Source: Bacteroidota bacterium (GTDB lineage Bacteria; Bacteroidota; Bacteroidia; Chitinophagales; Saprospiraceae). From it: DNA of 45,071 bases. The translations under genes and the position numbers were made by a program. Below the pieces are notes generated by a model. It ran no database searches and was not told where the DNA came from. It saw only the letters and a program-made list of their open reading frames with translations. Position 1 is the first letter of the stretch. Every line of letters begins with the position of its first letter. Below, piece after piece: positions 1 through 45,071 of the stretch. Location of the stretch: assembly GCA_024642705.1 (NCBI GenBank), contig JAHEAQ010000032.1:1-45071 (forward strand), read 5' to 3'.

Positions 1-8
1 TTACGAAT

Positions 9-1604
9 ATGAAAAAAATTTACTATTTAATTTTAACTGTGTTTATGATTTCAAGCACGCTTCAACTGAATGCACAACGGATTAAAGTCATTGAACCTAG
101 TACTGACCCATCAGCCCCTGCAGATATCTTTAATGAAATAATGGGAGACACTACTGAAACTGGAGAAAGAGTAGACAATAACACCATTTACAAATTACAA
201 AATGGCCAGATTTATATAACATCTGGGCGTCTAGTAAACACAACGGATTGGAAACTGCATATTGAAGCTGTTGACTTAGAAGACACGGCAGTTAAGCCTA
301 TTCTTTCTAGAATTCCAAATGCAAGTGGTACTTACCCTGACATCATGTGGCCTAAAGGTGATTTGACGCTCAAAAATCTTTGGATTATTTCTGGAGAAAA
401 AGGTCCTCTTGAAACCATGGATTGGGGAAAAATTAGAATTTCTGGAGAAAATACAAGAGTTATTGTTGATAATTGTCTGATTGAAAAGGACAGAGGTGGA
501 TTTCTTCAAATGAGAGCGGATGGAATAAAATGTTATGTGACTAATTGTCTATTCAGAAATGGATCGAATAGAAGAATACTAGAAGGAAATGGACGGGGCA
601 TTGATACTAGAAACTATGCCATGGATACTCTAATTATTAAGAATACAATTGTTCATAATATTGCTGATCGTTTCTTAAGAAGTCAAGGTGGAACAGTTCC
701 TCACAATTATATAGAAATCGATCATTGTACAGGTTTCAATATTACAGGCAGACACGGATTCATCCAATTAGGAAGAGTAAATACAGCTAAAATAACCAAT
801 AATTTATTCATTAATCCTCTTATGCAAGGAACATCTCCAAAATATACGGATGAACAAACACAACCTGATAATGATGCCCATAAAGTCATAACATTAGACA
901 CCTTATTTGAAAATACTGCTCTTGAGATATCGAATAACAATATTTTCTGGACACAAGATGTAATTGATTATTGGGCAACAAATGATTCTGTAAGTATGCC
1001 AGCAGTTTTATCAGACCTGGTTATTGAAAGTTTAGGTGATAAAGTTGAAAATGCTTACTTCCAAGATCCACTTGAATTAAATAATGTACCGGGATCTGTT
1101 TTACAATTTGTAATAGATTTATATGCAGACCCAACATCGCTAAATATGTATGATTTAACTGTTGAAGATATTGCATTGGCAGGAAGTGATTATGATTCAG
1201 GAAATTTATTTGATTTCGCCTCATTCGATCCATGCTATTCACCTGATGCGAGTTCAGCTCATGCTGATACTGAAGGTGATGCAATAGGAGCAGTAGCAAA
1301 TTGTGCCGAATTAGCAAGTGGAGTTCAGGAAACTAGGATTAATAATGCGTTGGAATTATTTGTTTATCCAAATCCAGCACAGAATGTCACTTCATTTTCA
1401 TTTACTACAGCAATGAAAGGAAGAGTCAATTTGAAAATCTTTGATATACAAGGAAATTTGATAACTACATTATTAAACCAAGAAACTTATCCAGGAAATC
1501 ATACTGCAATTTGGGATAATCTTGAATCATTTGCAGCTGGAATTTACTTTGCTTATATCAGCACACCAGAAGGACGTATGTATACAAAAGTAATTTTAGA
1601 GTAA
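9..1604 (+). CDS. T9SS-secreted right-handed beta-helix protein
   Basis: The 531-residue protein opens with a Sec signal peptide (about residues 1-23, ending LNAQ). The body (about 40-330) is rich in short N/D/I/V repeats typical of parallel beta-helices, such as VIVDNCLIEKD, CYVTNCLFRNG, LIIKNTIVHNI and KITNNLFINPL. From about residue 447 there is a type A T9SS sorting domain (YPNPAQN near its start, GIYFAYI and KVILE at the end), so the protein is probably exported across the outer membrane and surface-attached or released. Beta-helix folds of this kind occur in pectate/alginate lyases and in carbohydrate-binding proteins. No catalytic residues could be assigned here, so lyase activity is only possible. 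It is followed by a strong terminator, so it is transcriptionally separate from the next operon although it belongs functionally to the same locus. Confidence 0.75.
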   Translation: MKKIYYLILTVFMISSTLQLNAQRIKVIEPSTDPSAPADIFNEIMGDTTETGERVDNNTIYKLQNGQIYITSGRLVNTTDWKLHIEAVDLEDTAVKPILSRIPNASGTYPDIMWPKGDLTLKNLWIISGEKGPLETMDWGKIRISGENTRVIVDNCLIEKDRGGFLQMRADGIKCYVTNCLFRNGSNRRILEGNGRGIDTRNYAMDTLIIKNTIVHNIADRFLRSQGGTVPHNYIEIDHCTGFNITGRHGFIQLGRVNTAKITNNLFINPLMQGTSPKYTDEQTQPDNDAHKVITLDTLFENTALEISNNNIFWTQDVIDYWATNDSVSMPAVLSDLVIESLGDKVENAYFQDPLELNNVPGSVLQFVIDLYADPTSLNMYDLTVEDIALAGSDYDSGNLFDFASFDPCYSPDASSAHADTEGDAIGAVANCAELASGVQETRINNALELFVYPNPAQNVTSFSFTTAMKGRVNLKIFDIQGNLITTLLNQETYPGNHTAIWDNLESFAAGIYFAYISTPEGRMYTKVILE

Positions 1605-1617
1605 TCATATTCATTTT

Positions 1618-1657
1618 CAGTGGGTGGAAATGTCACCACCCACTGTTTTAATTTTTT
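1618..1657 (+). terminator. Rho-independent terminator after beta-helix gene
   Basis: A perfect 10-bp stem, cagtgggtgg (1618-1627) and ccacccactg (1636-1645), with an 8-nt loop is followed by a T-rich tract (ttttaatttttt). It lies 14 bp after the stop codon of the beta-helix gene. It is much more GC-rich than its surroundings, as expected for an intrinsic terminator. Confidence 0.85.
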
Positions 1658-1685
1658 CGAATACAAATTTCTATTATTGAAATCT

Positions 1686-1702
1686 GCGTTAGCAACTAAC
1701 GC
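1686..1702. promoter_or_regulatory. Inverted repeat, possible degenerate LacI-type operator
   Basis: gcgttag and ctaacgc face each other across a 3-nt spacer, 34 bp upstream of the GH88 start codon. The inner half-sites CGTTA and TAACG are the same as in the two perfect palindromes at 12327 and 12372, but spaced by 5 rather than 4 bases. That the repressor at 11149-12219 binds here is inference. Confidence 0.4.
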
Positions 1703-1735
1703 CTGGCCTTCCATTATCTAAATTAATAAGAGTTT

Positions 1736-2932
1736 ATGAAATTATTGGTCCTGACTTTTTATTTTCTATTATGTTTATTCTTTACAATCAATTGCGTTTC
1801 ATCTGAACAAGAAAAAACCTTACAAAAACTTTCGACTCAAGATAGATTAGAAGAGATATCCAAAAAAATGGCCGGTTATCTTGCTGTTCTTTCTCCAGAC
1901 TCTTTAAATATTCCTAGAGCTTTAGAAAAAGATGGTAAATTAATTGGTACAAATTCAAGGCAATGGACCAGCGGTTTTTTTCCTGGGACACTTTGGCAAC
2001 TATATGGTAATAGCAAAAATGAAAAACTTAAAATAGCTGCTGAGACTTGGACAGCATTCATTGGAAAAGAACAATTCGATACTCACACACATGATCTTGG
2101 CTTTAAAATAAATTCTAGCTTTGGAAAAGGGTATGAAATATCGGGAAATGAAAAATATAAGAATGTAATAATTCAAGCTTCAAAAACTTTATCTAAAAGG
2201 TTCAACAGTAAGATAGGTTCTTTAAGATCTTGGGATTGGAATGCGGACATTTGGCAATTTCCAGTAATCATTGATAATATGATGAATCTTGAAATGCTTT
2301 TCGAGGCTACTGAATTTACAGGAGACTCCTCTTTTTATCAAATTGCTGATCAACATGCAAAAACGGCTATGCGAAATCATATGCGCCCTGATAATAGTTC
2401 TTACCATGTGATAGATTATGATACACTTACGGGTGATGTCAGATTGCGTATAACCCATCAAGGATATAGTGATGAATCTGCATGGTCTAGAGGACAAGCT
2501 TGGGCACTTTACGGGTTTACAACAGCTTATGCAAAAACAAAAAATGTCAAATACCTTGAGAAAGCGGAAGAAATAACAAAGTATATTTTTAACAACCCAA
2601 ATTTGCCAGAGGATTTGATACCGTATTGGGATTTCAACGCCCCAAATATTCCAAATGAAGTAAGAGATGTAAGCGCTGCATGTGTTACTGCCTCAGCACT
2701 TTTAGATTTGATGAATTTTGTTCCTGAAAACAAAGAATTGTATATGAGTTATGTTGATGGAATATTGAATAGTCTATCAGAAGAAAAATATCAGTCTAAT
2801 GTTCCACCCTTCATATTAGACCATAGCACTGGTAGCGTTCCTGGTGATTTTGAAATTGACGTACCTATTATATATGCTGATTACTATTATGTGGAAGCCC
2901 TCATAAAGAGACTTTCCAAAGAAAAAAACTAA
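1736..2932 (+). CDS. GH88 unsaturated glucuronyl hydrolase
   Basis: This 398-residue protein matches the GH88 alpha6/alpha6-barrel family. These enzymes hydrate the C4=C5 double bond left on uronate oligosaccharides by lyases, releasing 5-keto-4-deoxyuronate. The two family aspartates are visible: D120 in THTHDLGF and D180 in FPVIIDNMMN, 60 residues apart as in the characterised Bacillus enzyme (D88/D149). Other family marks are WTSGFFPGTLW near residue 77 and the SRGQAWALYG segment. A hydrophobic N-terminus ending in TINC (C20) suggests a periplasmic lipoprotein, although the lipobox is imperfect. It is the first gene of a plus-strand operon, 47 bp before the GH2 gene, and its product would feed the KduI/KduD enzymes encoded downstream. 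Confidence in the family is high; the exact uronate linkage is unknown. Confidence 0.9.
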   Translation: MKLLVLTFYFLLCLFFTINCVSSEQEKTLQKLSTQDRLEEISKKMAGYLAVLSPDSLNIPRALEKDGKLIGTNSRQWTSGFFPGTLWQLYGNSKNEKLKIAAETWTAFIGKEQFDTHTHDLGFKINSSFGKGYEISGNEKYKNVIIQASKTLSKRFNSKIGSLRSWDWNADIWQFPVIIDNMMNLEMLFEATEFTGDSSFYQIADQHAKTAMRNHMRPDNSSYHVIDYDTLTGDVRLRITHQGYSDESAWSRGQAWALYGFTTAYAKTKNVKYLEKAEEITKYIFNNPNLPEDLIPYWDFNAPNIPNEVRDVSAACVTASALLDLMNFVPENKELYMSYVDGILNSLSEEKYQSNVPPFILDHSTGSVPGDFEIDVPIIYADYYYVEALIKRLSKEKN

Positions 2933-2979
2933 TCTCCAAAAGATACCATTTTCAAATGTTATAGCACCAATTAAAAAAT

Positions 2980-5427
2980 ATGAAAAAATCTTTCCAGACT
3001 CTTGGGTTAATTAGTGTCGTTTTTATTTTGAATTATTTAAATGTTTTTCCAGGTTCAAAATCTTTGCAGCATAGAATAAAAATGAATATCAATGAAGGAT
3101 GGGAATATTTAGAAAATAATAGCCAAGAAGAATTCAGTATATCAAAATTACAAGGATGGCAGGATATTAATTTACCCCATACTTGGAATCAATGGGATGC
3201 CATGGACCAAAATCCAGGGTATAGAAGAGATGCTAGTTGGTACAAAAAAGAAATATTTATTGACAATTTTATTGGTGCTGATTACATCTTATATTTCGAA
3301 GGAATAAATATTTCAAGCGATATATATATCAATGGAAATTTGGCTGGTAAACACGTTGGTGGATACATTGGATTTGAAATTGACATTTCAGCATGGGTAA
3401 AAAAAGATTCAAAAAACACTATTTGTATTCGTGTTGACAATGGATACGATCCAGATATTATTCCTTCTCAAAAAGCTGATTTCTTTATTTATGGAGGTAT
3501 AACCCGTGACGTGTGGCTAAAAATACTCCCTAAGAATCACATTACATCAATTAAAATTTCTACTCCAATTGTTTCAAAACTACATGCAGAAACAAATGTT
3601 AAAATTAATTTGAACAACATTGACATTTTAAACAAAAACACCAAATTAAAATTTAAAATTATAGATTTGGAAAACGATATCGTAGTTATTGAAAAAAAAT
3701 ATGAAGGAAAAGAACTTATAGAAGAGCCTTTTGTCCTGCCAATTCTTAATAACCCAAAACTGTGGTCACCAGACCAACCTCATCTTTATCGAATGGAGGC
3801 ATTCCTTTTAAATGAAGACGATTCAACGTTAGATTCATTATCTGAAAATTTTGGATACAGATTTTATGAATTTGTAGATCATGGACCTTTCCTTCTTAAT
3901 GGTGAAAGGTTATTATTGCGTGGGACGCACCGTCATGAAGAACATGCTGGATATGGTGCTGCTATGCCAAATGAACTGCACAAAAAGGACATCAAATTAA
4001 TGAAAGAAATGGGTGTCAATTTTTTAAGACTTGGACATTATCCACAAGACCCAATAATTTATAAAACATGTGATGAATTGGGTATCATAGTATGGGACGA
4101 ATTACCTTGGTGTAGAGGAGGAATTGGGGGTGATAAGTGGCAATCTAATACCAAAGATTTATTGAAAGCACAGATTAATCAAAATTATAATCATCCAAGC
4201 GTCTTTTTTTGGTCACTTGGAAATGAAATCAATTGGCTTCCAGATTTCGAAAATGGAGATGATCCAAATCAAATTAATTCTTTTATAAAAACTTTGAACA
4301 GTATAGCCCACAATTTAGACCCATATAGATTAACAGCAATCAGAAAATACTATGAAGGTGCTGATTTGGTTGATGTTTTTTCACCTTCTATTTGGTCGGG
4401 TTGGTATGGTGGCATATATACAAACTATGAAAGCACACTCAAAAAAAACCTAGCTGAATATCCTCATTTTCTTCATATGGAATATGGCGGATCTAGTCAT
4501 GTGGGTAGGCATTCAGAAAACCCAATTTCTGGAAAAGGTATACTTGATGAAAATGAATGGACAGAACAATCTAACCAGGTTAATGTGCAAAATATCGCAG
4601 CAAATGGGGATTGGTCAGAAAATTATATTGTCGACCTATTTGATTGGCATCTATCTGTCTCTGAACAAATGGTTGATTTTGCAGGAAATGCACAATGGGC
4701 TTTTAAAGATTTTGGCACTCCTTTACGTCCAGAAAATGCAATTCCTTATATGAACCAAAAAGGTCTGGTTGATCGCGATGGAAAACCAAAAGATGCATAT
4801 TATGTTTTTAAAAGCTATTGGTCTGAAGATCCATTTGTCTATATAGAATCTAAAACTTGGACTGAAAGAACTGGTCCCATCGGAAAACCCAGAAACATAA
4901 GTGTTTTTAGTAATTGTGATAAGGTTGAATTGCTTCACAATGGTATTTCTAAAAGTACCAAAAAAAGAAATCTTGGTTCTTTTCCTGCTTGTGGTCTAAA
5001 TTGGGACATTAATTTTGAAGAAGGAAACAATCAATTGATAGCTATCGGGTATAAAAATGGAAAAATCATCCAAAGAGACTCCTTAACAATTCATTATTCA
5101 TATCAAAAATCTGAGAAGGCGGATCACATCCAATTATCAAGTAAAACTCTCGAAAATGGAAACGAATTGATTGAAGCTGTAATGCTGGATAAAAATGGTC
5201 AAAGAGTGTTAGATTACGAAAAACCTATATATTTTGCAAAAGATGGATCTGGAAAATTGATGGTCAATTATGGGACTCCAAATCGGAGTCAAGTTATTCA
5301 AATGGCAAATGGTAAAGCTTCTATTGAATTTATTCCCGATAATGGAAAGACTGTAATTGAAGCTAGAAATCAAGATTTCAAAGGTTCATACCTAGTTTTA
5401 GAATTTAATAACAAGCAAAAAACATAA
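2980..5427 (+). CDS. GH2 glycosidase (beta-glucuronidase/beta-galactosidase type)
   Basis: The 815-residue protein has the GH2 layout: N-terminal sugar-binding jelly roll (about 40-180, NLPHTWNQWDA), immunoglobulin-like domain (about 185-290), TIM barrel (about 295-600) and C-terminal beta-domains. Catalytic residues are visible: acid/base E416 in WSLGNEINW and nucleophile E501 in HMEYGG. The RGTHRHEEHAG segment at the start of the barrel is a family signature. A hydrophobic N-terminal segment serves as a signal peptide, so it probably acts in the periplasm. The neighbours (GH88, PL38-like lyases, glucuronate catabolism) favour action on a beta-linked glucuronate or a neutral side sugar of a uronate polysaccharide. 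The sequence alone does not separate glucuronidase from galactosidase activity. Confidence 0.9.
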   Translation: MKKSFQTLGLISVVFILNYLNVFPGSKSLQHRIKMNINEGWEYLENNSQEEFSISKLQGWQDINLPHTWNQWDAMDQNPGYRRDASWYKKEIFIDNFIGADYILYFEGINISSDIYINGNLAGKHVGGYIGFEIDISAWVKKDSKNTICIRVDNGYDPDIIPSQKADFFIYGGITRDVWLKILPKNHITSIKISTPIVSKLHAETNVKINLNNIDILNKNTKLKFKIIDLENDIVVIEKKYEGKELIEEPFVLPILNNPKLWSPDQPHLYRMEAFLLNEDDSTLDSLSENFGYRFYEFVDHGPFLLNGERLLLRGTHRHEEHAGYGAAMPNELHKKDIKLMKEMGVNFLRLGHYPQDPIIYKTCDELGIIVWDELPWCRGGIGGDKWQSNTKDLLKAQINQNYNHPSVFFWSLGNEINWLPDFENGDDPNQINSFIKTLNSIAHNLDPYRLTAIRKYYEGADLVDVFSPSIWSGWYGGIYTNYESTLKKNLAEYPHFLHMEYGGSSHVGRHSENPISGKGILDENEWTEQSNQVNVQNIAANGDWSENYIVDLFDWHLSVSEQMVDFAGNAQWAFKDFGTPLRPENAIPYMNQKGLVDRDGKPKDAYYVFKSYWSEDPFVYIESKTWTERTGPIGKPRNISVFSNCDKVELLHNGISKSTKKRNLGSFPACGLNWDINFEEGNNQLIAIGYKNGKIIQRDSLTIHYSYQKSEKADHIQLSSKTLENGNELIEAVMLDKNGQRVLDYEKPIYFAKDGSGKLMVNYGTPNRSQVIQMANGKASIEFIPDNGKTVIEARNQDFKGSYLVLEFNNKQKT

Positions 5428-5439
5428 ATAGCCAAATGA

Positions 5440-6600
5440 ATGTCTAAAAATTTATATTCATTTCTTGGAATACTTATAGGAATACTGTGCATTAATGGTT
5501 GCGTTCAAAATAACCCGAAATTCGATCTTGTAAGCCCACAAGCGTCTACAAAAATTACTACTTTTGCCTACGAATATCTTGAAAAAGGACCAATTACAAT
5601 AACTGCACAAATTGCAGAAAGAAGTAAAGGCGGTAAGCACGATTATTATTCAGAAGGGCCCTACTGGTGGCCAAACCCAAATGACCTTAAAGGTCCATAT
5701 ATTAGAAAGGATGGAGATAGAAATCCTGATAATTTTATTTTCCATCGTCGAGCTTTGGGCAATTTCAGTAAGACTATAACCACTTTAACCGCTGCCTATA
5801 TTATAAAAAATGATCAAAAATATATAGATAAAATACAAGAGCACTTGGCGGCGTGGTTTGTAAATAAAGAAACAAAAATGAACCCACATTTCCTTTATGC
5901 ACAGGCAATTAAAGGGATAAATTCAGGACGAGGTATTGGGCTGATTGATGCGGTTAGTTTAATTGATGTTGCCAATAGTTTGAGCTATTTGTCCTCCCGT
6001 AATCTATTACCTGAGCCATTAATAATTGACGTGAAAATTTGGTTTAATAGCCTGATAGATTGGATGACAATTCATCAATACGGCATTGATGAAAAAAACA
6101 ACAATAACAATCACAGCACTTGGTGGGGAGCGCAAGTAGCAGCTTATGCTAAATTTACCAATCGAAAAGACATTTTAGATTCATGCAAGACACATTTTAA
6201 TAATCAAATTTTAATTCAAATTGCTGAAGATGGAAGTTTTCCCGATGAATTATTCAGAACCAAACCTTTTCATTATGTAAACTATAATCTCCAAGCATGG
6301 ACAGAATTCGCATTATTGACTTTTTCTGATGATAATCAAGCAATGAAAAATCAGCCTAGCCTATCCCAATTACAAAAATCAATTGAATTCATGATTCCTT
6401 ATTTGACAGAAATTAAAAATTGGCCCTACTTTACCGATTTAGAACCTCAGTTAGACATTTATTCATTTGATTATCTTTTGTTTGCATATTGGATATTTGG
6501 TGATGTAGAATACAAAGAACTTTGGCTAACCTTACCTAAAAAAGAAGAACAATTGAGTTCAAATATTATAGTATGGGAAAAAATTATACACCATGAATAA
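5440..6600 (+). CDS. Alginate_lyase-superfamily (PL38-like) lipoprotein, copy 1
   Basis: The 386-residue protein has a lipoprotein signal (INGC, C21). It belongs to the alpha/alpha-toroid alginate_lyase superfamily (PF05426), which includes PL5 and PL38. Conserved blocks are YYSEGPYWWPNPNDLKGPY (about 69-87), RKDGDRNPDNF (about 89-99), LYAQAIKGINSGRGIG (about 152-167) and NNHSTWW (about 223-229). The Asn-His pair of the last block is the likely catalytic or neutralising site by analogy with PL5. Such enzymes cleave beta-1,4 uronans (glucuronan or mannuronan) by beta-elimination. It sits 12 bp after the GH2 gene and overlaps the next gene, a paralogue, by 8 bp. The PL38 assignment is by motif resemblance; the substrate is not determined. 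Confidence 0.8.
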   Translation: MSKNLYSFLGILIGILCINGCVQNNPKFDLVSPQASTKITTFAYEYLEKGPITITAQIAERSKGGKHDYYSEGPYWWPNPNDLKGPYIRKDGDRNPDNFIFHRRALGNFSKTITTLTAAYIIKNDQKYIDKIQEHLAAWFVNKETKMNPHFLYAQAIKGINSGRGIGLIDAVSLIDVANSLSYLSSRNLLPEPLIIDVKIWFNSLIDWMTIHQYGIDEKNNNNNHSTWWGAQVAAYAKFTNRKDILDSCKTHFNNQILIQIAEDGSFPDELFRTKPFHYVNYNLQAWTEFALLTFSDDNQAMKNQPSLSQLQKSIEFMIPYLTEIKNWPYFTDLEPQLDIYSFDYLLFAYWIFGDVEYKELWLTLPKKEEQLSSNIIVWEKIIHHE

Positions 6601-7792
6601 TCTTAAGCAAATTTTCATTCTTGTAATTTTGTTTTATTCATGCTCGAACAAGCAGACAAGACAAAATTTAGAAAAGAACCCATCATTTGAAAGTGAAACT
6701 TTCTTATCTGATTTTATCAAAATTGACTCTTCAGAAATAATATCAAAAGCAGAATTTTTTTTAACTCAAATTCCTGTTCCAATAACGACTTTTGTTAGTA
6801 AAAGAAGTCAGGGAGGAATTCATGATTTCTATTCTGAGGGCGATTATTGGTGGCCAAATCCTAATGACCTTGAAGGCCCATATATTAGGAAAGATGGCTA
6901 TACCAATCCTGCTAATTTCAATCACCATCGCAAAGCTATGAGAGATCTTAACATGTGGGTATCTCACCTCGTAGCAGCATATTATATTACTAATGAAGAA
7001 AAATATGCAATTCATGCATTAAATCATTTACAAGCTTTCTTTCTTGACCCAAATACGATGATGAACCCAAGTCTTCTTTACGCGCAAGCTATTAAAGGAT
7101 TGCATTCTGGTCGTGGCATTGGTATTATCGACACCATTCACCTGATAGAAGTTGCTCAAGCAATTAAAAAGTTAATCGAAAAAGATTTTTTAAAAGCTCC
7201 TGAAAAAGAAGGTTTGAAAAAGTGGTTCGAGGATTATGCAACATGGTTGAATACACACCCATATGGCCTTGATGAAAAAGACCATGGAAACAACCACAGT
7301 ACTTGGTGGGCAACTCAAATGGCTGCATTTGCAAGTTTGGCTGAACGACCAGATCTAAGTCAAGTAGCCATAGTTCAATTCAAGAAATTGCTATCTGTAC
7401 AAATGGCTGAAGACGGAAGTTTTCCTGATGAAATGGAACGTACAAAACCTTATAATTATTCATTATTCAATTTAGAAGGTTATGCCATTCTATGCCATAT
7501 TATTAGTGAAAATGGCGAAAATTTATGGAATTACAAATCGACAAATGGGACTTTAGAAAAAGCTTGGAATTTCATGTTGCCTTTTATAGAACAAAAATCA
7601 TCGTGGATTAAAGAACCTGATATTGACCATTTTGATGAATTGCCTATTCAATCATGTGGGCTTTTATTTGCCGGTATAGGACTAAAAAATGAGCAAATGT
7701 TAATCACTTGGAGCAAATTAAATCCAGAAAAAAAATCAGAAGAAATTATTAGGAATTTTCCACTTTGGCAACCTATTCTTTGGCTAAACTAA
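6593..7792 (+). CDS. Alginate_lyase-superfamily (PL38-like) lipoprotein, copy 2
   Basis: The 399-residue protein is a diverged tandem paralogue of its upstream neighbour, with the same ordered blocks: FYSEGDYWWPNPNDLEGPY (about 79-97), RKDGYTNPANF (about 99-109), LYAQAIKGLHSGRGIG (about 162-177) and NNHSTWW (about 233-239). The N-terminus ends in YSC (C17), a lipoprotein signal. Its start codon lies inside the last codons of copy 1 (ATGAATAA overlap), implying translational coupling. The conserved shared blocks and diverged remainder suggest an old duplication with possible division of labour, such as endo/exo or chain-length preference. That division is inference. Confidence 0.8.
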   Translation: MNNLKQIFILVILFYSCSNKQTRQNLEKNPSFESETFLSDFIKIDSSEIISKAEFFLTQIPVPITTFVSKRSQGGIHDFYSEGDYWWPNPNDLEGPYIRKDGYTNPANFNHHRKAMRDLNMWVSHLVAAYYITNEEKYAIHALNHLQAFFLDPNTMMNPSLLYAQAIKGLHSGRGIGIIDTIHLIEVAQAIKKLIEKDFLKAPEKEGLKKWFEDYATWLNTHPYGLDEKDHGNNHSTWWATQMAAFASLAERPDLSQVAIVQFKKLLSVQMAEDGSFPDEMERTKPYNYSLFNLEGYAILCHIISENGENLWNYKSTNGTLEKAWNFMLPFIEQKSSWIKEPDIDHFDELPIQSCGLLFAGIGLKNEQMLITWSKLNPEKKSEEIIRNFPLWQPILWLN

Positions 7793-7796
7793 TAAA

Positions 7797-10298
7797 ATGA
7801 AACCATTTTTTGTTTATATTTTTATATTCTTATTTTATGGGGTAAATCTAAAAGCACAATTAATTTGTAAAGCATCTGAAATGGAAAATGGTGCCTATCA
7901 AACCATTACTTCATCGGGCTTGCAAATTGAATCTCCAGATTGTGTACATTCTGATTTTGGACCTCATATCACTCAAGTTTTTGATAGCCTTTTGAATCGA
8001 TATGTATTTGCCTTCCATAGTCATATTTTTACTGACAACGATAGGTGTTTGGTTTTTGACCGAGTTAGAATGGAGATAAAAGGAGGGCCTGGATCCAGCG
8101 AGGAAGCAAAACACACATTAAATACTACTTCTTATTATCGCTGGAAATTTAAAATTCCTGATAATTTTACCGGTTCTTCTTCATTCTGTCACATTTTTCA
8201 AAATAAGATATTTGGAGGTGATGATTCAAGTTATCCATTAATAACTATTACTCCGAGAGCTGGCGTGCTAGAAATTATACACAATGGCGGTGATTCAGGC
8301 AATGATTTGGGCGTTGTGGCTTCAGCGAATTTAGAGTTATTTAAAGGAAAATGGATCGAAGCTTATGTTCGTCAATTTCATTCAGAAAATGGGAAGTTAG
8401 AAATAATACTCAGGGATCTTATTTCAGACAAAATAGTTCTTTCCTACATTAATGAAGATATAGACCTTTGGAGAACAGGGGCAGAATACGACAGGCCTAA
8501 ATGGGGTGTTTACAGAAAGAAAAATGTTCTACTAAAAGATGAAATTATAAAATTTGCAGATTTTTGCATTACTGAACAAAATGAAGAACTTTGTCCATCT
8601 GAAACAATCGAAATAATAGATACTATTCCACCTTCAATTCCGCAAAATTTTCTTGCTAATAACATAATGATCCATAGTTTGAATCTACATTGGGACGCAT
8701 CTACTGATAACATTGGTGTGGCTACATACCATGTGTTCCAAGATGGAATAAATGTTTGGAAGGGCCCAGAATTAAATACTACTATTTCCAATTTAGAAGG
8801 TTCTACAAATTACATGTTTACAATTTCTTCTCAAGATTTTAGTGGAAATAATTCCGAGCAAAGTATCCCAATAATGATCGAAACTGAAAATTCAGAAGTA
8901 TTCCCTGGATTACCAGAAAATCCATTTCCTCAGGATAATGCTGAAAATATTCTCACGCAAATCATTTTGCGTTGGGAATCAGGAAACAATACAGAAACAC
9001 AAAATATTTATTTTGGAATTACGGATGATTTAGAATTTATCCATTCTCAACAAGAATCTTTTTATGCAGTAAATTTAGAGTCTAATACCAAATATTTTTG
9101 GCGAATTGGACAACAGAATGAAAATGGGGAAACATTAGGTCCAATTTGGACTTTTTATACTGGAGATGATAATCCAGATTATCCTTGGAAAGTTTATCGA
9201 GCAAATGAAAGAATGCATGTTGAAACCAATTTTATGGAACTAAATGAAATGCCACCAACACCTAATTTGGATGAAATTATTAACGATCCTAATGGTTCAG
9301 AAAATAAAATTTATGGTTTTTGGGACGATGGAGAAGAAAAATTCCGATGGCGTTATAATTACAACCCAAATGATACAGCAATTACTTTGGTTGCAAGAAT
9401 TAAGGCTATAAATCCTGAAGTAAATTGTATTTGTTATTTTGAAATTCGAGGTTTTGGATTCAGGGAAAAAATAAGAGTTAACCGCAGTACCATTAAGCTA
9501 GAAAGGTCTCTTCCATTGATTGAAGAAACAATTCCATTTGATTTTAATAAGGAATTCCATATAATTAGAATTACCATGAGAGCAAATAAAACTCAAATTT
9601 TTTTGGATGAAAATCCAATTGCTTTTGCAAGTGGTTTCTCTAATGATGTGGATGAAAATTATTATTTCGAAATTGGAAAATCAGGTACCAACGAATGTGG
9701 TGGATATATTGATTGGTTAACATTAATGGATAATGTCATCTATAGTCCAGATGATGGACCAGCATTACCAGCAGATTTATTTTTGAGTAGTGACGCTACT
9801 TTGACTGAAATAAAAATTAATGGAATTCCCATTCCTAATTTTAATCCATACCAATTCGAATATGATATAAATATTGAAGGAAATACAATTCCCATTATTG
9901 AATATTCTTTGAGTTCCGAATTATCTGAGATTCAATTAGAAAATCCCGAATTTGTCCCAAATTCAAATGCAATTATTAGGGTTATTGCTCAAGATGAATA
10001 TACAATTCAAACTTATAAAATTAATTATTTAGAATCGACGTCAATTAACGGTTTAGAAAATAATAATTCCATATTACTTTATCCTAATCCAACAAAAAAA
10101 GAAATAATCATTACTTTGCTTAACGAAAGAAAAGGTCAAGCAGAGATTTATAACGCTTTGGGAATTAGAATGGATGTTTTCAAAATTCAAAATGAAACTA
10201 TCATCGACGTTTCTAAATATCCCGATGGATTGTATTATTTTGTTTTCAATTTCAATTCAAATGAAAGAATAGTTAAAAAAATACTTAAACTAAATTAA
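7797..10298 (+). CDS. T9SS-secreted multidomain polysaccharide lyase-like protein
   Basis: The 833-residue protein reads, in order: signal peptide (1-21); a jelly-roll domain (about 22-260) with YYRWKFKIPDNF, FCHIFQNK and a PKWGVYRK strand resembling the glucuronan/heparin-lyase-like Polysacc_lyase fold (PF14099, PL13/PL20 group); a fibronectin III domain (about 275-365, starting PPSIPQNF); a second Fn3-like domain (about 370-460); a LamG-like beta-sandwich (about 461-655); a cadherin-like beta-sandwich (about 659-745, LSSDATLTEIKING); and a type A T9SS sorting domain (about 755-833, LYPNPTKKE). It begins 4 bp after the PL38-like copy 2. Secretion and operon position suggest the extracellular first cut of the polymer. 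The lyase call rests on resemblance in the first domain only. Confidence 0.65.
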   Translation: MKPFFVYIFIFLFYGVNLKAQLICKASEMENGAYQTITSSGLQIESPDCVHSDFGPHITQVFDSLLNRYVFAFHSHIFTDNDRCLVFDRVRMEIKGGPGSSEEAKHTLNTTSYYRWKFKIPDNFTGSSSFCHIFQNKIFGGDDSSYPLITITPRAGVLEIIHNGGDSGNDLGVVASANLELFKGKWIEAYVRQFHSENGKLEIILRDLISDKIVLSYINEDIDLWRTGAEYDRPKWGVYRKKNVLLKDEIIKFADFCITEQNEELCPSETIEIIDTIPPSIPQNFLANNIMIHSLNLHWDASTDNIGVATYHVFQDGINVWKGPELNTTISNLEGSTNYMFTISSQDFSGNNSEQSIPIMIETENSEVFPGLPENPFPQDNAENILTQIILRWESGNNTETQNIYFGITDDLEFIHSQQESFYAVNLESNTKYFWRIGQQNENGETLGPIWTFYTGDDNPDYPWKVYRANERMHVETNFMELNEMPPTPNLDEIINDPNGSENKIYGFWDDGEEKFRWRYNYNPNDTAITLVARIKAINPEVNCICYFEIRGFGFREKIRVNRSTIKLERSLPLIEETIPFDFNKEFHIIRITMRANKTQIFLDENPIAFASGFSNDVDENYYFEIGKSGTNECGGYIDWLTLMDNVIYSPDDGPALPADLFLSSDATLTEIKINGIPIPNFNPYQFEYDINIEGNTIPIIEYSLSSELSEIQLENPEFVPNSNAIIRVIAQDEYTIQTYKINYLESTSINGLENNNSILLYPNPTKKEIIITLLNERKGQAEIYNALGIRMDVFKIQNETIIDVSKYPDGLYYFVFNFNSNERIVKKILKLN

Positions 10299-10301
10299 AC
10301 C

Positions 10302-11099
10302 ATGAAAGGTAAAGTTGTTTGTATTACTGGAGGCAGTGGAACATTAGGAACTGCAATTACTAAAGGTCTGGCAGAAGCTGGAGCAAAAGTTTTCTCACTT
10401 AATCGCAACAAAGAAAAATCAGATAATGTAGTGAACCAATTGAGAAAAGAAGGTCTCGATGTGCATTCTGTTATTTGTGACGTTTTGGATCAAGAATCAA
10501 TGCATAAAGCAGTGGATCACATTCTCTCCAAAGTTGAAAAAATTGATGTTTTGATAAATGGGGCAGGAGGAAACATGCCTGGAGCCACCATCATGCCTCA
10601 CCAATCCATTTTCGATATGAAAATTGATGCTTTCAAGCAAGTAACAGATTTAAATTTATTAGGAACGGTAATTCCTACTATTGCTTTTGCAAGACCAATG
10701 GTTGATCAAAAAAAAGGATGTATCATTAACATTTCCTCCATGGCAGCTATTAATCCAATGACTAGAGTTGTAGGTTATGCAGCATCTAAAGCTGCTGTCG
10801 ATAATTTCACAAAGTCTATGGCTGTTGAATTTGCAAATAAATATGGAGAAGGAATTCGAGTAAATGCAATTGCACCAGGTTTTTTAGTGGCAGAGCAAAA
10901 CAGGTCCCTCTTATTAAATGAAGATGGCAGTCTCACAGATCGAGGAAAAACAATTATTAGCCAAACACCAATGAAAAGATTTGGCAAACCTGAAGAATTA
11001 ATTTCTACATTGCTTTGGTTATGCGACGATCGTTCAAGCTTTATAACTGGGATAATTGTTCCAATAGATGGAGGATTTTCAGCATTCAGCGGAGTATAG
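10302..11099 (+). CDS. uxuB: SDR oxidoreductase, probable fructuronate reductase (UxuB, SDR type)
   Basis: The 265-residue short-chain dehydrogenase has the cofactor motif TGGSGTLG (residues 9-16), NGAGG (86-90), catalytic S145/S146 in INISS, Y159 and K163 in YAASK, and a C-terminal PIDGG. The NGAGGN segment and overall length resemble the SDR-type D-mannonate oxidoreductase of Bacillus (YjmF/UxuB), which reduces D-fructuronate to D-mannonate with NAD(P)H. uxaC and uxuA further along supply the steps before and after this reaction, so it would complete the glucuronate branch. It is the last gene of the lyase operon, 3 bp after the secreted lyase, and converges with the repressor gene. Another sugar-alcohol SDR function cannot be excluded. 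Confidence 0.75.
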   Translation: MKGKVVCITGGSGTLGTAITKGLAEAGAKVFSLNRNKEKSDNVVNQLRKEGLDVHSVICDVLDQESMHKAVDHILSKVEKIDVLINGAGGNMPGATIMPHQSIFDMKIDAFKQVTDLNLLGTVIPTIAFARPMVDQKKGCIINISSMAAINPMTRVVGYAASKAAVDNFTKSMAVEFANKYGEGIRVNAIAPGFLVAEQNRSLLLNEDGSLTDRGKTIISQTPMKRFGKPEELISTLLWLCDDRSSFITGIIVPIDGGFSAFSGV

Positions 11100-11148
11100 A
11101 ATGGTATTTAAAAAACATTAATTTTGAAAAAAGGGATAAATTAAAATT

Positions 11149-12219
11149 TTAATTCATTTCCGAAAAATCAGCATTTTCTTTTATTATAATTTCAACTGGA
11201 ATATCTAAGTTTAATTCTGAAGCGTCTTGTTCAGTTAAATATTTAAACAAACCTTTTATCGCAGAATATCCTTGAAACTCAGGATTTTGATTGATTAAAA
11301 ATTTAATATCATTACTTTTTAGCCTTTCTAAATTAGGCAAATTAAGATCAAAACCAATTATATTCACATTAGAAATACAACATTCTTTAAGCATATCAGA
11401 AACTAAAAATGACCGAGCATTGGTCACAAAAACTCCCTTTGTTTTATCAGAATTCAATAATTCTTGAATATCCTTTTCTAACTCTTCTTTATTTTCCAAA
11501 GGCATATTAATAGAATGAATTTCAAAATCAAATTCTTTCAAGTTTTGCTCAAAATATGCCCTAAAACCCATTTCCCGTTGCTGATTATTAATCTGAATAC
11601 CTCTCTTATTTAAAATATTGAAAACAAAATACTGTCCACAGTCACCCACAAGGCCATGCAATAATCTTCCCGCTACCATTCCTGCCTTGAAGGAATTTTG
11701 TGAAATGTTATTGGTCTTATTTTTATTATTTAGCATACTATCCAAGAAAACAAGTGGCAATTTTAATTCTTCAGCTTTCAATATTAATTCATCGGTTTCT
11801 TTTTCAAAAAAAGGTACTGTGATTAAGGCATCAATTTCATGTTCAAAAATCATATTGTATGATTTTTTAAAATTTTTAGGGTCTAATCTATTGAAGTAAA
11901 AATAATTTGCCATAATACCCTGCTCGTTAAGCTCTTGTACCGCTTTTTTAATTCCTGCATTAGAATGGTGCCAATAATACATTTCATTTTTAATTTCAGG
12001 CAAGAGTACTGCTATTTGCAATGTTTTGCTGGAAGCAAGTTTTAGCCTACTTGCCATTAGGTTTCGCTTAAAACCAGTTTCCTCAATAATTTTTAGCACT
12101 TTGGCTTTGGTTGATTTAGAAACTCCAGTTCTACCATGCAAAACCCTATCTACTGTTCCAATGGAAACATTCGCTAAAACGGCAATTTCTTTAATCCCAA
12201 TATTTTTGCTAACATTCAT
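11149..12219 (-). CDS. LacI-family transcriptional repressor
   Basis: The 356-residue protein has a LacI helix-turn-helix at the N-terminus (about residues 7-55, IKEIAVLANVSIGTVDRVLHG, then hinge helix LMASRLK). A periplasmic-binding-protein-like ligand domain follows, from about residue 67 (TLQIAVLLPEI). The sugar-binding domain is of the type found in regulators that sense sugars or sugar acids. It is transcribed away from the Gfo/Idh cassette, and two perfect palindromes of LacI type lie in the shared upstream region, so autoregulation and control of the cassette at 12537 are likely. The inducer is probably a uronate or oligouronate by context, but this is not shown by the sequence. Confidence 0.9.
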   Translation of the reverse strand: MNVSKNIGIKEIAVLANVSIGTVDRVLHGRTGVSKSTKAKVLKIIEETGFKRNLMASRLKLASSKTLQIAVLLPEIKNEMYYWHHSNAGIKKAVQELNEQGIMANYFYFNRLDPKNFKKSYNMIFEHEIDALITVPFFEKETDELILKAEELKLPLVFLDSMLNNKNKTNNISQNSFKAGMVAGRLLHGLVGDCGQYFVFNILNKRGIQINNQQREMGFRAYFEQNLKEFDFEIHSINMPLENKEELEKDIQELLNSDKTKGVFVTNARSFLVSDMLKECCISNVNIIGFDLNLPNLERLKSNDIKFLINQNPEFQGYSAIKGLFKYLTEQDASELNLDIPVEIIIKENADFSEMN

Positions 12220-12326
12220 AAGACTCCATTAAAAAATAAAAATGATCCAGAATTTAAGTTCTGTTAAAAAATGAACGATGAAAGTAAAATTATGAAATAA
12301 AGTCAAAATATAAAATTATTATCTGA

Positions 12327-12346
12327 TTTCGTTAACGTTAACGAAA
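12327..12346. promoter_or_regulatory. LacI-type operator O1 (perfect 20-bp palindrome)
   Basis: tttcgttaacgttaacgaaa is an exact palindrome with the central CG typical of LacI/GalR operators and half-sites CGTTAAC. It lies 108 bp upstream of the repressor start. Confidence 0.8.
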
Positions 12347-12354
12347 ATTTGCTG

Positions 12355-12360
12355 TATAAT
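12355..12360 (+). promoter_or_regulatory. Possible -10/-7 promoter hexamer between operators
   Basis: TATAAT lies between the two palindromes, in the position where repressor binding on both sides would block polymerase. No convincing -33/-35 element of the Bacteroidota type was found, so this is tentative. Confidence 0.3.
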
Positions 12361-12371
12361 TGTGATAAAAG

Positions 12372-12387
12372 CCGTTAACGTTAACGG
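12372..12387. promoter_or_regulatory. LacI-type operator O2 (perfect 16-bp palindrome)
   Basis: ccgttaacgttaacgg shares the 14-bp core cgttaacgttaacg with the upstream site. Centre-to-centre distance to O1 is 43 bp, close to four helical turns, so both lie on the same face of the DNA and could be bridged by a tetramer. Confidence 0.8.
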
Positions 12388-12536
12388 AGATTAATTTTAC
12401 CCACTATTGAAAATTTTAAAATAATAATTCTGAATCCTACAAATTTAATGTTCAGATGCAATAAAAAGTAAATTTTGTAAACCATTATTATAAGATTTAA
12501 AAATGGTTTAATTACATTTAAAAAACTAAACTTGAA

Positions 12537-13958
12537 ATGGATATAAACAATCTTTCTAATAGTGTCTCACGTCGAAAATTCATCTCTTCAGTTTCTATGT
12601 TGGCTGCAAGTACAATAATGAGTCCATCTGCTTTTGGATTCGGCCTTTCTGGAAGAAAACTTAAAATTGCTTTAGTTGGCACAGGTATCAGAGGTACTTC
12701 ATTTTGGGGAAAAAGATTGGTTGACAATTATTCTGAAATTCTTGAATTTGTAGGACTTTGCGATACCAATATTGGCAGATTATCTTATGCAAAAAAGTAT
12801 ATTAATGTGACATGCGACACTTTTACTGATTTTGAAGTAATGGTTTCGAAAACAAGTCCAGACTTGATCATTGTTACAACTCCAGATGCGTTTCATCATG
12901 AATATATTATAAAAGGTTTGCAGCTAGGTTGCGATGTGCTTACTGAAAAACCGCTCACTATTGATGAACACAAATGTCAGGATATTTTAGACGCTGAAAG
13001 AAAATCAAAAAAGAATCTCATAGTTGGTTTCAATTACAGGTGGAGCCCTTATGCTACTAAAATAAAAGAGTTATTGCAAAGCAAGTCTATTGGGAAAATA
13101 ACTTCTGTGGATTTTCATTGGTACTTGAATACGAGTCATGGCGCTTCTTATTTTAGAAGATGGCATGGTCTTCGAGAAATGGGCGGGACTTTATGGATCC
13201 ACAAAGCTACTCACCATTTTGACCTACTAAATTGGTGGCTAGATTCTGACCCAAAGGAAGTTTTTGCGTATGGAGCTTTGGAACACTATGGTGACAACAG
13301 TCCCATAAGTGGTAAAAATTGCAGAAATTGTGACCACAAGAATACATGTAAATTTTATTGGGATATCACTAAAAGTGAAACAGATATGAATTTGTATGTC
13401 AATAATGAAAAGCATGATGGCTACATCAGAGACAATTGCTTATTCAGGAAAGAAATTAACATTTATGATAAAATGTCGGCTCAAATAAAGTATGCGGATG
13501 AAACGATTGTAAATTATTCCCTCACAACTTATTCACCTTTTGAAGGATGGAGAATTGCATTCAATGGCACAAATGGACGAATAGAAGGGTGGTTAGATAT
13601 TCCTTATCAAAGTGATGTAAAAATAGATCAGGAAGAACTACACAATCTAGAAATGAGCCAATCCGAAGATGATTCTTCTGGATTCCAACCAATCATTGAA
13701 CATAGACTTTGGGAAGATTTCAAAACAGTTCAAGTCCCATATGAAAGAGGAGGTCATGGCGGTGGGGACGAAGCTTTACATGAGAAAATATTTGTGCATC
13801 CTGAGTCAAAAGATCCTTTTGATCGTGCTGCAGGAGTCCGTGATGGCGCGATGTCCATCCTTATTGGAGTAGCAGCTAGAAAAAGTATAGAAAGTGGGCA
13901 TCCAATTAAAATAGCTGAATTAACAGATTTAGAACCAAAAGCAATTCGATTACTTTGA
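12537..13958 (+). CDS. Tat-exported Gfo/Idh/MocA oxidoreductase with Cys cluster
   Basis: The 473-residue protein begins with a twin-arginine signal (SRRKFISS near residues 11-18), so it is probably folded with its bound NAD(P) before export. A Rossmann domain follows with VGTGIRG (about 47-53) and the family EKP motif in TEKPLTID, then a Gfo/Idh C-terminal domain with HKATHHFDLLNWW. An insertion carries C262, C265 and C271 (CxxCx5C), with C301 as a likely fourth ligand, which looks like a structural zinc site. It is the first gene of a cassette with a twin-DUF1080 protein and a second Gfo/Idh protein. In characterised Bacteroides loci such enzymes oxidise the C3 hydroxyl of glycosides. The substrate here is unknown. 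Confidence 0.85.
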   Translation: MDINNLSNSVSRRKFISSVSMLAASTIMSPSAFGFGLSGRKLKIALVGTGIRGTSFWGKRLVDNYSEILEFVGLCDTNIGRLSYAKKYINVTCDTFTDFEVMVSKTSPDLIIVTTPDAFHHEYIIKGLQLGCDVLTEKPLTIDEHKCQDILDAERKSKKNLIVGFNYRWSPYATKIKELLQSKSIGKITSVDFHWYLNTSHGASYFRRWHGLREMGGTLWIHKATHHFDLLNWWLDSDPKEVFAYGALEHYGDNSPISGKNCRNCDHKNTCKFYWDITKSETDMNLYVNNEKHDGYIRDNCLFRKEINIYDKMSAQIKYADETIVNYSLTTYSPFEGWRIAFNGTNGRIEGWLDIPYQSDVKIDQEELHNLEMSQSEDDSSGFQPIIEHRLWEDFKTVQVPYERGGHGGGDEALHEKIFVHPESKDPFDRAAGVRDGAMSILIGVAARKSIESGHPIKIAELTDLEPKAIRLL

Positions 13959-13987
13959 AAATTTCGATTACATTAAAAAAAATAAAC

Positions 13988-15385
13988 ATGAATATTAAAA
14001 TAAATTTTATGACTAAACAATTTTTGGGATTTATCCTATTTTTTGTCTTTTTGACAACTTCCATAAATGCTCAAGATGGCTGGCAAGTTTTGTTTAATGG
14101 AAAAGATTTTTCTAATTTTCAACAGTTAAATGGTACTGCTACGTATAAAATCGAAAATGGAGAGATGATTGGTATTTCCAAAATGAATACGCCAAATAGT
14201 TTTATGGCTACCAAAAAAACATATGGAGATTTTATATTAGAGTTTGATGTATTTGTTGAAAACGGGCTGAATTCTGGAGTTCAATTCAGAAGTCTGAGCA
14301 ATAAAGAATTTCAAGATGGTCGTGTGCATGGTTACCAATGTGAAATAGAAACTAGTTCTAGAAAATGGGCAGGTGGTATTTATGATGAAGCAAGAAGAGG
14401 ATGGTTGTACCCATTAACCAGAAATCCAAAAGGCCAAAATGCTTTTGTACCTGGTGAATGGAACCATTACCGCATAGAAGCGATAGGTTCGGAAATTAAT
14501 ACCTGGATTAATGATATACAATGTGCAAGATTAGTAGATGATTATACGCTAGAAGGAATAATCGCTTTTCAGGTTCATGCCATCGGGAAAGAAACTGAAA
14601 ACGAAGGAAAAATAGTCAAATGGAGAAACATAAAAATTAAAACCGATAATCTTGAAGCTTCGAGAAAACAAATTGATACTGATGTAACAGAAATAAGCTA
14701 TTTAAACAACAAATTGACTGAAAATGAAATTCGTCGAGGATGGAGATTCCTTTGGGACGGCTCTACAACAAACGGTTGGAGAAGTGCAAAGTCTGATAAA
14801 TTTCCAGAGAAAGGATGGTCAATGGCAGATGGAATTCTGAAAGTTGAATCTTCAGGAGGAGCAGAATCAAGAAATGGGGGGGATATAGTAACGATTAACA
14901 CATTCGACAATTTTGAATTAAGTGTTGATTTTAAACTAACGGAAGGAGCAAATAGTGGCATTAAATATTTTGTTGATCCTGAATTGAATAAAGGTGAAGG
15001 ATCTGCCATCGGATTGGAATTTCAAGTACTTGACGACAAAAATCATCCAGATGCCAAAGAAGGTAAAAACGGAAATAGAACTGTAGGTTCTTTATATGAT
15101 TTGATAAGGGCAGAGAATACTGATAACTCTAGGGGAAAAAACTTTAAAGGAATTAATGAATGGAACAATGCAAGAATTGTATCCAAAGATGGTCATGTAG
15201 AACATTGGCTCAATCAAGTAAAGGTTGTAGAATTTGATCGAAATAGTCAAATCTTTAGGGCATTGGTTGAAAAGAGTAAATACGAATCTTATGCTAAATT
15301 TGGTCAACAACCATCAGGTCACATTTTACTTCAAGACCATGGGGATGAGGTAACTTTTAGAAATATAAAAATTAGAGAATTCTAA
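13988..15385 (+). CDS. Twin-domain DUF1080 (3-keto-glycoside hydrolase family) secreted protein
   Basis: The protein has two DUF1080 (PF06439) concanavalin-like jelly rolls, at about residues 25-215 (GWQVLFNGKDFSNF) and 245-465 (GWRFLWDGSTTNGW). Both carry the NSGVQFRS / NSGIKYFVD strand typical of the family. I place the start at ATG 13988, giving 465 residues and a signal peptide ending INAQ. ATG 14009 is also possible, and an upstream in-frame TTG that overlaps the previous stop is less likely. DUF1080 proteins from gut Bacteroides cleave 3-keto-glycosides made by Gfo/Idh enzymes, and the gene lies between two such enzymes. Two fused domains in one chain is the notable feature. Confidence 0.85.
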   Translation: MNIKINFMTKQFLGFILFFVFLTTSINAQDGWQVLFNGKDFSNFQQLNGTATYKIENGEMIGISKMNTPNSFMATKKTYGDFILEFDVFVENGLNSGVQFRSLSNKEFQDGRVHGYQCEIETSSRKWAGGIYDEARRGWLYPLTRNPKGQNAFVPGEWNHYRIEAIGSEINTWINDIQCARLVDDYTLEGIIAFQVHAIGKETENEGKIVKWRNIKIKTDNLEASRKQIDTDVTEISYLNNKLTENEIRRGWRFLWDGSTTNGWRSAKSDKFPEKGWSMADGILKVESSGGAESRNGGDIVTINTFDNFELSVDFKLTEGANSGIKYFVDPELNKGEGSAIGLEFQVLDDKNHPDAKEGKNGNRTVGSLYDLIRAENTDNSRGKNFKGINEWNNARIVSKDGHVEHWLNQVKVVEFDRNSQIFRALVEKSKYESYAKFGQQPSGHILLQDHGDEVTFRNIKIREF

Positions 15386-15400
15386 CCATTAAAAAATAGA

Positions 15401-16732
15401 ATGATGAGTAAAAATACACGTAGAAATTTCATAAAAAAATCTGCACTTGGCGCTGCTGGATTGGCTATTTCTACTTCCGCAAAAAGCTATTCTAATATTA
15501 TAGGTTCCAATAATCGCATTAATCTGGGTGTAACTGGCATTAATGGTAGAGGTGGAGCCCATATTAGTGCTGCAGGACAATACGCAAAGGATACAAAAAT
15601 AATCGCATTATGTGATGTGGATAATCGAACTTTTGCTAAAGCTTATAAAAATTTTAAAAATTTAGACAGCAAAGAAATTACCACATACGGTGATTTTAGA
15701 AAGCTATTGGCAAATAAAAATATTGATGCAGTAACAATTGCTACTCCTGACCATTGGCATGCTCCAATGGCTATTATGGCTATGAATGCTGGTAAGCATG
15801 TTTACTTAGAAAAACCATTTTGCCATAATCCCCAAGAAGGCGAATGGGTAATTGCAGTGCAGAAAAAAACTGGCAAAGTACTTCAAATCGGAAATCAGCA
15901 AAGGTCTGCACCTACTAGCATTCAAATCATAAAAGAAATCAAGGAGGGCTTGATTGGCACTGCTTACGCTGCCAAAGCTTGGTATACTAACAATCGAGGA
16001 TCAATTGGAATAGGAAAAGAAACTGCTGCTCCAGAATGGTTAGATTGGGATCTTTGGCAAGGACCTGCACCTAGAATGCCATACAAGGACAATTATGTTC
16101 ATTACAACTGGCATTGGTTTTGGAATTGGGGAACTGGAGAAATCAACAACAATGGCTTGCACGAATTAGATGTGGCTAGATGGGCTTTAGGCGTTGACAT
16201 TCCCAATAAAGTGATTTCGTCTGGTGGAAGATACCAGTTTAATGACGATTGGCAATTTTATGATACCCAACTTGCATCGTATGAATTCGATCAAGGTAAA
16301 ACAATCAATTGGGAAGGGAGAAGTTGTAATAAAAATCCTGAGTTTTTTGAAAGAGGAAGAGGAACCACTGTTCATGGAACAGAAGGAACAGTACTTCTAG
16401 ATAGAAATGGATTTATTGTTTATGATAACGATAAAAATATCATAAAAGAAGGAGTTGAAAGTGAAGTATCGGCAACTACTGATACTGTAGGAATGGGTGG
16501 TCTAGATGGATATCATTTCAAAAATTTCTTAGACGGTATCCGTTTCAGTGCGGCCATGCATTCGCCACCAGCAGAAGCTCATAAAAGCACTTTGATGTGT
16601 CATTTGGGCAATATGGCACAAAAATGTGGAGGACTTTTAGATATAGATACTGTAACTGGAAAGCCGTTCAATAAAGAAGCCATGAAAATGTGGGGTAGAG
16701 AATACGAATCTGGTTGGACACCTCAAGTTTAA
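15401..16732 (+). CDS. Tat-exported Gfo/Idh/MocA oxidoreductase
   Basis: The 443-residue protein carries a Tat signal (TRRNFIKKSALGAAG, about residues 6-20). It has a Rossmann domain (NLGVTGINGRGG), a PDHWHAP segment and EKPF (LEKPFCHNPQEG) for NAD(P) and substrate contacts, and a C-terminal catalytic domain (HYNWHWFWNWGTGE, GLHELDVARWALG). It is the common Bacteroidota periplasmic type and lacks the cysteine insertion of the protein at 12537, so the two are not recent duplicates. It lies 15 bp after the DUF1080 gene. ATG 15401 or the adjacent ATG 15404 is the start. It likely acts with the neighbouring oxidoreductase and DUF1080 protein on glycosides. Confidence 0.85.
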   Translation: MMSKNTRRNFIKKSALGAAGLAISTSAKSYSNIIGSNNRINLGVTGINGRGGAHISAAGQYAKDTKIIALCDVDNRTFAKAYKNFKNLDSKEITTYGDFRKLLANKNIDAVTIATPDHWHAPMAIMAMNAGKHVYLEKPFCHNPQEGEWVIAVQKKTGKVLQIGNQQRSAPTSIQIIKEIKEGLIGTAYAAKAWYTNNRGSIGIGKETAAPEWLDWDLWQGPAPRMPYKDNYVHYNWHWFWNWGTGEINNNGLHELDVARWALGVDIPNKVISSGGRYQFNDDWQFYDTQLASYEFDQGKTINWEGRSCNKNPEFFERGRGTTVHGTEGTVLLDRNGFIVYDNDKNIIKEGVESEVSATTDTVGMGGLDGYHFKNFLDGIRFSAAMHSPPAEAHKSTLMCHLGNMAQKCGGLLDIDTVTGKPFNKEAMKMWGREYESGWTPQV

Positions 16733-16793
16733 TTATTTTTTGACCATTAATAACCTTAAGTAATAAGTATTAGAGGTTGATAATTAACATGGA

Positions 16794-16850
16794 TTGAGAT
16801 ACTCCATTTTGTTGTAAAGTAACAAGCAATATGGAGTATCTCAAATTTTA
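16794..16850 (+). terminator. Long hairpin, probable terminator after Gfo/Idh cassette
   Basis: A 14-bp perfect stem, ttgagatactccat (16794-16807) and atggagtatctcaa (16831-16844), encloses a nested 5-bp stem ttgtt/aacaa (16809-16813 and 16821-16825). Only a short T-run follows (attttaaaaaa), so it could act in either direction or be an RNA-stabilising 3' structure. It lies 61 bp after the stop codon. Confidence 0.6.
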
Positions 16851-17020
16851 AAAAAAGAACAAACCTTTAAAACAATAATAATTAAAGATTATCTTTTTCA
16901 AGTTCTTTTGAGAAATCCTTGCCGCATAAAAATTTATTATAAAACCTCCGTTAATAAAACTGAATAAAAATTCTAAAGTTTGATTTTGAAACCAAACTTA
17001 TACATAATAAAGCAAAGTAA
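16851..17020. other. AT-rich leader upstream of uxuA
   Basis: This non-coding stretch probably holds the promoter of the uronate catabolism operon. An inverted repeat aagtttg (16976-16982) and caaactt (16993-16999) lies about 22 bp before the start codon. A single CGTTA half-site (16949-16953) is present, but there is no full LacI-type palindrome. No ORF was seen. Confidence 0.4.
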
Positions 17021-18196
17021 ATGAATTTAGAACAAACATGGCGATGGTACGGGCCTAATGATACGGTCAGTTTAGCTGATGTTAGACAATCTGGAGCAAC
17101 TGGGGTTGTCACTGCACTACATCATATTCCAAATGGAGGCATTTGGAGCGTTGAAGAAATAAGTAAAAGGAAAATAGAAATTGAAAATGCTGGCCTAAAA
17201 TGGTCAGTTGTAGAAAGTATTCCTGTTCACGAAGACATCAAACGAGCCCTTCCTCCTTTCAAAACATATATTGAAAATTACAAACAATGCATTCGTAATT
17301 TAGCAACATGTGGGATCAATATTGTTACTTATAATTTCATGCCTGTTGTTGATTGGTCAAGAACAGAATTAGAACATCCTATGGAGGATGGATCGACCGG
17401 ATTATTTTTTGAAAAAGCTGCTTTTGCAGCATTTGATATTTTTATTTTGAAACGACCAAATGCTTCTAAAGACTATACAGAGCAAGAAATTTCAAAAGCT
17501 AAAAAGAGATTTGAAGAAATGTCAGAAAGCGAAAGAGAAACTCTTACAAAATATGTTATTGCAGGGCTGCCTGGCGGAACTACAGAAGGTTCATCGAATC
17601 TTTTAAAATTCCAAGAACTTTTGGATACTTATAAAGAAATTGATGCTAATGAGTTAAGAAAAAATCTCATTTATTTTCTTGAAGAAATTGTTCCTGTTGC
17701 TGAAGAAGTTGGAGTAAAATTAGCGATTCATCCTGATGATCCTCCCTTTTCGCTTTTGGGCTTACCGAGGATTCTGAGTACAGAAGAAGATGCTCTTGCA
17801 GTACTGAATGCTGTAGATTCTCCAAACAATGGACTTTGCTTTTGCACTGGTTCTTTTGGAGTAAGGCCCGACAATAATTTACCCCAAATGGTATCGAATC
17901 TTGGACATCGAATCAATTTTATTCATTTAAGAGCTACCAAGAGAGATGAGGAAGGAAATTTTTTCGAAGCCAACCATTTGGACGGTGATGTAGATATGTA
18001 TGCAGTAATGAAAAATCTTTTAGAAGTAACAAAAAAATCTGGTAGGAGTATTCCAATGCGCCCAGATCATGGTCACAAAATGCTTGATGATTTAAATAAA
18101 AAAACAAATCCAGGATACTCTGCAATCGGTAGATTAAGAGGTTTGGCTGAATTAAGAGGTCTAGAACTGGGAATATTACGTTCAGCAAACAATTAA
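17021..18196 (+). CDS. uxuA: Mannonate dehydratase
   Basis: The 391-residue protein matches the UxuA family in length (E. coli 394) and sequence: N-terminal [49 protein letters not shown], and the C-terminal [11 protein letters not shown] segment with metal-ligand histidines. It dehydrates D-mannonate to 2-keto-3-deoxygluconate in the cytoplasm using Mn(II)/Fe(II). It is the first gene of the cytosolic uronate operon, 3 bp before uxaC. The reductase that makes its substrate is encoded at 10302-11099, in the separate lyase operon. Confidence 0.95.
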
Positions 18197-18199
18197 AGT

Positions 18200-19597
18200 A
18201 TGAAATTATTTTTAGGTGAGCATTTTCTATTGAATAACAATACTGCAGAATTATTGTATCACAATTATGCAAAAGGATTACCCATCATTGACTACCACAA
18301 TCATTTACCGCCGCAAGAAATTGCTTCAAACAAAAAATTTGAAACTATTTCTGAAGTCTGGTTGAAAGGTGATCATTATAAGTGGAGGGCAATGCGAACA
18401 AATGGTGTAAATGAAAAATATATAACAGGTTCAGCTTCTGATAAAGAAAAGTTCCTAAAGTGGGCAGAAACTGTACCTTACACAATGAGAAATCCTTTAT
18501 ATCATTGGACGCATATGGAACTTCAAAGATATTTTGGAATCAACAAACTCCTTTCTTCCGCTTCTGGCGAAGAGATATATAATAAGACCAATGATTTGTT
18601 GGCACTACCAGAATATTCGACTCAAGGTTTATTGGAAAAAATGAATGTTGAAGTGGTTTGCACGACAGATGATCCAACAGATACTTTGGAACACCATATT
18701 GAATTCAAAAGCAAAGGAAATAAGTTGAAAATGCTTCCTGCTTTCAGGCCAGATAAGTTAATATTGATTGAGCAAAATAATTATTTATCTACATTAGAAA
18801 AGTTAGAAGAAATTATTGGTTCTTCAATTACCACATTTGATGAATTATTAGATGCACTTCAAAATAGAGTCGATTTTTTTCATCTCCAAGGTTGTAAATT
18901 AGCTGATCATGGATTGAATCATATGTTTGCATCAGATTTTTCAGAATCTTCCTTGAATAATATTTTACACACTCGCAGAAATAATGGCAAATTAACCATA
19001 GACGAAATCAATAGTTTTCAATCCGCAGTCATCTATCATCTAGCAGAAATGTATTATGAAAAAGGTTGGACAATGCAATTTCATCTTGGGGCGCTTCGAA
19101 ACAATAACAACAGATTAATGAGCATACTTGGTGCCGATGTAGGATGTGATAGTATTGGAGATTGGGAGCAAGCAGCAAACTTGTCGAAATTTTTTAATAA
19201 CTTAGATGAGAAACATAAATTAGCAAAAACCATAATTTACAATCTTAATCCACGTGACAATGAGGTTTTTGCTACTATGATAGGCAACTACAATGATGGA
19301 TCTATTGCTGGCAAAATACAATGGGGATCTGCATGGTGGTTTTTGGATCAAAAGGATGGCATGGAAAAACAAATAAATACGCTTTCAAATATGGGGCTGC
19401 TAAGTCAGTTTTTAGGAATGCTAACAGATAGTCGTAGTTTCCTTTCTTTTCCAAGACATGAATATTTTAGAAGAATTCTCTGTAATTTAATCGGTCAAGA
19501 TGTTGAAAATGGAGAACTACCTAATGATACTGCTTGGTTAGGAAAATTAGTACAAGATATCTGTTACAATAATGCAAAAAACTATTTCAATTTTTAA
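18200..19597 (+). CDS. uxaC: Glucuronate isomerase
   Basis: The 465-residue protein is a UxaC family member (E. coli 470 residues) of the amidohydrolase superfamily. Visible marks are IIDYHNHLPP near the N-terminus (metal histidines), CTTDDPTD, MQFHLGALRNNN and the C-terminal LTDSRSFLSFPRHEYFRR. It converts D-glucuronate to D-fructuronate (and galacturonate to tagaturonate) in the cytoplasm. The 3-bp spacings on both sides indicate tight co-transcription with uxuA and the TRAP transporter. Confidence 0.95.
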   Translation: MKLFLGEHFLLNNNTAELLYHNYAKGLPIIDYHNHLPPQEIASNKKFETISEVWLKGDHYKWRAMRTNGVNEKYITGSASDKEKFLKWAETVPYTMRNPLYHWTHMELQRYFGINKLLSSASGEEIYNKTNDLLALPEYSTQGLLEKMNVEVVCTTDDPTDTLEHHIEFKSKGNKLKMLPAFRPDKLILIEQNNYLSTLEKLEEIIGSSITTFDELLDALQNRVDFFHLQGCKLADHGLNHMFASDFSESSLNNILHTRRNNGKLTIDEINSFQSAVIYHLAEMYYEKGWTMQFHLGALRNNNNRLMSILGADVGCDSIGDWEQAANLSKFFNNLDEKHKLAKTIIYNLNPRDNEVFATMIGNYNDGSIAGKIQWGSAWWFLDQKDGMEKQINTLSNMGLLSQFLGMLTDSRSFLSFPRHEYFRRILCNLIGQDVENGELPNDTAWLGKLVQDICYNNAKNYFNF

Positions 19598-19600
19598 TGT

Positions 19601-20599
19601 ATGAATAAACTTTTGGCTTCCTTTCGGATATTTAAATTTGGGATAGTTCTACTATGTGGGATATTATGTACTTCGTGCGTAAAAATTTCAGAAACGAAAA
19701 CGGCATTTCTTGCTCATTCATTACCAATAAGTCATCCTGTTCATAAAGGTTTAGAAGTACTTGCTGCAGAAGTAGAAAAACAATCGGGAGGCAAGATGAA
19801 AATTAAAATATTCCCAGACGGCCAATTAGGTTCTGAAAGAGAAGTGGTTGAATTACTACAAATAGGTAGTATTGCAATGACCAAAGTTAACGCAGCAGTA
19901 ATGGCTAATTTCAGTCCTAAATACGAAGTGTTAGGAGTTCCTTATCTGTTTAGGGACCGAGATCACCTTTTTAAAGTTTTAGAAGGTCCAATAGGAAAAG
20001 AAATTTTAGAATCAAGCAGTGCATATTTATTGAAAGGACTTTGTTTCTACGACGCTGGAAGTAGGAGCTTTTATACAAAAGACAAACCAATATTAGAGCC
20101 AAATGATCTTAAAGGGATGAAAATTAGGGTTATGAACCATCAAATGTCAGTAGATATGGTCAATTCTATGGGTGGATCTGCGACACCGATGGCTTATGGA
20201 GAGTTGTATACAGCATTACAGCAAGGTGTTGTGGAAGGTGCAGAAAACAATCCACCATCATTTGTATCCTCTAAACATTATGAAGTATGCAAATACTACG
20301 TATTAGATGAACATAGTTCGGTTCCAGATCTGTTAGCAATGGGTACAAAATATTGGGAAAGTTTGACCGAAGAAGAAAAAGGGTGGTTGGCAAGTGCTGT
20401 TGAAATTTCTGTAAAAGCACAAAAAATATTTTGGGAAGAAAATGTGGAAGAATGCATGGAAATCTTAAAAGAAGCAAATGTCGAAGTGATAATACCAGAC
20501 AAAACTCTTTTTGCAGCTAGTTCTCAGAAAGTAGTGGACAATTTTGCAAAAGATCCAGAAATGAAAAAATTAGTGGACAGAATTAAAGAAACTCGATAA
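19601..20599 (+). CDS. TRAP transporter solute-binding protein (DctP family)
   Basis: The 332-residue periplasmic receptor has a hydrophobic N-terminus with cysteines near residue 26 (LCTSC), so it is probably a lipoprotein, although the lipobox is not canonical. DctP-family marks are GGKMKIKIFPDGQLGSERE and DLKGMKIRVMN, whose conserved arginine binds a substrate carboxylate, followed by GVVEGAENNPPSF. It overlaps dctQ by one base. The operon context of glucuronate and unsaturated-uronate enzymes makes a uronate or unsaturated uronate the likely ligand; the sequence alone does not decide which. Confidence 0.9.
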   Translation: MNKLLASFRIFKFGIVLLCGILCTSCVKISETKTAFLAHSLPISHPVHKGLEVLAAEVEKQSGGKMKIKIFPDGQLGSEREVVELLQIGSIAMTKVNAAVMANFSPKYEVLGVPYLFRDRDHLFKVLEGPIGKEILESSSAYLLKGLCFYDAGSRSFYTKDKPILEPNDLKGMKIRVMNHQMSVDMVNSMGGSATPMAYGELYTALQQGVVEGAENNPPSFVSSKHYEVCKYYVLDEHSSVPDLLAMGTKYWESLTEEEKGWLASAVEISVKAQKIFWEENVEECMEILKEANVEVIIPDKTLFAASSQKVVDNFAKDPEMKKLVDRIKETR

Positions 20600-21066
20600 T
20601 GACGAAAATTTATATTAGAATAAATAAAATTATTGAGCTGATGTTGGTCTTCATTTTCAGCTTGATGGTTGTTGACGTAGTGTGGCAAGTTTTTAGTCGA
20701 TATGTAGTTGGAAGATCCAATTCATTTACTGAAGAGTTCGCACGATTCGCTATGATGTGGTTGGTAATCCTGGGAGCAGCTTATCTAAATGGAAAAAGAG
20801 AACATCTTTCCATGGATTTTTTGCTCAGAAATTTAAATGACATTCAATTGCGAAAAAGATTAAATGCAATCGATTTTATCATTTCAATTTTCGCATTGGT
20901 TGTTATGGTAGTAGGCGGAGGAAATTTGGTATATACCACTTTGTATTTGGGGCAAGTTTCCTCAGCTATGCATATACCCTTAGGGTATATTTATGCAATA
21001 GTTCCAATAAGCGGAGTATTGATAATTTTTTATTCAGTGTATAATATTCAAAACACAAAACCCTAA
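20599..21066 (+). CDS. TRAP transporter small permease (DctQ family)
   Basis: The 155-residue protein has four predicted membrane helices and the DctQ signature FTEEFARFAMMWLVILGAA, with the conserved charged EE and R at the membrane face. Its ATG overlaps the stop codon of the binding-protein gene (TAATG). It pairs with DctM to form the sodium-driven membrane unit. Confidence 0.9.
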   Translation: MTKIYIRINKIIELMLVFIFSLMVVDVVWQVFSRYVVGRSNSFTEEFARFAMMWLVILGAAYLNGKREHLSMDFLLRNLNDIQLRKRLNAIDFIISIFALVVMVVGGGNLVYTTLYLGQVSSAMHIPLGYIYAIVPISGVLIIFYSVYNIQNTKP

Positions 21067-21071
21067 GGAAT

Positions 21072-22376
21072 ATGTCGATAGAATTAATCAGCATACTAGT
21101 TTTATTTATTAGCTTTTTTGCAATGCTTGGATATGGTATTCCTGTGGCTTATAGCATTGGCATTTCTACCACATTAACCTTACTTTTAAACATTGCCTTT
21201 ATTCCCGGTATAACTACAGTTGCCCAAAGGATGACAACAGGCATTGATAACTTTGCATTATTGGCTATTCCATTTTTCGTTCTAGCTGGCGAATTAATGA
21301 ATAAAGGAGGCATTGCAAATCGGCTAATTAATTTTGCAAAATCCCTTGTTGGCAGTCTACCAGGTGGTTTAGGTTATGTGAATATTTTAGCAGCAATGTT
21401 ATTTGGAGCAATTTCTGGATCAGCAGTAGCGGCTGCCTCAGCTATTGGAGGTGTAATGACCGAAAGAATGGAGGACGAAGGATATCCAGTTCCTGTGAGC
21501 GCTTCGATTAACATCACTTCATCCACAACAGGATTATTAATTCCTCCAAGCAATGTGCTAATAGTTTATGCATTAGCAAGTGGCGGAGCTGCTTCAGTTG
21601 CAGCTTTGTTTATGGCAGGTTATTTACCAGGAATATTAGTTGGATTAGCATTAATGGTGGTTACAGCAATCATTGTTCGTCAAAAAAAGATTAAAAGTGC
21701 TCCTTCTGTTTCTTTGAAAAGACTTATTAGTGATTTTGGAAAAGCATTTTTTAGTTTGTTAATGCTTGTTATCATTGTAGGAGGAATTGTTCAGGGCATT
21801 TTCACAGCTACTGAAGCAGCAGGAGTGTCAATCGTGTATGCTTTAATTTTAGGGTTCGCTTATAAAACCATAAAACTGAAAGATCTTCCCGCAATATTGT
21901 TAGAAAGTTCCAAGACAACTGCGATTGTAATGTTTTTGGTATGTACTTCAATGGCAATGTCATGGTTGTTTTCTTTCGAAAGCATTCCACAATTGTTGAC
22001 TGGATTTCTTGTTGAAACAGTAAGTAGTCCTTTTCTCATATTCCTTGTGATCAATTTAACATTATTGATAGTAGGAACTTTTATGGACATGACACCAGCG
22101 GTATTAATTTTCACCCCAATTTTCTTACCTGTTGTAACTCAATTGGGTATGGATCCTGTTCATTTTGGAATAATTATGGTCTTGAATTTATGTATTGGCC
22201 TTTGTACGCCTCCAGTCGGAACGCTTTTATTTGTAGGCGCCGGAGTAGCTAAAATTTCAGTAACTAAAATCATTAAACCATTGGTTCCATTTCTAATTGC
22301 CATGGTTGTCGTTTTGATGTTTGTAACTTACTTTCCACAATTGTCTTTATGGTTGCCTAAAGCATTTGGGTTATAA
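21072..22376 (+). CDS. TRAP transporter large permease (DctM family)
   Basis: The 434-residue protein has about 11-12 hydrophobic segments. DctM marks include ALLAIPFFVLAGELMNKGGIA, AMLFGAISGSAVAAASAIGG, SSTTGLLIPPSN and GTFMDMTPAVLIFTPIFLPV. It forms the transport channel with DctQ and is fed by the DctP receptor encoded just upstream. The gap to dctQ is 5 bp. A sugar kinase follows after 33 bp, consistent with import coupled to cytosolic catabolism. Confidence 0.93.
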   Translation: MSIELISILVLFISFFAMLGYGIPVAYSIGISTTLTLLLNIAFIPGITTVAQRMTTGIDNFALLAIPFFVLAGELMNKGGIANRLINFAKSLVGSLPGGLGYVNILAAMLFGAISGSAVAAASAIGGVMTERMEDEGYPVPVSASINITSSTTGLLIPPSNVLIVYALASGGAASVAALFMAGYLPGILVGLALMVVTAIIVRQKKIKSAPSVSLKRLISDFGKAFFSLLMLVIIVGGIVQGIFTATEAAGVSIVYALILGFAYKTIKLKDLPAILLESSKTTAIVMFLVCTSMAMSWLFSFESIPQLLTGFLVETVSSPFLIFLVINLTLLIVGTFMDMTPAVLIFTPIFLPVVTQLGMDPVHFGIIMVLNLCIGLCTPPVGTLLFVGAGVAKISVTKIIKPLVPFLIAMVVVLMFVTYFPQLSLWLPKAFGL

Positions 22377-22409
22377 TATAATATTGAATACAAAACAACT
22401 TTAATAAAA

Positions 22410-23447
22410 ATGAAAAAAATTGTCACTTTCGGTGAGATTATGTTAAGATTATCACCACCAAATTGGAACAGATTTAGCCAAGCGTCAAGTTTTGATGTAA
22501 TTTATGGAGGAGGGGAAAGTAATGTTGCTGTTTCTTTAGCGAATTATGGTCTTCCTACAGAATTTGTCACCAGGCTTCCAAACAATGATTTAGGAGATTG
22601 TGCATTAATGGAAATGAGAAAAAGAGGTGTTGGAACCCAACATATAGTTCGGGGAGGAGAAAGATTAGGCATATATTTTTTGGAAACTGGTGCAGTAAGT
22701 AGAGGAAGTAAGGTTGTTTATGATCGGGCTCATTCAGCCATTTGTACAGTCCAAAAAGGGATGATAGATTGGGAAGAAGTTTTCAAAGATGCTGAATGGT
22801 TCCATTGGACTGGAATTACTCCAGCAATTTCTCAGAGTGCAGCTGATGTTTGCCTTGAGGCAATAAAAACTGCTAACAAAATGGGAGTTACGGTATCTAC
22901 AGATCTAAATTACAGGAAAAATCTTTGGAAATATGGAAAATCTCCAATGGATATAATGCCTGCATTGGTGGAAGGTTGCGATATTATTCTTGGCAATGAA
23001 GAAGATGCAGAAAAACATTTTGGATTACATCCAGAAGGTGTGGACGTGACTCACGGTGGTTCAGTGGATGGAGATGCTTATTTGTCAGTATTGAAACAAT
23101 TGATGGAAATGTTTCCAAGAGCAAAAAAAGTAATTACTACTTTGAGAGGTTCCATATCAGCTTCACATAACACATGGACGGGTGTTTTATATGATGGCAA
23201 AACCTTATATAGTGCTCCAACGTATGACATCACACATATCGTAGATAGAGTTGGCGGAGGTGATTCCTTTATGGGTGGATTGATTTATGGCCTTTTAACT
23301 TATAAAGGGGATGACCAACAAGCATTAAATTTTGCTGTTGCCGCATCATGTTTGAAACATACCATATTTGGTGATGCGAATTTAGTGACTGTGGATGAGG
23401 TAGAAAAATTAATGAGTGGCGATGCTTCGGGTAGAGTAAGTAGATAA
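22410..23447 (+). CDS. kdgK: 2-keto-3-deoxygluconate kinase (PfkB family)
   Basis: The 345-residue PfkB-family kinase has an N-terminal substrate-binding GGGESNVAVSLANYG and a C-terminal DRVGGGDSFMGGL with catalytic base D285. A PfkB kinase between uronate import, uxuA and kduD strongly suggests phosphorylation of 2-keto-3-deoxygluconate to KDPG, where the glucuronate and unsaturated uronate branches meet. The KDPG aldolase that should follow is not in the window. Other PfkB sugar kinases are similar, so specificity comes from context. Confidence 0.85.
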   Translation: MKKIVTFGEIMLRLSPPNWNRFSQASSFDVIYGGGESNVAVSLANYGLPTEFVTRLPNNDLGDCALMEMRKRGVGTQHIVRGGERLGIYFLETGAVSRGSKVVYDRAHSAICTVQKGMIDWEEVFKDAEWFHWTGITPAISQSAADVCLEAIKTANKMGVTVSTDLNYRKNLWKYGKSPMDIMPALVEGCDIILGNEEDAEKHFGLHPEGVDVTHGGSVDGDAYLSVLKQLMEMFPRAKKVITTLRGSISASHNTWTGVLYDGKTLYSAPTYDITHIVDRVGGGDSFMGGLIYGLLTYKGDDQQALNFAVAASCLKHTIFGDANLVTVDEVEKLMSGDASGRVSR

Positions 23448-23527
23448 ATTATTACTTTTAACATAATCCATTATTACGCTATTAACTGAGCAATAATAGA
23501 TTTTTAGCTTTCAGAAATAACAAGATT

Positions 23528-24298
23528 ATGAATGTCTTAAAAACATTTGACTTAAAAGGAAAAACAGCTATTGTAACAGGTTGCAACAAAGGAATTGGAA
23601 AAGGAATGGCTTTAGGTCTTGCAGAAGCGGGAGCAGATATTATTGGTGTTTCAGCGTCTATGCCTTTATCAGGCAGTGAAATTGAAAATGAAGTGAAAGC
23701 ATTGGGTAGAAATTTCAAAGCTTATCAAGCAGATTTCTCTAATAGAGATTCAGTATATGCATTTATTTCCAAAGTGAAGCAAAATGAAAAGCCAATTGAT
23801 ATTCTGGTAAACAATGCTGGAACAATAAAAAGAGGACCAGCTGCAGAGCATCCTGATGATTTTTGGGATATGGTCATTGAAATTAACCTAAATGCACAAT
23901 TTATACTTGCTAGAGAATTTGGAAAAGAAATGATAGCTAAAGGCAGAGGGAAAATAATTTTTACGGCTTCGCTTCTTACTTTTCAAGGTGGAATTACTGT
24001 CCCAGGTTATGCTGCGAGTAAAGGCGCATTAGGGAGTTTAATTAAAGCGCTTTCAAATGAATGGGCCGGAAAAGGAGTAAATGTGAATGGCATAGCTCCA
24101 GGATATATTGCAACGGATAATACTCAAGCGCTCCAAGATAATCCAGAAAGAAATGCATCTATTCTCGGAAGAATTCCTTCAGGAAGGTGGGGAAATCCAG
24201 ATGATTTTAAAGGGCCTGTTGTATTTTTAGCGTCTGAAGCATCAAAATATGTCAGTGGAGAAATACTAGTCGTTGATGGAGGATGGATGGGAAGATAA
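23528..24298 (+). CDS. kduD: 2-deoxy-D-gluconate 3-dehydrogenase (DKII reductase)
   Basis: The 256-residue SDR (E. coli KduD 253 residues) has the motif TGCNKGIG (residues 17-24), NNAG (95-98), and the catalytic triad S148, Y161 and K165 (YAASK). The sequence is closer to KduD (QADFSNRDS, NVNGIAPGYIATDNTQAL) than to the SDR at 10302. It reduces 3-deoxy-D-glycero-2,5-hexodiulosonate, the KduI product, to 2-keto-3-deoxygluconate. It lies 80 bp after kdgK and about 100 bp before kduI. Confidence 0.9.
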   Translation: MNVLKTFDLKGKTAIVTGCNKGIGKGMALGLAEAGADIIGVSASMPLSGSEIENEVKALGRNFKAYQADFSNRDSVYAFISKVKQNEKPIDILVNNAGTIKRGPAAEHPDDFWDMVIEINLNAQFILAREFGKEMIAKGRGKIIFTASLLTFQGGITVPGYAASKGALGSLIKALSNEWAGKGVNVNGIAPGYIATDNTQALQDNPERNASILGRIPSGRWGNPDDFKGPVVFLASEASKYVSGEILVVDGGWMGR

Positions 24299-24402
24299 TG
24301 CCATTCATTTAAAAGATTTTTGAAATCACAACGGCAACTTTATTTGCCAAAAATAAGTTGTATTATCAAACGAGCAATAAATTAATTATTAAAATAAAAC
24401 AA

Positions 24403-25233
24403 ATGGAACAAAGATACGAATCGAGCCCGAATGAGGTGGAAATGATGAATACTGAAGATCTTCGAGGCAATTTCTTAATTGAATCCGTATTTGGAAAAGG
24501 GAAAGCAAATTTTTTATACAGCCATTATGACCGGATGGTTGTTGGTGGTATCCATCCAGTCAAGGAAACAATTGAATTGGGAAATTACGAAAATTTGAAA
24601 AGCAAATATTTTTTAGAACGCAGAGAAATAGGAATCATAAATGTGGGTGGTAGTGGAACAATTGTGGCTGACGGAACATCATTTCAGCTTGCCCAATTGT
24701 CATGTCTTTATTTAGGCAAAGGCACCCAATCAGTAGCTTTTAAATCTGCAAATGCTGCAGATCCTGCAAAATTTTATTGCTTTTCTGCTCCCGCGCATGC
24801 GGCTTATCCAAACAAACTTTACACCAAAGAGGATGCCTTACCTGTTACTCTAGGTTCAGCAGAAACGGCAAATGAAAGGACCATTTATAAGTACATCCAC
24901 AATGACGGCATTGGCAGTTGTCAAGTGGTTATGGGTCTGACAGTGATGAGCAAGGGAAGTGTTTGGAACACCATGCCACCGCACACTCATGATAGACGGA
25001 GTGAGGTTTATCTTTATTTCAACATTCCCGATAATCACGGAGTAATGCATTTCATGGGTGAACCAACAGAAACCAGACATCTGTGGGTACAAAATGAACA
25101 AGCAATAATTTCTCCACCATGGTCTATCCATGCTGGAAGTGGTACAACAAATTATTCCTTTATATGGGCAATGGCTGGAGAAAATAAGGACTTCACTGAC
25201 ATGGACTTTATAGAATTAAAGGATATTCTTTAA
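24403..25233 (+). CDS. kduI: 5-keto-4-deoxyuronate isomerase
   Basis: I place the start at ATG 24403, giving 276 residues (E. coli KduI 278). An upstream in-frame TTG at 24358 would add a poorly conserved leader. The cupin zinc ligands are all present: H194 and H196 in PPHTHDRRSE, E201, and H243 in WSIHAGSG. Their spacing matches the E. coli enzyme. It isomerises 5-keto-4-deoxyuronate, the product of GH88 action on lyase-generated oligosaccharides, to the KduD substrate. Its presence confirms that unsaturated products of the upstream lyases are consumed. Confidence 0.95.
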   Translation: MEQRYESSPNEVEMMNTEDLRGNFLIESVFGKGKANFLYSHYDRMVVGGIHPVKETIELGNYENLKSKYFLERREIGIINVGGSGTIVADGTSFQLAQLSCLYLGKGTQSVAFKSANAADPAKFYCFSAPAHAAYPNKLYTKEDALPVTLGSAETANERTIYKYIHNDGIGSCQVVMGLTVMSKGSVWNTMPPHTHDRRSEVYLYFNIPDNHGVMHFMGEPTETRHLWVQNEQAIISPPWSIHAGSGTTNYSFIWAMAGENKDFTDMDFIELKDIL

Positions 25234-25273
25234 TACCAATTCTGTTGATTTTTCTTAAATAAATCTATTAAAG

Positions 25274-26011
25274 ATGTTAACTCAACTAGAAATATCAAAA
25301 CTTGAAAAAGAAGGATTTTTAAACTTAGGTCAATTGTTGACATCTGACCAAGTAGAAGAAGTAAATAAAAGAATTAGTGAACTTATGACTTCTGAAGGAG
25401 ATGCCGCAGGTTCTGAATTGTTCGATTCCAAATACATTCGACATCCAAAAGAAGAAGGTGCCGATAGATTAGCCGACTTAGTCAACAAAGGAAGTGTTTT
25501 TGATATTTTTTATACCCATTCAAGAGTTATTGAAGCTGTTGAAGCTATTTTAGGGAGCGAATATAAATTATCATCCCTGAATTATAGAGCGGCAAAGCCT
25601 GGTATGGGAAATCAGAAATTACATGTGGATTGGAAAAATGGTATTTCAGATGGAAATTATAAAGTTTGCAATACAATTTGGTTATTAGATGATTTCACTC
25701 CTCATAACGGACCAACACGGATAGTACCAGGTTCTCACAAATTAAAGATTCTTCCTGACGAGCAAATGGAAGATCCATTTTTAAAACATCCAGATGAAAT
25801 ATTACTAACAGCTCCAGCAGGTTCCGTAATAATATTTAATGCGCATACTTGGCATGGTGGAACTCAAAATTTAACAGATAAACCAAGAAGAAGCTTGCAT
25901 AGCTATTTTTGTGCTAAAGATCAACATCAACAGGTTGATCAGAAAAAGTACATTACTCAAGCTACAAAAGAAAGAATAGGCATTTCAGGCCAAAAAATCC
26001 TTGACGTTTAA
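25274..26011 (+). CDS. Phytanoyl-CoA dioxygenase family Fe(II)/2-oxoglutarate oxygenase
   Basis: The 245-residue protein has the PhyH double-stranded beta-helix with the facial triad visible: H117 and D119 in LHVDW and H194 in WHGG. RR at 205-206 supplies the probable 2-oxoglutarate-binding arginine. There is no signal peptide, so it is cytoplasmic. It begins 40 bp after kduI, probably in the same operon. PhyH proteins act on very varied substrates, and its role in uronate catabolism is not established. Oxidative demethylation of a methylated uronate is one possibility, offered as inference only. Confidence 0.85.
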   Translation: MLTQLEISKLEKEGFLNLGQLLTSDQVEEVNKRISELMTSEGDAAGSELFDSKYIRHPKEEGADRLADLVNKGSVFDIFYTHSRVIEAVEAILGSEYKLSSLNYRAAKPGMGNQKLHVDWKNGISDGNYKVCNTIWLLDDFTPHNGPTRIVPGSHKLKILPDEQMEDPFLKHPDEILLTAPAGSVIIFNAHTWHGGTQNLTDKPRRSLHSYFCAKDQHQQVDQKKYITQATKERIGISGQKILDV

Positions 26012-26119
26012 ATTTGATACTGGTTAAAGAATTTATTTTAGCACTTGATTCTTCCATTCAAAATGAAATCAGTCAACAAAGCATCCTTTCTTGATGTTAT
26101 CATAACAAAGATTCTTTAA

Positions 26120-27694
26120 ATGAAATTGAATATAAAAGACACCTTCAATACCCAATTACTTTCAGATCCGAAGACAAGTAATGAAAGAAGACAGGTTTCT
26201 AACGCTATGTTTTCATTTGTCACACCTCGAAAACCTAGTGCTCCAAAGCTTATTCATGTTTCACAGGAAGTTTCTCAATTTCTGGGGATAAGTATGGAAG
26301 AAGCTCAATCTGAAGAATTTTTGCAAATATTTTCAGGAAGTAAAATTATTGAAGGGACTCACCCATATGCCATGGTTTATGGAGGTCATCAATTTGGCAA
26401 TTGGGCAGGACAATTGGGTGATGGGCGTGCAATTAATTTATGCGAGGTAGTACACAATGAATATAGATGGGCATTGCAGTTAAAAGGATCAGGGGAAACA
26501 CCTTTTTCAAGGGGAGCGGATGGACTTGCAGTATTACGATCTTCGATTAGAGAACATTTATGCAGTGAAGCAATGTTTCATTTAGGTGTTCCCACGACCA
26601 GATCTTTATCCTTAATTCTGACTGGAGATGATGTATTGAGAGATGTAATGTACAATGGAAATTCAGCTTATGAAAAGGGTGCTGTTGTTTGCAGAGTAGC
26701 GCCTAGTTTTATTAGGTTTGGAAATTTTCAAATTTTCACTTCAAGGCAGGATATAGATTCACTAAAATTATTAACAGATTATACCATTCGCAACTTTTTT
26801 CCAGACATTGAATTAGGATCTAAAGAAGCATATTTAGAATTTTTTCAAGAAGTTTTAGATAGAACACTTGATATGATACTGCATTGGCAAAGGGTAGGAT
26901 TTGTACATGGTGTAATGAACACCGATAATATGTCTATACTTGGACTAACCATTGATTATGGGCCATATGGATGGCTTGAAGGCTATGATCATGGTTGGAC
27001 TCCCAACACGACTGATAAAGAGGGTCGTAGATATCGATATGAATATCAACCAAGAATAGCGTTATGGAATCTTTTGCAATTGGCAAATGCACTTTTCCCA
27101 TTAATTGGGGAGTCAGAACCATTGGAAAAAATACTGAATAGCTATAGTTCTAGATATGCTGTAGAAAATCTCCAAATGATGAAAGCAAAAATTGGTCTTT
27201 TCAAAGAAGATGAAAATGACCAACGCTTAATCGATCATTTGGAAAAAATGTTGCAGTTAACAGAGACTGATATGACTATTTTTTTTAGGAATCTAGCAAA
27301 TTTCAAAAGAGAAACTGAAATTGATTTAGGAGGTAAATTTCTTTCCATTATTGAAGACTCTTTTTACGATTCAAATCGAATGAAACCAGTCATAGCTTCT
27401 TCTTGGAAAGATTGGTTTGAATTGTATAAAATTCGCATTGAAAAAGAAAAATATTCAGATTCTGAAAGAAAAGAATTGATGGACGAAACCAATCCAAAAT
27501 ATGTTCTGAGAAACTATATGGCACAGTTGGCCATTGATGCTGCGAATCAAGGTGATTATTCACTAATCGATGAATTATACCATTTACTAAAAAATCCATA
27601 TGGTGAGCAACCAGAGCAGCAAAAATGGTTTGCTAAAAGACCTGAATGGGCTAGAAACAAAGTTGGATGTTCAATGCTTTCCTGCAGTTCTTAG
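26120..27694 (+). CDS. selO: Protein adenylyltransferase SelO (YdiU family)
   Basis: The 524-residue pseudokinase-fold protein carries the SelO blocks YGGHQFGNWAGQLGDGRA, QLKGSGETPFSRGADGLAVLRSSIREHL, VHGVMNTDNMSILGLTIDYGPYGW and the C-terminal GCSMLSCSS. Cysteine takes the position near the C-terminus where animal homologues have selenocysteine. SelO transfers AMP from ATP to protein Ser/Thr/Tyr residues and is linked to redox stress. The gene follows the dioxygenase by 108 bp. It is probably unrelated to uronate use and ends at a convergent junction with the minus-strand SRPBCC gene. Confidence 0.95.
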   Translation: MKLNIKDTFNTQLLSDPKTSNERRQVSNAMFSFVTPRKPSAPKLIHVSQEVSQFLGISMEEAQSEEFLQIFSGSKIIEGTHPYAMVYGGHQFGNWAGQLGDGRAINLCEVVHNEYRWALQLKGSGETPFSRGADGLAVLRSSIREHLCSEAMFHLGVPTTRSLSLILTGDDVLRDVMYNGNSAYEKGAVVCRVAPSFIRFGNFQIFTSRQDIDSLKLLTDYTIRNFFPDIELGSKEAYLEFFQEVLDRTLDMILHWQRVGFVHGVMNTDNMSILGLTIDYGPYGWLEGYDHGWTPNTTDKEGRRYRYEYQPRIALWNLLQLANALFPLIGESEPLEKILNSYSSRYAVENLQMMKAKIGLFKEDENDQRLIDHLEKMLQLTETDMTIFFRNLANFKRETEIDLGGKFLSIIEDSFYDSNRMKPVIASSWKDWFELYKIRIEKEKYSDSERKELMDETNPKYVLRNYMAQLAIDAANQGDYSLIDELYHLLKNPYGEQPEQQKWFAKRPEWARNKVGCSMLSCSS

Positions 27695-27792
27695 TGTATC
27701 ATACTAAATATTCCGACACAAATTCATGCATCAAGCATCATTTATAGAAAAGTTTTACCAATATTTCTAAATTTTAATCTGACAAAAATTGG

Positions 27793-28239
27793 TCAGTTTT
27801 GCTCGGCTATTTCTTTAATCTTTTCTAAAACGCTTTGCCACCCTCCTGCAGCCGCAGCTTCATCATATCTTGATTGTCCATTTGCAACTTTAGAATAATC
27901 ACCCTGAGTTACTTTCAAAATAGTAGATTCGCCATCAACTTCAAGGTAACATGAAACCGTTAAGTAATTTTCAGGAATATCTTCTATAGTTGAATTCGGA
28001 TCAAAAACAGTATAAACAAACTTTTTTTTCACTTCAAACTCTACCAATTTTCCCTTAACATAAATAACATCATCATGAATTCCTTTCCACAATACGTCAC
28101 CTCCAATTTTCCAATCACTTATTACAGCACAAGTGTACATATATATCGGTGTAATTTCTGGATTGGTTAAGACGTCCCAAATTTTGTCTAGGCTTGAATT
28201 TATTTGGATTGAATCTTGTAAAATTTGTGCCTTTCCCAT
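27793..28239 (-). CDS. SRPBCC/AHSA1-like small cytosolic protein
   Basis: The 148-residue protein fits the START-like SRPBCC fold. It has an amphipathic start (DSIQINSSLDKIWDVLTNPE), the AHSA1-type middle VLWKGIHDDVIYVKGKLVEFE, and a C-terminal helix (AAAGGWQSVLEKIKEIAEQ) that closes the hydrophobic cavity. Such proteins bind small hydrophobic ligands or act as Hsp90 co-activators. The gene lies 26 bp downstream of the TonB receptor gene and is probably co-transcribed with it. No ligand can be assigned. Confidence 0.8.
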   Translation of the reverse strand: MGKAQILQDSIQINSSLDKIWDVLTNPEITPIYMYTCAVISDWKIGGDVLWKGIHDDVIYVKGKLVEFEVKKKFVYTVFDPNSTIEDIPENYLTVSCYLEVDGESTILKVTQGDYSKVANGQSRYDEAAAAGGWQSVLEKIKEIAEQN

Positions 28240-28265
28240 TTATAAAAATTGAATTTAGTTAATAT

Positions 28266-30446
28266 TTAGTGATGCTCTTCAGAACCAAAAGGTTTCACAA
28301 TTAAACCTAAAGAAAGGATAAATCCATCTACTGGAGCATAAATTTCTGCAAAATTAGGGCTTTCAAATGGAGGAAAAACTTCTGGTGAAAATTTACTTTG
28401 CCTAACGTCCGTAAAATTTTCAAAATTAACATAGATTTTTCCCCACTCAAATGGCTTAATAATTAACAATCCCATGCTCACAAAATCATTTGTTTTTACA
28501 CCATTGCTCAGAAATTGACTTCCTGTATAATATGTTTCAATACCAAAATGCCATTTTTCCCCTTCATACATGATTACCGAACCACCATTATGTTTTGCTG
28601 TTAAAGGTTTCTGCGGTTTATTTGGCAAATAATCTAATGTAGCATTGATAAGTGCATAATTCAAAAACCACCGCCAATCTTTATATGAAAACTTAATGTT
28701 AGTTTCAGCACCTTTACTAGTAATTTTACCGGTTGCATTTTGAAATTCATATCCTCCAGAATCATTATTCATCAATAACAATCCGTTATTAATACTCGTA
28801 ATATATAAAAGCTGATTTAGAGAAAAAGAGATTTCATCAGTAAGCAATGCTTTGAAATTAAAATCTGCATTGAATCCGTACGATCTTTCTGGTATCAATA
28901 ATAACTTATCTATTGGCAAAACATTTCTATAATTCAGCACTGCAGATTCTTCAGTAAATAAACCAGGCAATTTATATCCTAAACCACCACCTAGTCTTGT
29001 AGTAAAACTATTATTGGTATTCCATAATAATGAAATCCTAGGCAAAGGGAAAGTTCCCCAATCCGGTGAATGATCCAATCTAAAACCAGTTTCTAGTATC
29101 CATTTTTCAGCAAGATTAGTTGTGTTGTTGAAAAAAGCACCTACAGTCAAATCATCTTGATTTCGTGGGTTTACATTTTCTTTTTCTTCAAACGCATCTG
29201 TATATAAATTTAAGCCAAAAATCCAGTCCGTTTTTTCGTAACTACTATTTAGATTAATCTCAGAAAAGCTGTTAATTTCAGTTGCTTTGAACTGATAATT
29301 TGGAAGAAGCAAAGTCCTATCAAAATAAGAAACGCTATTTTTTATTTGAAATACTTGATGATCATTCCATCTATTTTCATAAGCAACCTGGGTACTAATT
29401 CGCTTAGAATCATTGTCTTCTACAAATTGATTTAACCCTTTAGGTCCCTCTTCTATGGCAATTAGATCACCACCGACTCTGTCATCAATATTGATATTTG
29501 CCCCAATCATAAATTCTGATTTCTCATTTGGATAAAAGAACAATTTTGGATTGAAGGAAAATGTCTTGGTTTGAGGCAAATTACTAAAATTGTCACCATC
29601 AGGATCATATGCTTTTTGGTAATTAGCAGAACCATATAACACATATCCGATTTTTCCTTTTCTTGCGCTATAAAAAATATTACCTGTACTTCCAAGAGCA
29701 AGAGATTGAGTGAACATTATATCCAATTCAGGCTCATGTTCTGGAGTTTTAGAAATCATATTAACTAAACCAGCGATTGCACCAGCTCCATATAAGGTGG
29801 ATGAGCTACCTTTTATAATCTCGAATTGTTTCAAATCCAAAGGCGGAATTTGCATTAAACTCAATCCACCAGAAAACCCTCCAAATAGTGGAAATCCATC
29901 TTTCAATAATTGCGTGTATCTTCCATCCAAACCTTGGATCCGTATGGTGCTGTTATTGCTACTCAAAGAAGAATTTTGCACCTGAATTCCAGTACTTTCA
30001 CGTAAAACCATCGAAATATTAGTGGAATTCATTAGCGACTTTTCTTCTAATTCTTCTCCTGCAATTAATTCGATCCTTGTCGGAATGTCTTTTATGGTTC
30101 TTGAACTTCTAGTTGATTTCACCACTATTTCTTCCAATTCTTCACCCTCATGTTCAAGATAAAATACAAAAGAATGGCTAATTTCTGAAAATTCGAAAGA
30201 TGTTTCCAGAGTCTCATACCCAAGATACGATACACTTACATCATATTTTCCATAATTCATGGATGCTTTCTTGATTTTCCCATTCAAATCTGTTACAAAC
30301 ATTTGTTCCGGAGATTTGATTGAAACAGTAGCTCCAATTAACGGATTCCCAGTTTCTTTGTCTTTAACTTCTGCTTCAAAAAAAGCTTGCCCAAGAATAG
30401 AAGCTGAAAAAAAGACCATAAAGGCAATTACATATAATAATCTCAT
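28266..30446 (-). CDS. TonB-dependent outer-membrane receptor
   Basis: The 726-residue protein has a signal peptide and a carboxypeptidase-regulatory-like domain (about 20-95, EVKDKETGNPLIGATVSIKS). A plug follows (about 110-230, IRIQGLDGRYTQLLKDGFPLF and the GSSSTLYGAGAIAGLVNMIS segment), then a 22-strand type barrel. Its ligand is unknown. The position downstream of the metal efflux genes on the same strand, 142 bp after the adaptor gene, suggests metal-related uptake or sensing. There is no SusD partner, so a glycan role is unlikely. Confidence 0.9.
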   Translation of the reverse strand: MRLLYVIAFMVFFSASILGQAFFEAEVKDKETGNPLIGATVSIKSPEQMFVTDLNGKIKKASMNYGKYDVSVSYLGYETLETSFEFSEISHSFVFYLEHEGEELEEIVVKSTRSSRTIKDIPTRIELIAGEELEEKSLMNSTNISMVLRESTGIQVQNSSLSSNNSTIRIQGLDGRYTQLLKDGFPLFGGFSGGLSLMQIPPLDLKQFEIIKGSSSTLYGAGAIAGLVNMISKTPEHEPELDIMFTQSLALGSTGNIFYSARKGKIGYVLYGSANYQKAYDPDGDNFSNLPQTKTFSFNPKLFFYPNEKSEFMIGANINIDDRVGGDLIAIEEGPKGLNQFVEDNDSKRISTQVAYENRWNDHQVFQIKNSVSYFDRTLLLPNYQFKATEINSFSEINLNSSYEKTDWIFGLNLYTDAFEEKENVNPRNQDDLTVGAFFNNTTNLAEKWILETGFRLDHSPDWGTFPLPRISLLWNTNNSFTTRLGGGLGYKLPGLFTEESAVLNYRNVLPIDKLLLIPERSYGFNADFNFKALLTDEISFSLNQLLYITSINNGLLLMNNDSGGYEFQNATGKITSKGAETNIKFSYKDWRWFLNYALINATLDYLPNKPQKPLTAKHNGGSVIMYEGEKWHFGIETYYTGSQFLSNGVKTNDFVSMGLLIIKPFEWGKIYVNFENFTDVRQSKFSPEVFPPFESPNFAEIYAPVDGFILSLGLIVKPFGSEEHH

Positions 30447-30588
30447 TTACTTTTATATATTTAGAAATTTCCTTTTCACATTTATCCTTCATCAAATATG
30501 TTAAAATCAAGAGTAGAATACATAATATTTTCTATCAAACATATTTCAGAACCCAATTTTGCATAAAAATAAGTGACATTTAATGGTT

Positions 30589-31731
30589 TCACTCATTTAA
30601 AATTACATAATATGCTCCTTCTATTATAAATTGAGCGTCTTTTCCAAAATCTTCACTATTTAGTATCTCAACATATCCATTTTGTGTTATGCCTGTTAAT
30701 ATTTTTTTTCGAACAAAAGTATAACTTCCAGGATTCTCAAGTTGAGCTACATAATTTTCTGAACCTAAATTAACTATAGCTGCTTCAGGTAAAGCAAATG
30801 ATTCTTTTTCGTCAATAAATAAATCAGCAATCACATACATGCCTGGAATAAAATTGCTCTCATCTTTCTCGGCAAGATGACAATGCAAATTAACCATACG
30901 ATCCTCATCTACTAATTTTTCGATAAGGTGAACTTCTGCTTCAAATAATTGATCTGGATTTTCAAGAACTTGATATTGCAACTTTTGGTGAACTTTAACC
31001 TTGGAAATATCTCTTTCCATTATTTTCAATTCCAAATGCAAATGGTCCGTATCATCAATTTCCATTGCCATTTCATAAGGTTTCAAAAATGCTCCTGGTG
31101 TCAGGTGAATTTCTGACACATATCCACTTAATGGAGCATTTATTTGTAATGAAGTTAACAGATTTGAATTGGAAACATTATCTGGATTTATTCCTACCAT
31201 TTCTAACTTTTTCTCCAAAGCAGCATATTTTGCTTGAGCTATCTTTAAATCCGAATCTGCTTTTAGAATGTTTTTTCCTGGCGAAAGCTTCTCTTCAGAC
31301 AAGCTTTTTTGCCTTAAATATTCCGCTTCCAAAAAAGACAATTGCCCTTTAAGTTCTAAATATTCTTGTTGCAAATCAATCAATTCAGGATTGGTTAGTG
31401 TGAATAATCTTTGACCTTTATTTACTTTTTGCCCATGGTATAAATTCATATTGCTGACTACACCTCCAATTAGAGAAGTTATCCCAGCTTTGTTTTTAAT
31501 TGGCATATGGATCTTACCATTAACTTTTAATGTTGATTTAAAGGATTTAGTATCAAAACCACTTATTTGATACCCTGAACTTTCGAATTGCTTCTGAGTA
31601 ATTGAAATAATTTTATTCTCCACATTTTCAGCAGATTCTGACGTGTTCTGATCGTCAGTTTTTTCTGCACAAGCACCTATGAAAATTAATACCAAGATGA
31701 AATAATATATTTTTTGATTTAAAGTTTTCAT
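30589..31731 (-). CDS. RND efflux periplasmic adaptor (CusB/CzcB family)
   Basis: The 380-residue lipoprotein (IGAC, C21) has the membrane-fusion-protein layout: lipoyl halves (about 80-110 and 195-225), an alpha-helical hairpin between them (LIDLQQEYLELKGQLSFLEAEY), a beta-barrel and a membrane-proximal domain. It bridges the inner-membrane pump to the outer-membrane channel. It lies only 2 bp after the pump gene and is its obvious partner. No extra N-terminal metal-binding domain was seen. Confidence 0.92.
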   Translation of the reverse strand: MKTLNQKIYYFILVLIFIGACAEKTDDQNTSESAENVENKIISITQKQFESSGYQISGFDTKSFKSTLKVNGKIHMPIKNKAGITSLIGGVVSNMNLYHGQKVNKGQRLFTLTNPELIDLQQEYLELKGQLSFLEAEYLRQKSLSEEKLSPGKNILKADSDLKIAQAKYAALEKKLEMVGINPDNVSNSNLLTSLQINAPLSGYVSEIHLTPGAFLKPYEMAMEIDDTDHLHLELKIMERDISKVKVHQKLQYQVLENPDQLFEAEVHLIEKLVDEDRMVNLHCHLAEKDESNFIPGMYVIADLFIDEKESFALPEAAIVNLGSENYVAQLENPGSYTFVRKKILTGITQNGYVEILNSEDFGKDAQFIIEGAYYVILNE

Positions 31732-31733
31732 AT

Positions 31734-34700
31734 CTAATTTATTAAATGGTTAATGTCAATAACAATCTGGTTATAAGAATGGAGATTTTTGAGATAATTA
31801 ATACGGATATTCACAGCGCTTTCAAGGGTAAATATGTATTGAAAAAAGTCTATCTCTCCCCCATTCAATGATTTTAATGCAACAGCTATCAAATCGTCCT
31901 GCAGCATACTTCCAGAGTTAATATATTTGTTTATTGCTTCTTCATAAATTGCTAATGAAGCTTGCAATTCTAATAATTTATTTTCCAGTTCATTGATTTG
32001 ATTTTCAAAATCGTTTGATTTTATAGAAACTTCAATCTTTGCAGCTTCATTCAAGGATTTCAGAGATTTCTTCCAAAGTGGAATAGAAACTCCAGCTTGA
32101 ATTCCTGGATAATAATTAAAATTTTCAATTCCAGAAAAGCTGTTAAAAAATGACAGATGCACATCCGGAAGAATTTGTTTTTCAGAAAGATCTAAAGCAA
32201 AATTTGCATTATTAACCAATAACCTTTTGAATTCAACGGCGGGATGTCGTCTTATATTAGGCGGTTCCACTGTAATTTTATCATATTGAATTGGTTGAAT
32301 TGAAAAAACTTCTCCAGATTGCATCCAATATTTCAGTTTGGCCATTTCTGATAATTCATTTTTTTTTGCTTGTTCTAATTGCAAAGTAATTTCTTGCCTT
32401 TTTGCATTTGCAGTTAACTTTTCAAGCAAGCTACCTTCTCCCAATTCATACTTCTTATTAGATGCATTTTCAAAACTTTGATATAAGCTATCCAAAAAAT
32501 TGTATTCATTAATAATTTTCTTCCAATACACTATTTCGAAATAGGTCTTCCGGATTTCCTTGGAAAGCATCCATTTTTCAATTTCTACATATCCTGCAGT
32601 AGATTCTGAATTTGAAGCTAATAATTTATCATTTGCTTTGACAAAGGAAGGCAATTTAAAACTTTGTTTAATTCCGAAAACTTGAAGTGGAATGCCATTA
32701 CCTGCAATGTTGGCACGATCATATTCATAATAAATATCCGCTTTTCCAAAGGTTTCTGTACTTCCAATTAAGGCTTTACTTTTATCAATTTCCAACATAC
32801 TTGACTTCAATCTAAGATTATTGTTCAATCCTATTTCTACAGCTTCTTCGACAGATATTATTTTTTGACCATTCAGACCAATAGAAAAAACAGGAATTAA
32901 AACAAAGAGTATCATCACGGCTGGATTCAATGCGACTTTAATTCGTTTTTCAAAAACTGAATATAAAACTGGCAAAACTATTAATGTCAATAATGTAGCT
33001 GTAACTAATCCTCCAATTACCACTGTGGCGAGCGGTCTTTGAACTTCTGCGCCCGCAGAAGTCGAAATTGCCATGGGAAGGAAACCAAGAGCAGCTGCCG
33101 TTGCTGTTAAAAGGACTGGGCGAAGTCTTTCTGTGGTGCCTCTTATTACTCTTTCGTGAACATCTTCCACACCTTTCGACTTCAATTCTTTAAAATGTTC
33201 AATTAATACAATCCCATTCAAAACAGCTATTCCAAATAAGGCTATAAATCCTACTCCTGCTGATATGCTAAAAGGCAAGCCTCGAAAATATAACAAGAAA
33301 ACACCTCCAACTGAAGCCAATGGAATTGCACTGAAAATAATCAAGGCATCTCTAACCGAATCGAAAGCAAAATAAAGCAAAATGAATATCAATATTAATG
33401 AAATAGGAACAGCAATCATTAATCTTTTTGAAGCACTTTGCAAGTTCTCAAATTGACCTCCGTATTTTACTGAATATCCTACTGGAAACTTAATCTTTTC
33501 TCCAATAATTGTTTGAATATCATCGACTACAGATTGCAAGTCTCTTCCTCTAACATTTACGCCAACTACCACTCTTCTTCTGGTATCATCTCGCGATATT
33601 TTTGCAGGTCCAGAAGTATATTCGATTTTTGCAAATGCACTCAATGGCATTTGCATACCATTGTGAATTTCAACCATGGCATTTTTTAAGTCTTCTAAAT
33701 CTTTTCGATCTTCCTTTCGATATTTAATGACTAGATCAAATTGTTTTTCACCCTCGAAAATGGATCCAGCTACTTTGCCTGCAAAACCCATAGCAATTAC
33801 ATCATTAAGATCTGCAATATTTACTCCATATTTTGAAATCATATTTCTGTCAAACTTAACTGTCATTTGGGGCAAGCCTTCTGTTTTCTCAACTACTATA
33901 TCCGCTGCTCCTTCCACATTTTCAATTGCCTTTTTAATTTCATTTGCTTTCTGAGCAAGTATTTCAAGATCTTCACCAAACACTTTAATTGCCAAATCAG
34001 CCCTTACGCCTGTTATTAATTCATTGAACCGCATTTCAATAGGCTGGGTGAATTCAATTTCTATCCCTTGTATCTCTTCAAAAACTGCATTTCTAAATAT
34101 TTCAGCCAATTCATCTTTTGTTTCTGCTGATGTCCATTCTTTTATTGGTTTTAATGTAATAATTACATCACTTTCCTCCATCGACATAGGGTCCGTAGGA
34201 ACTTCAGCTGCTCCAATTCTAGTAATAACTTGATCCACTTCAGGAAATTTTCTTAATATGGCTTCAATCCTAGTTGTCATTTCAATGGTCGAGGACAAAG
34301 ACATTCCTGTTTTGAAAACTGGCTGTATGACAAAATCGCCTTCGTCCAAAGTAGGAACAAATTCTCCGCCCATTCTATTAAAAAAATAGAGGGCAACAAT
34401 AAGAAGGATTGCAGCAATTGAAATGACTGTAGCCTTCAATTTCAAAGCCAATGTAATTGTCGGTTTATATAACGATTGTAAAAAATGAATTAATCGATTT
34501 GAAAAATGTTTATTATTTGGCTTAGTAGGCTTTATAAACAATGATGCCATCACTGGCAAATATGTGAAACATAAAATCATCGCACCTGTTAATGCAAATG
34601 AAAATGTTAATGCCATTGGTCGAAACATTTTACCTTCTACTCCAGCTAACGATAAAATCGGGATAAAAACAATTATGATAATTATTTGCCCAAAAATTGC

Positions 34701-36056
34701 TGAATGCATCATTTTCTTGGTGCTTTCCAAACTGATTTTATCTTTTAATTTAAACTTTTCTTCTTTGGATAACGTAGGAAATATTTCGGATTTTCTTGCC
34801 AGGCTATAGGTTATATATTCAATAATTATTACTGCTCCATCTATAATTATTCCGAAATCAATTGCACCTAAACTCATTAAATTAGCATCAATTCCGAAAA
34901 TGTACATCAATAGAATTGCAAATAACAAACTTAAAGGAATAACTGAAGCAACAACTAAGCCCGACCGAAAATTTCCCAATAATAGTATCACTATAAAAAT
35001 TACTATAAGAGACCCAAGGATTAAATTTTCAGAAATGGTAAAAGTAGTTCTACCTATCAATGCACTTCTCTCTAAAAAACCATTTATAAATATTCCTTCA
35101 GGCAAAGTTTTTTGGATTTCTTCTACTCTTTCTTTTACTGCGTTAATAACTTCCTTCGAAGAAGCATCTTTTAACATCATTACCTGTCCTAACACTTTTT
35201 CACCTTCGCCATTTCCGGTAATAGCCCCAAATCTGGTGGCATGACCAAAACCAACTTCTGCCAAATCTTTTATAAAAATTGGAGTGCCGTTCCTGTTTTC
35301 AACCACTATTTTTTTAATGTCATCAATTGAATTCAATAGACCATCTGCGCGAATAAAATAACTTTCATTTGCCTTTTCTATGTATCCTCCACCAGCAATG
35401 CTGTTGTTTGATTCCAATGCCTTGTAAACAGTTCCAAGTGAGATGTTCATGGATTTTAATCGATCGGGATCAATCGAAACTTCATAAGTTTTCAAAAATC
35501 CTCCCCAAGTATTGACTTCAACCACTCCTGGAATACCCGATAATTGCCTCTTTACAATCCAGTCTTGAATGGTTCTTAAGTCAGTTACGGAATATCTGTC
35601 TTTATATCCAGGCTTTATATCCAAAATGTATTGGTAAATCTCCCCAAGGCCTGTGCTAACTGGACCCATAAAAGGCAATCCAAAACCAGAAGGAATTTTT
35701 TCTTCGGCACTTTTGATTTTCTCAGCAATTAATTGTCGTGGAAGATAAGTACCCAGATTGTCTTCGAACACAATAGTCACCACAGACAATCCGAATTTCG
35801 AAATGGATCTTATTTCTTTTACGCCAGGTAGGTTAGCCATTTCTAGCTCAACTGGATAAGTTAGAAATTTTTCAACGTCTTCAGTTGCCAAATTTCTGGA
35901 CGTAGTGATTACCTGTACCTGATTATTGGTAATATCTGGGACAGCACCTATTGATATTTGAGTAAGGGCAAAAATTCCAAAACCAACCCAAGTAATTGTA
36001 AAAAGAATTATAATTAACTTATGATTTAAGCTATAATTGATGATGCGATTAAACAT
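31734..36056 (-). CDS. CzcA-type heavy-metal RND pump fused to TolC-like outer-membrane factor
   Basis: The 1440-residue protein comprises a full HME-RND pump (about 1-1040) followed by a TolC/CzcC-like outer-membrane factor (about 1060-1440, ISVEEAVEIGLNNNLRLKSS). The fourth membrane helix carries DFGIIIDGAVIIIE (about 401-414), the acidic pattern of the divalent-cation (Zn/Co/Cd) class rather than the CusA (Cu/Ag) class. A hydrophobic segment near residue 1043 (NPAVMILFVLIPVFSIG) looks like an internalised signal peptide ahead of the channel part. Such fusions are known in Bacteroidota. Whether the chain is processed into two proteins cannot be told from the sequence. Confidence 0.93.
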   Translation of the reverse strand: MFNRIINYSLNHKLIIILFTITWVGFGIFALTQISIGAVPDITNNQVQVITTSRNLATEDVEKFLTYPVELEMANLPGVKEIRSISKFGLSVVTIVFEDNLGTYLPRQLIAEKIKSAEEKIPSGFGLPFMGPVSTGLGEIYQYILDIKPGYKDRYSVTDLRTIQDWIVKRQLSGIPGVVEVNTWGGFLKTYEVSIDPDRLKSMNISLGTVYKALESNNSIAGGGYIEKANESYFIRADGLLNSIDDIKKIVVENRNGTPIFIKDLAEVGFGHATRFGAITGNGEGEKVLGQVMMLKDASSKEVINAVKERVEEIQKTLPEGIFINGFLERSALIGRTTFTISENLILGSLIVIFIVILLLGNFRSGLVVASVIPLSLLFAILLMYIFGIDANLMSLGAIDFGIIIDGAVIIIEYITYSLARKSEIFPTLSKEEKFKLKDKISLESTKKMMHSAIFGQIIIIIVFIPILSLAGVEGKMFRPMALTFSFALTGAMILCFTYLPVMASLFIKPTKPNNKHFSNRLIHFLQSLYKPTITLALKLKATVISIAAILLIVALYFFNRMGGEFVPTLDEGDFVIQPVFKTGMSLSSTIEMTTRIEAILRKFPEVDQVITRIGAAEVPTDPMSMEESDVIITLKPIKEWTSAETKDELAEIFRNAVFEEIQGIEIEFTQPIEMRFNELITGVRADLAIKVFGEDLEILAQKANEIKKAIENVEGAADIVVEKTEGLPQMTVKFDRNMISKYGVNIADLNDVIAMGFAGKVAGSIFEGEKQFDLVIKYRKEDRKDLEDLKNAMVEIHNGMQMPLSAFAKIEYTSGPAKISRDDTRRRVVVGVNVRGRDLQSVVDDIQTIIGEKIKFPVGYSVKYGGQFENLQSASKRLMIAVPISLILIFILLYFAFDSVRDALIIFSAIPLASVGGVFLLYFRGLPFSISAGVGFIALFGIAVLNGIVLIEHFKELKSKGVEDVHERVIRGTTERLRPVLLTATAAALGFLPMAISTSAGAEVQRPLATVVIGGLVTATLLTLIVLPVLYSVFEKRIKVALNPAVMILFVLIPVFSIGLNGQKIISVEEAVEIGLNNNLRLKSSMLEIDKSKALIGSTETFGKADIYYEYDRANIAGNGIPLQVFGIKQSFKLPSFVKANDKLLASNSESTAGYVEIEKWMLSKEIRKTYFEIVYWKKIINEYNFLDSLYQSFENASNKKYELGEGSLLEKLTANAKRQEITLQLEQAKKNELSEMAKLKYWMQSGEVFSIQPIQYDKITVEPPNIRRHPAVEFKRLLVNNANFALDLSEKQILPDVHLSFFNSFSGIENFNYYPGIQAGVSIPLWKKSLKSLNEAAKIEVSIKSNDFENQINELENKLLELQASLAIYEEAINKYINSGSMLQDDLIAVALKSLNGGEIDFFQYIFTLESAVNIRINYLKNLHSYNQIVIDINHLIN

Positions 36057-36140
36057 GATAAAAGTCTAGTTTGTTGCTATGAAATCAAATCATCTTTTTA
36101 TAGAAAAAGATGATTTGAACAAATTAAATTTTGATTAATG

Positions 36141-36494
36141 TCAAATTAAATTGCAACTAATAGGCGGGCCCCTCAGGTCATCCACAAATTCAAAAATACC
36201 TTTAGGATAAGGATTTTTGGCATGAATAAAAAAATGGGGTGTAAAGCTTTCTAATTTCTCATCATTTGCATATGTGCATGATGCAAAATATTGGAAACTA
36301 AATGGAGTGAAAGAAAATCCGGCATCATCACCAAAACTATTACTAACCACTACATGTTCTAAATGTCCTTCTCCAATATCTTCGTGAAAAATCAATTTTA
36401 CCCAATCAAAAATAGTATTTGCTTGATTATGCTCAATTTCATTTTCTTCACCTGAAATTTCATTATGGTGTTGGTGCGGAATAAGATTGTGCAT
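36141..36494 (-). CDS. Small His-rich protein upstream of metal efflux genes
   Basis: The first ATG gives 117 residues opening MHNLIPHQHHNE. However, the frame is open for 17 further codons upstream to 36545, and these encode a typical signal-peptide core (IKFISYILIYIAGVVIT). The codon in the place of the expected ATG is ATC (36545-36543). The mature part is rich in His and acidic residues at its N-terminus, which suits metal binding. It lies 84 bp upstream of the efflux pump on the same strand and is probably the first gene of that transcript. The family is not named with certainty; small proteins opening with HNLIPH and extra His occur beside CusA/CzcA pumps in Bacteroidota. Confidence 0.6.
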   Translation of the reverse strand: MHNLIPHQHHNEISGEENEIEHNQANTIFDWVKLIFHEDIGEGHLEHVVVSNSFGDDAGFSFTPFSFQYFASCTYANDEKLESFTPHFFIHAKNPYPKGIFEFVDDLRGPPISCNLI

Positions 36495-36628
36495 TGTAAT
36501 GACAACACCCGCAATATAGATTAATATGTAAGAAATAAATTTGATGGCTTAAATTTAGTTATTTCATTTAATAATTTAATTATTTTGTAATTAGAATCAC
36601 AATTTTATGATTTTTAAGAATTTGTACT

Positions 36629-37420
36629 TCAAAAAACAAGATTAATAGCAAATCCATTGCTAGATCCATACAGCGTAATATTGGAAAGTTTATTTTTATG
36701 CAAATAAGGTATCAAATAACCAACAAGTGCACCCATGGAATATCCAGTCAGAATATCACTAGCAAAATGTTTTCCTGCTTTATATCTCAAAAAACCTGTG
36801 ACCGCTGGTAATAATGCAGCTCCCGACCAAACTATATATTTATATTTCGAATTTGGATAAATGTCAGCATAAACATTAGCTGCAAAAAAACTTACTGCTG
36901 CCGTATGGGATGTATGCCCTGAAAAAAAAGATTTTCTGGTATCCAAGGATAATTTTTCTTCCATTGGAACATTACTATTATAGGCATAAGGTCTAAATCT
37001 TTTAACAGAAGATTTAACTACACTTGTTATACCTCCATTTAATGCTACTACTTCACCAAACATCGTCAAAAACTGCAGTTTATTATTTTTTAGTTGAGAA
37101 GAAAACAACAATCCAAAAGGTAGCACACTTGTTGCATATAATAAAACATCACTCGAATGATCCGCTTTTTTAGAAAATTGGTTTATCGCATTATGATCAA
37201 ATTGATTTACATTATTTGAATTTAATGCTTGAATATCCTGAAAAGTAACATCGAGAGTGTAAGAGTCAATAATATGTGAAGTTGCAATTAAAGATAAGGC
37301 GATACCAGTTATGGTTGTTTCTTTTTGAAAGTCAGTATCATAGAAATACTGGCAGTTAGCTTTGCTGAAGCAAGTTGAAAAAATTAATGCAACCAAAAAA
37401 ATATTGGTTTTTTTCACCAT
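36629..37420 (-). CDS. PAP2-family membrane phosphatase
   Basis: The 263-residue protein has all three PAP2 signatures: K136-x6-R143-P144 (KSSVKRFRP), S167-G168-H169 (FFSGHTS), and R212-x5-H218-x3-D222. H169 and H218 are the catalytic histidines. An N-terminal signal segment and several hydrophobic stretches put it in the membrane with a periplasmic active site. Family members dephosphorylate lipid phosphates such as undecaprenyl pyrophosphate, phosphatidate or phosphatidylglycerophosphate; the exact lipid is unknown. The gene stands alone, about 134 bp upstream of the His-rich gene. Confidence 0.9.
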   Translation of the reverse strand: MVKKTNIFLVALIFSTCFSKANCQYFYDTDFQKETTITGIALSLIATSHIIDSYTLDVTFQDIQALNSNNVNQFDHNAINQFSKKADHSSDVLLYATSVLPFGLLFSSQLKNNKLQFLTMFGEVVALNGGITSVVKSSVKRFRPYAYNSNVPMEEKLSLDTRKSFFSGHTSHTAAVSFFAANVYADIYPNSKYKYIVWSGAALLPAVTGFLRYKAGKHFASDILTGYSMGALVGYLIPYLHKNKLSNITLYGSSNGFAINLVF

Positions 37421-37701
37421 TGAAAATAAAATTTATTCTTAGAATAATGAACTATCCATTTATAATGAAATATAAGAAAAATAAAAGGCAACTTTTTATT
37501 GCTTGAAAATACATTTTAAAGATTTGATCATTTCTGAACCAAAAAAAATAATAACAATTATAAAGAACTCGTTAATATTAAGGAATCCTCAAATGCTTTA
37601 TTTAAATAATTATATCCTAAAGCAACCATCACCTCTATAATTAACGTAAACCTATTAATAAACAATTAACAAAATCAAAATACTTATAAAATTTAGCACT
37701 G

Positions 37702-38331
37702 ATGAATTATCTAACTCTATTGTTGGTCGCACTTTTGAGTTTTCAAGGAAAACTAAATGCTCAAATCGCGCCAAATAATATTCCTGAAATTTCCATTGAA
37801 ATTGTAAAAACAGCAAATGGATTCGATGCTTTAAATATTAGTTTTGATGTCAATGCAAAACTAGAAACATTCATTAGCGTTATTGATGACGTTTCTAGCT
37901 ATCAAAGTTGGGTTTATAGGAGTCTTGGATCCAAACAACTACCTTCAAAAAATAATGGAATAATCGTGTACGAATCAAAGTTCGATTTCCCATTTCCTTT
38001 AACTGATAGAATTTTAAATGTGGAATGTCGTCAGAATATTGACTCTAATGGTATCTTTTATTCTGAATCAAAACTTTATACAGAACAACCTAATGACCAA
38101 AATTACGTGAATATCACTCATTTTGAATCCAAATGGAAAGTTTATCCTAATGGCAAAAATGGCCTTCATGTTGAATATTTTGTAAGTTCTGAGCCAGGAG
38201 GAATCATTCCATCATTTATTTATAATCTTGCTGTATCTGAAGGCCCAACAAAAACTATTCAAAACTTGATTGCAAAAGTAGAATCAGTTGAAAAATCACA
38301 CAAAAAATACGTTGAAATTATTGCAAAATAA
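37702..38331 (+). CDS. Secreted START-domain (SRPBCC) lipid-binding-like protein
   Basis: The 209-residue protein has a signal peptide ending LNAQ and a START-type domain (about 30-200) with ETFISVIDDVSSYQSWVYR, FDFPFPLTDRILN and FESKWKVYPNG. START domains hold a hydrophobic ligand, often a lipid. Bacterial secreted members are poorly characterised. It stands alone, divergent from the PAP2 gene, with 281 bp of AT-rich DNA upstream that contains no other visible feature. Confidence 0.8.
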   Translation: MNYLTLLLVALLSFQGKLNAQIAPNNIPEISIEIVKTANGFDALNISFDVNAKLETFISVIDDVSSYQSWVYRSLGSKQLPSKNNGIIVYESKFDFPFPLTDRILNVECRQNIDSNGIFYSESKLYTEQPNDQNYVNITHFESKWKVYPNGKNGLHVEYFVSSEPGGIIPSFIYNLAVSEGPTKTIQNLIAKVESVEKSHKKYVEIIAK

Positions 38332-38666
38332 ATTCAAAAAATTATTCAAAGCATTCATCACAAAACTCGTGATTGAGTAAAATTTTGTACTTTAAAGCTT
38401 CCAATTCCAAAAATCTCTTCCATTCTAATAATTTAATTTAATTTTCAAGTAAATTAAAGCAACTATTTTAAGCTCAATTGCTGTAAGCCTTATTGGTGAC
38501 ATAAGTGAACAATAACAAATTGAATTTACACCAATAAACGCCCTTGGTTCGTATTTACAACTTTGAAATGATTAATGGCCGCATGTTCGTTTGATTAATG
38601 TGTATTCAAATCACTTCATTATTTGAATGATTAATTTGCATTTATTGCAACCAATTTTTTTCAAAA
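38332..38666. other. 335-bp non-coding region upstream of electron-transfer operon
   Basis: No ORF or RNA gene was recognised. The 3' part holds three direct copies of TGATTAAT (38569, 38592, 38628). It also has an inverted repeat attcaaat (38604-38611) and atttgaat (38621-38628), ending 38 bp before the start codon of the cytochrome b gene. This is a likely promoter/regulator region. Confidence 0.5.
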
Positions 38667-39539
38667 ATGGATGAAGCTGGAAAATTTAAAATTCTGCATA
38701 TAATCTTTGTAACCACAATGGTAACAATTGTCATAGCGGTCACCATTTATCTTTTTTGGGTTGGACATTCCTATTACAGCACGACACTGGAAGAACGATT
38801 TTACCACGAACATCACGATTGGTTTAAGCCAAGTGGTTTGTTTGGACATGGTCTAGGAATCGTAGGCACATTAATGATTTTATTTGGAGTATTGATATAT
38901 ATTGCCCGCAAAAGATATAATTTTTTATCAAAATTTATAAGGTTAAAATATCTACTTGAGTTCCATATTTTTCTTTGCACTTTAGGACCAATTTTAGTAC
39001 TTTTTCATACCGCATTCAAATTTGGAGGAATTGTTTCGATTGCTTTCTGGAGTATGATTGCGGTGGTGTTAAGTGGTGTCATAGGAAGATTCATTTATAT
39101 TCAAATTCCAAGAACAATCGAAGGTAGAGAATTAAGTTTAAGTGAAGTTACCAACATGAGGATTAATCTAAGCAATGAATTGGCAAGTAGATCAAATATC
39201 TCCCAAACGACAATAACATTAGATAATCTCGAAGGTAGTTTAGGGATTCTTGAGAGCAAACCATCATATATAAAAGCATTGATTAATAATAGAAAAAAAA
39301 TTAGGTTATTAAAGAGAGAATTGAAACAAAAAAAGATATCAAGAGCAGAAAGAACAACAATTATCTCAATAGCTAAAAGCGAATTGTCACTAAATCAAAA
39401 AATACAGCGATTGGAATCTATGCAGACTCTATTTAAATATTGGCACGTTGCGCATTTGCCTTTCGCTTTAATCATGTTGATTATAGTTGTCATTCACGTT
39501 GCGATAACACTAATTTTTGGCTATAAATGGATATTTTAA
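38667..39539 (+). CDS. Di-heme membrane cytochrome b-like protein
   Basis: The 290-residue protein has five membrane segments (about 8-33, 57-80, 96-118, 121-146, 260-286). The last two-thirds includes a basic helical stretch (about 200-250). Two pairs of histidines have the classic H-x13-H spacing of cytochrome b-type four-helix bundles, H100/H114 and H263/H277. H61 and H260 are further membrane histidines. This predicts two stacked b hemes spanning the inner membrane. It is the first gene of an operon and overlaps the next gene by 13 bp, so it is probably the membrane partner of the FAD/ferredoxin oxidoreductase. No named family was recognised with certainty. Confidence 0.75.
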   Translation: MDEAGKFKILHIIFVTTMVTIVIAVTIYLFWVGHSYYSTTLEERFYHEHHDWFKPSGLFGHGLGIVGTLMILFGVLIYIARKRYNFLSKFIRLKYLLEFHIFLCTLGPILVLFHTAFKFGGIVSIAFWSMIAVVLSGVIGRFIYIQIPRTIEGRELSLSEVTNMRINLSNELASRSNISQTTITLDNLEGSLGILESKPSYIKALINNRKKIRLLKRELKQKKISRAERTTIISIAKSELSLNQKIQRLESMQTLFKYWHVAHLPFALIMLIIVVIHVAITLIFGYKWIF

Positions 39540-40876
39540 TGGAGGTGTTAATAGAACAAATATTAATTTATTTATCTGTTTTCCTATTATGTGGAATAGT
39601 GATTTTTTATTATTTAAAAAAACAAAAACAAACGACACTTAAAACGGAACAAAAAATTGCTCTTGCAAAAGAAGAAGGCTTGTTCGAGCCTGTTTCATTG
39701 CATCCATATATTAATTTGTCAACTTGCATTGGAAGCGCTGCTTGTATAACAGCTTGTCCAGAAAAAGATATTTTAGGAATTATAGATGGAAAAGCTACAG
39801 TCATAAAAGCATCCAATTGTATTGGACATGGAGCATGCTTTCATGCATGCCCCGTGGAAGCGATCAGTTTAAGAATTGGTACTGAAAAAAGAGGCGTAGA
39901 ATTGCCGCATGTTAATGAATCATTCGAAACCAATGTCAAAGGTATGTATATAGCTGGGGAATTAGGAGGAATGGGACTAATTAAAAATAGTGTTGAACAA
40001 GGTGAGCAAGCTATCGAAAGCATGTTTAAGAAAAAAAACCCTATAGAAAAAGGAGTTTTCGATGTGGTAATTATTGGTGCGGGTCCTGCTGGCATCTCAG
40101 CAACATTGACAGCAAAAAAATATGGAATGTCGAGCTTAACTTTGGAACAAGATTCATTAGGTGGTACAGTTTATACTTTCCCAAGAGCAAAAATTGTGAT
40201 GACGGCTCCTATGAATTTACCTTTGCATGGTAAAGTAAAACTTTTCAATACCTCTAAAGATGAACTTTTGACTTTATGGCAAGAAGTAATTAAAAACAAT
40301 GAAATTGACATAAAGGAACATACCAAAGTCGAAAATATCCTTCCTTTAAATAATGGCAAATTTAAAATTGAAACGGCTCAAGGAGAAACTTTTTTTGCAT
40401 ATAACGTTTTACTAGCTATTGGAAGAAGAGGAACACCCAGAAAACTTAATGTCCCCGGCGAGGATTTACAAAAAGTTGCTTATAGATTAATTGAATCCGA
40501 GAGGATTCAGGACAAAAATGTAATGGTTGTCGGAGGAGGCGATTCAGCAGTAGAATCAGCACTATTATTAAAAGATAGAAACAAAGTAGTATTGTCATAT
40601 CGAAGTGATAAATTCTCAAGAATAAAACCAAAAAACCGCGAGAAAATATTACAAGCAATTCAGGATAATTCGGTTAATGTGAGTTTTAATTCTAATCTAA
40701 TAAAAATTAATGAGCATGATGTAATGCTCAATTTTAGTGATTCGGGTGAAACCCACAGAATTCAAAATGATTTGGTTTATATCTATGCTGGCGGCGAATT
40801 ACCAACAAATTTTTTGCAAAAAGCAGGAGTGCAGATAACAAAAAGATTTGGTCATATTATAAAAAAACATAGTTGA
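39527..40876 (+). CDS. Membrane-anchored ferredoxin/FAD/NAD(P)H oxidoreductase
   Basis: The 449-residue protein has one membrane helix (about 11-29), then a ferredoxin-like domain with C67-x5-C73-x3-C77-P and C98-x5-C104-x3-C108-P. In both motifs the second cysteine of the normal CxxCxxCxxxCP is replaced (S70, H101). A thioredoxin-reductase-like flavoprotein follows, with FAD motif GAGPAG (184-189) and NAD(P) motif GGGDS (336-340). The redox-active CxxC of thioredoxin reductase is absent, so electrons probably pass between NAD(P)H, FAD and iron-sulfur clusters. An alternative start is ATG 39539, overlapping the previous stop (TAATG). It is co-transcribed with the cytochrome b and c genes, so it is the likely entry point of electrons. 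Confidence 0.85.
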   Translation: MDILMEVLIEQILIYLSVFLLCGIVIFYYLKKQKQTTLKTEQKIALAKEEGLFEPVSLHPYINLSTCIGSAACITACPEKDILGIIDGKATVIKASNCIGHGACFHACPVEAISLRIGTEKRGVELPHVNESFETNVKGMYIAGELGGMGLIKNSVEQGEQAIESMFKKKNPIEKGVFDVVIIGAGPAGISATLTAKKYGMSSLTLEQDSLGGTVYTFPRAKIVMTAPMNLPLHGKVKLFNTSKDELLTLWQEVIKNNEIDIKEHTKVENILPLNNGKFKIETAQGETFFAYNVLLAIGRRGTPRKLNVPGEDLQKVAYRLIESERIQDKNVMVVGGGDSAVESALLLKDRNKVVLSYRSDKFSRIKPKNREKILQAIQDNSVNVSFNSNLIKINEHDVMLNFSDSGETHRIQNDLVYIYAGGELPTNFLQKAGVQITKRFGHIIKKHS

Positions 40877-40880
40877 AAGT

Positions 40881-42707
40881 ATGGCAAAACAAATTATACA
40901 ATTACTTTTTTTCAATCTAATGCTAACGATTTCAGCGTTTGCCCAGATTTCGCCTGGAGACCTTTCTTCTGCACACAGTCAGTTAGATGGAATAAGTAAT
41001 TGTACGCAATGCCATGACTTAGGAAAACAAGTTTCCAATACTAAATGTATGGATTGCCATAAGGAAATAAAATCACTTATAAGTCAGAAAAGAGGTTATC
41101 ATTCCGATTATGCTGTTCAGTCCAAAAATTGTTTCGATTGCCACAGTGAACATCATGGTCGAAAATTTGACATGGTTAGATTTGATGAAAAGGAATTTGA
41201 CCATGATCTTACTGGATACACATTAGAGTCAAAACATTTAGTGATTGATTGTAAAGATTGCCACAAACCAGACTACATTTCCGATCCAAAAATTCAAAAA
41301 AAAGAAACTACTTATATTGGCTTAGAGCAAAAGTGTTTGTCCTGCCATGAAGATTTCCACCAAAATACACTTTCCACAGATTGTATCGCTTGCCACAATT
41401 TTGAATCATTTCGTCCAGCACCAGGATTTAATCATGATGATGCAGAATTTATTCTTAAAGGTGAACACCTTGATGTGGATTGCATCGAATGCCACCCAAC
41501 GACTTTTCAAAATGGGAATGAATTCCAACAGTTTACGGAACTCGCTTTTAATGATTGCGTGTCTTGTCATGAAGACCCACATTTAGGAAATATTCCTGGA
41601 AATTGTACCCAATGCCATGCAGAAAATGGTTTTGAATCATTTATGGGAAAGCAAAAATTTGATCATAATAAAACGGATTTTACATTAATTGGAAGTCATA
41701 AAAATGTAGATTGTTTTGAATGTCATAAAAAAACCAATGTAACATCTAAAATTTTCCTAGACAAGATAGGTATCAACGAAAATCAATGCATTAAGTGCCA
41801 TGAAGATGTTCATAAAGGCAAATTTGGAGAAGCTTGTGCTAGTTGTCATAAAGAACAAAGCTTTTCTAAGCTAAAATCAATGGAATTCTTTGATCACAAA
41901 TTAACTGATTATCCTCTAGAAGGCAATCATCAAAATGTGGATTGTATCAATTGTCATAAAGGAAGTCATCTTGATCCAATCGATTTTTCTGCATGTAAAA
42001 ATTGTCATGAAGATTATCATAAGGGAGAATTTTCTGACAATGGAATTTCAAGAGATTGTATAGAATGTCATACTGTAAGTGACGGCTTCCAAATGAGTTT
42101 GTTCTCCATCGAAAATCACCAAGAAACAGAATTCCCATTAGAAGGATCTCACTTGGCAACTCCATGTTTTGCATGTCACATCAGTGAAGAAACTTGGTCT
42201 TTTAGAAATATTGGAAACGATTGTGTGGATTGCCATGAGGATATACATAAAGGTTTTATTAGCGAAAAGTATTATCCAAATCAAAAATGTGAACAATGTC
42301 ACAATTCACAAACCTGGTCTGATGTAAATTTTAATCACGAATTGACAGAATGGCGACTTGATGGAGAACACAAAATAACTGAATGTCGTGCCTGTCACTT
42401 TAAATTCGGAGATGATAACAGTACATTTACTCAAACATTTTTTTCACTAAGCAACGAGTGCATTGAATGCCATAAAGACAATCATGATAATCAGTTTAAA
42501 ATAAATGGGATTACAGATTGTAAAAGATGTCATGATAGTGATAATTGGGATGCAAATAATTTTGATCACAATTTAACAGCTTTTATTTTAGATGGGAAAC
42601 ATGCTAACCTTGATTGTAAAGCCTGCCATAAACCTATAAACACCAACGGAAAATTAATTATACAGTATAAAATTAAAAAATTTGAGTGCGTAGACTGTCA
42701 TTCATAA
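40881..42707 (+). CDS. Secreted 23-heme multiheme cytochrome c
   Basis: The 608-residue protein has a signal peptide (about 1-22, ending AFAQ). I count 23 CxxCH heme-attachment motifs, about one per 26 residues. A repeated unit F-[DN]-H-x5-[FYW]-x-L-x-G-x-H followed closely by C-x2-CH appears about seven times. The extra histidines are candidate distal axial ligands, giving bis-His low-spin hemes. There is no membrane anchor or lipobox, so the product should be periplasmic or exported. It starts 4 bp after the oxidoreductase gene and overlaps the next cytochrome gene by 22 bp. A chain of closely packed hemes implies long-range electron conduction; the acceptor is unknown. Confidence 0.95.
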   Translation: MAKQIIQLLFFNLMLTISAFAQISPGDLSSAHSQLDGISNCTQCHDLGKQVSNTKCMDCHKEIKSLISQKRGYHSDYAVQSKNCFDCHSEHHGRKFDMVRFDEKEFDHDLTGYTLESKHLVIDCKDCHKPDYISDPKIQKKETTYIGLEQKCLSCHEDFHQNTLSTDCIACHNFESFRPAPGFNHDDAEFILKGEHLDVDCIECHPTTFQNGNEFQQFTELAFNDCVSCHEDPHLGNIPGNCTQCHAENGFESFMGKQKFDHNKTDFTLIGSHKNVDCFECHKKTNVTSKIFLDKIGINENQCIKCHEDVHKGKFGEACASCHKEQSFSKLKSMEFFDHKLTDYPLEGNHQNVDCINCHKGSHLDPIDFSACKNCHEDYHKGEFSDNGISRDCIECHTVSDGFQMSLFSIENHQETEFPLEGSHLATPCFACHISEETWSFRNIGNDCVDCHEDIHKGFISEKYYPNQKCEQCHNSQTWSDVNFNHELTEWRLDGEHKITECRACHFKFGDDNSTFTQTFFSLSNECIECHKDNHDNQFKINGITDCKRCHDSDNWDANNFDHNLTAFILDGKHANLDCKACHKPINTNGKLIIQYKIKKFECVDCHS

Positions 42708-45071
42708 TAATTTTAAACCTTCTTTTTTTAAAGGTTTTTAGTCAATCTCCACATGGCACGGAATTGAAGCTAGACTGTACTGCATGTCACAATACTTCTG
42801 GTTGGGAGATTCCTATGTCTGATTGGAAATTTATTCCTTTAGACGAAAAGCAAATCTCAAAAACAACTGGTGTAGAATTACAAATTGGGAATCAAAAATT
42901 CAATCATTTTGATACTGAATTCCCACTGATTGGAACACACGAATTTGTTAATTGCAAAGATTGTCATAACAGTTTGATATTTAAAGAAGCCGAAACTACT
43001 TGTGTTTCTTGCCATACTGATATTCACAGTGCTTCAGTAGGAAATGATTGCATAAGATGTCATTCTTCAATAACATGGTTAGTTGACAATATTCCTGAAC
43101 TACATGAAGAAAATGGATTCCCTTTGGTTGGAGCCCACAATACCCAAAACTGTGTGGACTGTCACGTTTCTGAAACTGAATTAAGATTTGATAGAATAGG
43201 AAACGATTGCATCAATTGTCACTTAACGGATTATAACAATACTGAAATTCCAAACCATCTAACAAACGATTTTTCATTAAATTGCATAGAATGCCACGAT
43301 GCAAGTTCAACAACATGGAATACAACAGCTATAAATCATGATTTTTTCCCTTTAACAGAAGGTCATGACATTCAAGATTGTAAATTGTGCCACTCTACAG
43401 GAAATTATTCAGATGCTACACCCGATTGCATAAGTTGCCATCTAGTTGATTTTCAAAAAACAACTTCACCTAATCATAGAACTGCTAATTTTACTACCGA
43501 ATGTGTGGATTGCCATACCACAAATCTAGGCTGGCAGCCTGCCGAATATAAAGCACATGATGAATTATTTTTCCCAATTTATTCGGGCACTCACCAAAGC
43601 CAATGGATAGATTGTATTGACTGTCATACCAATCAGGATAATTTTCAGTTATTTTCTTGTATTAATTGCCACAACAATCCTGAAACTGATAATAATCACA
43701 CAGGAATAAGCGGATATGTTTATTCTGACAAAGCATGTTTTGCTTGCCACCCTGGAGGAAATGCTGATGATCCTTTTGATCACAATGCTACAAATTTCCC
43801 ATTGACTGGGGAACACATTGGTTTAGATTGTATTCAATGTCATGCAGATGGTTTTGCGGGAACACCTACTAATTGTGTGGATTGTCATAATGCTGATTTT
43901 CAAGCAACATTGAATCCCAATCACCCTCAATTGAATATTCCCACAGATTGTGCATCTTGTCATACTACAGAACCTGATTGGATTCCTGCCAGTTTTGATA
44001 TGCATAGTGCCTTTTATCCATTGAATGGTGCGCATGCAGCTGTTGCAAATGATTGTGTAAGTTGCCATAATGGAGATTACAATAATACCCCAAATACCTG
44101 CGTGGGTTGCCATCAAACTGATTTCGATAATACTTCTAATCCGAATCATGCAGATGCTCAGTTCCCTACAGATTGTGCTTCTTGCCATTCAGAAAATGCT
44201 TGGTCACCTACTACTTTTGACCACAATACAATCTATCCATTGAATGGTGCGCATGCGAATATTGCAGCCGATTGTGCAAGTTGTCACAATGGAGATTACA
44301 ATAATACCCCAAATACTTGCGTGGGTTGCCATCAAACTGATTTCGATAATACTTCTAATCCGAATCATGCAGATGCGCAGTTCCCTACAGATTGTGTTTC
44401 TTGCCATTCAGAAAATGCTTGGTCACCTACTACTTTTGACCACAATGCTATATATCCATTGAATGGTGCGCATGCGACTATTGCAACCGATTGTGCAAGT
44501 TGTCATAATGGCGATTACAATAATACCCCAAACACTTGTGTGGGTTGTCACCAAACTGATTTCGACAATACCACAAATCCGAATCATGTAGATGTTCAGT
44601 TCCCTATAGATTGCGCTTCATGCCATAATGAAGGAGCTTGGTCTCCTACTACTTTTGACCACAATGCTTTCTATCCATTGAATGGTGCGCATGCGACTAT
44701 TGCAACCGATTGTGCAAGTTGTCATAATGGCGATTACAATAATACACCAAACACTTGTGTGGGTTGTCACCAAACTGATTTCGACAATACCACTAATCCG
44801 AATCATGCAGATGTTCAGTTCCCTACAGATTGCGCTTCATGCCATAATGAAGGAGCTTGGTCTCCAACTACTTTTGACCACAATGCTTTCTATCCATTGA
44901 ATGGCGCACATGCAGATATTGCAACCGATTGTATAAGTTGTCACAATGGGGATTATAACAACACCCCAAATACTTGTGTGGGTTGTCATCAAACTGATTA
45001 CAATAACACTTCAAATCCTAATCATGCAGATGCTCAATTCCCTACAGATTGCGCTTCTTGCCATAATGAAG
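42686..45071 (+). CDS. Giant multiheme cytochrome c (3' end beyond window, at least 31 hemes)
   Basis: This frame is open from a TGA at 42683 to the window edge, at least 795 codons. No ATG precedes the signal peptide, so I place the start at GTG 42686, inside the end of the previous gene (22-bp overlap). It gives MRRLSFIIILNLLFLKVFSQ. The first in-frame ATG (42815) would remove both the signal and the first heme site. I count 31 CxxCH motifs so far. From 43946 the protein consists of about 73-residue repeats, each with three hemes (CASCH, CASCH, CVGCH) and the FDHN...YPLNGAH segment, which is the same unit as in the 23-heme neighbour. Full length, heme number and any T9SS tail lie outside the window. 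Confidence 0.9.
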   Translation, partial: MRRLSFIIILNLLFLKVFSQSPHGTELKLDCTACHNTSGWEIPMSDWKFIPLDEKQISKTTGVELQIGNQKFNHFDTEFPLIGTHEFVNCKDCHNSLIFKEAETTCVSCHTDIHSASVGNDCIRCHSSITWLVDNIPELHEENGFPLVGAHNTQNCVDCHVSETELRFDRIGNDCINCHLTDYNNTEIPNHLTNDFSLNCIECHDASSTTWNTTAINHDFFPLTEGHDIQDCKLCHSTGNYSDATPDCISCHLVDFQKTTSPNHRTANFTTECVDCHTTNLGWQPAEYKAHDELFFPIYSGTHQSQWIDCIDCHTNQDNFQLFSCINCHNNPETDNNHTGISGYVYSDKACFACHPGGNADDPFDHNATNFPLTGEHIGLDCIQCHADGFAGTPTNCVDCHNADFQATLNPNHPQLNIPTDCASCHTTEPDWIPASFDMHSAFYPLNGAHAAVANDCVSCHNGDYNNTPNTCVGCHQTDFDNTSNPNHADAQFPTDCASCHSENAWSPTTFDHNTIYPLNGAHANIAADCASCHNGDYNNTPNTCVGCHQTDFDNTSNPNHADAQFPTDCVSCHSENAWSPTTFDHNAIYPLNGAHATIATDCASCHNGDYNNTPNTCVGCHQTDFDNTTNPNHVDVQFPIDCASCHNEGAWSPTTFDHNAFYPLNGAHATIATDCASCHNGDYNNTPNTCVGCHQTDFDNTTNPNHADVQFPTDCASCHNEGAWSPTTFDHNAFYPLNGAHADIATDCISCHNGDYNNTPNTCVGCHQTDYNNTSNPNHADAQFPTDCASCHNE
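43946..45071 (+). repeat. 219-bp tandem repeats coding tri-heme modules
   Basis: Units begin with gattg(t/c)g(c/t)(a/t)tc at 43946 (225 bp), 44171, 44390, 44609, 44828 (each exactly 219 bp) and 45047 (cut by the window end). Each unit encodes three CxxCH motifs. The last two-thirds of the 44390 and 44609 units differ at only a few bases. The first part of 44390 matches 44171 more closely, so the copies look mosaic. Confidence 0.95.

Follow-up and report, generated by a model that had tools for sequence, protein, structure and literature searches.

A member of the Saprospiraceae (Bacteroidota) carries, at the very edge of an assembled contig, four genes for putative electron carriers, and the question raised by this locus is where electrons drawn from NAD(P)H would be delivered. 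The window, i.e., the whole stretch of 45,071 nucleotides that was analysed, is an entire contig, and its end falls within tandem heme repeats. The four open reading frames either overlap their neighbours or lie 4 bases apart.

38667..39539, plus strand: cytochrome b, 290 aa, five predicted membrane helices, remote relative of DUF4405/cytochrome b561
39527..40876, plus strand: membrane-anchored ferredoxin-FAD-NAD(P)H protein, 449 aa
40881..42707, plus strand: 23-heme cytochrome c, 608 aa, N-terminal signal-like sequence
42686..45071, plus strand: giant cytochrome c, N-terminal part, 795 aa, open, 31 hemes to the contig end
44015..45070, plus strand: tandem array of a 219-base (73-aa, 3-heme) unit, 4.8 copies, 91% matches

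The locus and its recurrence

An initial annotation had described the gene content, two H-x13-H pairs in the cytochrome b, 23 hemes in the first cytochrome c and at least 31 in the second, and all of this is borne out by the open reading frames, Pfam and CxxCH counts. It had also stated that the window holds no porin. This is literally correct, but only because the contig stops inside the heme repeats. Another contig of the same genome, C74, opens within the same heme repeat and in register; read on its minus strand, it adds 15 hemes and the end of the giant, followed by genes for an outer-membrane beta-barrel, a lipoprotein and CcsBA. The giant presumably continues from the window end onto C74, and the barrel gene that comes after it would be the porin to be sought beyond position 45071. 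A scan for viral contigs yielded none, and PADLOC gave no match.

In an even sample of the phylum, the cytochrome b was found in 39 of 394 other genomes, about one in ten, with one copy broken. Five genes were taken as the core by profile: cytochrome b, FAD protein, at least two multiheme cytochromes and barrel. All five are present in 31 of these 39 loci; five others are cut by contig ends, one has a doubtful barrel and two are reduced. The core is complete in 41 of 80 named loci, which are the best 80 of 299 candidates. Locus L145 is reduced to the cytochrome b and a TPR gene, and in L169 the cytochrome b is broken and the barrel is in pieces. Conserved synteny, suggested earlier as a check, is seen as strongly conserved gene content with the order kept in most lineages. 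Such repeated co-occurrence in the phylum shows that the cluster is not a chance assembly. The lipoprotein and CcsBA were given up as core parts, being found in 1 of 39 phylum-sample loci each, and in 30 and 24 of the 80 named loci, respectively, with profiles built from near relatives.

The module is also plasmid-borne. All seven genes stand in one row on the finished Emticicia plasmid pEMTOL02, the best (50%) of 36 plasmid records matched; the nine others listed are all below 28%. The one of these nine that was examined, a Methylophaga plasmid, has a 2Fe-2S protein and a cytochrome C next to its match and not the set of the module.

Proposed entry of electrons at the inner membrane

The two H-x13-H pairs of the cytochrome b are H100/H114 on helix 3 and H263/H277 on helix 5. 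These four residues and H260 are kept without exception in the 46 sequences aligned. Loops 2 and 4 are rich in K/R and would be cytosolic by the positive-inside pattern; therefore H100, H260 and H263 are predicted to face the cytosol, and H114 and H277 the periplasm. Pfam DUF4405 matches 31 of the 46 proteins at E<=0.1 (best 5e-6), and the window's own protein has no Pfam match. Foldseek of its model (pTM 0.64) against the PDB gave nothing at E<=0.001, and solved-structure searches with the cytochrome b, the 23-heme protein or the barrel as query gave none at the limits set. The membrane domain of NADPH oxidases and ferric reductases has two helices, each with H-x13-H, that carry electrons from a cytosolic flavin to the outer side. 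The cytochrome b shares both the paired motifs and this putative outward route, whereas no flavin domain of the FNR type was found in the module by Pfam.

The second gene has instead 4Fe-4S and pyridine-nucleotide/FAD domains (Pfam). By sequence, the FAD part is similar to YpdA and thioredoxin reductase (PDB 7a76 match at 1.8e-36), and Pfam together with this sequence match indicates the FAD/NAD(P)H two-domain fold of these enzymes. This domain is what the protein has in common with YpdA/Bdr and thioredoxin reductases. It differs from them in three respects: it lacks CxxC, it has an anchor and two Fe-S clusters in front, and its FAD segment is permuted. The CxxC motif is absent from the FAD part in 111 of 111 sequences; there is therefore no obvious thiol route, and a role as thiol-disulfide reductase was rejected. 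As to the permutation, the main FAD part aligns with residues 35-296 of 7jyp, and a segment at the N-terminus aligns with residues 300-341 of its 343 (E 0.013) and also with residues 294-337 of glutathione reductase (E 1.9e-5). The C-terminal FAD motif is thus placed in front, a circular permutation of the linear order of YpdA and thioredoxin reductase (GxGxxG, NAD domain, C-terminal FAD motif). The second Fe-S motif reads CxxHxxCxxxC, with His101 kept in 111 of 111 sequences, and one of the two clusters is probably ligated by three Cys and one His.

The multiheme cytochromes and the barrel

Pfam c7/c3 cytochrome domains are found in both the third and the fourth gene. The third encodes 23 CxxCH motifs, and most of its relatives have 20 or 23 hemes. 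The 23-heme protein scores 46.5 bits against the DmsE profile, where the cut-off is 192.2, and 38.2 bits against Pfam MtrC/MtrF domain II/IV (cut-off 30), a match that may rest on the CxxCH repeats.

The giant is a single chain of tandem triheme c7-like domains, as seen by Pfam, repeat analysis and motif spacing, with Cytochrome_C7 matched in eight stretches of the window's part. The 219-base, 3-heme tandem unit is the growth unit of the wire. Open reading frames were counted in two sets, from which frames truncated at one end (18 of 140 and 5 of 80) and then those with 20 or 23 hemes (67 of 122 and 36 of 75) had been left out. Of the remaining closed frames, 51 of 55 in one set and 35 of 39 in the other have a heme count of 10+3n, ranging from 10 to 88; the two sets may share species, the sequences are related and no unrelated cytochrome family served as control, so that these are counts with no probability attached. 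Repeats can collapse in short-read assemblies, and individual heme counts may therefore be underestimates. The exceptions have 42, 26, 12 and 35 hemes in the set of 55 and 15, 15, 14 and 38 in the set of 39. The 42- and 35-heme frames show over-long gaps in the spacing list where motifs seem to be lost, and the 26-heme frame is a member of the series with 20 or 23 hemes to which the first cytochrome belongs. In our reading, head and tail are constant and have 10 or 13 hemes, and the chain is extended by 3-heme c7-like units. In the minimal forms, a 10-heme cytochrome is paired directly with a barrel.

Histidines outside CxxCH equal the hemes in number, 31 of 31 in the window part and 15 of 15 in the C74 part, and all hemes of the giant may accordingly be bis-His. 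Against Pfam MtrC/MtrF domain II/IV, the window's part scores 50.3 bits (cut-off 30) and complete giants 72.9-151.2 bits, scores that the CxxCH repeats by themselves might explain. A lipobox-like motif before the first heme was seen in 0 of 93 closed giant-type frames (>=9 hemes), and a lipoprotein giant was rejected. The initial annotation had also proposed looking for a T9SS tail; Por_Secre_tail is absent among the Pfam matches (E<=0.01) of three complete giants, and export of the giant by T9SS was likewise rejected.

The barrel gene that follows the giant on C74 has about 22 predicted strands. The barrel of a relative was modelled (AF2 pLDDT 82.6) and gave 325 PDB matches at E<=0.001 by Foldseek, of which the 50 listed are all outer-membrane barrels. 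NCBIfam on three barrels (L004, L138 and L099) gave no family at E<=0.01. In deep branches the barrel is a profile prediction, with scores of 30-67 bits and of only 20 bits in L175.

A putative electron outlet and competing readings

The chain proposed initially would start at NAD(P)H and lead via FAD, Fe-S and heme b to multiheme c cytochromes, and it is supported, the gene content being strongly conserved. It seems reasonably likely that the module forms a transmembrane electron outlet from NAD(P)H to an extracellular acceptor; its function, export to the outside and the direction of export we infer. In the cytoplasm, the anchored flavoprotein would take hydride from NADPH, or perhaps NADH, onto FAD, and single electrons would pass through the two Fe-S clusters, first to the heme b near the cytosol (H100/H263) and next to the one near the periplasm (H114/H277). 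The 20/23-heme cytochrome might act as a periplasmic relay, and the giant, partnered by the barrel, might take electrons through or beyond the outer membrane. Candidate acceptors are oxidised humics, metal oxides and other cells. Hemes would be attached by CcsBA in the window's type and by a TPR protein in other lineages. Since NAD(P)H would be used directly and no proton-pumping subunit or quinone enzyme is seen in the cluster, redox balancing is likelier than energy conservation, and the module probably serves as a redox balance outlet. A more specific scheme falls just short of an even chance: a quinone-independent extracellular pathway, widespread in Bacteroidota, in which the permuted flavoprotein, His-ligated Fe-S cluster and cytochrome b drain NADPH into the wire, and in which a covalent single-chain heme wire crosses the outer membrane via a dedicated barrel, its reach being tuned by gain and loss of three hemes.

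The giant might instead be a periplasmic capacitor that stores NADPH electrons during acceptor shortage, with a barrel that merely anchors it or passes small molecules. Such roles have been proposed for Geobacter GSU1996 (PMC10138318) and for giant secreted cytochromes (PMC11495043), and no surface signal was recognised (lipobox 0/93, no tail in three giants). The barrel, however, stays linked even to the 10-heme form, which could presumably store little, and storage is considered unlikely. All the carriers are reversible in principle, and a chain that ends directly at NAD(P)H would fit a supply of reductant, so it might run in reverse and make NADPH with electrons from an extracellular donor such as Fe(II), humics or a partner cell. 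Uptake would nevertheless be uphill from most donors, no energy-coupling subunit is seen in the cluster, and hosts among the best 80 of 299 loci include the marine genera Maribacter, Arenibacter and Lutibacter, which we take to be heterotrophs; this reading is quite unlikely. An assimilatory or stress reductase acting at the surface on Fe(III), oxidised thiols or sulfoxides, and serving iron uptake or repair, would fit the resemblance of the NADPH-FAD-two-heme-b logic to eukaryotic ferric reductases and NADPH oxidases, but up to 88 hemes and an outer-membrane barrel exceed such a need and cost iron, which makes it very unlikely.

The locus could lastly be a piece of a known respiratory complex severed at the contig end, as alternative complex III and nitrite or sulfite reductases all contain multiheme cytochromes. 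The downstream terminal reductase or known complex that had been suggested was not recognised on C74, in relatives or on the plasmid: the downstream genes are barrel, lipoprotein and CcsBA or unrelated ones, and among the cluster genes read (window, C74, relatives and plasmid) no catalytic subunit, molybdopterin, NrfD-like or other, and no CISM iron-sulfur protein was seen. On the strength of the cluster and downstream genes read, these complexes were rejected unless their catalytic subunit lies elsewhere in the genome, and their probability is minimal.

The electron outlet remains the preferred reading, and in general plan it is best read as a new type of porin-cytochrome conduit. MtrCAB of Shewanella and OmbB-OmaB-OmcB of Geobacter likewise have an outer-membrane barrel gene beside multiheme cytochromes, and the minimal form of the module (10-heme cytochrome and barrel) and the giant's Pfam MtrC/MtrF match recall such conduits. 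The absence of a porin had been taken initially as a difference from Mtr-like systems; this was mistaken, as a barrel follows the giant in the same genome and in relatives. The differences lie elsewhere. Entry at the inner membrane would be by NAD(P)H-FAD-FeS-cytochrome b in place of a quinol oxidase such as CymA, and neither the cluster in the window nor the stretch read on C74 showed a recognisable protein of the CymA/NapC type. The giant, unlike those conduits, grows by 3-heme units. At sequence level the comparison covered Mtr, and it gave no match to the MtrB/PioB or DmsE/MtrA families and no relative of solved structure: 10- and 13-heme relatives are without a DmsE match at E<=0.01 (NCBIfam), and a 13-heme relative matched no solved structure at E<=0.001. 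A TIGR03509 (MtrB) search of the own genome was also without match, but the controls were equally silent and it shows little.

GSU1996 (12 hemes, four domains) is likewise a single chain of c7-like triheme domains, in which, according to PMC10138318, each domain has one His-Met heme. The one extra His per heme in the window and C74 parts of the giant speaks against this arrangement, and the present giants differ also in their 10 to 88 hemes and in being accompanied by a barrel and their own flavoprotein. Very large heme counts have also been reported for undescribed giant cytochromes of activated-sludge Saprospiraceae/Bacteroidota (PMC11495043) and for the 86-heme cytochrome of Desulfuromonas acetexigens (PMC12133095); these reports, in the parts seen, give counts and possible roles, with no mention of a module, a 3-heme rule, a flavoprotein or a barrel as partner. 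The activated-sludge giants may well include the present one.

The literature search found no published description of the module, and this set of genes would seem to specify a kind of extracellular electron route that has yet to be described. If the reading is correct, about one in ten sampled Bacteroidota genomes, cultured marine genera included, would own a direct outlet from NADPH to the outside, which could account for the giant cytochromes noted in activated-sludge Saprospiraceae. The forms with 10, 13, 16 and up to 88 hemes would then represent a natural length series of one wire, in which the relation of length to function would be directly testable.

Gene order in the window and its continuation

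The four open reading frames (ORFs) proposed in the initial annotation are present where it had placed them, overlapping or nearly abutting. The first, encoding the cytochrome b, has the two H-x13-H pairs claimed for it and is without a Pfam family. The Fe-S and FAD/NAD(P) domains attributed to the second are found by Pfam, and 23 CxxCH motifs are counted in the third, as had been noted. The fourth encodes the giant cytochrome, for which at least 31 hemes were proposed; 31 CxxCH are counted as far as the window's end, beside 31 further histidines.

The window is a complete contig (C19, 45,071 bases). Another contig of the same genome, C74, begins within the same heme repeat as the end of C19. 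The end portion of C19 matches C74:35769-36591, minus strand, at 84%, and its final 41 bases are found again in C74. The two ends do not overlap by 20-199 bases and share no 55-base end word, which leaves the gap unclosed. The ORFs on C74 are as follows.

C74, minus strand, first ORF: 354 aa, 15 hemes and 15 further His
C74, minus strand, second ORF: 541 aa, barrel
C74, minus strand, third ORF: 260 aa, lipoprotein-like, weak Pfam matches only (GW 0.012)
C74, minus strand, fourth ORF: 1041 aa, ResB/Cytochrom_C_asm (CcsBA) protein

As the two pieces of the giant are in register (31+15=46, a count that obeys the 10+3n rule) and relatives keep the same gene order, we infer that C74 continues the window's giant cytochrome across the gap. 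The initial annotation had proposed looking past position 45071 for a porin, a T9SS tail or a terminal reductase; the barrel ORF (541 aa) follows the giant's end on C74.

Other loci in the window are as follows.

Window 2980-22376: sugar-acid locus (selection of ORFs scanned), with GH2, alginate lyase family, MocA oxidoreductase, glucuronate isomerase and TRAP transporter
Window 26120-27694: SelO-type protein adenylyltransferase
Window 31734-36056, minus strand: single 1440-aa ORF whose translation reads as a fusion of an RND metal-efflux pump with a TolC-like outer-membrane part

Distribution and a plasmid copy

In the search of relatives, the cytochrome b is found in 9/60 genomes, source genome counted, and in 0/2 genomes of the genus. 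Gene content was scored by profile in all six frames. Five of eight fetched relatives have the cytochrome b, the FAD protein, at least two multiheme cytochromes and the barrel; in the other three (L014, L015, L018) the stretch ends early and carries cytochrome b and the FAD protein. The named-genome set comprises the best 80 of 299 related loci; all but two of the titles name Bacteroidota, the exceptions being a 'Chlorobiota' and a plain 'bacterium'. Cytochrome b is present in 80/80 of these, FAD in 78/80, at least two multiheme genes in 60/80, and the barrel, and with it all five core genes, in 41/80; many of the 39/80 without the full set come from contigs that stop short.

Sampling the phylum evenly gives a cytochrome b match in 53/395 genomes, source genome counted; besides the source, 39 matches cover most of the cytochrome b and 13 are partial only. 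All five core genes are present in 31/39 of these longer-match loci. Five of the 39 are truncated by contig ends (L137, L146, L152, L155, L158), and the L175 barrel scores just 20 bits. In L145 a TPR gene is all that remains beside cytochrome b, and the L169 locus is broken. The lipoprotein and CcsBA, present in 30/80 and 24/80 of the best 80 of 299 named loci versus 1/39 each in the phylum sample, are thereby ruled out as core parts and are lineage-bound. In deeper branches the FAD gene lies downstream of the barrel, and many of these loci have a membrane-anchored TPR protein after cytochrome b; the one tested matches TPR_12 (2.2e-8) and CcmH-type TPR (1.7e-7, under its cut-off).

Partial cytochrome b relatives also occur near cytochromes. 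Translations of L134 (5237-11017) and L135 (2611-7359) display one by a 10-heme cytochrome, with a small FHA-like protein and a longer FAD protein. In L133 a short one (~5842-6120) is closely followed by an ORF for a 14-heme cytochrome (6317-7474), both on the plus strand.

The complete sequence of plasmid pEMTOL02 of Emticicia oligotrophica DSM 17448 carries the module genes in a row.

NC_018749.1 70365-93141 (L176): seven-gene module
Start of row: CcsA, cytochrome b (annotated 'hypothetical'), NAD(P)-binding protein
Rest of row: two cytochrome c3 family proteins, 'hypothetical' barrel, 'GW dipeptide' protein

The cytochromes c have 23 and 40 hemes, and all five other proteins match module profiles. 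Its neighbors on the plasmid are a sugar-degradation locus and an opposite-strand set comprising Rieske, YceI, c-type cytochrome, DUF5777 barrel and sigma factor genes.

A quick flavoprotein tree was built from 74 sequences of the named loci (best 80 of 299) plus the window. The window falls within a 45-row part (SH-aLRT 98) that holds 24 Flavobacteriales rows and 9/22 Saprospirales rows; its small group (support 92, not starred) takes in a Saprospiraceae row. Because of this placement and the patchy distribution, horizontal transfer of the module is plausible, not proven.

Searches of open PMC papers gave no account of the module, nor is there one in the portions covered of PMC3534657, PMC9769843 and PMC13322032. 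Published work reports undescribed cytochromes with >100 heme motifs in Bacteroidota, mainly Saprospiraceae (PMC11495043), 86 hemes in Desulfuromonas acetexigens (PMC12133095), and a different cluster of six multiheme genes and a barrel (PMC8258643). A 51-heme component from an unbinned contig and putative new porin-cytochrome genes in some Bacteroidetes, both reported in PMC6344600, may include this module.

Heme number in steps of three

The heme number of the giant cytochrome follows a three-heme step. Among closed ORFs with at least 10 hemes, 20- or 23-heme ORFs excluded (67/122 and 36/75), N = 1 modulo 3 in 51/55 ORFs of the named set plus four relatives and in 35/39 of the phylum sample. 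Counts span 10 to 88, and the spacing of heme motifs cycles at ~15-25-33 residues. In the examples listed, head and tail are nearly constant, with the units in between; the window's tandem array has a 219-base unit in 4.8 copies with 91% matches. The giant is almost identical in Arenibacter echinorum and Arenibacter sp. F20364, yet has 25 versus 16 hemes (both draft assemblies). Some loci (L027, L064, L074, L080) have two giant-type cytochromes in tandem; in L027, 46-heme and 19-heme cytochromes precede one barrel.

Flavoprotein, cytochrome b and barrel

The closest solved relatives of the flavoprotein are YpdA/Bdr and thioredoxin reductases, and by kinship the cofactor would be NADPH rather than NADH. 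Cys67, 73, 77, 98, 104, 108 and His101 are invariant in 111/111 sequences, position 70 varies (83 Ser, 15 Cys, 12 Thr, 1 Ala), and none of the 111 has a CxxC in the FAD part. As His101 sits where the second Cys of motif 2 would be, a 3Cys-1His Fe-S cluster is likely. A similar His-ligated cluster is found at the exit of [NiFe] hydrogenases. A 19-sequence profile of the segment preceding GxGxxG aligns with the C-terminal FAD segments of two reductases, glutathione reductase (residues 294-337, E 1.9e-5) and thioredoxin reductase 7jyp (residues 300-341, E 0.013). The remainder matches 7jyp residues 35-296, so that the flavoprotein is circularly permuted.

The cytochrome b has five hydrophobic stretches. 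As K/R lie in loops 2 and 4, H100/H263 are predicted to face the cytosol and H114/H277 the periplasm. DUF4405 is touched by 31/46 members. The AF2 model (pLDDT 81.2, pTM 0.64) has no PDB match at E<=0.001.

The barrel model from locus L099 (pLDDT 82.6, pTM 0.62) displays ~22 strands and a small N-terminal beta domain. At E<=0.001 it finds 325 matches in the PDB. Those listed, 50 in number, are all outer-membrane barrels, among them ushers, AlgE and MOMP but not MtrB. Ushers top the matches listed, and the barrel may export the giant cytochrome instead of sheathing it. The giant scores above cut-off against Pfam MtrC/MtrF domain II/IV, which may reflect true kinship or CxxCH content. The six-frame recount and the T9SS, TPR and MtrC/MtrF tests leave the core chain untouched. 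The module's parts, their conservation and the three-heme rule are observations, and its NADPH use, electron order, location outside the cell and purpose are putative. In locus L026, one module is followed by a convergent pair of barrel genes from a single family (8947-10614, plus; 11620-13227, minus).
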